From an uncultured Myxococcales bacterium (GTDB taxonomy: Bacteria > Myxococcota_A > Polyangia > Polyangiales > Houyiibacteriaceae), in NCBI GenBank assembly GCA_937893795.1, contig CALCTH010000071.1, positions 1 through 36,478 of the forward strand: a stretch of 36,478 bases of DNA. The letters are read 5' to 3'. Shown here piece after piece: positions 1 to 36,478 of this stretch. The position numbers were made by a program, and so were the translations under genes. Below the pieces are notes generated by a model. That model was not told the origin of the DNA. It was given only the letters and a program-made list of their open reading frames with translations, and ran no database searches. The first letter of the stretch is position 1. Every line of letters begins with the position of its first letter.

Positions 1-116
1 CTTGCCGGCACCCGGCCTTCGACGTGACGCCGGCCCGCCTGGTCGACGCCATCTACACGGAGCGCGAGACGCTCCGCCCGAAGACTGGCGAGACGCCCGG
101 CGGCGTGGCGCGCTGA
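1..116 (+). CDS. mtnA: S-methyl-5-thioribose-1-phosphate isomerase (MtnA), C-terminal fragment
   Basis: Only the last 37 residues and the stop codon (114-116) are present; the gene continues upstream of the window, and the first complete codon starts at base 3. The fragment reads RHPAFDVTP followed by ARLVDAIYTERETLRP. The PAFDVTP...ItErG-type ending is the hallmark C-terminus of the MtnA/eIF2B-alpha-like aldose-ketose isomerases. In the family, MtnA interconverts 5-methylthioribose-1-phosphate and 5-methylthioribulose-1-phosphate in methionine salvage. A related ribose-1,5-bisphosphate isomerase or a plain eIF2B-like protein cannot be excluded from the tail alone. The gene converges on the ATPase operon, with 17 bp between the two stop codons. 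Confidence 0.75.
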   Translation, partial: CRHPAFDVTPARLVDAIYTERETLRPKTGETPGGVAR

Positions 117-133
117 GGCCCGCGCGGCCGCGC

Positions 134-2446
134 TCAGGAATCCAACACGAGGTCCCCCGCCTCGCCGGGGCCGACCACGCGCAGCGTTCGGTCGCGTAGC
201 TCCGGCTCCCGCGCCATGCGCACGGCCAGCGGCGTCACGACCGCGGCTTCGACCACGCGCTTGAGCGGCCGCGCCCCGTAGCGCGGGTCGAGGCCGCGCG
301 CGGCGAGGCGTGCCCGCGCTGCCTCGCTCACCTCCAGCCGCAGCCCCCGGCGCGCGAAGCCCTCCCGCGCGGCCACCTCCTCGAGGAGCACCTCCGCGAT
401 GCGCTCGACGTCGGCGGCGCCGAGGCGCTGGAAGGGCACGACCTGATCGATGCGCCCGAGGAGCTCGGGGCGGAAATGCTCACGTACGGCGCGCCGGTAG
501 TCGGCGTCGTCGCGCGCCGCCCCGTAGCCCACGGGTGCGCTCTCACGCACGCCGAGGTTGGAGGTCATCACGACGAAGGCCATGCGGAAGTCGACCAGGC
601 GTCCGCCTTCGTCGGTCAGCCGGCCTTCGCCGAGCAGGCCGAGGAGCAGGTCGAAGACGCTCGGGTGCGCCTTCTCGATTTCGTCGAGGAGCACGAGCGT
701 GAGCGGCTGCTGGCGTACCTGGCTCGCCAGGCTACGCGCCCCACGACCCGTCGCGAGGAGCCGCTGCGCCGAGCCGAAGGTCGCGTACTCGCTCATGTCG
801 AGGCGGACCATGCGCCTGGCGTCGCCGAAGAGATAGCGCGCGAGCTGCTTGGCGAGCTCCGTCTTGCCGACGCCCGTCGGGCCCACGAAGAGGAGGGTAC
901 CGAGGGGCCGGTCCGGCGGGTTCAGGCCGGCCTTGAAGGGTACGAGGCTCGTCGCCGCCGCGCGGCACGCGGCGTCCTGACCGATCACCCGGGCCCGGAG
1001 CCGCTCGGCTACCACCTCGCGGCCGGCGACGTGCCGGTCACTCACCAGCTCGAGCGGCAGCCCGCTCCAGCGCGCGAAGGCCTCTTCGACCCCCGCGGCG
1101 TCGAGCGTCTGCGGACCCGCGCTGCGTTTGGCCTCCGCGTCGAGGAAGCGAAAGGCCTTGCCCGGGAAGGACTGGTCGCGGCGGTAGGTGCCGAGGAGCT
1201 GAAGGAGGCGCCGGGCGCCCTTCGGCGGGAGCGTCTTGCGCGTCCCGCGAAACACGCGTTCCGCATGGACGGCGAGGGCCGGTAGGAGCGCCCCGCGGCC
1301 CGGCTCGTGGAGATCCCAGCGCTCGAAGAGGCCCACGAAACGCGCGTTGAGGCGCCGCGCGGCGACCAGCTCCTCCGGCGTCGCCTCCGCGATCAGCGCC
1401 ACGTCGCCCGCCGCGATCGCCGGCGCGAAGAGGTCCGCGAGGCTCGCGCCGCCGGAGCGGGGCTGGACGAAGGGGACGAGGCGTCCGACGTCCAGGAGCC
1501 GGTTCGACTGGCGCAGCTCGTCCACGAGCGCCAGCGCCCGCTCCTGCCACATGCCCACGAAGACCATCCCGGCGAGGAGCCGTTCGGTGCTCGTGCGATG
1601 GACTCCGGCCAGGCGCGGGCTCTCGTCGCCGCGTCGGGCCTTGAGAAGCGCCCGCGCGAGCGCGTTCACGGCCGTGGTCTTTCCGGTGCCGGCGCCGCCG
1701 ACGAGGAGCCGCGAGCGCAGCGGCCCTTCGCCCTCGTAGAGGCGCAGCGTGAGCCCGCGCGGGCCGTCCAGCGGAACCGTTCTCGGCAGCCGGTTCTTCG
1801 CGGCCCGGTCCACGAGATCGTCCGCGACGGCGCTGAGAGTCTCGGGGAGCGCCGCCTGGGTGCGGATGGCGGCATGGCGCTCCTTGCGCACGAGGCTCGG
1901 CTCGTAGGCGACCACGCGCTCGCGGCCCTCGTTTCGGAAGTCGTAGAGGACTTGCGCGCTCTCGCCCACGAGGGCGCCGCCGATGCAGCTCGCGAGCACG
2001 GCCGGCGCGCTCTCGAGGTCCTCGAGAAGCAGCCCCCAGTCGAAGCGCGGGAGCATCACCCGGAACGCGGCCGACTCGTCGCCGCGCTGCGCGCCACCGC
2101 GGTCCCGTACCCGGCTCCAGACGTAGGTCACGCGAAAGGGGACCTCCCGCGCGCCGACGGCCCACAGGCCGTCGATGCGGCTGGCGGGGCGCACGGGGAC
2201 CCGCACGGTCTTGGTCTGGAAGGTCTCGGTCCAGAGGTAGCGCGCCAGGTCTTCGGTGCCGCGGACGACGCGCGTCTGGAGCTCCGCTTCGAGCGCGAGG
2301 AGCACGGCCTCGTCGTCCTTGCCGTAGGCCGCCGGTGGCGCCGCGTCGAAGAGGCGGCGCTCCCGGCGCATGAGGTAGCCCGTCACGTTGTCGTCCGTGT
2401 GGGTGACCAGGTACGCGCGCAGCGACGATTTTCCCTTCGCCGTCAC
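134..2446 (-). CDS. Third gene of the operon: ClpA/ClpB-like double-AAA+ ATPase without C-terminal extension (770 aa)
   Basis: The GTG start at 2446 overlaps the upstream TGA as GTGA; the longer open frame is a read-through shadow of its neighbour. Residues 1-240 form an N-terminal region that is not the usual Clp_N repeat pair. D1 has Walker A GAGTGKTT (251-258) and the motif AGMVFVGMWQER (292-303), but the Walker B position reads LLDVG (317-321) instead of hhhDE. D2 (about 485-760) has Walker A GPTGVGKTE (522-530), Walker B LLDEIEKAH (586-594), sensor 1 TSN (628-630), an arginine finger in GRID and sensor 2 GARPLKR (724-730). The aromatic GYVG pore loop is missing: residues 563-581 (LLATGRG...VRQQP) run straight into Walker B. 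PVGYG (638-642) sits where ClpC has its VGF ClpP-docking loop. It is a Clp/Hsp100-family ATPase by sequence; its substrate is unknown. Confidence 0.9.
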   Translation of the reverse strand: MTAKGKSSLRAYLVTHTDDNVTGYLMRRERRLFDAAPPAAYGKDDEAVLLALEAELQTRVVRGTEDLARYLWTETFQTKTVRVPVRPASRIDGLWAVGAREVPFRVTYVWSRVRDRGGAQRGDESAAFRVMLPRFDWGLLLEDLESAPAVLASCIGGALVGESAQVLYDFRNEGRERVVAYEPSLVRKERHAAIRTQAALPETLSAVADDLVDRAAKNRLPRTVPLDGPRGLTLRLYEGEGPLRSRLLVGGAGTGKTTAVNALARALLKARRGDESPRLAGVHRTSTERLLAGMVFVGMWQERALALVDELRQSNRLLDVGRLVPFVQPRSGGASLADLFAPAIAAGDVALIAEATPEELVAARRLNARFVGLFERWDLHEPGRGALLPALAVHAERVFRGTRKTLPPKGARRLLQLLGTYRRDQSFPGKAFRFLDAEAKRSAGPQTLDAAGVEEAFARWSGLPLELVSDRHVAGREVVAERLRARVIGQDAACRAAATSLVPFKAGLNPPDRPLGTLLFVGPTGVGKTELAKQLARYLFGDARRMVRLDMSEYATFGSAQRLLATGRGARSLASQVRQQPLTLVLLDEIEKAHPSVFDLLLGLLGEGRLTDEGGRLVDFRMAFVVMTSNLGVRESAPVGYGAARDDADYRRAVREHFRPELLGRIDQVVPFQRLGAADVERIAEVLLEEVAAREGFARRGLRLEVSEAARARLAARGLDPRYGARPLKRVVEAAVVTPLAVRMAREPELRDRTLRVVGPGEAGDLVLDS

Positions 2447-5400
2447 GGGGCTTCCCCCGCCGTGTCGGGCAGGCGGGACATGTGGAGGCGGAGGAGACGC
2501 GGCAGCGCTTGCGTCGGCGTCTGCGCCTCCGCGCGCTGCACGCGGACGTGGCGGTAGCCCTCGATCTCCGGCGGCGCGGCGGGGCCCCGGCGCCGCCGCG
2601 ACCAGCGCAGGCGCCGGACCACCGGGAGGAGGGCGTCGGGGTTCGCCGGCAGCGCGGGCGCGCCCCCGTCCAGCGCGCGCTCGTAAGCCGCGCGGGCAGT
2701 CCCGGTGGCCTCGAGGCGCGCCTTCGCGTCGTGCTCCGCGGGGAAGACGCTCACGCGTACCACCTCGGATCCGTCGGCGAGCGCGTCGAGCACGTGGCAG
2801 CCCTGCTCGCCGGCGAAGAACTCGTAGAGCTGAGGGCCGCTGAAGCTGAGCGCGATCTCCTCGGGGCTGGGCCCGAGCCCGGCGAGCTTCACGTCGGCAA
2901 CGTCGAGGGAGCGCAGCATGCCCCGCGTCCGGCAGGCGGCGCGCGGGAGCGTGCCGCGGGCCGCCGCGTAGGTCGCGGCCAGGTGGGGCAGCAGCCGCGC
3001 GGAGGTGGAGCGGGGCGTGATGCGGCGGAGCACGACCTCGCAGCCGTTGCTGGCGCCGGCGCCGGCGGCCAAGGCGCGGCGGAGAAACGTGATCTCGGCG
3101 AGCACGGCGAGGATTCCGTCGCGGTCCGGCGGGGGGAGGCGTCCGGCGGTGGCGCGAGCATCGAGGAGTCGCACCCTCGGGTGCGAGGCGCGAGGGTCCC
3201 GGTAAGGTGGCCGGCGTATCACCCGCTCGCGACGGCCGTCGACCGCTTGCTCGAGGTGAAGCATTTCCTGGCGTCCGGCGTCGTGGACCCAGCCGTCGAG
3301 GCGCTCGCGGAAGCGGAGAAGCTCCTCCCGGAGCTGGTCCAGCCGGTAGGCCGCGTCGGCGGCCTCGGCGTCCCCGGCGGCGAAGCGCGACACGGCCTCG
3401 CCGAGGGCGGCGTTGACGTCGGCGAGCTCCGGCCCGGCGAGCAGCGCGTCGAGCTCCGCGAGGGCCGCAGGCAGCCGGGCGCGCAGCTCGGGCAAGGACG
3501 CCTCTTCGAGGCCTTCGAGCGCGTAGCGTGCGTCGAGGGGCTCCGCCTCCCGGAGCGCCTCGCTCACCAGCCGGAAGGGAGTCTCCGCCCCCGGCGGGCT
3601 GGCGGTCAGGCGGACGATCTCCATCTCGCTGCGGGTCCGGGAGGCGAGATGCTCCGCGAGCTGCGCGCCCACCTCCGCCTCGAGATAGCGACGCACGGAG
3701 CGGGCCCCGGCCCGCTCGTCGAAAGCCTCCCGCGCCATGCGCGCGGCGGCGCTCGCGTGCGTCGAGACGAAGACGTTTCGCTCCGTCAGGCCGCGGCGCG
3801 CGAGCAGGCGCTCCAGCTCTCGCCGGGCGATGCGCTCCGCCGCGTCCGCGCCCAGCGGCGCGAAGGAGACCACGCGGTCGATGCGATTGAAGAGCTCGGG
3901 TGGGAAGAAGGCGCGCACGGCCTGGAGGACGTCGGCCTCTTGGCTCGCGGTGCTCTCCTCGCCGAAGCCCACGCTCGGGCGACCCTTCGCGCCGAGGTTG
4001 GACGTCATGATGACGACGGTCCGCGTGAAGCTCGCGAGCTCGCCGGAGGCGTCCGTGAGGCGGCCGTCCTCGAAGAGCTGCAACAGCAGATAGAGCACCG
4101 AGGGATGGGCCTTCTCGATCTCGTCGAGGAGCAGCACGCAGAAGGGCTGCTGTCGCACCGCCTCGGTGAGCAGACCTCGCGGGGCGCCGCGCTCGCCGAT
4201 GAGCCGCGGCACCGCGTCCGGGCCAGAGAGCTCGCCCATGTCGAAGCGGACCAGGCGCTCGGGCTCCCCGAGGCCGTCTTCGGAGGCGCCGTAGAGGTAG
4301 CTCGCCAGCTCCTTGGCCAGCTGCGTCTTGCCGGTGCCCGTGGGACCGGTGAAAAGGAGCACGCCAAAGGGGCGCTTCGGGTCCGTCAGACCGGCGCGTA
4401 CCCGGATCACGAGCTCCGCCGCGACGCGCACGGCCGGCGTCTGGCCCATGACGCCCTCCTCGAGGTCCGTGACCACGTCCTCGACGGTCAGCGCGGTGTC
4501 GCGCTCGAGGAGGAACTCGGGAAGCCCGGTCCGGTCCGTCAGCGCTTCGAGGACCAGGTCCGCGTCGATGGGCCCGGGCGCGCCCGCGTGGCGGCGCGCC
4601 GTGTGGTCGAGGAGGTCGAGCGCGGCCCCGGGGAGCGCCTGGGCCGGGAGGAGGGGCGCGCCGATCTCGAGCACCGCGCGCAGCGCGTCCGGCGCGAAGC
4701 TCACGCGGCGCTCGGGCGCGAGGCGCCGGGAGGCGTGCAACATCATGCGCAGCGTCTCGGTGGTGCTGGGCGGGTCGACGCGGAGCGTGGTGAAGAGGCG
4801 GGCGAAGGCGGGAGCGTCGTCCTCGAGCCGCGCCCATTGGGCCTCGGTGGCGGTCCCGACCATCACGACCTCGGCCCGCTCCACCGGGCCACGAAAGACG
4901 TCCGCCATGCTCCGCTCGCTGTCCCGGCTCCGGCCCGCGCGGCCGAGCGCGACGAGGTCCTCGAAGTGGAGCACGACGCGGCGCTTTCGTGCCTCCGCGG
5001 CGAGCTTCACGCAGCGTTCTTCCCATTCGCCGAGATGGGACATGCCGGCGATGAGCCGGCTGGCGCTGAGCGACCAGACGTGCGTCACCTCGTCGAGGTT
5101 TCGATGCATCGCGTAGGCATCGGCCTCGAGCATGTCGAGCACGGCATGGCGGAGCAGCGTGCGCTTGCCGACGCCAGGCGGCCCGAGGAGCACGACCGGG
5201 CGCTTGCGCGCCCCACAGAGGAGCGCCTGGAGCTGGCTCCTCAGCGGCTCCCGGGGCCGGCCGGTGACGAGCGTCCCGTCCGCCGCCCGGGGCGTCAGAT
5301 CGTCGCCGAGGCGTGCGAGCAGCGAGGAGGTGCCCTTCTGCGTGTCCGCGCGCCCCTCGTTACCGCGCGCCGCGTCCAGGCGAAGGTCGTCCCAGAGCCC

Positions 5401-5961
5401 CTGCCCTTTGTCCGGAAGGCGGTCCAGGAGCGCATCCGTCTTCACGGTCAGAGGCACGGACTTGAGCGTGTCTCGGCGCCCGGGCGAGGCGAGCGCCTGG
5501 AGCTCTCGGTCGTCGAGCTCGCTCCAGCGCGCCTCGAAGAAGCGTGACGCCTGCCGTCTCAGGTCTCCGCCAGGCTCGAGGACGAAGGGCTCGTCCTGGC
5601 GCTGTGGGTGATAGGCGATCTCGAGGCTCGCCGGCGCGGCGTCGCCTTCGCCCAGCACGGCCTCGCAGGGCCGCGTCTCGACCACGAGAGGGACGACGGC
5701 GACGAAGCGTCGGCGCTTGTCGCCGGCCAGGCGCAGATCGACGCGGAGTCGCTCGAGGCGCGCCCGCCCCGCGAAGAGAAAGGGCCTCAGCTCCGCCCCC
5801 GCGCGGGGGTTGAGCGACTCGCGGAGGCGCCGGCCGAGCAGCGCGCGAAGACGCGAGGCCGGCGATCCCCGTACCGTGATGGTGAAGGGATGGATGCCCA
5901 CGGTGGTCCACGTCGTGTCGTGGGCCTCGCGGCGCTGGTAGACGGGGAGCAGCAGCCTCAC
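2443..5961 (-). CDS. Second gene of the operon: double-AAA+ ATPase with C-terminal coiled coil and RF1-like PCRF domain (1172 aa)
   Basis: The GTG start at 5961 overlaps the preceding gene's TGA as GTGA, so translation is probably coupled. The order is: a unique N-terminal region (1-240); D1 with Walker A GPPGVGKR (260-267), AGMSHLGEWEER (305-316) and a swapped Walker B, HFEDL (332-336); D2 with Walker A GPTGTGKTQ (539-547), Walker B LLDEIEKAH (611-619), TSN (653-655), NRID and sensor 2 GARSVRR (752-758). Between them LIGERGAPRG (587-596) replaces the GYVG pore loop. SVGFG (663-667) matches the ClpC VGF loop position. Residues 805-905 are helical and charged, likely a coiled coil. Residues 970-1080 fit a release-factor PCRF domain: SGPQLYEFFAGEQGCHVL (1041-1058) has the spacing of RF1 SG...Y.....E.G.HRV. 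No GGQ domain follows. The domain assignment is my pattern match, and the role is unknown. Confidence 0.9.
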   Translation of the reverse strand: MRLLLPVYQRREAHDTTWTTVGIHPFTITVRGSPASRLRALLGRRLRESLNPRAGAELRPFLFAGRARLERLRVDLRLAGDKRRRFVAVVPLVVETRPCEAVLGEGDAAPASLEIAYHPQRQDEPFVLEPGGDLRRQASRFFEARWSELDDRELQALASPGRRDTLKSVPLTVKTDALLDRLPDKGQGLWDDLRLDAARGNEGRADTQKGTSSLLARLGDDLTPRAADGTLVTGRPREPLRSQLQALLCGARKRPVVLLGPPGVGKRTLLRHAVLDMLEADAYAMHRNLDEVTHVWSLSASRLIAGMSHLGEWEERCVKLAAEARKRRVVLHFEDLVALGRAGRSRDSERSMADVFRGPVERAEVVMVGTATEAQWARLEDDAPAFARLFTTLRVDPPSTTETLRMMLHASRRLAPERRVSFAPDALRAVLEIGAPLLPAQALPGAALDLLDHTARRHAGAPGPIDADLVLEALTDRTGLPEFLLERDTALTVEDVVTDLEEGVMGQTPAVRVAAELVIRVRAGLTDPKRPFGVLLFTGPTGTGKTQLAKELASYLYGASEDGLGEPERLVRFDMGELSGPDAVPRLIGERGAPRGLLTEAVRQQPFCVLLLDEIEKAHPSVLYLLLQLFEDGRLTDASGELASFTRTVVIMTSNLGAKGRPSVGFGEESTASQEADVLQAVRAFFPPELFNRIDRVVSFAPLGADAAERIARRELERLLARRGLTERNVFVSTHASAAARMAREAFDERAGARSVRRYLEAEVGAQLAEHLASRTRSEMEIVRLTASPPGAETPFRLVSEALREAEPLDARYALEGLEEASLPELRARLPAALAELDALLAGPELADVNAALGEAVSRFAAGDAEAADAAYRLDQLREELLRFRERLDGWVHDAGRQEMLHLEQAVDGRRERVIRRPPYRDPRASHPRVRLLDARATAGRLPPPDRDGILAVLAEITFLRRALAAGAGASNGCEVVLRRITPRSTSARLLPHLAATYAAARGTLPRAACRTRGMLRSLDVADVKLAGLGPSPEEIALSFSGPQLYEFFAGEQGCHVLDALADGSEVVRVSVFPAEHDAKARLEATGTARAAYERALDGGAPALPANPDALLPVVRRLRWSRRRRGPAAPPEIEGYRHVRVQRAEAQTPTQALPRLLRLHMSRLPDTAGEAP

Positions 5962-8900
5962 GCGGCGCCTCCCGACTCGGCCCGCGCCTTGGCGGCTTCC
6001 TCGGCGGTCGGGGCGTCGAGGGGCGAGGGCGTGAGCTCGTCGCGGGTGCCGGCTTCGTCGAGGGGGATCAGCGCGGCGAGCGTCAGCTCGTCGAGCACCT
6101 CGGGCGCGAAGGCCTTCCCCCACGGCACGAGCGGCGCGTTCGGCTGCCGCTCCGGGTTCGCGCGCACGTCGGTGAGGCGGGCGGCCGTCCGCCGACGCAG
6201 CTTGGGCCGGGACACCATGGCCGGCGGGGCTAGGGCGGGGGGGCCAAAGTCGCGCGCTGGGTCGAGGGTCGCGCGGTAGGCCACTGGCGCGACCTCGTGA
6301 TGGGCCCCTTCGGGGAGCGGCGGGCGACCGAGCACGCGATGCAGGCCCCCTTGGCACGCCAGGAAGGTGCCGACGTGAGGGCCCTCGAGGCGCAGCAGGA
6401 GCGCCATCCGGTCGCGGCGCTCGGCTTCGAGGCGCTCCCGCAGGAACGCCGCAGCGCGCGGGGGGCCGAAGGCGGGCTTCGAAGGCCAGGTCGAGGGCAA
6501 AGGCGCGCTCGGCGGCGCCCGGTCGCCGCGGAGGTGAAAGGTCGCCTCCCACCCCCGGGGACCGAGCGCCTCGAGGAGGGAGGTGAGCCAGGGGTCGAGG
6601 CTGCGGCCGTCGTCGAGCTCCGTCGCCAGCACGAGCACGGCGTGCTTCGGGTCGTCCTCGAGCAAGAGCGTCAGCAGGTCCCGGCGGAAGTGCCGCCGGA
6701 GCCGCGGCGGCTCGTCGTCGCCAAAGGGCGGCGGCTCCCGCGCCTGCATCGCGTCGAGGAGAAGCTCCTCGAGGGCGTGCACCTCCCGCTCCGCCTCGCG
6801 CAGCGGGCCGAGGCGCTTCTCGGCCGTGCTGCGGGTCTGCTCGAGGAGCGCGACCTCCGCGCCATCGGCCTTCGGCGGCGGCAGCGGCCGACCGCGTTTG
6901 GTCTTCCGTGGCGCGAAGAGCTGCGCCGTCCGTGCCAGGGCATGGGCCTCGGCCTCGGCCAGGGCTTCGACAGCCGGGAGCCGCATGCGCTGCTGGACCT
7001 CGCGGCGGAGCGCGAAGACGCCGCCGAGTCCCTTCAGGGCGCTGGCATCGTCGGCGCTCCGTGGCGTGAACTGCAGCGTCAGCGGCCCGGTGCTCCTCCG
7101 AAAGGAGCCCGGCGCCTGCGCCAACGAGGCGGCTCCCGCGCTCGGCACGACCTCGATGGCGAAGGAACCCGTCTCGGCGCTGAGGCCGGCCGCGAGCGGC
7201 GTGGCGAGCGACGCGTCGACGTGGCGCCGTAGCGCGCGCGCGCCGTAGGCGGGCGACGTCCCTTCCGCGGCGAGGGCCTCGAGGGCCTCGGGGCTCACCA
7301 AGAGCGTCGCCCCGCGCTCGCTCAGCCCGCGTCGCTCCGCGAGCTGGGCGACCAATAGCCCCGTGATGCGGGCCGCATCCGCGGCCGCGAGCGGGCGGAA
7401 CGCGATGATGCGGTCGAGGCGGCCCACGAGCTCCGGGCGGAAGGCCGCGCGTACCGCCTCCATGGCCGCGGCCTGCAGGTCTTCCGGGCCTCGCTGGAAG
7501 CCGAGCGACAGCCGTCCCTCGTGCCGGGCGCCCAGATTGCTCGTCAGGATGACCAGCGTGTTCTTGAACGACGCGACGCGCCCGGCGCCGTCCGTCAGCC
7601 GCCCTTCGCCAGCGATCTGCAGGAGCAGATCGAAGAAGGAGGGATGTGCCTTCTCGACCTCGTCGAAGAGAACGACGGCGAAGGGCTGTTGCCGTACGCG
7701 CCGCGTGAGCAACCCGTCATCGCGGCCGTCGCCGCTCACGAGGCGCTGCACCGCCGCCGGTCCGGCCAGCTCGCTCATGTCGAAGCGAAGCAAGCGCTCC
7801 TCGGCCCCGTAGAGGTAGCCGGCCAGCGCCCGGCAGAGCTCGGTCTTGCCCACGCCCGTCGGGCCCGTGAAGAGAAAGGTGGCCAGCGGCTTGTCCGCCG
7901 GCTGCAGCGCGGCCTTGACCACCGCGAGCGTCTCCGCGACGGCGCGCACGGCTGCGTCCTGACCGACCACGCGGCGGCGCAGCGTCGCGGCGACCCGATC
8001 TGCGTCGAAGGCCCGGTCGTCGCGGAGCAGCACCTCGGGGATGCCCGTCTGCAGGCTGAAGAGCTGCACGACGGCCGCGCCCCCGAGGTCCCCCTCCACG
8101 CGATGGCCGGGCCGGTCGGCCGCGTCGCGGAGCTCCTCGAAGAGGCGCGCGGCCTTCCCCGGGAACGCACGGTCGTGGAGATAGCGTTCGGCGAGGTGGA
8201 GCAGGGTCGTTTGCCCCTCCTCCGTCACGCGAGGGCGCTCCGGCGCGTGCTCCTCTGCGTGCGCCGCGCGGGCCGCCAGCACGGCGCCGCCGGCCGTTCG
8301 GTCCTGGGCCTCCATCCCGAGCACGTGGAAGCTGGCGAAGAAGCCCTCGTGCCGCGCGGCGAGCCGGTCGTGGGCCTCGGGCGTGAGCTCGGCGACGACG
8401 CGGACGCGACCCTCTTCGAGCGCGGGCTTGAGAGCGCCCGCGAGGTCCACGTGGGACTCGCCCGTCCGCGCGTCGAAGAGGTCGCGGAGGTCCGAGAGGT
8501 AGAGCACCGCGTCGAGCTCCTCGGCGGCGTCCACGACGCGCGCGAGGCGAGCCTGCCACTGGCCCAGGTAGCTCATGCCCGCGACCAGCTGGGCACCGCT
8601 CGTCTGGTAGGCGAGGCGTTTCCCGTCGCGGGGGAGCAACGCTCCTCGCCGAAACGAGGCGCCGCTCGCGTGGTCGCGGACCCACTGCTCGAAGAGGGCG
8701 CTCTTGCCGGCCCCGCTCGGGGCGACGAGAAGCACGGAGCGCCGGGGCTCACCCTCGAGCAGCTCGGCGAGCACCCGAAGCTCGTCGTCGCGGCCCACGG
8801 TCGGCGCGGCGTCGGCGATGGACGCGGAGGCGTGGAGGGGAAGGGCGACGTCCGACAGAACTTCCAGGGCGAAGCGCATCTTCGTCGCGCGCTCGAGGCG

Positions 8901-9488
8901 CCGGCGAAGCCCACCTGCGCCCGGCTCGGCGTCGGCGACGTCGCGCCGCGCGACCTCGAGCATGAGCGGCGCGAGCGCGATGCGCCCTCCGGGCAGCCTC
9001 TCCGCCCAGCTCTCCGCGTCGTAGCGGCGCGCGTCCAGCAAGCGCGCGACCTCCCGTGTGAGCGTGGCCTCCACCGGCTCGTCGGCGCCGAGATACATCG
9101 TCTGCGCGAGCGAGGGCACGAGCGCCCAGCGCGGCCCGAGCTCCGCACCGCGCTCGATGGGGAGAAGCACCACGGGCACACCAAGCCGGAGGGAATGCGG
9201 TCGCTCGTCGTGGCCCTTCGGCGGGTCGCCGAGCGTTGGCAGGGGCACGTAAACCTGCAGGAGCGTCGCGTCGGCCGGGAGGGCGTGGCGACTCACCTCC
9301 GTCGCCGGTGCGCGCGCGAGGGCCTCGCTCAGATAAAGGTGGAGGTCGTCGAGGGCGCTCTCGGGGTCCGTGGCGTGCGCGGCGATCGACGGGTCCATGA
9401 CCGGGTAGGCAAGGACGTCACCGGAAGGGAACTGCTCCACCACGGCGAGCGTGCGGAGTGCCAGGGGCGAGGCGGAGGACGAAGCCAT
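5958..9488 (-). CDS. First gene of the operon: double-AAA+ ATPase with C-terminal coiled coil and RF1-like PCRF domain (1176 aa)
   Basis: The ATG at 9488 is the first credible start; upstream in-frame sequence is a shadow of the divergent dipeptidase gene. The N-terminal region (1-230) is beta-rich and unfamiliar. D1 has Walker A APSGAGKS (256-263) and AGMSYLGQWQAR (303-314), but LYLSDL (329-334) replaces Walker B, and no arginine is seen near FFASF where the D1 arginine finger should lie. D2 is intact for ATP use: GPTGVGKTE (542-550), VLFDEVEKAH (606-615), TSN (649-651), GRLD and GARALRR (749-755). The GYVG pore loop is replaced by LVSGDGRDDG (583-592). SLGF (661-664) occupies the ClpC-type ClpP-docking position. 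A helical segment (820-915) precedes an RF1-like PCRF domain (940-1070), including GWEATFHLRGD and GGLHRV followed by AHHEVAPV. The GGQ domain is absent. Confidence 0.9.
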   Translation of the reverse strand: MASSSASPLALRTLAVVEQFPSGDVLAYPVMDPSIAAHATDPESALDDLHLYLSEALARAPATEVSRHALPADATLLQVYVPLPTLGDPPKGHDERPHSLRLGVPVVLLPIERGAELGPRWALVPSLAQTMYLGADEPVEATLTREVARLLDARRYDAESWAERLPGGRIALAPLMLEVARRDVADAEPGAGGLRRRLERATKMRFALEVLSDVALPLHASASIADAAPTVGRDDELRVLAELLEGEPRRSVLLVAPSGAGKSALFEQWVRDHASGASFRRGALLPRDGKRLAYQTSGAQLVAGMSYLGQWQARLARVVDAAEELDAVLYLSDLRDLFDARTGESHVDLAGALKPALEEGRVRVVAELTPEAHDRLAARHEGFFASFHVLGMEAQDRTAGGAVLAARAAHAEEHAPERPRVTEEGQTTLLHLAERYLHDRAFPGKAARLFEELRDAADRPGHRVEGDLGGAAVVQLFSLQTGIPEVLLRDDRAFDADRVAATLRRRVVGQDAAVRAVAETLAVVKAALQPADKPLATFLFTGPTGVGKTELCRALAGYLYGAEERLLRFDMSELAGPAAVQRLVSGDGRDDGLLTRRVRQQPFAVVLFDEVEKAHPSFFDLLLQIAGEGRLTDGAGRVASFKNTLVILTSNLGARHEGRLSLGFQRGPEDLQAAAMEAVRAAFRPELVGRLDRIIAFRPLAAADAARITGLLVAQLAERRGLSERGATLLVSPEALEALAAEGTSPAYGARALRRHVDASLATPLAAGLSAETGSFAIEVVPSAGAASLAQAPGSFRRSTGPLTLQFTPRSADDASALKGLGGVFALRREVQQRMRLPAVEALAEAEAHALARTAQLFAPRKTKRGRPLPPPKADGAEVALLEQTRSTAEKRLGPLREAEREVHALEELLLDAMQAREPPPFGDDEPPRLRRHFRRDLLTLLLEDDPKHAVLVLATELDDGRSLDPWLTSLLEALGPRGWEATFHLRGDRAPPSAPLPSTWPSKPAFGPPRAAAFLRERLEAERRDRMALLLRLEGPHVGTFLACQGGLHRVLGRPPLPEGAHHEVAPVAYRATLDPARDFGPPALAPPAMVSRPKLRRRTAARLTDVRANPERQPNAPLVPWGKAFAPEVLDELTLAALIPLDEAGTRDELTPSPLDAPTAEEAAKARAESGGAA

Positions 9489-9571
9489 GCGCGACGAGGA
9501 AGGGACGACGAGGGGCGTCGCCGGCGCGGCCCGGCTTCTCTCCCCCGGCGAACGATGCCACGTTTCGCGCC
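9489..9571. promoter_or_regulatory. Divergent intergenic region between the ATPase operon and the dipeptidase
   Basis: These 83 bp must hold the promoters of the three-ATPase operon (leftward) and the M19 dipeptidase (rightward), unless transcription enters from outside. I see no convincing -35/-10 pair, Shine-Dalgarno sequence or perfect operator palindrome on either strand. Its promoter role is inferred only from gene orientation. Confidence 0.4.
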
Positions 9572-10900
9572 GTGCAGCTTCGACGGATCGGATGGGGAGC
9601 CCTGGCCCTGGCCTTGGCCGCGTGCGGCGGGGACGCGACGGACGAGCGCGCCCCGGCCCCGGCGCCGCCGGACCCCGAGCCCGCGCCCGAGGCTGCATCG
9701 CCGGAGGTCGCACCGCCGGAGGTCGCACCGCCCGAAGAGCCGTGGATCGCCATCGATACGCACGTGGACACGCCCGGGCGCATGGTCGACGGGCCCGACG
9801 ACATCGGAGAGCGGCAGGAAGGCGGGCACCTGGATCTCCCGCGCATGCGCGAGGGCGGGCTCACGGGCGCCTTCTTCAGCATCTACGTCAGCCCGCGGCG
9901 CTTCCGGCACCGCGCGGCGTGGGACCGAACGCTGGCGCTCATCGCGTCCGTGCGGCGCCTGGCCGAAGCGCATCCGGAGGCGGCGATGCTCGCGACGAGC
10001 GCCGACGACGTGCGGCGCGCGGCACGCGAGGGCAAGGCGGCGCTCTTGATGGGCGTGGAGGGCGCCCACGGCCTGGGCGACGCGCTCGGGCGCTTCGCGG
10101 GGAACCGGTCCATCACGCCGCCGGACGAGGAAGAGGTGCTCGCGCGCGTGCGGCAGCTTCACGCCCTCGGCGTGCGGTACATGACCATCACCTGGTCCAT
10201 CGACAATCCCCTCGCGCACAGCTCGAGCGGCGTCGCGCCGGAGAAGGGCCTCACGGCGCTCGGGCGTCGCGTCGTGCGGTTGATGAACAAGCTCGGGATC
10301 ATCGTCGACGTCAGCCACGTCAGCGATCAGACCTTCTGGGACATCATGGAGGTCAGCACGCGGCCCGTGCTCGCGAGCCACTCGTCGGCGCGCGCGCTCG
10401 CGGACCACCCCCGGAACATGCGCGACGCGATGATCCGTGCGGTGGCCGAGGCCGGCGGCGCCGTCTGCGTGAACTACTACACGCAGTTCATCGACCAGGG
10501 TTATGCGCGGCGGCGAAAGCGCCTCGACTACCGCGAGCGTGAGGCCTTCGCGGCCCTCGATGCACGCTTCGAAGATGCGTCGTGGGTCGATCGCGGGACG
10601 GCTCGCTACGCCCTCGCCCAGGAGCTGTCGCCGGATCTCGCGCCGCCGGGGCTCCCGGAGCTGGTGGCGCATTTCGCTCACATCACCGAGGTCGGTGGCC
10701 CCGGTGCGGCGTGTCTCGGATCGGACTTCGACGGCGTGCCCGAGCTGCCCCTCGGCCTGGACGACGTGAGCCAGCTCGGCAACCTCCGGGAGGCGCTCCT
10801 CGACGCGGGCCTGCCGGCGCGGGCCATCTTCGGAGAGAACGTGCTCCGGGTGCTCGAGGCGCAGGAGAGGGTGGTGGAGACGGAGGAGCCACCGGGCTGA
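9572..10900 (+). CDS. Membrane dipeptidase (peptidase M19 family) lipoprotein
   Basis: The GTG start at 9572 gives a short positively charged N-terminus, a hydrophobic stretch and the lipobox LAAC followed by GGD, so the mature protein should be lipid-anchored. A proline/alanine/glutamate-rich linker with a tandem repeat follows, and then an M19 dipeptidase domain. Metal-ligand motifs are visible in order: DTHVD (His/Asp pair), VEGAH (Glu), the SHVSD histidine and the SHSSAR histidine, with GSDFDG near the C-terminus. The family hydrolyses dipeptides with a binuclear zinc centre and can act on beta-lactams or L,D-dipeptides. At 442 residues it has normal family length. The longer open frame upstream of GTG 9572 lacks a signal peptide and overlaps the divergent gene. 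It appears to be monocistronic. Confidence 0.9.
   Translation: MQLRRIGWGALALALAACGGDATDERAPAPAPPDPEPAPEAASPEVAPPEVAPPEEPWIAIDTHVDTPGRMVDGPDDIGERQEGGHLDLPRMREGGLTGAFFSIYVSPRRFRHRAAWDRTLALIASVRRLAEAHPEAAMLATSADDVRRAAREGKAALLMGVEGAHGLGDALGRFAGNRSITPPDEEEVLARVRQLHALGVRYMTITWSIDNPLAHSSSGVAPEKGLTALGRRVVRLMNKLGIIVDVSHVSDQTFWDIMEVSTRPVLASHSSARALADHPRNMRDAMIRAVAEAGGAVCVNYYTQFIDQGYARRRKRLDYREREAFAALDARFEDASWVDRGTARYALAQELSPDLAPPGLPELVAHFAHITEVGGPGAACLGSDFDGVPELPLGLDDVSQLGNLREALLDAGLPARAIFGENVLRVLEAQERVVETEEPPG
9703..9732 (+). repeat. Two exact 15-bp tandem repeats in the dipeptidase linker
   Basis: The 15-base unit GGAGGTCGCACCGCC occurs twice without change at 9703-9717 and 9718-9732. It encodes a repeated PEVAP segment in the flexible linker between the lipidated cysteine and the catalytic domain. 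The unit is a whole number of codons, so copy-number change would lengthen the linker without a frameshift. Confidence 0.85.
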
Positions 10901-10920
10901 GGCGCCGGGCGCCGCGAGCC

Positions 10921-11160
10921 TCAGTGAAGGCCCGCGCCCAGGAACATGATCCCGTAGCAGCCGCCGATGCCGAGTGCACCGATGAGGCAGGTGCCCCCGA
11001 GGACCAGCTTCCAAACCTGCCCGCCGCCGCCCTGCGGCCCTGCGGCGGGATCGCGCCCGCGGTAGGACGCGATGAGCCACACGCCGAGGCCCAGGGCGAC
11101 GAGCCCGAAGAGCGCGGGCCCGAAGACGAGCAGCCCGAGAACCAGCCCTTCGCCATCCAT
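10921..11160 (-). CDS. Small two-helix membrane protein, unknown function (79 aa)
   Basis: ATG at 11160 starts a 79-residue protein with two clear hydrophobic segments: roughly residues 6-30 (LVLGLLVFGPALFGLVALGL...) and 50-75. A short loop with SYRGRDPAAGP and a glycine run joins them. Much longer in-frame open sequence upstream is antisense to the radical SAM gene and was rejected. The gene is divergent from that gene, with 51 bp between the starts, and converges on the dipeptidase gene with 20 bp between the ends. No family is recognised. The membrane topology is the only supported statement. Confidence 0.65.
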   Translation of the reverse strand: MDGEGLVLGLLVFGPALFGLVALGLGVWLIASYRGRDPAAGPQGGGGQVWKLVLGGTCLIGALGIGGCYGIMFLGAGLH

Positions 11161-11211
11161 GGGGCGCAGCGTACACGACGCCGGGGCGAGCGCCGCGGTG
11201 TAGGGTGCTGC

Positions 11212-12687
11212 ATGGCTCGGGTGCGCCCCTACGTCTTCTACGGCGCGACGCGCGCGCTCTGCGGCACGTGCCTCCGCGTCGTGGATGCCAAGGAGGTCAT
11301 CGAGGACGGCGAGGTCTGGCTCTGGAAGCGATGCCCGGAGCACGGCACGGAGCGCGTGCTCTTGGCCGACGACGCGGCGTATTGGCGCCGCGCCCGGGAG
11401 GTCTACCTGAAGCCCGCCGAACAGGTCGCGCGCCACGCGACGCCCGTGAAGTACGGGTGCCCCTACGACTGCGGGATTTGCCCCGACCACGAACAGCACG
11501 GCTGCGTGTCGATCCTCGAGGTCACGGACCACTGCAACCTCCGCTGTCCGACCTGCTACGCGGCAAGCGGTCCGGAACGAAAGACGCACCGGCCGCTCGC
11601 GCAGCTCGAGCGCATGCTCGACGCCATCGTCCGCCAGGAAAGTGAGCCCGACGTGCTCCAGGTGTCGGGCGGCGAGCCGACGACGCATCCGGACTTCTTC
11701 GCCATCCTCGACGCCTGCCGTCGCCGGCCCGTACGGCACCTGATGGTGAACACCAACGGGCTCCGCATCGCGCGGGACCCCGCCTTCGCGGAGCGCCTGG
11801 CCACGTACATGCCGGGCTTCGAGGTCTACCTGCAGCTCGACTCGCTTCGGGAGGGGCCGCTTCGCACGCTTCGGGGCGCGGACCTTCGGCGGGTCAAGGA
11901 GCAGGCCCTCGAGCGCCTCGAGTCCCTCGGCATCTCCACCACGCTCGTGGTCACGCTGAAGCGAGGCGTGAATGACGACGAGCTGGGCGAGCTGGTGCGC
12001 TTCGCGCTCGGGTGGCGCTGCGTGCGCGGCGTGACCTTCCAGCCCGTGCAGGACGCGGGACGCAACGAGGGCCCATCGGCGCCGCGGCGCCTCACGCTCA
12101 CGGAGGTGAGGCGCCGGCTCCTCGAGCAATGCGAGCTCTTCACGCCCGCCGACGTGGTCCCGGTCCCCTGCCACCCGGACAGCCTCGCGATGGCGTATGC
12201 GCTCAAGGGCGAGGGCGCCCACGAGAGCGCGGTGGCGCCGCTGACCCGCTACGTGCCGCCCGAGGTCCTGCTCGCGGGGCCGCGGAGCACGCTGAGCGTC
12301 GAGAAGGACCCCGCGCTCCAGAAGGCCGTCGGCGAGGCACTGGCACGCGCCTTCACGGGCTCCTTCAGCACGGCGCACGGGCCGGAGAGCGCGGCGTGTT
12401 CGCTGAAGGAGCTGCTTTGCTGCCTCCCCCGCATCGAGGCGCTGCCGGAGCTGAGCTACGAGCGCGTCTTTCGCGTGGTGATCAACGCCTTCCTCGACCG
12501 GCACTCCATGGATCTGCGGAGCGTGAGGAAGACCTGCGTGCACATCGCCCATCCGGATGGACGGCGGGTGATCCCCTTCGACACGTACAACGTGCTCTAC
12601 CGCGACGGTCTCGAGGAGACGCGACTGGCGCCCTTGCGTCGCGGGGAGGGTGCTCCGAGTCGGCTCGTGACGATCGGGCGCCGGTGA
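11212..12687 (+). CDS. Radical SAM protein with extra cysteine clusters, MJ0619/tetraether lipid synthase-like (COG1964-type)
   Basis: The 491-residue protein carries the radical SAM CxxxCxxC motif as CNLRCPTC (C108, C112, C115), with GGEP about 40 residues later for SAM binding. Before it lie CGTC (17-20), C41 and CPYDCGIC (C83, C87, C90) plus C98. Further cysteines (CSLKELLCC and KTCVH) lie near the C-terminus. This arrangement, with CPYDCGICPDH directly before a VTDHCNLRCP segment, is characteristic of the group containing MJ0619 (pterin methylation) and archaeal Tes (tetraether lipid synthase). That group holds several iron-sulfur clusters. The ATG at 11212 directly precedes the conserved N-terminal part. 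It is followed 19 bp later by an Lgt-like membrane protein gene. The exact substrate cannot be read from the sequence; pterin methylation and lipid-chain coupling are both open. Confidence 0.85.
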   Translation: MARVRPYVFYGATRALCGTCLRVVDAKEVIEDGEVWLWKRCPEHGTERVLLADDAAYWRRAREVYLKPAEQVARHATPVKYGCPYDCGICPDHEQHGCVSILEVTDHCNLRCPTCYAASGPERKTHRPLAQLERMLDAIVRQESEPDVLQVSGGEPTTHPDFFAILDACRRRPVRHLMVNTNGLRIARDPAFAERLATYMPGFEVYLQLDSLREGPLRTLRGADLRRVKEQALERLESLGISTTLVVTLKRGVNDDELGELVRFALGWRCVRGVTFQPVQDAGRNEGPSAPRRLTLTEVRRRLLEQCELFTPADVVPVPCHPDSLAMAYALKGEGAHESAVAPLTRYVPPEVLLAGPRSTLSVEKDPALQKAVGEALARAFTGSFSTAHGPESAACSLKELLCCLPRIEALPELSYERVFRVVINAFLDRHSMDLRSVRKTCVHIAHPDGRRVIPFDTYNVLYRDGLEETRLAPLRRGEGAPSRLVTIGRR

Positions 12688-12706
12688 GGGCCGGGCCCCG
12701 GGCGCG

Positions 12707-13417
12707 ATGAACGCCGGCGAGCTCGCCTATCTGACCTGCGTCGCGGTCGGGGTCGTGGCGGGCGTAGGGGGCGCGCGGGTGCTACGCGGCGAGGCCGCTA
12801 CCCAGGCCCCATCGCTGGCCGGGAGGGTCCGCGTCGCGGCGCTCGTCGGCGGTGTGCTCGGGGCGGACGTCTTCGAGCTTCCGGCGGATCTCCTCGGCTG
12901 GTCGGCGCCGAGCGCGCGGGGTCTGATCCCCCTCGGCGGACGCACCGTGCTCGGCGGACTGCTCGGAGGCTGGGCCGCCGTCGAGCTCGCGAAGGCCCGG
13001 GGCGGCTATCGCGGGGCGACCGGCGACCGCTTCGCCTTTCCCCTCGCACTGGCCATGGTCTTCGGGCGCCTCGGCTGCACGCTCCGGGGCTGCTGCGAGG
13101 GCGCTCTGGTGTCCGCCGACTCGTTTTTCGGTCGCTTAGGCCATGCGCTCCATGGGGTGCCGCGGCTGCCGGCGGCGGCCTTCGAGGCCTGGTTCCATGC
13201 CCTCGCCGCCGTCGTGCTCCTGGCGCTCCGCGCCCGGGGGCTCGCCCGCGGCGCCCAGCTGGCGCTCTACCTCGCGGCCTACGCCCTCGTGCGCTTCGGC
13301 CTGGAGACGGTGCGCGCGCACCCCCCGGTGCTCTTCGGGCTCACCTACTACCAGGGCCTGGCGATCGCGCTCTTCGTCCTCGCGGGCGGAACGGCATGGC
13401 GCCGGCTGCGTCGTTGA
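12707..13417 (+). CDS. Lgt-like polytopic membrane protein (prolipoprotein diacylglyceryl transferase superfamily)
   Basis: The 236-residue protein has about seven hydrophobic segments. It also carries motifs of Lgt relatives: RTVLGGLLGGW, GRLGCTLRGCCEG, an LPAAAFEAWFHA segment equivalent to the Lgt P..lYE region, and ALVRFGLETVR near the C-terminus. True Lgt moves diacylglyceryl from phosphatidylglycerol to lipoprotein cysteines. The GCxxxGCCEG version is a divergent subgroup and the protein is shorter than typical Lgt, so a paralogue with another acceptor is plausible. It lies 19 bp downstream of the Tes-like radical SAM gene, probably in the same transcript. This suggests shared work on membrane lipids, which is inference. 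Confidence 0.75.
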   Translation: MNAGELAYLTCVAVGVVAGVGGARVLRGEAATQAPSLAGRVRVAALVGGVLGADVFELPADLLGWSAPSARGLIPLGGRTVLGGLLGGWAAVELAKARGGYRGATGDRFAFPLALAMVFGRLGCTLRGCCEGALVSADSFFGRLGHALHGVPRLPAAAFEAWFHALAAVVLLALRARGLARGAQLALYLAAYALVRFGLETVRAHPPVLFGLTYYQGLAIALFVLAGGTAWRRLRR

Positions 13418-13518
13418 GCGGCACGCATCCCCTCGCCGCACGCACGCTCCGCCGCCCGGCTGCTTCCTCGCACGCGCGGGCTCGCGCGCGAGGCGGGCCT
13501 GCGCTACGCCCGGCGGCC

Positions 13519-15075
13519 ATGACGACTCCGGTACGCCGCGCGCTCCTCTCGGTCTCGGACAAGGCCGGCATCGTCGATTTCGCGAAGGGCCTCGCGGACC
13601 AGGGAGTCGAGATCCTCTCCACCGGCGGGACGGCGCGGGCGCTCCGCGCAAGCGGCGTCCCGGTCGTCGACGTGGCGGCCTACACGGAGTCGCCGGAGGT
13701 CATGGACGGCCGCGTCAAGACGCTGCACCCCCGCGTCCACGGCGGCATCCTGGCCCGAGACCAGGCCGCGGACTGGGCCGACCTCGAGCGCATCGGCGGC
13801 AAGCCCATCGATCTCGTGTGCGTGAACCTCTACCCCTTCGAGGCCACCGTCGCCGGCGGCGCCGACCACCCGACGATCATCGAGAACATCGACATCGGCG
13901 GACCCTCGATGGTGCGGAGCGCGGCGAAGAACCATGCGCGTGTGCTCGTCGTGACCGATCCCGGGGACTACGGCGACGTGCTCGCAGCCATCGCCGCAGG
14001 CGCTGATGAGGGCCTTCGCGCGCGGCTGGCCGCCAAGGCCTTCGGCCACACCGCGGCCTACGACGGCGCCATCGCCGGCTACCTCACGGCCCTCGATGGA
14101 GAAGGCGGGCGCCACACCTTCCCCGGCACGCTCACCACGGTGCTCGAGAAGGCCTACGACACCCGCTACGGCGAGAACCCCCCCCAGAAGGGCGCCTTCT
14201 ATCTGGAGCGCGGCGCACCCGAGGGATCGCTCGCGCGCACCGAGAGCCTCGGCGCCGGCGGCAAGGAGCTCAGCTTCAACAACCTCGTCGACGTGGACGC
14301 GGCGCTCGAGGCGGCGCGCGAGCTCGACGGGCCCGGCGCCGTGGTCGTGAAGCACACGAACCCCTGCGGCGTCGCCACGGCGGGCAGCCTCGTCGAGGCG
14401 TACCGGCGGGCGCGCGCCGCCGATGCGACGAGCGCCTTCGGCGGCATCGTGGCGCTCAACCAGGAGGTCGACCTGGCCACCGCCGAGGTCATCGCCGAGA
14501 CCTTCATCGAGTGCGTGGTCGCTCCCGGCTTCGCGGGGGACGCCCTCGAGCGGCTCCGGAAGAAGAAGTCGCTCCGGCTCCTGGCGACCGGCGGCTGGCT
14601 CGCAGCGGACGCGCCGATGCTGCAGATGAAGCGCATCAGCGGCGGCTTTGCCGTGCAGGAGCGCGACGCGACGGCGGCTGGCGAGGTCGCGGGCGGCCGC
14701 GTGGCCACGAAGCGCGCGCCGACCGCGGACGAGCGCGCGGCCCTCGATCTGAGCTGGCGCGTCTGCAAGCACGTGAAGTCGAACGCCATCGTCTTCGCCA
14801 AGCCCGGACGCACGGTGGGCATCGGTGCCGGGCAGATGAGCCGCGTGCTTGCCGTCGAGATCGCCGCCCAGAAGGCGGGCGACGACGCCAAGGGCGCGGT
14901 GATGGCGTCGGACGCGTTCTTCCCCTTCGCCGACGGCGTCGAAGCCGCCGCGCGGGCCGGAGTGACGGCGGTGGTGCAGCCCGGCGGGAGCAAGCGCGAT
15001 GAAGAGGTCATCGCGGCCTGCGACGCGGCGGACATGGCCATGGTCTTCACGGGCTTCCGCCACTTCAAACACTGA
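13519..15075 (+). CDS. purH: Bifunctional AICAR transformylase / IMP cyclohydrolase (PurH)
   Basis: PurH catalyses the last two steps of IMP synthesis: formylation of AICAR with 10-formyl-THF and ring closure. The ATG at 13519 gives MTTPVRRALLSVSDKAGI, the standard PurH start; the longer frame has an arginine/alanine-rich shadow leader. The N-terminal MGS-like cyclohydrolase domain contains LSVSDKAG, STGGTA and TLHPRVHGG. The transformylase domain contains the catalytic KHTNPCG motif and the usual SNAIVF region. At 518 residues it has normal length. One oddity is that the highly conserved RYGENPHQ reads RYGENPPQ here, inside a run of eight C residues. purD follows after 58 bp in the same direction. 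Confidence 0.97.
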   Translation: MTTPVRRALLSVSDKAGIVDFAKGLADQGVEILSTGGTARALRASGVPVVDVAAYTESPEVMDGRVKTLHPRVHGGILARDQAADWADLERIGGKPIDLVCVNLYPFEATVAGGADHPTIIENIDIGGPSMVRSAAKNHARVLVVTDPGDYGDVLAAIAAGADEGLRARLAAKAFGHTAAYDGAIAGYLTALDGEGGRHTFPGTLTTVLEKAYDTRYGENPPQKGAFYLERGAPEGSLARTESLGAGGKELSFNNLVDVDAALEAARELDGPGAVVVKHTNPCGVATAGSLVEAYRRARAADATSAFGGIVALNQEVDLATAEVIAETFIECVVAPGFAGDALERLRKKKSLRLLATGGWLAADAPMLQMKRISGGFAVQERDATAAGEVAGGRVATKRAPTADERAALDLSWRVCKHVKSNAIVFAKPGRTVGIGAGQMSRVLAVEIAAQKAGDDAKGAVMASDAFFPFADGVEAAARAGVTAVVQPGGSKRDEEVIAACDAADMAMVFTGFRHFKH

Positions 15076-15133
15076 GGGTGCGAGGGCTGCCGGCTCGTCG
15101 CCTTGGCGTCCGAGGCCTGATAAGCACGCGCTC

Positions 15134-16417
15134 ATGACGACCGAACGGAAGGCCCTCGTCGTGGGCGGGGGTGGGCGCGAGCACGCCCTCGCCTGGCGCC
15201 TTCACCGAAGCGGCGCCGAGCTGCACGTGGCGCCCGGCAACGCAGGCACCGCGGGCTTCGCCACGAACCACCCCGTGAACGCCGACGACGTCACCGGCCA
15301 GGTCGCGCTGGCGAAGGAGCTCGGCGTGGGCCTCGTCGTCGTCGGCCCCGAAGCGCCGCTCGTCGCCGGGCTCGTCGACGCACTCGAGGCCGCCGGCGTT
15401 CCGGCCTTCGGCCCGACCCGGGCCGCGGCGACGCTCGAGGGCTCGAAGATCCGCGCCAAGGAGCTGATGCAGCGCGCAGGCATCCCGACGGCCGGCTTCC
15501 GGGTCTTCGAGGACGCGGACGCGGCCGAGGCCTATGTGCGCGGCGCCGAGCGGCCGCTCGTCGTGAAGGCCGACGGTCTCGCGGCCGGGAAGGGCGTGAC
15601 CGTCGCCAAGGACGCGGAGGAAGCGGCGGGAGCCATCGACCGCATCATGCGGCAGCGCGCCTTCGGAGACGCCGGCGCGCGGGTTCTCATCGAGGAATGC
15701 CTCGTGGGACCCGAGGTGAGCTACCACGTGGTGTGCGACGGGACGCGCGCCGTGCCCCTCGCCGCCGCCCAGGACCACAAGCGCGCCTTCGACGGCGACC
15801 AGGGCCCCAATACCGGCGGCATGGGCGCCTACTCGCCGCCGCCCATGGTCGACGCGGCGCTCGAGGCGCGCATCCGGGCCGAGGTCGTCGTCCCCACGCT
15901 CGCGGCGCTTCGCGACGAGGGCACGCCCTTTCGCGGCGCGCTTTTCATCGGGCTGATGATCGTCGACGGCGCGCCGCAGGTGCTCGAGTACAACGTGCGC
16001 TTCGGCGACCCCGAGACGGAAGTGCTCATGGCGCGCTGGGGCGGGGACGCCTGGCCGCTCTTCCACGGCGCCGCGACGGGCGACCTCTCGGGCGTCGAGC
16101 CCGCCTGGGAGGCTCCGGCCGCGATGACGGTGGTGCTCGCGAGCGGCGGCTACCCGGGCGCCTACGCCAAGGGCAAGCCCATCGCGGGTCTCGAGGAGGC
16201 CGCGGCCCACGCCACCGTCTTCCACGCCGGGACGGCGGAGGCCGAGGGCCGCGTCGTCACGAGCGGGGGACGCGTGCTCGCCGTCACGGCGACGGGGGCC
16301 GACGTCGCCGCTGCGGCCCAACGGGCCTATGCGGCCGCGGATGCGATCGACTTCGAGGGCAAGCAGCTCCGGCGGGACATTGGCTGGCAGGCGCGCCCCT
16401 CCCGATCCCGCGACTGA
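15134..16417 (+). CDS. purD: Phosphoribosylamine-glycine ligase (PurD)
   Basis: PurD joins 5-phosphoribosylamine and glycine using ATP to give GAR, the second step of purine synthesis. The N-terminus has the diagnostic VVGGGGREHALAWRL nucleotide loop, then APGNAGT. The ATP-grasp domain has VKADGLAAGKGV, the EECLVGPEVSY strand, NTGGMGAYSP and FGDPETE. At 427 residues it is full length. It lies 58 bp downstream of purH and is probably co-transcribed with it. Confidence 0.97.
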   Translation: MTTERKALVVGGGGREHALAWRLHRSGAELHVAPGNAGTAGFATNHPVNADDVTGQVALAKELGVGLVVVGPEAPLVAGLVDALEAAGVPAFGPTRAAATLEGSKIRAKELMQRAGIPTAGFRVFEDADAAEAYVRGAERPLVVKADGLAAGKGVTVAKDAEEAAGAIDRIMRQRAFGDAGARVLIEECLVGPEVSYHVVCDGTRAVPLAAAQDHKRAFDGDQGPNTGGMGAYSPPPMVDAALEARIRAEVVVPTLAALRDEGTPFRGALFIGLMIVDGAPQVLEYNVRFGDPETEVLMARWGGDAWPLFHGAATGDLSGVEPAWEAPAAMTVVLASGGYPGAYAKGKPIAGLEEAAAHATVFHAGTAEAEGRVVTSGGRVLAVTATGADVAAAAQRAYAAADAIDFEGKQLRRDIGWQARPSRSRD

Positions 16418-16461
16418 GCCGCTCTTCGACGTTCGTCGCGCTCCATGGGCACCTTTTGGGG

Positions 16462-16490
16462 TTGCCGGATGCGACACACGTCGCTAACTC
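16462..16490 (+). promoter_or_regulatory. Possible sigma-70-like promoter of the iron-uptake locus
   Basis: TTGCCG (16462-16467) and TAACTC (16485-16490) are separated by 17 bp, a reasonable -35/-10 spacing. Transcription would start near 16497, at the edge of the Fur-like palindrome. The -10 match is weak, so this rests mainly on spacing and on the overlap with the operator-like site. Confidence 0.3.
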
Positions 16491-16497
16491 TCCGCCC

Positions 16498-16516
16498 GTT
16501 GAAAGTGATTTTCAAC
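16498..16516 (+). promoter_or_regulatory. Fur-box-like palindrome upstream of the iron-uptake genes
   Basis: GTTGAAAGTGATTTTCAAC has perfect 7-base arms (GTTGAAA/TTTCAAC) around GTGAT. Its inner TGAAAGTGATTTTCA fits the 7-1-7 Fur core TGATAATNATTATCA in spacing and in most positions. It stands out as AT-rich in a very GC-rich stretch and lies 80 bp before the first gene of a locus encoding an imelysin and a FecA-like receptor. Iron-dependent repression by Fur is inferred. Confidence 0.6.
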
Positions 16517-16596
16517 AGCGCGAGGCGGTCCCGGCGACCCGGCGCTCGAGCAGCGAGCCCTGACGCTCGCAGGCCCAGCTACGGGCAGAGGACCCC

Positions 16597-18027
16597 ATGA
16601 ACTTCGCTAAGTACTTCGATACGCGCTTGCTCGCGGCCGCGATGATCGCGGCGGCGCCGCTCTCTGGCTGCGGTGACGACGGCGACGCCGCGCTGCCCGC
16701 GACCTACAACTTCACGAACGCCACGGGCGAGAGCTCGGTCGTCTACGGCGGGCAGACCTTCCGCCACGTGCTGATCCAGGAAATGAACGGGTTCGTGAAC
16801 GGTCTTTCGGAGACCATCGATGGCGACGCCGCGTCGCCCTTCGGGACCGCGGGACGCACGGCGGCCGAGCTCAACTCGTGGTTCCGCTTCGACGATTCGG
16901 CGGCGGAGCGGACCTTCGAGTTCGTGACCTTCGGCCGGCAGGACTCCTTCGACGAGCTCGCCTCGCCGCGCGGCCTCGAGAGCAAGACCGCCGGCAACGA
17001 CAGCTCGACGGACCACCGTGACTGGAACGGCGGCGCCTTCCTCGGCTGGAACGACACGGCGCTCCTCGGCGCCGACGCGGGAAGCAACCCCACGGCCTTC
17101 GTGGACGCGCTCATCGCCGCCATGGACGCGCAGGCCGTGGCCCGTGCGGCGGGATCCCAGGCCACCGCCCCGGACGGCTCGCCGCTGCCCGTGTACACGA
17201 CGGCCGAGGGCCTTGACCTTCGCCAGCTGCTCGAGAAGTTCCTCCGCGTGAGCGTGACGTTCTCGCAGGGCGCCGACGACTACCTGGATGACGACGTGGA
17301 CGGGAAGGGCCTGCTCTCGGACAACCTGCCGAGCGACGGCGACCCCTACCGCACCCTCGAGCACCAGTGGGACGAGGGCTTCGGCTACTTCGGTGCGCCG
17401 CGGGATTACGGCGACTACACCGACGAGGAAATCGCCGGGCGTGGCGGTCGCGAGGACTGGCAGGGACGCCACGACACCAACGGTGACGGTCAAATCGACC
17501 TCATCACGGAGAACGTCTGGGGCGCCGCCTCCAACGCCGCGAAGCGGGACCTGGGCTCGGCGACGGGCACGGACTTCACCGCCGAGGTCTGGGAGGGTTT
17601 CCTGCGCGGGCGTCAGATCCTCGCGGAGTCCGCCGAGGGTCCGCTGAGCGAGGCTCAGCTCGCCGACCTGCGGGCGGCCCGGGACCAGGCGCGCGGGACG
17701 TGGGAGCGCGTCATCGCCGCGACCGCCATCCACTACATCAACGACACGCTCGACGACATGAGCGAGTTCGGGACCGACGCCTACTCCTTCGCGACTCACG
17801 CGGTCCACTGGGCCGAGATGAAGGGCTTCGCGCTCGGGCTTCAGTTCAACCCCGGCTCGCCGCTGCTGCCGACCTTCGCGCAGGTCCACGATCTGATGAG
17901 GGACCAGCCCGTGCTAGAGGATGCGGGCGATGCGGCCATCGCCGCGTACGAGCAGGCGCTTCTCGACGCGCGTGCGTTGATGGGCACGGCCTACGGCTTC
18001 GCCCAGGCAGACCTCGAGGCCTGGTAG
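16597..18027 (+). CDS. DUF4856-family lipoprotein, iron-uptake locus
   Basis: The 476-residue protein starts at ATG 16597 behind a good ribosome site (AGAGGA). It has a signal peptide with lipobox LSGC (Cys about residue 24) followed by acidic GDDGD, so it is probably anchored in the outer membrane or facing the periplasm. The mature part opens with YNFTN...SSVVYGGQTFRHVLIQEMNGFV and has an aspartate-rich central region with DTNGDGQIDL. This pattern I associate with DUF4856 proteins, which are often encoded beside imelysins. The DTNGDGQID segment resembles a calcium-binding loop. It is followed 33 bp later by the imelysin gene and preceded by a Fur-like operator. Iron or other metal capture is inferred from context; no catalytic motif is visible. 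Confidence 0.7.
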   Translation: MNFAKYFDTRLLAAAMIAAAPLSGCGDDGDAALPATYNFTNATGESSVVYGGQTFRHVLIQEMNGFVNGLSETIDGDAASPFGTAGRTAAELNSWFRFDDSAAERTFEFVTFGRQDSFDELASPRGLESKTAGNDSSTDHRDWNGGAFLGWNDTALLGADAGSNPTAFVDALIAAMDAQAVARAAGSQATAPDGSPLPVYTTAEGLDLRQLLEKFLRVSVTFSQGADDYLDDDVDGKGLLSDNLPSDGDPYRTLEHQWDEGFGYFGAPRDYGDYTDEEIAGRGGREDWQGRHDTNGDGQIDLITENVWGAASNAAKRDLGSATGTDFTAEVWEGFLRGRQILAESAEGPLSEAQLADLRAARDQARGTWERVIAATAIHYINDTLDDMSEFGTDAYSFATHAVHWAEMKGFALGLQFNPGSPLLPTFAQVHDLMRDQPVLEDAGDAAIAAYEQALLDARALMGTAYGFAQADLEAW

Positions 18028-18060
18028 CCTTTCGGCCCCCACCGACCCCAGGACGACGCC

Positions 18061-19242
18061 ATGCGCTTCTCGAGCTTCTTCCTCCTCGCGGCATCCGGTC
18101 TGACCCTGGCGAGCTGCAGCGGCGACGGCGCCCCGAGCGACACGGGGCCCGAGGCCGATGCGCGGCGCCAGGTCCTCGCGGCCTTCGCCGACGACGTCGT
18201 GGTTCCCCGCCTCGCCCGCTTCCGCGGTGACGCGGCCGCCCTCGAAACCGCCGCCCAGGCCTGGGCGGCGGCGCCGGCGGACGCGACTGCGCGGGGCGCC
18301 GCGCAGGCCGCCTTCGTGGACGCGATGGATACCTGGCAGGAGCTCGAGGTGCTGCAGGTGGGGCCCGCTGGGACCACCGGGGACATCGAGGGGGGGCAAG
18401 GCCTTCGCGACGAGATCTACTCCTGGCCCACGACCAACGCCTGCCGCGTCGACCAGGAGACCATCGAAGACGCGGCCGCGACCCCGGACGGGCTTCGCAG
18501 CGAGCTCGTCAACGTGCGTGGCCTCGACGCCCTGGAGCGCCTGCTCTTCGTCGTGGACGAGACGACCGCCTGCCCGTCGAGCAGCCCGCTCATCCTGGAC
18601 GGGTTGTGGGAGGCCGTGGCGGCGACGCCCGGCGACGTGACGGCGCGGCGAGCGAGCTACGCCGCCTCGGCGGCGACGCTGGTGCGCGAGCGTGCCGAAG
18701 AGCTGGAGGCGGCCTGGACGGGCGGCTTCCGCGACGAGCTGGCGACGGCGGGCGCGGGCTCCGTGGTGTACCGGACGAGCCTCGACGCGCTGAACGGCGT
18801 GAGCGACGCGCTCTTCTATCTCGAAGGCATCACCGTGAACGTGAAGATCGCGGAGCCTGCGGGGCTCAGCGGCTGCGAGACGGCGGACACGTGCCCCGAG
18901 GCCCGAGAGAGCCTCTTCGCCGACCGCTCGCTCGCCAACATCCAGGCCAACTACCGCGGCTACGTCGCAGGCTTTCGCGGCGGCGAGGGGATGGGTCTCG
19001 ACCAGCTTCTTCGTGACGTCGGCGCGTCCGATCTGGCGGACCGCATGGACGCCGCCATCGTCACCGCCGACCCGGTGGTGGAGGGCCTGAGCGGCACGCT
19101 CCCGGCGCTGCTGGAGGCGGATCCGCAGGGTCTCGACCCCGCGTTCAACGCGATCCAGGACGTCGTGCGCCTTCAGCGTACGGAGCTCGTCAGCGTCTTC
19201 AACCTGCGCCTGCCGCAGAGCGTCGCCGCCGACAACGATTGA
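18061..19242 (+). CDS. Imelysin-family (IrpA/peptidase M75-like) lipoprotein
   Basis: The 393-residue protein has a signal peptide ending in the lipobox LASC and a helical, alanine-rich mature domain typical of the imelysin/IrpA family. Visible family landmarks are DTWQELEVLQVGP, GLRDEIYSWPTTNACRVDQ, and the core RGLDALERLLF, where the family GxHxxE motif would be. Here the histidine position is aspartate (GLDALE), while the glycine and glutamate remain. Imelysins are iron-regulated periplasmic or surface proteins thought to bind metal; peptidase activity is doubtful in most members. The gene sits between the DUF4856 gene and the HTTM gene, and the close spacing supports one operon. Confidence 0.85.
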   Translation: MRFSSFFLLAASGLTLASCSGDGAPSDTGPEADARRQVLAAFADDVVVPRLARFRGDAAALETAAQAWAAAPADATARGAAQAAFVDAMDTWQELEVLQVGPAGTTGDIEGGQGLRDEIYSWPTTNACRVDQETIEDAAATPDGLRSELVNVRGLDALERLLFVVDETTACPSSSPLILDGLWEAVAATPGDVTARRASYAASAATLVRERAEELEAAWTGGFRDELATAGAGSVVYRTSLDALNGVSDALFYLEGITVNVKIAEPAGLSGCETADTCPEARESLFADRSLANIQANYRGYVAGFRGGEGMGLDQLLRDVGASDLADRMDAAIVTADPVVEGLSGTLPALLEADPQGLDPAFNAIQDVVRLQRTELVSVFNLRLPQSVAADND

Positions 19243-19257
19243 GCGGGTGGCGAGTCC

Positions 19258-20667
19258 GTGGAGTCCGAGGCCACGGGCATGCGAGCGCTCTGGGCGCGTG
19301 GGCACGCGCCCGTCGACCCCGCGAGCCTGGTGGCCTTCCGGGTGGCCTTCGGGCTGCTCGGCATGGTCAGCGCGGAACGTTTCCTGAGCTTCGGCTGGGA
19401 CGAGCGGCTCTTCGACGCGCCGAGCTTCCACTTCCGCTACTACGGCTTCGGCTGGGTGCCGACGCCCCCGGACGGCGTCGTCACGGGCCTCTTCGTCGCC
19501 ATTCTCGCGCTGGGCAGCCTCATCGCGTTCGGTCTCGTCACGCGGCTTGCCACGGTGCTCTTCGCGGTGCTCTTCACGTACGTCCAGCTCATCGACGTCA
19601 CGACGTACCTGAACCATTACGTCCTGGTCAGCCTGTTGGCCTTCTGGATGTGCCTCATGCCCCTCGGGGCCCGGGGAAGCCTCGACGCATGGATCCGCGC
19701 ACGGCGTGGCCGTCCGCCGCGTCCCCCGCTTCGGGCCTGGATGCTCTGGGCGCTCCGCTTCCAGGTGGCCGTCGTCTACGTGAACGCGGCGCTCGCCAAG
19801 GCCACCGGGGACTGGCTGCTGCATGGGCAGCCCATGGGCATCTGGCTCGCCGCGCGCACGGACACTCCGCTCGTCGGGGACCTCTTCGCGCACCACGAGG
19901 TCGCCCTCGTGCTGGGGTGGGCCGGCTTTCTCTACGACCTCACCATCCCGCTCTGGCTCAGCCTTCGCCGGACCCGGGTGCCGGCCTACACGCTGCTGCT
20001 CGTCTTCCACGGCATGACCGCCGTGCTCTTCGACATCGGGATGTTTCCCTGGATCATGACGGCCGCCGCGACGATCTTCTTCGAGCCCGCGTGGCCTCGC
20101 CGGCTCCTCGGTCGCCTCGTCGGTCCGCGTGACGAGGCGTCCCGGCCCATCGAGCCCACGAGACCACGCCGCGGCCTGGCGGTGACGCTCGCCATCTTTG
20201 CGCTTCTGCAGGTGCTCTGGCCGCTCCGTGCGCACGCCTACGGTGGCAACGTGCTCTGGCACGAGCAGGGCATGCGCTTCAGCTGGCGGGTTCTCTGCCG
20301 CGAGAAGAACGGTTCCATTCGCTACCGCGTTCGCTGGACCGGCAGCGAGCGAGAGCGCTACGTGTTTCCGCAGCGCTACCTCACCGATCACCAGGAACGC
20401 GAGATGGCGGGGCAGCCCGATCTCGTGCTCCAGCTGGCGCATCACGTGGCGGCGGACCACCGTGCGCGCGGCTACGAGGACGTCGAGGTGCGCGTGGACG
20501 CCTGGGTCAGCCTCAACGGACGACGCATGGCGCGCATGATCGACCCCGATGTGGACCTCTCGCGGGTGCCCGATGGCCTCGGCAAAGCGAGCTGGATCCT
20601 GCCGGCGCCCGGCGGCGCGCCGATTCGGCTGCAGCGACCCCCACGGGTCGCGGAGGATGAGCGATGA
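19258..20667 (+). CDS. HTTM-domain membrane protein, vitamin K-dependent gamma-carboxylase homologue
   Basis: The 469-residue protein has several membrane helices over about the first 300 residues. It then has a soluble C-terminal domain rich in aromatic and charged residues (WHEQGMRFSWRVLCREKNGSIRYRV). The opening PVDPASLVAFRVAFGLLG, the LRFQVAVVYVNAALAKATGDWL segment (shortened here) and the FHFRYYGF region are typical of HTTM proteins. HTTM proteins are bacterial relatives of vertebrate gamma-glutamyl carboxylase. Bacterial roles are largely unknown. GTG 19258 was chosen because it follows the imelysin stop by 15 bp; ATG 19279 is an equally possible start. Its stop overlaps the receptor ATG (ATGA), so it is coupled to TonB-dependent uptake. 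Confidence 0.82.
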   Translation: MESEATGMRALWARGHAPVDPASLVAFRVAFGLLGMVSAERFLSFGWDERLFDAPSFHFRYYGFGWVPTPPDGVVTGLFVAILALGSLIAFGLVTRLATVLFAVLFTYVQLIDVTTYLNHYVLVSLLAFWMCLMPLGARGSLDAWIRARRGRPPRPPLRAWMLWALRFQVAVVYVNAALAKATGDWLLHGQPMGIWLAARTDTPLVGDLFAHHEVALVLGWAGFLYDLTIPLWLSLRRTRVPAYTLLLVFHGMTAVLFDIGMFPWIMTAAATIFFEPAWPRRLLGRLVGPRDEASRPIEPTRPRRGLAVTLAIFALLQVLWPLRAHAYGGNVLWHEQGMRFSWRVLCREKNGSIRYRVRWTGSERERYVFPQRYLTDHQEREMAGQPDLVLQLAHHVAADHRARGYEDVEVRVDAWVSLNGRRMARMIDPDVDLSRVPDGLGKASWILPAPGGAPIRLQRPPRVAEDER

Positions 20668-23090
20668 AGCGGTTCCGGGTCCTGGCGCTCGCGGCCTCGG
20701 TCGCGCTGGCGGCCGAGAGCACGGCTCTCGCGCAGGAGAGTCCACCCGCGGATCCGGACGCGGGCGGCTTCGAGCTCGACGAGGAGTTCGAACTCGACGA
20801 GGAGCCGGAGACGGGAGCGGAGACGGACCAGGATCCGGCGACGGGGACGGAACCGGACACGGACACGGAGACGGAGACGGAGACGGAGACCGACACGGGC
20901 ACGGGCACGGGCGCCGACCGAGGTGCTGACCGCGAGATGGAGGAGATGAGGGTCGACGTGCTGCCGCTCGTCGACCCGCGGAGCATCGGCGGGGGCGTGA
21001 CCGTCCTCGACGAGGAGCAGCTCGACACGCTCAACTACGACGACCCGCACTCCGTGCTGCTGCAGGCGCCGGGCGTCTACGTGCGCACCGAGGACGGCTT
21101 CGGGCTCCGCCCCAACATCGGTCTCCGCGGCACGGACCCGGGCCGGAGCCGCAAGATCACGCTCCTCGAGGATGGCGTTCTCTTCGGACCGGCACCCTAC
21201 GCCGCCCCGGCGGCCTACTACTTCCCGCTGATGACGCGCATCACGGGCGTCGAGGTCTTCAAGGGCCCGGCGGCCATCCTCTTCGGTCCCCAGACCATCG
21301 GCGGCGCCATCGACTTCCGGACCCGGCAGGTTCCCGAGGGGCGCCGCGGCCAGCTCGACCTCTCCTTCGGCCGCTTCCGCTCGCAGAAGGCCCACCTCTG
21401 GTACGGCGCATCGAATCGCTGGGGCGGGATCCTCGTGGAGGGCCTCCACGTCGGCACCCTCGGCTTCAAGGAGATCGACAACTCCAACCGGAACACGGGC
21501 TTCCAGCGCCAGGATTTCGTCGTGCGCGGCTTCGTCCGCGCGAACCCCACGGCCCGCGTCTATCATCGCCTGGAGCTTCGCCTCGGGCTCGGGCGCGAGC
21601 GCTCGGACGAGACCTACCTCGGTCTGAGCCGCGAGGACTTCGCTGCCAACGCGACCCGTCGCTATGCGTCGACGGCGCCGGACCGGATGAACTGGTGGCG
21701 CACGAGCGGTGTCCTCACGTGGACCCTCGGCATCGGCGAGCACACCTCGCTCGTCACGGACGTCTACCGGCACGACTTCGAGCGGAGCTGGTTCCGGCTG
21801 AATCGCTTCGGGACCACGCGCGGGGCCGACGCGAACGGCGACGGAGTGCCGGACGCGAACGACCAGGTCGGCCTGCGGGACATCGTGAACAACCCGACCG
21901 GCGCCAACGCCGTACGCCTCGCGGTGCTGCGCGGCGACGAGGACTCGGACGAGCTCCTCGGACGCCCCTACTCCATCGACAACGACCGCCGCTTCTTCTC
22001 GCAGGGTGTGCAGAGCCGGCTCCGGACGACCTTCGCGACGGGCGCGCTGCGCCATGAGGTCGACGCCGGCCTTCGCGTGCACATGGACCAGGTCGAGCGC
22101 GAGCAAACCGAGTTCGGCTTCGACATGCGGAGCGGCACGCTCGTTCGCCGCCCCGACGACACGACGCTCGTCACGGACAACCTCGACGAAGCGCTCGCCA
22201 TCGCGGGCTACGCGACCTGGAAGCTCGCCTGGCGCGGCTTCGAGCTGAGCCCTGGGCTTCGTACGGAGATCATCCGCACCGAGCGCACCAACGACCTCGA
22301 CCGCGACGCCGATACCGACGCCATCGACACCGTGGTCCTGCCCGGGCTCGGCGTCACCTACGCCTTGAGCGAGGAGCTCCGCCTCGTCGCCGGCGTGCAT
22401 CGAGGCTTCTCGCCCGTCGCGCCGGGCCAGGACGAGGGCATCGACCCCGAGCTCAGCCTCAACTACGAGCTCGGCGCGCGCTACGTCGACCCGGAGAAGG
22501 GCCGGCTCCTCGAGCTCGTGGGCTGGCTGAACGACTACTCGAACCTCCTCAGCCAATGCGCCTTCGCGCGGGGCTGCGACGTCGAAGACCTCGACGAGCA
22601 GTTCGAGGGCGGCGACATCTTCATCTGGGGCATCGAAGCCGCCGCCCAGTGGCGCTTTCCCCTCGGCGACGCCTGGCTGCTTCCCGTGCGTGCAAGCTAC
22701 AGCTACACGGACAGCCGCTTTCAGGAGGCCTTCGCGTCGAACGACCCGACCATCGGGACCGTTCAGGAGGGCGACCCGCTGCCCTTCCTGCCGCGGCATC
22801 AGGGCCAGCTTCAGCTGGGGCTCGAGCACGCACGATTCGGCGTGCGCACGGTCCTCACCTACGTCGGCGAGCTCCGCGAGCGGGCGCAGGGCGGACCGGG
22901 CCTCACGACGACGGACGACTTCGTCCTTCTCGACGCCGTGCTCTGGAGCGACGTGACTGAGCGCGTGCGTGCGTACCTCCGCTTCGAGAACCTCGCGAAC
23001 CAGTCGCCGGTGGTCTCGACCCTGCCCTTCGGACCGCGGCCACTGAAGCCCTTCACGGTATGGGCTGGCGTACGCGCCGACCTGGAGTGA
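20664..23090 (+). CDS. TonB-dependent outer-membrane receptor, FecA-like
   Basis: The 808-residue protein starts at the ATG overlapping the HTTM stop. It has a signal peptide (cleavage near ALAQE) and then an unusual acidic, threonine-rich linker (about residues 32-90). The plug domain is recognised by GGGVTVLDEEQL, DPHSVLLQAPGVYVRTEDGFG, LRPNIGLRGTDPGRSRKITLLEDGV and VEVFKGPAAILFGPQTIGGAIDF. This series is strongly FecA-like (ferric dicitrate). The beta-barrel ends with a strand finishing VWAGVRADLE. MRVDVLPL before the plug may serve as the TonB box. The substrate is probably a ferric chelate, given the Fur-like site and the imelysin. No fecI/fecR pair is seen. Confidence 0.9.
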   Translation: MKRFRVLALAASVALAAESTALAQESPPADPDAGGFELDEEFELDEEPETGAETDQDPATGTEPDTDTETETETETDTGTGTGADRGADREMEEMRVDVLPLVDPRSIGGGVTVLDEEQLDTLNYDDPHSVLLQAPGVYVRTEDGFGLRPNIGLRGTDPGRSRKITLLEDGVLFGPAPYAAPAAYYFPLMTRITGVEVFKGPAAILFGPQTIGGAIDFRTRQVPEGRRGQLDLSFGRFRSQKAHLWYGASNRWGGILVEGLHVGTLGFKEIDNSNRNTGFQRQDFVVRGFVRANPTARVYHRLELRLGLGRERSDETYLGLSREDFAANATRRYASTAPDRMNWWRTSGVLTWTLGIGEHTSLVTDVYRHDFERSWFRLNRFGTTRGADANGDGVPDANDQVGLRDIVNNPTGANAVRLAVLRGDEDSDELLGRPYSIDNDRRFFSQGVQSRLRTTFATGALRHEVDAGLRVHMDQVEREQTEFGFDMRSGTLVRRPDDTTLVTDNLDEALAIAGYATWKLAWRGFELSPGLRTEIIRTERTNDLDRDADTDAIDTVVLPGLGVTYALSEELRLVAGVHRGFSPVAPGQDEGIDPELSLNYELGARYVDPEKGRLLELVGWLNDYSNLLSQCAFARGCDVEDLDEQFEGGDIFIWGIEAAAQWRFPLGDAWLLPVRASYSYTDSRFQEAFASNDPTIGTVQEGDPLPFLPRHQGQLQLGLEHARFGVRTVLTYVGELRERAQGGPGLTTTDDFVLLDAVLWSDVTERVRAYLRFENLANQSPVVSTLPFGPRPLKPFTVWAGVRADLE
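20855..20911 (+). repeat. Hexanucleotide repeat tract in the receptor N-terminal linker
   Basis: Units of GGACAC, GGAGAC and GGGCAC follow one another about nine times. They encode alternating Thr with Asp, Glu or Gly between the signal peptide and the plug domain. Less regular copies extend the tract on both sides (about 20802-20935). Because the unit is six bases, expansion or contraction would change linker length without a frameshift. Confidence 0.75.
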
Positions 23091-23147
23091 CCGTGCCGCC
23101 GCGTCACGCCCCTCGGCCTTGACGCCCCGAGAGCGTGCCGGGATACC

Positions 23148-24749
23148 GTGGAGGTGAGCGCTCCGCGAGACCGGCTCCACGACGCCTTCGATCTGCTGCC
23201 GGATCCGTGCCTCGTTCTGCAGGACGGCCACATCACGTACGCGAACCCGGCGTGGTGCGCGCTCCTCGTGCGCGACCCGCGCGGCGAGCCCATCGACGCG
23301 GTGCTTCCGGGGCTGGCTCCCGGCTCCCTCGACGACGCGCCGCGCCGCCTGGAGCTGCTGGTCGCCCACGGGGACAGGGTCTTCGTCGAGGTGAGCGCGG
23401 GCCCGCTCCCCCGCGGAGCGCAGGTGCTCCTCGCGCGTGACGTCACCGACCACGAGCTTCGCCTCGAGGTCATGGGTCGCCTGGCGCGTCTTCACTCCGG
23501 GGGCGCCAGCGCGGCGCTGGTGAGCCTCGAGGCCCTCGTCGCCGAGAGCCGCCCGATCTTCGCCGCTCTCGACTGGTCCGTGAGCGTCTTCGAGGCGCTG
23601 CCCTCGGGGGACGCCGTGAGGCTCCGGGCGAACGTGATGGTGCAGGGCGGTCCGGCCCAGGATCCCGAGGGACCCTTCCGGGACGTGCTCTCCGGCGCCC
23701 CGGTATCGCTGGACGTGGTCCCCGGGGTGGCGCAGGTGCTGCGCACCCACGCGCCGGCGCTCTTCGACGACATCCCCGCCGTGGCCCACGCGAGCGCGCT
23801 CGCCCGCGGCGATGCGGAGCTGGCCGCGGCGCAACGCGATGCGCTGGCCGCCACGAAGGTGCGGACGGGCCTCGCCGTACCCATCCGCGTGGATGGCGCC
23901 GTCGCGCACGTTCTCACCGTCGTCGGTCCTCGCGTCACGGAGCGCGACGTGGTCCTGGTGGAGCTCCTGGCGGCGATGATCGGCGCGAGCGAGCAGGTGG
24001 CGTCCTTCGTTCATTCTCTCGCGCAGGAGGAGCGACGGACGGCGCTCTCGCAGATGGCCGCCCAGCTGGCCCACGAGGTCCGGAACCCGCTCGCGGTGCT
24101 CTTCCAGGCCGCGCGGCAGCTCCGGCCGCGGATGCAGCCGCACGATCGAGGGCCGGATCTGCTCGCCATGATCGACGAGGAGACGCACCGGCTTCGCATG
24201 CTGGTCGACGACCTAGTGCGCTACGCAGCGCCGGGGCGAGCGCGCGCCCTCGAGGTGAGCCTGGCCGAGCTGGTTCGTTGGACGGCCCAGAGCCTTCGCA
24301 GCGACGCCCCGAGCATCTTCGAGGAGGTCCGCCTGCGCGTGCAGGTCCCGGAATCGCTCCGCGTCGAGGCCGACCCCAGCATGCTTCGCCACGTGCTCGT
24401 GAACCTGCTCTTCCACGGCGCAGTGCACGCCGGTACGGAGGGCGACGTGGTGGTGAGCGCGGCCCCCGCCGAGGATGACCCGGCCGCGGTACGCATCCGT
24501 GTGTTCAGCTCGGGCCCGGCCCTCGAGGCGGAAGCCGAGCGCCGGGCCTTCGAGCCCTTCTTCGCAACGCGCGCGGGCGGCTCGGGGCTGGGGCTCGCGG
24601 TGGTTCGGCGCCTGGTCGAGGAGCAGCACGGGCGCGTCGCCATCGATCACGACGTCGCGGCGGGCTTGAGCCTCAGCGTGTGGTTGCTTCGAGGTCGCGC
24701 CGCGGACGCTGCCTTGCCGACGCCGGCGGCCCCTCGCGGAGGCACGTGA
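23148..24749 (+). CDS. PAS/GAF-like sensor histidine kinase homologue with degenerate ATP-binding site
   Basis: The 533-residue protein starts at GTG 23148, 57 bp after the receptor. Residues about 10-110 look like a PAS domain (FDLLPDPCLVLQDGHITYANPAW, ending LLARDVTDHE). Residues about 120-290 resemble a GAF domain. A dimerisation helix has a normal H-box, AAQLAHEVRNPLAV (His about 309). The catalytic domain is eroded. The N-box reads VNLLFHGAVHA, so the second Asn is lost. The G1 box is SSGPALE with no Asp. The F and G2 boxes (FEPFFATRAGGSGLGL) remain. No membrane segment is visible, so it is probably cytoplasmic, and no response regulator gene is adjacent. Its last codons overlap the next gene (GTGA). 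It may be a weak kinase, a phosphatase or a pseudokinase. Confidence 0.8.
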   Translation: MEVSAPRDRLHDAFDLLPDPCLVLQDGHITYANPAWCALLVRDPRGEPIDAVLPGLAPGSLDDAPRRLELLVAHGDRVFVEVSAGPLPRGAQVLLARDVTDHELRLEVMGRLARLHSGGASAALVSLEALVAESRPIFAALDWSVSVFEALPSGDAVRLRANVMVQGGPAQDPEGPFRDVLSGAPVSLDVVPGVAQVLRTHAPALFDDIPAVAHASALARGDAELAAAQRDALAATKVRTGLAVPIRVDGAVAHVLTVVGPRVTERDVVLVELLAAMIGASEQVASFVHSLAQEERRTALSQMAAQLAHEVRNPLAVLFQAARQLRPRMQPHDRGPDLLAMIDEETHRLRMLVDDLVRYAAPGRARALEVSLAELVRWTAQSLRSDAPSIFEEVRLRVQVPESLRVEADPSMLRHVLVNLLFHGAVHAGTEGDVVVSAAPAEDDPAAVRIRVFSSGPALEAEAERRAFEPFFATRAGGSGLGLAVVRRLVEEQHGRVAIDHDVAAGLSLSVWLLRGRAADAALPTPAAPRGGT

Positions 24750-26203
24750 CGGCGCGACCGCAGCTCATCGTCGGCCGCTCGAGGGATTGCGACGTGGTGC
24801 TGAAGGAGCCCACGGTGAGCGGTCGTCACGCGAGGCTCGGCTGGCAGGCGGGGCGCATCCTGGTGGAAGACCTCGGAAGCGCGAACGGCACCTTCGTGTC
24901 CGGCGAGCGGGTGGAGCGCGAGCTCGTCCGTCCGGGCGACTCGATACGCTTCGGGGGCGCGGAGCTGGTCTGGAGCGACCCGCGGCTCCGCGGGTTCCTG
25001 CGGGCGGGGGCCGGCGACACGGTCCAGGGCGTCACGCTTCCGGGCGCGCGCCGCTTCATCTGCGGCAGCTGCGGCACACGGGGCGTGATGCCGCGGGGCT
25101 TCGTCTCGGGCGTGCTCAAGTGCGGCGCCTGCGGTGAGCGGCTGGTGGTGGCCGACGGCCGACGCCGGGCCATCGGTCGGCCGGTGATGATCTTCGCGCT
25201 GCTGGGGCTTCTCGCCGCGGCGGCGCTGCTGATCGTAAGGAGCGGGGAGGCCCGACAGACGCTGGCGCGGGCCGCCGAGACCCTGGGCGAGGTGCCCGGG
25301 CGCCTCGACGCGCAGCGAAGCGCGAACAGCCCGCAGGAGGCCTCGATTCGCCTTCACACGCTCCCCGACGTGCTCGCGGCCCTCGACGCGACGACGCCGC
25401 TCACGCGCAATACGGCGGCGCGCATCGCGGCCGACGAAGAGGGCGCCTATCGCGTCGAGCAGGTCGCGCGGTTGTGGAGCCATGCACGGTCGGCGTGGCG
25501 CTACGTGAACGATCCGCGAGGGAACGAGTATTTCGCCAAGGCGAGCGAGACCATCGCCAACGAGTACGTCGGGGACTGCGACGATTTCGCCATCCTCCTG
25601 GTCGCGATGATCCAGGCCATCGGCGGCGAGGCGCGCCGCGTGATGATGGATGGCCCCGAAGGCGGTCACGCCTACGCGGAGGCCTGCGTTCCCGAGGACG
25701 CCGTCGCGGTGCAGGAGAAGCTGCGGGCGCATTACCGCCGCCACCGCGACCGGAACCTCGGACGGCAGCGCGTGGAGGCCGTACACTATCGGCCCTCCGG
25801 TACGTGCCCCGTGTGGCTCAACCTGGACTGGAACGCGGGCGTTCCGGGAGGGCCCTACGAGGACGAGGCGTGGGCGGTCGCCATCTACCCCGACGGCCGG
25901 ACGGAGACGCTCGCGCCGGCCGGGGAGGGCGGGGAGCCCAGCGGCGGCGAGGCGGCGCGGGCGCCCGGAGGAAACGCCGCCCGTAGGTCTTCCTTCCGGC
26001 CCTCACGTCAGTCGCCGAAGGTCTCCCAGCGCTCGCGCTGCGTGGGGGTGCCGAAGCCCTCGGTGAGGCACCACTCCACGAGGTCGTCGTCGAGCACGTC
26101 GACGACCGTCTCCGCACGCTCCACCACCGTTTCGCCGAGGCTCTCGAGGTCCACGTCTTCCGGTGCCTCGAGGTCCGCGTGGACGAGGAGGCGGCCGTCG
26201 TGA
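24746..26203 (+). CDS. FHA - zinc ribbon - transmembrane - transglutaminase-like protein
   Basis: The GTG at 24746 overlaps the kinase stop (GTGA). Domains in order are as follows. An FHA domain has GR (10-11), SGRH (25-28) and NGTF (47-50), the phosphothreonine-binding landmarks. A zinc ribbon has CGSC...CGAC (C106, C109, C126, C129). A single membrane helix spans about residues 146-164. A transglutaminase-like domain has [10 protein letters not shown] (Cys278), GGHAY (His308) and LDWN (Asp361), a complete catalytic triad. With the helix, the FHA part would be cytoplasmic and the enzyme part periplasmic. The final 65 residues are Ser/Arg/Thr-rich and lie opposite the gene at 26008-26460, so the annotated end is doubtful. 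The true end may lie near 25986 if a frameshift is present. Confidence 0.75.
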
Positions 26204-26460
26204 TCGAGCCCCGTCTTGACGTCCCAATAGCGCGCGTTGAGCGAGAGGCAGAAGACGAGGAAGGGCGCACCGGCGCCGGCCGGCGGGGGCACGCGTACCG
26301 ACACGCGGAGCATCTCCGCTTCCGGGTCGTGCGTGACGACGACCCGAACGTCGCCGTAGCGCTGGTCGAAGCGGGCGCGAAGCGCGTCGGAGGTCTGCTG
26401 CAGGTCGTCGAGGTCGTCCTCGATGTGGTCGTAGAGGTCGGTGAGGAGGTCCCCGCTCAT
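26008..26460 (-). CDS. Acidic hypothetical protein, possibly YbjN/secretion-chaperone fold (150 aa)
   Basis: ATG at 26460 starts a 150-residue, strongly acidic protein. It has an N-terminal helix [22 protein letters not shown] and an alternating strand region ([20 protein letters not shown], and [19 protein letters not shown] followed by [10 protein letters not shown]). A C-terminal helix [21 protein letters not shown] follows. The order helix-strands-LxxNARxxxxxxxDGRLLVxADL-helix recalls YbjN/type III secretion chaperone-like folds, but this is only a pattern resemblance. The gene overlaps the 3' end of the FHA protein's open frame on the opposite strand and diverges from phosphoglucomutase. 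Confidence 0.7.
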
Positions 26461-26580
26461 GGCCGGGACGCTAACCCCCCGCGAAGGGCGGTCCAATGGT
26501 GCTGTCGACCTTTCCAAGGCCGGGTTCGCCGCGTAGCGTCGCCGCGCGTCGAGCGATGCCTGGCGCGAAGGAGACGAAGC

Positions 26581-28239
26581 ATGGCGGAACCGAAGAGCGA
26601 CGTGCATCCCCGCGCCGGGCAGCCGGTGGCCGCGACCGATCTCGTCGACCTCGGCGCGCTCGACCACGCCTATTACGACCGGCGCCCGGACCCGAGCGCG
26701 CCGGGGGAACGCGTGAGCTTCGGGACGTCGGGCCACCGGGGCTCCTCGCTGCACGGGAGCTTCAACGAAGCGCACATCCTCGCGATCGCCCAGGCCATCG
26801 CCGAGCAGCGCCGCGCCGCGGGCATCACGGGGCCGCTCATCGTCGGAACGGACACGCACGCCCTCTCGGCGCCGGCGCTCCGGAGTGCCGTGGAGGTCTT
26901 CGCCGCCAACGACGTCGACTTCGTGCTCCAGCCCGGCGACCGGCCCATTCCCACGCCCGTCGTGTCCCACGCGATCCTCGTTCACAACCGCGGCCGCACG
27001 GAGGGGCTGGCCGACGGGGTGGTCATCACGCCCTCGCACAACCCTCCGGCGGATGGCGGGTTCAAGTACAATCCACCGAACGGAGGGCCCGCCGACACCG
27101 CGACCACCGGTGCGGTCCAGGACCGGGCCAACGCCATCCTCGCGGGCGGCCTCGCCGAGGTGAAGCGGCTCTCCTACGAGGCTGCGCGCGCGTCGGACCG
27201 CGCGCACACGCGGAACCTCATCGCTCCCTACGTCGAAGACCTCGGGCGCGTGGTCGACATGGAGGCCATCGCCGGCGCGGGTCTGGCCATCGGCGTCGAC
27301 CCGCTCGGCGGATCCTCCATCGACCTGTGGGACCCGCTCGCCGAGCGCTACGGCATCACCCTGGAGGTGGTGAACCGAACGATCGACCCGACGTTCTCCT
27401 TCATGCGTCTCGACCGGGACGGCAAGGTCCGCATGGACTGCTCTTCGCCCTACGCCATGGCTGGGCTCATCGCGCTCAAGGACCGCTTCGACGTGGCCTT
27501 CGGCAACGACCCCGACGCGGACCGGCACGGCATCGTCACTCGGACGGGCGGCCTGATGAACCCGAACCACTACCTGGCCGTGGCCGTCCACTACCTCTTT
27601 CAGAACCGGGCGGGCTGGGGCCGCGGGGTCGAGGTCGGCAAGACGCTCGTCTCGAGCTCCATGATCGACCGCGTCGCCGCTGAGCTCGGGCGTCCGGTCC
27701 GGGAGGTCCCCGTGGGCTTCAAGTGGTTCGTGCCGGGCCTCGAGGATGGCAGCCTCGGCTTCGGCGGCGAGGAGAGCGCCGGCGCGTCCTTCCTCCGCAT
27801 GGACGGGAGCGCATGGACCACGGACAAAGACGGCGTGCTCCTCGATCTCCTGGCCTGCGAGATCACGGCGCGCACAGGCCAGGATCCCTCGCAGCACTAC
27901 GCCGCGCTCGAGGCGAAGCACGGGCAGTCCTTCTACGAGCGCATCGATACGCCGGCGACGCCCGCGCAGAAGAAGGCGCTGAAGGCGCTCAGCCCCGAGC
28001 GCGTCGCCGCAAAACAGCTCGCTGGCGAGCCCATTCTCCAGCGGCTCACCGCGGCGCCGGGCAACGGCGCGGCCATCGGCGGGCTCAAGGTCGTGACGGC
28101 GAACGGCTGGTTCGCAGCACGCCCCTCGGGCAAGGAGGCCATCTACAAGCTCTACGCCGAGAGCTTCCGAGGCGCCGCGCACCTCGCCAGCATTCAGGAC
28201 GAGGCGCGCGCCATCATCCAGTCGGTCTTGGAGGGCTGA
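26581..28239 (+). CDS. pgm: Phosphoglucomutase, alpha-D-glucose phosphate-specific
   Basis: The 552-residue enzyme interconverts glucose-1-phosphate and glucose-6-phosphate. Recognised motifs are [10 protein letters not shown] at the N-terminus, the catalytic phosphoserine loop [20 protein letters not shown], metal-binding DPDADRHGI, sugar-recognition [10 protein letters not shown], and a C-terminal phosphate-binding region ([23 protein letters not shown]). Length and motif order match the bacterial Pgm type rather than the shorter phosphomannomutase group. ATG 26581 follows GGAGACGAAGC. It converges on the KAS III gene with only 3 bp between the stops. Confidence 0.96.
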
Positions 28240-28242
28240 AGG

Positions 28243-29295
28243 CTAGAGGCGCATCATCACGGAGCCCCAGTTCAAACCGGAGCCCAGAGCGACGAAGCAG
28301 ACGAGCTGACCCTCTTCGAGCTTGCCTTCGCGGCGCAGCTCGTCGGTGAGGATGCCGACGGTGGCCGCCGAGGTGTTGCCGAACTTCGCGATGTTCGAAG
28401 GCACCTTCTCCTCTGGGAGCCCCATGTGCTTTCGGAGCGCGCCGTTGATGCGGTCGTTGGCCTGGTGCGCGAGCACCCAGTCGATGTCGTGCTTGGTGAC
28501 GCCGAGGCGCTCGCAGAGGCTCTCGATGCTCTTCGAGAGCTCCGTGACCGCCGTCTTCATCAGGTCGCGACCGCGCATGCGCGGGACGTACTCCTCGTCC
28601 TCGATGGTCTGATGCGTGAGGTAGGGAAGGCTCCGAAAGCCGCCGCCGGGCAGGTAGATGCCGTCGTAGCGGTTGCCGTCCGTATGGAGATCCGCGGCGA
28701 GGAAGCCCCGACCCTCCGGCGCCGCCCGAAGCACCATCGCGGCCGCCCCGTCGCCGAACACCACGGCGATGCCCCGGTGCCGGGTCCCGCGCTCGTAGCA
28801 GGCCTGGTCGACCTCGCCCTCGCGCTCACCGCGCACCACGTCCCAGTCGGTCCACGGCATGAGCCCGGCGTGTGCGTCCGCACCGACGAGGAGCACGGTC
28901 TTCGCCGCTCCGGTGGCCACGAGGCCCTCGGCGACCTGGAGGCCGAAGGGGACCGCCGCGCACTGCTGGCGGATGTCGAGGGCTGGGACCCGCGCGATGC
29001 CGAGCTTCGCACCGAGGAGCCCGCCGGAGCCGGGAAAGGCGTACTCGGGGGTCATCGTACAGAAGACGATGAAGTCGACGTCCTCCGGCGTGATCCCCGC
29101 GTCCTCGCACGCGCGCCGGGCGGCGTGGACGCTCATGTCCGCCACGCCCTCGCCCTCCCTCACGAAGTGGCGCTGGTGAATGCCCGTCCGCTTCCGAATC
29201 CACTCGTCGTTGGTCTCCATGACCTTCGACAGGGCCTCGTTCGGTACGGGCTCTCCGGGCACGTAGTGGCCCGTTCCGATGATGGTGATCCCCAC
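28243..29295 (-). CDS. Beta-ketoacyl-ACP synthase III family (FabH-like) enzyme
   Basis: The 350-residue protein starts with GTG at 29295. It has the KAS III catalytic triad: Cys112 in IRQQCAAVPFGLQ, His277 in AHQAN and Asn307 in FGNTSAA. The N-terminal GTGHYVPGEPVPNE and NDEWIRKRTGI are typical of FabH. It is about 30 residues longer than housekeeping FabH, with an insertion around residues 145-172 (PWTDWDVVRGEREGEVDQ), and no fatty-acid genes flank it. FabH condenses acetyl-CoA or branched acyl-CoA with malonyl-ACP. A specialised KAS III (secondary metabolism or long-chain substrate) is possible. Confidence 0.88.
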   Translation of the reverse strand: MGITIIGTGHYVPGEPVPNEALSKVMETNDEWIRKRTGIHQRHFVREGEGVADMSVHAARRACEDAGITPEDVDFIVFCTMTPEYAFPGSGGLLGAKLGIARVPALDIRQQCAAVPFGLQVAEGLVATGAAKTVLLVGADAHAGLMPWTDWDVVRGEREGEVDQACYERGTRHRGIAVVFGDGAAAMVLRAAPEGRGFLAADLHTDGNRYDGIYLPGGGFRSLPYLTHQTIEDEEYVPRMRGRDLMKTAVTELSKSIESLCERLGVTKHDIDWVLAHQANDRINGALRKHMGLPEEKVPSNIAKFGNTSAATVGILTDELRREGKLEEGQLVCFVALGSGLNWGSVMMRL

Positions 29296-29341
29296 GGCGG
29301 AGGCTCTAGTCCGCCGCGCCCGTCGCGCTAGCGCTCGCCGT

Positions 29342-29363
29342 GCCCCGGGTCACGGCCCGGGGC
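29342..29363. repeat. 22-bp perfect hairpin in the divergent region between the KAS III and asparaginase-like genes
   Basis: GCCCCGGG (29342-29349) and CCCGGGGC (29356-29363) are perfect 8-base complementary arms around the 6-base loop TCACGG. It lies in the 111-bp region (29296-29406) that must contain both divergent promoters. It could be an operator or an RNA hairpin in the short leader of the rightward operon. GC richness makes chance palindromes common here, so function is uncertain. Confidence 0.45.
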
Positions 29364-29406
29364 GGGGACCCCCCAGCGCGGCCGCGCCTCTGGCATCCTT
29401 CGAGCG

Positions 29407-30111
29407 ATGGAAGCGCCCCGCCCGCCGACCCGCCTGCGCGTCGCCCTGATCAGCACGGGCGGGACCATCGAGAAGACCTACGACGAGCTCGAGGGTGTGC
29501 TCGTCAACGACGTCTCGAACCTCGACATCGTCCTCGCGGGCCTCGAGACCCGTGGCGTCGACCTCGTCCGCTTCCCCCTCATGAACAAGGACTCCCGGGA
29601 CATGGACGACTGGGACCACGACCAGATCGCGCGCACGGCCGAGGTGCTCGCGATGGCCAACGAGGGCGTGGTCATCGTGCACGGTACGGACCGCCTCACG
29701 GCGACGGGGGACCGCATCGTCGCGCTCTACGGCGATGAAGATCCGCCGGTGCCCATCGTCCTCACGGGCGCCATGCGGCCCTACGCGCTCCGCCACACCG
29801 ACGCCGTCCAGAACCTCACGGAGGCGCTCCTGGCCGTCCAGCTGGCGGCCCCCGGCGTCTATGTGTCGATGCACAACCGCCTCCTTCGCTTCCCCGGCGT
29901 CGTGAAGGACTACCGGCAGGGGACCTTCGTGCGGTCGGACGAGGTCGGCGGGCAGGCCTCGGTGCCCCCGCCGCCGCGGAATCGCTCCAGCCCGCCGGGC
30001 GTTGCCCCCGAGATGCGGGAGTCCTACGGTTCCGTGGCGCCGGCAGCGGGCTCGGTGGCCTCCGCCGCGCAGCCCGATGCGGGCCTCTCCGGAGATCCCC
30101 CCGAGCGATGA
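29407..30111 (+). CDS. Asparaginase-like protein consisting of the N-terminal domain only
   Basis: The 234-residue protein matches the N-terminal catalytic domain of type I/II L-asparaginase: ISTGGTIEKTYDE with the first catalytic Thr, VIVHGTDRLTATG carrying the second Thr-Asp pair, and VLTGAMRPYALRHTDAVQNL corresponding to TGAQRP. The C-terminal domain is missing. After about residue 180 the chain becomes a Pro/Ser/Ala-rich, probably disordered tail. Family asparaginases have about 320 residues and build active sites across subunits, so this stand-alone domain may have lost or changed activity. It starts an overlapping gene set: its TGA overlaps the M48 peptidase ATG. Confidence 0.8.
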   Translation: MEAPRPPTRLRVALISTGGTIEKTYDELEGVLVNDVSNLDIVLAGLETRGVDLVRFPLMNKDSRDMDDWDHDQIARTAEVLAMANEGVVIVHGTDRLTATGDRIVALYGDEDPPVPIVLTGAMRPYALRHTDAVQNLTEALLAVQLAAPGVYVSMHNRLLRFPGVVKDYRQGTFVRSDEVGGQASVPPPPRNRSSPPGVAPEMRESYGSVAPAAGSVASAAQPDAGLSGDPPER

Positions 30112-31070
30112 CCCAGCCGAGCTTCCAGCGCTACGTGGAGCGCCGCCAACGCGAGGTCCACGGCGGCACCGACGAGCAGAGCCGCTACGCCTACGGCCCC
30201 GACCTGAAGATGCTGCGGGCCTTTCGCAAGGTCCGCCTCGCCGAGCGCGCCGTTGCGGAGCTCGTGCGCCGCTACGAAAGCGTGCTTCGGAGCCAGTTCC
30301 TCGGCACCACCGTGCGCGTCGGGCCGCGGCAGCTGCCGGGCCTCCATGCGATCGCCCAGAGCTGCGCCGACCGGCTCGGCGTGTCCCTGCCGACGCTCTA
30401 CGTGGTCAACGACCCGCGCATGAACGCCTTCACCTTCGGCACGGACGAGGAAGCGTTCATCGTCCTCCACTCGCAGCTCATCGACCACCTCGACGAGAAC
30501 GAGCTGAAGTTCGTCATCGGCCACGAGATGGGTCACGTACAGAACAAGCACGTCGTCTACGGCACGGCGCTCCAGATCCTTCGCTCGCCCGTCGCGATCC
30601 TGGCGACGCTGAAGTGGGTGCTCCTTCCGCTCGACGCGGCCTTCCGGAGCGCGCTGCTGGCCTGGGCGCGGAACGCCGAGATCACCTGCGACCGGGCGGG
30701 CCTCCTCTGCTGCGGAGACCTCGACGCGGCTACCCGCAGCTTCCTCAAGCTCGCCTGCGGCTCGACCAAGCTCTACGGCGAGCTCGACGTCGACGCCTAT
30801 CTCGAGCAGCTCGAGGACGGCCGTAAGGGCCTCGGTCGCCTCGGCGAGCTCGGGGCGTCGCACCCCTACCTGCCGAAGCGCATCCAGGCGCTCCGCCTCT
30901 TCGGCGAGAGCGCCTACTATCGGCGCGCCCAGGGCGACGAGGACGCGGAGGGGCCGTCCATGCTCGAAGTCGACGAGCGCGTGTCGGAGCTGCTCCGCAT
31001 CGTCCGCGGCCCGAAGGACGCCACCCCCGAGTTGAGCGCCGGCGACACCGGCGAAGGAAGTGAGCCGTGA
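30108..31070 (+). CDS. M48-family zinc metallopeptidase
   Basis: The 320-residue protein has the HEXXH zinc site as GHEMGHVQNKH (His139, Glu140, His143) and the third ligand Glu191 in NAEITCDRAG. Upstream are the typical M48 strands VNDPRMNAFTFG and FIVLHSQLIDHL. A hydrophobic stretch around residues 155-185 (ILRSPVAILATLKWVLLPLDAAF) could insert into or lie against the membrane, as in HtpX/Oma1 relatives. The C-terminal 60 residues are acidic. ATG and GTG overlaps join it to the asparaginase-like gene before and the dynamin-like gene after. A role in membrane protein quality control is inferred. Confidence 0.88.
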   Translation: MTQPSFQRYVERRQREVHGGTDEQSRYAYGPDLKMLRAFRKVRLAERAVAELVRRYESVLRSQFLGTTVRVGPRQLPGLHAIAQSCADRLGVSLPTLYVVNDPRMNAFTFGTDEEAFIVLHSQLIDHLDENELKFVIGHEMGHVQNKHVVYGTALQILRSPVAILATLKWVLLPLDAAFRSALLAWARNAEITCDRAGLLCCGDLDAATRSFLKLACGSTKLYGELDVDAYLEQLEDGRKGLGRLGELGASHPYLPKRIQALRLFGESAYYRRAQGDEDAEGPSMLEVDERVSELLRIVRGPKDATPELSAGDTGEGSEP

Positions 31071-32827
31071 GCGACTTCGGTGACCAGAAGAGCGAGGCCC
31101 TCGCCCGACTGCGCGACGTGGCGTCCCTCGCCGACGAGATCGGTGCCAAGACCCTCGCGCGGGCGCTTCGGGACGACCGCATCCCTCGCCTCGAGCAGGA
31201 GCGCTTCCACCTCGTGGTGCTCGGCGAGTTCAATCACGGCAAGACCACCTTCGTGAACGCCCTCCTCGGCGCGCCGGTCCTGCCGGCGGGGGTCACCCCG
31301 ACGACGGCCGTCATCCATCGCATCGAGCACGCGGCCGAGCAGGACGCCAAGGCCGTGCGCGAGGACGGGGGCGAGCGCGTCGTCCCCTTCGACACGCTGA
31401 GCGAGTTCGAGGTCGGCGGCGGTGCGCTCGCGGAGGGGGTACAGCACCTCGTCGTGCGCTACCCGGCGCCCTTCCTCGAAGACGGCATCGTGCTCGTCGA
31501 CACGCCGGGCGTGAACGACCTGAACGAGGCGCGGGCCGAAATCACCTATGGCTACATCCCGCGGGCCGACGCGATCCTCTTCCTCCTCGATGCCGGGCAG
31601 ATCCTGAAGGAGAGCGAGCGCAGCTTCGTGGAGAAGCGGCTGCTCGAGAAGAGCCGCGACAAGGTGCTCTTCGTCGTCAACAAGATGGACCTCCTCGACG
31701 ACGAGGAGCAGCAGGAGGCGCTCGCCTACGCGCGCATGAACCTCGGCAAGCTGATGAAGGACCCCAAGGTCTACGGCATCAGCGCCGAAAAGGCGCTCGA
31801 GGGCGGCGAGGGCTCCGGCATGGAGCCCTTCCTCGACGAGCTCCGCTCGTTCCTGCAGGAGGAGCGCGGCCGCGTGCTCCTCGACAACGCCCTCGAGGCT
31901 GCGCTCCGGACGGCGCAGACGCTGCGCACGGGCATCGAGATCCAGAAGCGCGCCCTCGTCATGGAGCAGGTCGATCTCGAACGCCGGCTCGGGGCCCTCG
32001 AGGGCGACCTCGAAAAGAGCGGCGAGCGCATGGCCGAGCGCCGCGCGCACATCCGCGAGTCGCTCAGCGCCGTGAAGGCCGTCGTGCGCGCGGACGTCGA
32101 GGGCTTCGCCAAACGCTTCGGAGAGCAGCTCCCGGTGGAGATCGACCAGAGCGACGCCAAGGACCTCCGCAAGTATCTCGCGGGCTTCATCGAGGAGGAG
32201 TTCCGGAAGTTCGCGGAGCGCGAAGCGGAGGAAATCACGACGCGCCTCGAGAAGGTCGCGGACGAGGCCATCGCCTTCGTCGCCGAGGACGCGACGCGAC
32301 AGGCCGAGCGTCTGCGCGAAGCGCTCGGCGCCGACGCGCCGAAGCTGGACCTGGCCGTGGACACCTTCGCCTACGACGTGGGCGTCTTCGCCGTGGGCGC
32401 CTTCGGCGTGACCCTGGCCGTGCTCGGCAACTTCCTCGTGGGCGGAGCGCTCGCGCTGGCGGCGCCGGTGCTGGCCATGGTCTTCCGGGGGCGCTCGGAC
32501 CGGGCGCTGAAGGAGCGCGCCAAGGAAGCGGCCCCGGAGGTCGTCGCGCAGGCCGGGCAGAAGATGGCCGAGGCCTTCGATGCCCGCATCGACGAGTTCG
32601 GCGAGAAGCTCATCGCCTTCGTCACCCAGGCGACCGAGGAGACGACGAAGTCCATCGCCGAGCTCGTCCGGGCCGCCCGGGACGCCAAGGCCGAGGGCGA
32701 GGTCGCGCAGACCATGCTCCAGGACGAGACGGGCATGAGCCTGACGCGCCTCGTCGAGGTCGAAGGGAAGATCGGCACGCTCCGAAAGTCGCTTTGGGCC
32801 AACGGCCACGCCGATGGGGTCGCCTGA
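31067..32827 (+). CDS. Bacterial dynamin-like GTPase
   Basis: The 586-residue protein starts at GTG 31067, overlapping the peptidase stop. G motifs are clear: G1 GEFNHGKT (53-60), G2 Thr in PTTAV (about 79), G3 DTPG (145-148) and G4 NKMD (205-208). Long charged helices follow (about 280-430, MEQVDLERRLGALEGDLEKSGER onward). Two adjacent hydrophobic segments (about 440-475, GVFAVGAFGVTLAVLGNFLVGGALALAAPVLAMVF) form a membrane hairpin, then a final helical bundle. This is the layout of bacterial dynamin-like proteins, which bind and remodel membranes using GTP. Its coupling to an M48 peptidase gene suggests a membrane-stress role, by inference. Confidence 0.9.
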   Translation: MSDFGDQKSEALARLRDVASLADEIGAKTLARALRDDRIPRLEQERFHLVVLGEFNHGKTTFVNALLGAPVLPAGVTPTTAVIHRIEHAAEQDAKAVREDGGERVVPFDTLSEFEVGGGALAEGVQHLVVRYPAPFLEDGIVLVDTPGVNDLNEARAEITYGYIPRADAILFLLDAGQILKESERSFVEKRLLEKSRDKVLFVVNKMDLLDDEEQQEALAYARMNLGKLMKDPKVYGISAEKALEGGEGSGMEPFLDELRSFLQEERGRVLLDNALEAALRTAQTLRTGIEIQKRALVMEQVDLERRLGALEGDLEKSGERMAERRAHIRESLSAVKAVVRADVEGFAKRFGEQLPVEIDQSDAKDLRKYLAGFIEEEFRKFAEREAEEITTRLEKVADEAIAFVAEDATRQAERLREALGADAPKLDLAVDTFAYDVGVFAVGAFGVTLAVLGNFLVGGALALAAPVLAMVFRGRSDRALKERAKEAAPEVVAQAGQKMAEAFDARIDEFGEKLIAFVTQATEETTKSIAELVRAARDAKAEGEVAQTMLQDETGMSLTRLVEVEGKIGTLRKSLWANGHADGVA

Positions 32828-32897
32828 GCGCGCCTCCAGCGAGCGACCCGCGCGAGCGCTTCGACCGAGCGTTCGAGCACGAAGCCTCCGCGCCCTC

Positions 32898-33410
32898 GTG
32901 ACGCGCATCCAGAGCCTACCCGAGGCCGAGCGCATACTCGCGCGGCTCCCGCCGCGCGCCCAGGAGAGCATCGAAGCGGCCATCCCTACCGCGTGGCTCC
33001 CGCTGCTTCCCTTTCCGGCGATTCTGCTGGAGGAGATCGGCGAGGCGCGGGCGCGGGCGTTCTTTCGCGCGCACGCGGCGGCTCAGTTCGACACGCCCCT
33101 CTATCGGGGACTGCTCCGTACGGCGCAGAGCCTCTTCGGTCGCGGCGTCGACGCCGCCCTCTGGATCTTCGCCAAGGGCTACGGCCACGCGTACCGGGAT
33201 GCGGGGCACGTGGAGGTCGAGCGTACGGGACCTGGACGTGCGACGGCGAGCCTGCTGGAGGCTCCTCCGATCGTCGTGCGCGATGCCGCCCGTCGCGTTT
33301 GCTTCGAGGCGATGGTCCGGGGCGTGCTCGACGCCACCGGCGCCGACGTCGAGCTCGCGGTTCACGACCGCCCCGGCCGCGTCGACTTCGAGCTCCGCTG
33401 GGAGCCCTGA
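32898..33410 (+). CDS. Hypothetical protein, possibly of the myxobacterial TIGR02265/DUF2378 type (170 aa)
   Basis: I chose GTG 32898, giving VTRIQSLPEAERILARLPPR. The open frame extends upstream to ATG 32814, but those 28 codons are Arg/Ser-rich and have clearly poorer third-position GC than the rest, so they look non-coding. The body has WLPLLPFPAILLEEIG, a segment RTAQSLFGRGVDAALWIFAKGYGHAYRDAGHVEVE and a C-terminal strand set ending VDFELRWEP. This recalls the DUF2378 family common in myxobacteria (function unknown), but the assignment is tentative. It lies 70 bp after the dynamin gene in the same direction and converges on lysA with 19 bp between the ends. Confidence 0.6.
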   Translation: MTRIQSLPEAERILARLPPRAQESIEAAIPTAWLPLLPFPAILLEEIGEARARAFFRAHAAAQFDTPLYRGLLRTAQSLFGRGVDAALWIFAKGYGHAYRDAGHVEVERTGPGRATASLLEAPPIVVRDAARRVCFEAMVRGVLDATGADVELAVHDRPGRVDFELRWEP

Positions 33411-33429
33411 CATGCCGTGAGGCGCCGCG

Positions 33430-34767
33430 TCAGTGCTCCTCGAGGGCCCAGAGGTCCGCGGGGGTCGCTCTTCGGCGGACGACGCGCCAGGCGTCGCCGT
33501 CCACGAGGACCTCGGCCGCGGGCGGGCGCGCGTTGTACGCGCTCGACATCTCGCGGCCGTAGGCGCCGGCGCCCAATACCGCGACGAGGTCGCCTTCGTC
33601 CACCGGTGGCAGCGCCCTGCCGAGGGCCAGGAAGTCGCCGCTCTCGCAGACCGGTCCGACGACGTCCACGACGCGCGCCTTCCCTTCCCGTGGCACGACG
33701 GGCGTGACGGCGTGGTAGGCCTCGTAGAGCGCGGGCCGGATCAGCTCGCTCATCGCGCCATCGACGATGACGAAGCGCTTCGTGCCCTGGTCCTTCACGT
33801 AGACCACGCGGCTGAGGAGCAGGCCCGCGGCGCCGACGAGCGAGCGTCCGGGCTCCGTGAAGAGCGTCCAATCGCCCCCGGCGCTGGTGAGCCGCGCCTC
33901 GGCGCCAGCGTCGGCGAGACCACCGGCGATGGCGGCGCCGAAGGCCTCGGCCCCGGGGAAGGCCGCGTCTTCGCAGCCGTACTCCATCGGCCAGCCGCCC
34001 CCCACGTCGAGGTGTGTGAGCGGGAACCCGGCGGTCTCGAGCTCGAGGCCGAAGCGCGCCAGGATCGCCACGGCCTCGCGAAGCGGCGCGCTCGTCTCGA
34101 GCTGGGAGCCGATGTGGCAGGCGACGCCGATGAGGCGAAGCGCGGGCTCGCTCGAGACGCCCGCGAGCAGGTCCCGGGCGGCGTCGAGCTCCAGCCCGAA
34201 CTTCGTGTCGTGAAGCCCCGTCGCGATGTAGGGGTGCGTCTTCGCGTCCACGTCGGGGTTCACGCGGAAGGCGAAGTCGGCCACGACGCCGCGGTCCCGG
34301 GCGACCTCGGCCAGCGCCCGGAGCTCGCTCGCGCTCTCGACGTGGATGGCCTTGATGCCGGCCGAGAGGGCCGCTGCCAGCTCGTCCCGCGTCTTGCCGA
34401 CGCCGCTGAACACGACCTTTGCCGGATCGATGCGCGCGCGAAGCACGCGCGCGAGCTCGCCGCCGCTGACGATGTCCGCGCCGCAGCCGCGGGCGCCGAG
34501 GCGCCGAAGAAGAGCGAGGTTGCCGTTGGCCTTGATCGCGTAGGCGATGACGTGGTCACCGCCGCTCGCGGCCCGCATGGCGTCGTCGACGGCGTCGTAG
34601 GCCGCGTCGACGGCGCGCGCCGAGTAGACCCACGTCGGCGTCCCCGTCGCCTCGGCCAAAGCGCGAAGGTCCACGCCCTCGGCGTGCAAGGCGCCCTCGC
34701 GCATGACGAAGACCCGGCTCGGCGGGACGTCCATGCGGGCAAAGCTCGGCGGTTTCGGTGCACCCAT
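33430..34767 (-). CDS. lysA: Diaminopimelate decarboxylase
   Basis: The 445-residue PLP enzyme removes CO2 from meso-diaminopimelate to give L-lysine. It has the PLP lysine in YAIKANGN (Lys79), the VSGGEL and VACHIGSQL segments, LDVGGGWP, the substrate and phosphate-binding EPGRSLVG, and CESGDFL with the conserved cysteine at the second half of the active site, then GAYGREMSSAYN. It is of normal length. ATG 34767 was preferred; MDVPPSRVF at residue 12 is another possible start. It follows argH by 37 bp in the same direction, the argH-lysA order often seen in bacteria. Confidence 0.96.
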   Translation of the reverse strand: MGAPKPPSFARMDVPPSRVFVMREGALHAEGVDLRALAEATGTPTWVYSARAVDAAYDAVDDAMRAASGGDHVIAYAIKANGNLALLRRLGARGCGADIVSGGELARVLRARIDPAKVVFSGVGKTRDELAAALSAGIKAIHVESASELRALAEVARDRGVVADFAFRVNPDVDAKTHPYIATGLHDTKFGLELDAARDLLAGVSSEPALRLIGVACHIGSQLETSAPLREAVAILARFGLELETAGFPLTHLDVGGGWPMEYGCEDAAFPGAEAFGAAIAGGLADAGAEARLTSAGGDWTLFTEPGRSLVGAAGLLLSRVVYVKDQGTKRFVIVDGAMSELIRPALYEAYHAVTPVVPREGKARVVDVVGPVCESGDFLALGRALPPVDEGDLVAVLGAGAYGREMSSAYNARPPAAEVLVDGDAWRVVRRRATPADLWALEEH

Positions 34768-34804
34768 CGCGGCGATCGTTCCTTAGGACCAGTTCGGCGT
34801 CGCT

Positions 34805-36277
34805 TCAGGGCCGCGCTTCGGCGCCGCACGAGGCGGCCGCCGCGTCCACGTCCACGCCGGCCTCGCCGAGGAAGGCGCGGAGCTCCTGCAGCGCCACGTC
34901 GACGCGCGTGCGGGCGGGGCCGCCCGGAAGGTCGCGACGCTCCACGGCGGCCTCCATGTCGAGGGCCTCGAAGACGCTCGCGTCGAAGGCCTCGTGCTCG
35001 GCGCGGAGCGTCTCGAGCGGGAGCTCGGCGAGCACCTTGCCAGCCGCATGGGCGATACCCACCAGGCGCCCGACGACGTGATGGGCGTCCCGAAAGGGCA
35101 CGCCGCGCGCGGCGAGCCAGTCCGCCAGCTCCGTCGCGTCCAGGAAGCCGTCGCGGAGCGCGGCGCGCATTTGCTCCGGGGCGAAGCGCGCCGTGGCCAC
35201 GCAGCCCGTCAGCACGTCGAGGGTGTCGTCCACCGTGTCGAAGGCGTCGAAGACCGGCGCCTTGTCCTCCTGCATGTCGCGGTTGTAGGCGAGCGGGAGC
35301 CCCTTGAGCATCACCAGGAGGTTCACGAGGTCACCGACGACGCGCCCCGTCTTGCCGCGCGCGAGCTCGGCCATGTCCGGGTTCTTCTTCTGCGGCATGA
35401 TGGAGCTGCCCGTCGTGAAGGCGTCGCTCATCTGCACGAAGCCGAACTCCTGCGTGGACCAGAGCACCAGCTCTTCGCTGATACGGCTCAGATGCACGGC
35501 CTGGTTCGCGAGGGCCGCCAGCGCCTCGACGAGGAAGTCACGGTCGGCGACGGCGTCGAGGCTGTTCCGGAGTGGACCGTCGAAGCCGAGGACCTTCGCC
35601 GTCGCGTCGCGGTCGAGGGGAAAGGTGGTCCCCGCCAGCGCCGCCGCGCCCAGCGGCGACCGGTTGAGCCTTCGCCGGGCGTCGAGCAGACGCCCGCGAT
35701 CGCGGCGGAGCATCTCGGCCCAGGCCAAGAGGTGATGCGCGAGCCGGACCGGCTGCGCCCGCTGAAGATGCGTGTAGCCGGGCAGGAGCACGTCCACGGT
35801 GCCCGCCGCCCGTACGGCGAGAACCGCCAGGAAGCGCTCGGTGCGCGCCACGGTTCCGTCGATGGCGTCCCGGACCCAGAGGCGCATGTCGGTCGCGACC
35901 TGGTCGTTGCGGCTCCGCCCGGTGTGGAGCTTGCCGGCGACGGGCCCGATGTCCTCCGCGAGGGTGCCCTCCACGTTCATGTGGACGTCCTCGCGTGCCG
36001 GATCCCAGCGCATCTCGCCGCGCTCGATGCGCGCGGCTACGGCTTCGAGGCCCTTCGCGATGGTCTCGGCATCGGCCGCCGGCAGCACGCCCTGGGCCGC
36101 CAGCATGCGCACGTGGGCGAGCGAGCCGCGGATGTCCTGGGGGGCCAGCCGCCGGTCGACGTCGACGCTCGCGCTGTAGCGGAGCGCCACCTCGTCGAGG
36201 GCCTGGCGGAAGCGTCCGCCCCATGTGGCCGAAGGGGCGGGGGTGCCGCTGCTGCCGGTGTCGTCGTCGCTGCTCAC
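34805..36277 (-). CDS. argH: Argininosuccinate lyase
   Basis: The 490-residue enzyme cleaves argininosuccinate to arginine and fumarate. It starts with GTG 36277 (SSDDDTGSSG leader), followed by the family N-terminus WGGRFRQALDEVALRYSAS. Family signatures are DVHMNVEG, KLHTGRSRNDQVATD, the substrate histidine region PGYTHLQRAQPV, and the catalytic flexible loop TTGSSIMPQKKNPD of the fumarase superfamily. It is slightly longer than usual because of the leader and a C-terminal extension rich in alanine. It is probably co-transcribed with lysA; no argG is in the window. Confidence 0.97.
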   Translation of the reverse strand: MSSDDDTGSSGTPAPSATWGGRFRQALDEVALRYSASVDVDRRLAPQDIRGSLAHVRMLAAQGVLPAADAETIAKGLEAVAARIERGEMRWDPAREDVHMNVEGTLAEDIGPVAGKLHTGRSRNDQVATDMRLWVRDAIDGTVARTERFLAVLAVRAAGTVDVLLPGYTHLQRAQPVRLAHHLLAWAEMLRRDRGRLLDARRRLNRSPLGAAALAGTTFPLDRDATAKVLGFDGPLRNSLDAVADRDFLVEALAALANQAVHLSRISEELVLWSTQEFGFVQMSDAFTTGSSIMPQKKNPDMAELARGKTGRVVGDLVNLLVMLKGLPLAYNRDMQEDKAPVFDAFDTVDDTLDVLTGCVATARFAPEQMRAALRDGFLDATELADWLAARGVPFRDAHHVVGRLVGIAHAAGKVLAELPLETLRAEHEAFDASVFEALDMEAAVERRDLPGGPARTRVDVALQELRAFLGEAGVDVDAAAASCGAEARP

Positions 36278-36338
36278 CCTGGCCCCGTATCAGCTCCGCC
36301 GGCGCGGGCCAACGTCGCGCGTCGAGGACCCGCCGGGT

Positions 36339-36478
36339 TCAGACCGGCAGCCGGAGCTCGGTACGCCGCAGCACGCGCTCTCCGGCGCGCAGGACCACGG
36401 CGTCGACGCCGACCGCGCAGACGGCGGCTGCGGCGGGCGGTAGCCAACCGAGGGCCGCGGTGACCACGAGCACGCCCC
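36339..36478 (-). CDS. C-terminal fragment of a probable membrane protein (partial)
   Basis: Reading leftward from the window edge, an open frame ends at a TGA at 36339-36341. It gives 45 residues with a long hydrophobic alternation (GVLVVTAALGWLPPAAAAV then CAVGVDAVVL) and an arginine-rich end, LRAGERVLRRTELRLPV. This looks like one or two membrane helices and a short cytoplasmic tail. It would lie 61 bp upstream of argH in the same direction. The fragment is too short to name a family, and in such GC-rich DNA it could be chance. Confidence 0.4.
   Translation of the reverse strand, partial: GVLVVTAALGWLPPAAAAVCAVGVDAVVLRAGERVLRRTELRLPV

What the first reader, a model, noticed from the sequence alone, without database searches (positions are those of the whole stretch)
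134..9488. Three-gene operon of divergent double-AAA+ Clp/Hsp100 ATPases with unfamiliar N-domains
Three adjacent paralogous genes (1176, 1172 and 770 codons) are fused by GTGA overlaps and encode double-ring AAA+ proteins. None has a Clp_N repeat; each has its own 230-250 residue N-terminal region. All three share a private D1 motif, AGM(S/V)xxGxWxxR, in place of the ClpB KYRGEFEER region, so they form one family. The linker segments also match (SGLPLELV, TGLPEFLL, TGIPEVLL). Fixed co-occurrence of three diverged paralogues suggests a mixed-subunit machine rather than three independent chaperones. The family resemblance and overlaps are seen directly; the mixed oligomer is inference.
Basis: partly seen in the sequence, partly recalled or inferred. 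Interest (0 to 1): 0.85.

Follow-up and report, generated by a model that had tools for sequence, protein, structure and literature searches.

The report
Three-part Clp motor with release-factor domains
Three always-together bacterial genes encode relatives of the ring-shaped protein-unfolding motors Clp/Hsp100, two of which end in a disabled copy of the protein that normally ends translation, which suggests an undescribed ATP-driven machine that works on ribosomes.

Summary
Genes A (5958-9488), B (2443-5961) and C (134-2446), all on the minus strand, are paralogous double-AAA+ proteins joined by GTGA overlaps. The fixed set is supported: in 286 Myxococcota genomes the class-I A, B and C occur in the same 21 (C is missing once, where the contig ends). 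A distant second class, reaching Acidobacteriota, Verrucomicrobiota and Planctomycetota, also has three, even where the genes are unlinked. A and B each end in a class-1 release-factor fold (domain 1 plus superdomain 2/4) that lacks the GGQ domain. The B model matches RF1/RF2 only (Foldseek E 1.2e-6; Z 12.7), the A tail aligns with RF1 (hhalign E 4e-7), and an Archangium A passes Pfam's PCRF cut-off. Five A proteins also carry an L7/L12 segment. D1 keeps Walker A but has lost its catalytic Glu and arginine finger. D2 is intact except that the GYVG pore loop is absent in 184 of 184 sequences. The three N-domains are related to each other and are not Clp_N. Best reading: a mixed A/B/C machine that docks on ribosomes through dead release-factor modules and remodels them. 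The architecture is well supported; ribosome binding, mixing and activity are inference.

The parts
5958..9488 (-). gene A, 1176 aa: N-domain, D1, D2, release-factor-like C-terminal region
2443..5961 (-). gene B, 1172 aa: same layout; overlaps A by GTGA
134..2446 (-). gene C, 770 aa: N-domain, D1, D2, no C-terminal extension; overlaps B by GTGA
8784..9488 (-). A N-domain (residues 1-235), homologous to those of B and C
   Evidence: hhalign A-B E 6.3e-9, A-C E 7.5e-9, reversed controls 0.13; no Pfam hit
5242..5961 (-). B N-domain (residues 1-240)
1727..2446 (-). C N-domain (residues 1-240), alpha/beta fold predicted at pLDDT 85; not the all-helical Clp_N
8547..8582 (-). A D1 motif AGMSYLGQWQAR (D1 pore-loop-1 site)
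5014..5049 (-). B D1 motif AGMSHLGEWEER
1538..1573 (-). C D1 motif AGMVFVGMWQER
7164..7991 (-). A D2 AAA+ module (approximate bounds), Walker B Glu610 and arginine finger Arg690 intact
3607..4470 (-). B D2 AAA+ module (approximate bounds), Glu614 and Arg693 intact
197..1015 (-). C D2 AAA+ module (approximate bounds), Glu589 and Arg665 intact
7704..7745 (-). A D2 site where the GYVG pore loop is missing (RLVSGDGRDDGLLT)
4165..4206 (-). B D2 site where the GYVG pore loop is missing (RLIGERGAPRGLLT)
725..763 (-). C D2 site where the GYVG pore loop is missing (RLLATGRGARSLA)
5961..7121 (-). A C-terminal release-factor-like region (residues 790-1176), PCRF type
   Evidence: Pfam PCRF in 4/16 orthologues and above cut-off in L118; hhalign to RF1 E 4e-5, 3.7e-7 with class II added
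2446..3579 (-). B C-terminal release-factor-like region (residues 795-1172): RF domain 1 plus superdomain 2/4, no GGQ domain
   Evidence: model pLDDT 89; Foldseek E 1.2e-6; VIA Z 12.7 over 265 residues to E. coli RF2; hhalign E 9e-4

Best explanation
A, B and C are three obligate subunits of one Hsp100-derived AAA+ machine that most likely works on ribosomes. Steps well supported by sequence and models: the three form an ancient fixed set; D1 keeps the Walker A Lys but has lost the catalytic Glu and the arginine finger, so it should bind ATP and assemble without hydrolysing; D2 keeps the whole hydrolysis machinery in all three; the D2 threading loop GYVG is gone; A and B end in a class-1 release-factor fold without the GGQ domain and, in B, with a shortened stop-codon loop. 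Steps inferred: A, B and C mix in one hexamer (for example two of each); the release-factor modules dock in the A site and L11/L12 region of stalled or terminating ribosomes without releasing peptide; D2 hydrolysis then drives a pull or a subunit rearrangement rather than GYVG-type threading, freeing or dismantling the complex.
For: Fixed trio: order, strand and mostly 4-nt overlaps in 14/14 complete loci; same 21 of 286 genomes, C missing only where G039's contig ends inside B; all three present though unlinked in G148, G083 and G061. Release-factor fold: every one of the 47 best Foldseek rows for the B tail is RF1/RF2, best E 1.2e-6; the 42 best VIA rows are release factors, Z 12.7 to 7.6, first other protein Z 7.3. 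The A tail aligns with RF1 over 195 columns, E 3.7e-7, reversed control 0.045; L118 A passes Pfam PCRF, 28.7 bits against 24. The gap from the last PCRF strand to the C-terminal R motif is 42 residues in B against 99 in RF1, as expected if the GGQ domain's strands are gone. An L7/L12-CTD segment is in 5 A proteins, none of B or C (L055 passes Pfam PF00542). RF1 domain 1 contacts L11, and L12-CTD helices alpha4/alpha5 contact RF3 (PMC3677378). D1 catalytic Glu absent in 156/156, D2 Glu and Arg finger present in 156/156; GYVG absent in 152 class-I and 32 class-II sequences.
Against: No direct evidence of ribosome binding, mixing or activity. Neighbouring genes are not translation genes and are not conserved. 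A release-factor fold can be reused for other binding. The B modules have lost more release-factor sequence than A, and class-II B tails match RF1 only through class-I B. The [VIL]GF loop kept in 46/55 B resembles the ClpP-docking loop and would suit a proteolytic partner. The trio is accessory: most genomes of the phylum lack it.
Confidence: 0.5

Rival explanations
1. The release-factor fold was reused as a generic binding or scaffold module, and the trio is a specialised protein unfoldase or disaggregase, perhaps docking on ClpP by its GF loops, with no ribosome role.
For: AAA+ cores are clearly Clp-like (ClpB and ClpA models E 1e-76 to 1e-93). A [LIVMP]G[FL] tripeptide follows D2 sensor 1 in 46/55 B and 29/49 C, as in the genome's own ClpA and unlike its ClpB. 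D1 loops of B and C often keep an aromatic residue.
Against: GYVG is missing in every member, and D1 cannot compensate by hydrolysis. The C-terminal modules leave from the face where ClpP would sit (inference from Clp structures). L7/L12 segments on A are unexplained.
Confidence: 0.2
2. A translation-linked defence or conflict system that senses ribosomes during phage infection or predation and inactivates them.
For: Patchy presence in large-genome Myxococcota, Acidobacteriota, Verrucomicrobiota and Planctomycetota. The L12/ClpS domain is also reported inside vWA conflict proteins (PMC7159879).
Against: No defence genes nearby. The only PADLOC matches run through the generic AAA+ modules. No toxin-like domain found. 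No relative in viral contigs.
Confidence: 0.14
3. Three independent homohexameric chaperones that merely share an operon.
For: Each D2 is complete on its own. A solitary relative exists, a HEAT-repeat pore-loop-less Hsp100.
Against: Strict co-occurrence even when unlinked; A, B and C are separate, well supported clades in class I; no genome in the sample has class-I A without B.
Confidence: 0.08

Closest known systems
ClpB/Hsp104, ClpA, ClpC, ClpV (Clp/Hsp100 class)
   Same: Two tandem AAA+ modules; complete D2 Walker A/B, sensor 1, arginine finger, sensor 2 and ClpB_D2-small domain
   Different: No Clp_N, no GYVG in D2, D1 without catalytic Glu and arginine finger, own alpha/beta N-domain, release-factor tail, obligate three paralogues; NCBIfam Clp-family scores of about 190-314 bits against cut-offs of 885-1900
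Bacterial class-1 release factors RF1/RF2
   Same: Fold of domain 1 plus superdomain 2/4 in the C-terminal region
   Different: No GGQ domain, decoding loop shortened in B, fused to an AAA+ motor; the genome keeps ordinary RF1 and RF2
PrfH (RFH), an extra release factor encoded beside a second gene (PMC1586002)
   Same: Release-factor derivative tied to a partner gene
   Different: PrfH keeps GGQ and codon motifs and lacks domain 1; here domain 1 is kept and GGQ lost, the reverse
Eukaryotic Cdc48 with Vms1 in ribosome quality control (PMC6514570)
   Same: Functional parallel: a double AAA+ motor joined with a release-factor-like protein
   Different: Unrelated release-factor family (aeRF-1 type), separate proteins, active hydrolase; analogy only

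Membership tests
Clp/Hsp100 (ClpA, ClpB, ClpC, ClpV) | two tandem AAA+ modules with ClpB-type D2 and D2-small | tested here: met
Clp/Hsp100 (ClpA, ClpB, ClpC, ClpV) | Clp_N repeats | tested here: not met
   no Pfam hit in the N-regions; alpha/beta model
Clp/Hsp100 (ClpA, ClpB, ClpC, ClpV) | GYVG substrate-threading loop in D2 | tested here: not met
   0 of 184 trio sequences against 6 of 8 Clp controls
Clp/Hsp100 (ClpA, ClpB, ClpC, ClpV) | catalytic Glu in D1 Walker B | tested here: not met
   A Asp/Asn 49/52, B Asp 55/55, C Arg 34/49, Glu 0/156
Clp/Hsp100 (ClpA, ClpB, ClpC, ClpV) | NCBIfam equivalog cut-off (ClpA, ClpB, ClpV, ClpG, ClpK) | tested here: not met
ClpP-docking unfoldases (ClpA, ClpC, ClpX) | [LIV]G[FL] docking loop | tested here: inconclusive
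   46/55 B, 29/49 C, 17/52 A; docking itself not tested
Class-1 release factors | domain 1/PCRF and superdomain 2/4 fold | tested here: met
   B by structure; A by profile
Class-1 release factors | GGQ domain | tested here: not met
   0/53 B tails hold GGQ; 5/50 A tails hold the three letters, about chance by my estimate; 42 against 99 residue spacing in B; no PF00472 hit among 16 A and 16 B tails
Class-1 release factors | stop-codon tripeptide loop | tested here: inconclusive
   looks shortened in the B alignment; variable in A
Heteromeric AAA+ rings | subunits mix in one ring | not testable with these tools
   only co-occurrence shown
Known anti-phage systems | match to a defence model beyond the generic AAA+ modules | tested here: not met

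The most novel reading that the evidence does not exclude
An undescribed class of translation machine: a three-subunit mixed Hsp100 ring whose non-catalytic release-factor modules (and, in some members, an L7/L12 segment) bind the ribosomal factor site, and whose D2 motor dismantles or resets stalled ribosomes without threading a polypeptide through a GYVG pore. This would be a bacterial counterpart, by convergence, of the Cdc48-Vms1 branch of ribosome quality control.
Probability: 0.35. Interest if true: 0.93.

Novelty: new variant of a known kind. Interest (0 to 1): 0.8.

Why it matters
I found no paper in the held library, and no family in Pfam, NCBIfam or PADLOC, describing an Hsp100 protein with a release-factor domain or an obligate set of three Hsp100 paralogues. 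If the trio acts on ribosomes, it links the Clp/Hsp100 motors directly to translation termination or rescue in bacteria. It would also show an Hsp100 family that gave up its threading loop, which tests how far these motors depend on threading.

Tried and rejected
N-domain identity: Foldseek gave no match below E 0.001. The best VIA matches were the RF GGQ domain and dsRBDs at Z 4.4 or less, and hhalign to RF1's GGQ domain was no better than reversed controls, so a 'GGQ domain moved to the N-terminus' is not claimed. A HicB-like start of the N-domain was read by eye; hhalign with two HicB sequences gave E 0.0016-0.09 against 0.04-0.9 reversed: a lead only. Known defence or conflict system: PADLOC matches only through the AAA+ modules. 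Published vWA-MoxR and death-domain conflict papers and a release-factor evolution paper held no such fusion. Conserved neighbours: none beyond close relatives. Phage origin: no relative in viral contigs. Literature searches for PCRF or release factor with Clp/AAA+ found nothing relevant. The D2-only tree is a quick tree (careful search unfinished): it keeps class-I A, B, C and Clp apart but does not settle where all class-II genes join. Promoter and terminator scan: nothing useful. Two early regex counts of D1 Walker B and GGQ were coarse; the Walker B numbers used come from alignment columns.
Full report
WHAT IS THERE. The window lies in a fragmented 6.4 Mb genome; it is G000 contig C71, bases 1-36478. 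Its relatives named by record title are mostly Sandaracinus, Sandaracinaceae and other Myxococcota. Three genes lie on the minus strand, transcribed A (5958-9488, 1176 aa), B (2443-5961, 1172 aa), C (134-2446, 770 aa), with GTGA at both junctions. Pfam finds AAA_2 and ClpB_D2-small in each and a weaker upstream P-loop, but no Clp_N. The same genome holds three further Clp-type genes matching C: a canonical ClpB, a second ClpB-like protein and a ClpA. The trio is therefore additional to housekeeping Clp.

FIXED SET. Of 77 related genomes searched with B, all have Clp-type matches, and about eighteen have a B-type gene beside A- or C-like genes. In the 14 loci where all three genes were found, order and strand are the same and most junctions overlap by 4 nt. 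A scan of 84,980 species genomes for the B D1 motif gave 68 relatives: Myxococcota (Archangium, Hyalangium, Sorangium, Minicystis, Enhygromyxa, Plesiocystis, Paraliomyxa and many MAGs), one Thermoanaerobaculia, and a distant group in Archangiaceae, Verrucomicrobia, Pirellulaceae and Sulfidibacter. Profile searches show A-B-C in that order in nearly all loci long enough to tell, the distant group included. In 286 sampled Myxococcota genomes, A at class-I scores occurs in 21; B is in the same 21; C is in 20 of them, and in the last (G039) the contig ends inside B. Seventeen class-II genomes were searched in full: each carries three class-II-level matches, either contiguous (for example G037, G170, G205, G152) or dispersed (G148, G083, G061). 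Fetched loci from G148 and G061 score as A, B and C separately. This co-presence without linkage is the strongest argument for joint function.

ONE FAMILY, THREE OLD BRANCHES. hhalign relates the three N-domains (A-B 6.3e-9, A-C 7.5e-9; reversed controls 0.13) and the two C-terminal regions (A-B 1.8e-9). Class-II gene 1, 2 and 3 match A, B and C best in the N-domain, and gene 1 and gene 2 tails match A and B tails. A quick D2 tree puts class-I A, B and C each on one branch (99-100) and the Clp controls apart (100); some class-II placements are open.

MOTOR STATE. D1: the Walker A Lys is kept (51/52 A, 52/55 B, 49/49 C). The catalytic Glu is replaced in all 156 (A Asp or Asn, B Asp, C mostly Arg). 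The ClpB RRF arginine-finger site is lost. D2: Walker B Glu and arginine finger are present in 156/156, and sensor 1 and sensor 2 motifs are intact. The GYVG threading loop between RL and LLT is missing in all 184 class-I and class-II sequences, against 6 of 8 Clp controls that have it.

RELEASE-FACTOR TAILS. I first read the motif by eye (GCHVW..EVVRV in B, GLHR in A, against GVHRVQR in RF1), then tested it. (1) Pfam PCRF hits 4 of 16 A tails at best E 0.0047; an HMM of A tails finds release factor 1 first in the PDB, E 0.01. (2) Class II gives PCRF above the curated cut-off in L118 (28.7 against 24 bits) and below it in L119, L125, L128 and L121. (3) hhalign to RF1 of related genomes: A 4.1e-5, B 8.7e-4, merged A 3.7e-7 over 195 columns; reversed controls 0.04 or worse. 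(4) AlphaFold2 on the B tail with 38 sequences: pLDDT 89, pTM 0.86. Foldseek's 47 best rows are all RF1/RF2, best E 1.2e-6. VIA-align gives Z 12.7 over 265 residues to E. coli RF2, chain 4-365, with release factors in the top 42 rows and the first other protein at Z 7.3. Global TM-scores are low (0.2-0.4), as expected if domains are placed differently. From the last PCRF strand to the C-terminal R motif there are about 42 residues in B against 99 in RF1, so the strands of the GGQ domain are missing. The genome keeps its own RF1 and RF2, so this is not the termination factor.

L7/L12 SEGMENTS. Four class-I A proteins end in KIxAIKxYRExTGxGLKEAKDAVE, and one class-II A has a similar insert within its tail; no B or C has it. 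L055 passes Pfam's L7/L12 cut-off (26.4 against 25.9). In published work the L12 C-terminal domain contacts RF3 through helices alpha4 and alpha5, and RF1 domain 1 contacts L11 (PMC3677378). That the fused segment corresponds to alpha4-alpha5 is my reading of the sequence. RF domains 2 and 4 form the codon-recognition superdomain and domain 3 carries GGQ (PMC6742477).

MECHANISM. Shown by sequence or model: the fixed trio, an ATP-binding but probably non-hydrolysing D1, a complete D2, the missing D2 pore loop, and release-factor folds without GGQ. Inferred: one mixed ring; docking in the A site and L11/L12 region; a pull or subunit rearrangement driven by D2 instead of GYVG threading. The rivals are listed in their field. 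A ClpP partner is not excluded, because the GF loop is well kept in B.

NOVELTY. NCBIfam Clp equivalogs score far below cut-off, and no PADLOC or Pfam family covers the whole. Paper searches found no Hsp100 with a release-factor domain; subscription papers are not in that library, so absence is not proof. I call it a new variant of a known kind (Hsp100 motors), because the AAA+ core is recognisably Clp-like and the function is unproven; the stronger reading is given as the novel case.

Noticed in passing
L161:2035-4635 and L167:2215-4836 (minus): A solitary relative: HEAT-type repeats fused to the same D1/D2 pair, also without the GYVG loop. The pore-loop-less Hsp100 group is wider than the trio.
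   Followed up: partly
window 1727-2446, 5242-5961, 8784-9488: The start of the N-domains reads like a HicB-type strand-strand-strand-helix unit (weak); the N-domain has no clear match in the PDB.
   Followed up: partly
L055, L056, L076, L085 (A C-termini), L118 (inside the A tail): L7/L12 C-terminal-domain segments on A only, in both classes.
   Followed up: partly
G073 contig C37 (L057) and G073:C34:44483-46129: A and B are adjacent, but no C lies next to them; a 778-aa relative sits on another contig.
   Followed up: no
L107:9262-10479 (minus): A short D2-like reading frame near a class-I trio scores weakly with the C model; not examined.
   Followed up: no
window 16597-24746: Gene run: DUF4856 protein, imelysin, HTTM/vitamin-K-carboxylase-like protein, TonB receptor, PAS-GAF histidine kinase; possibly metal uptake.
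   Followed up: no
window 29407-32824: Asparaginase-like, M48 peptidase and dynamin-family GTPase genes in close sequence.
   Followed up: no
window 24479-26200: A protein with an FHA domain followed by a transglutaminase-like domain.
   Followed up: no
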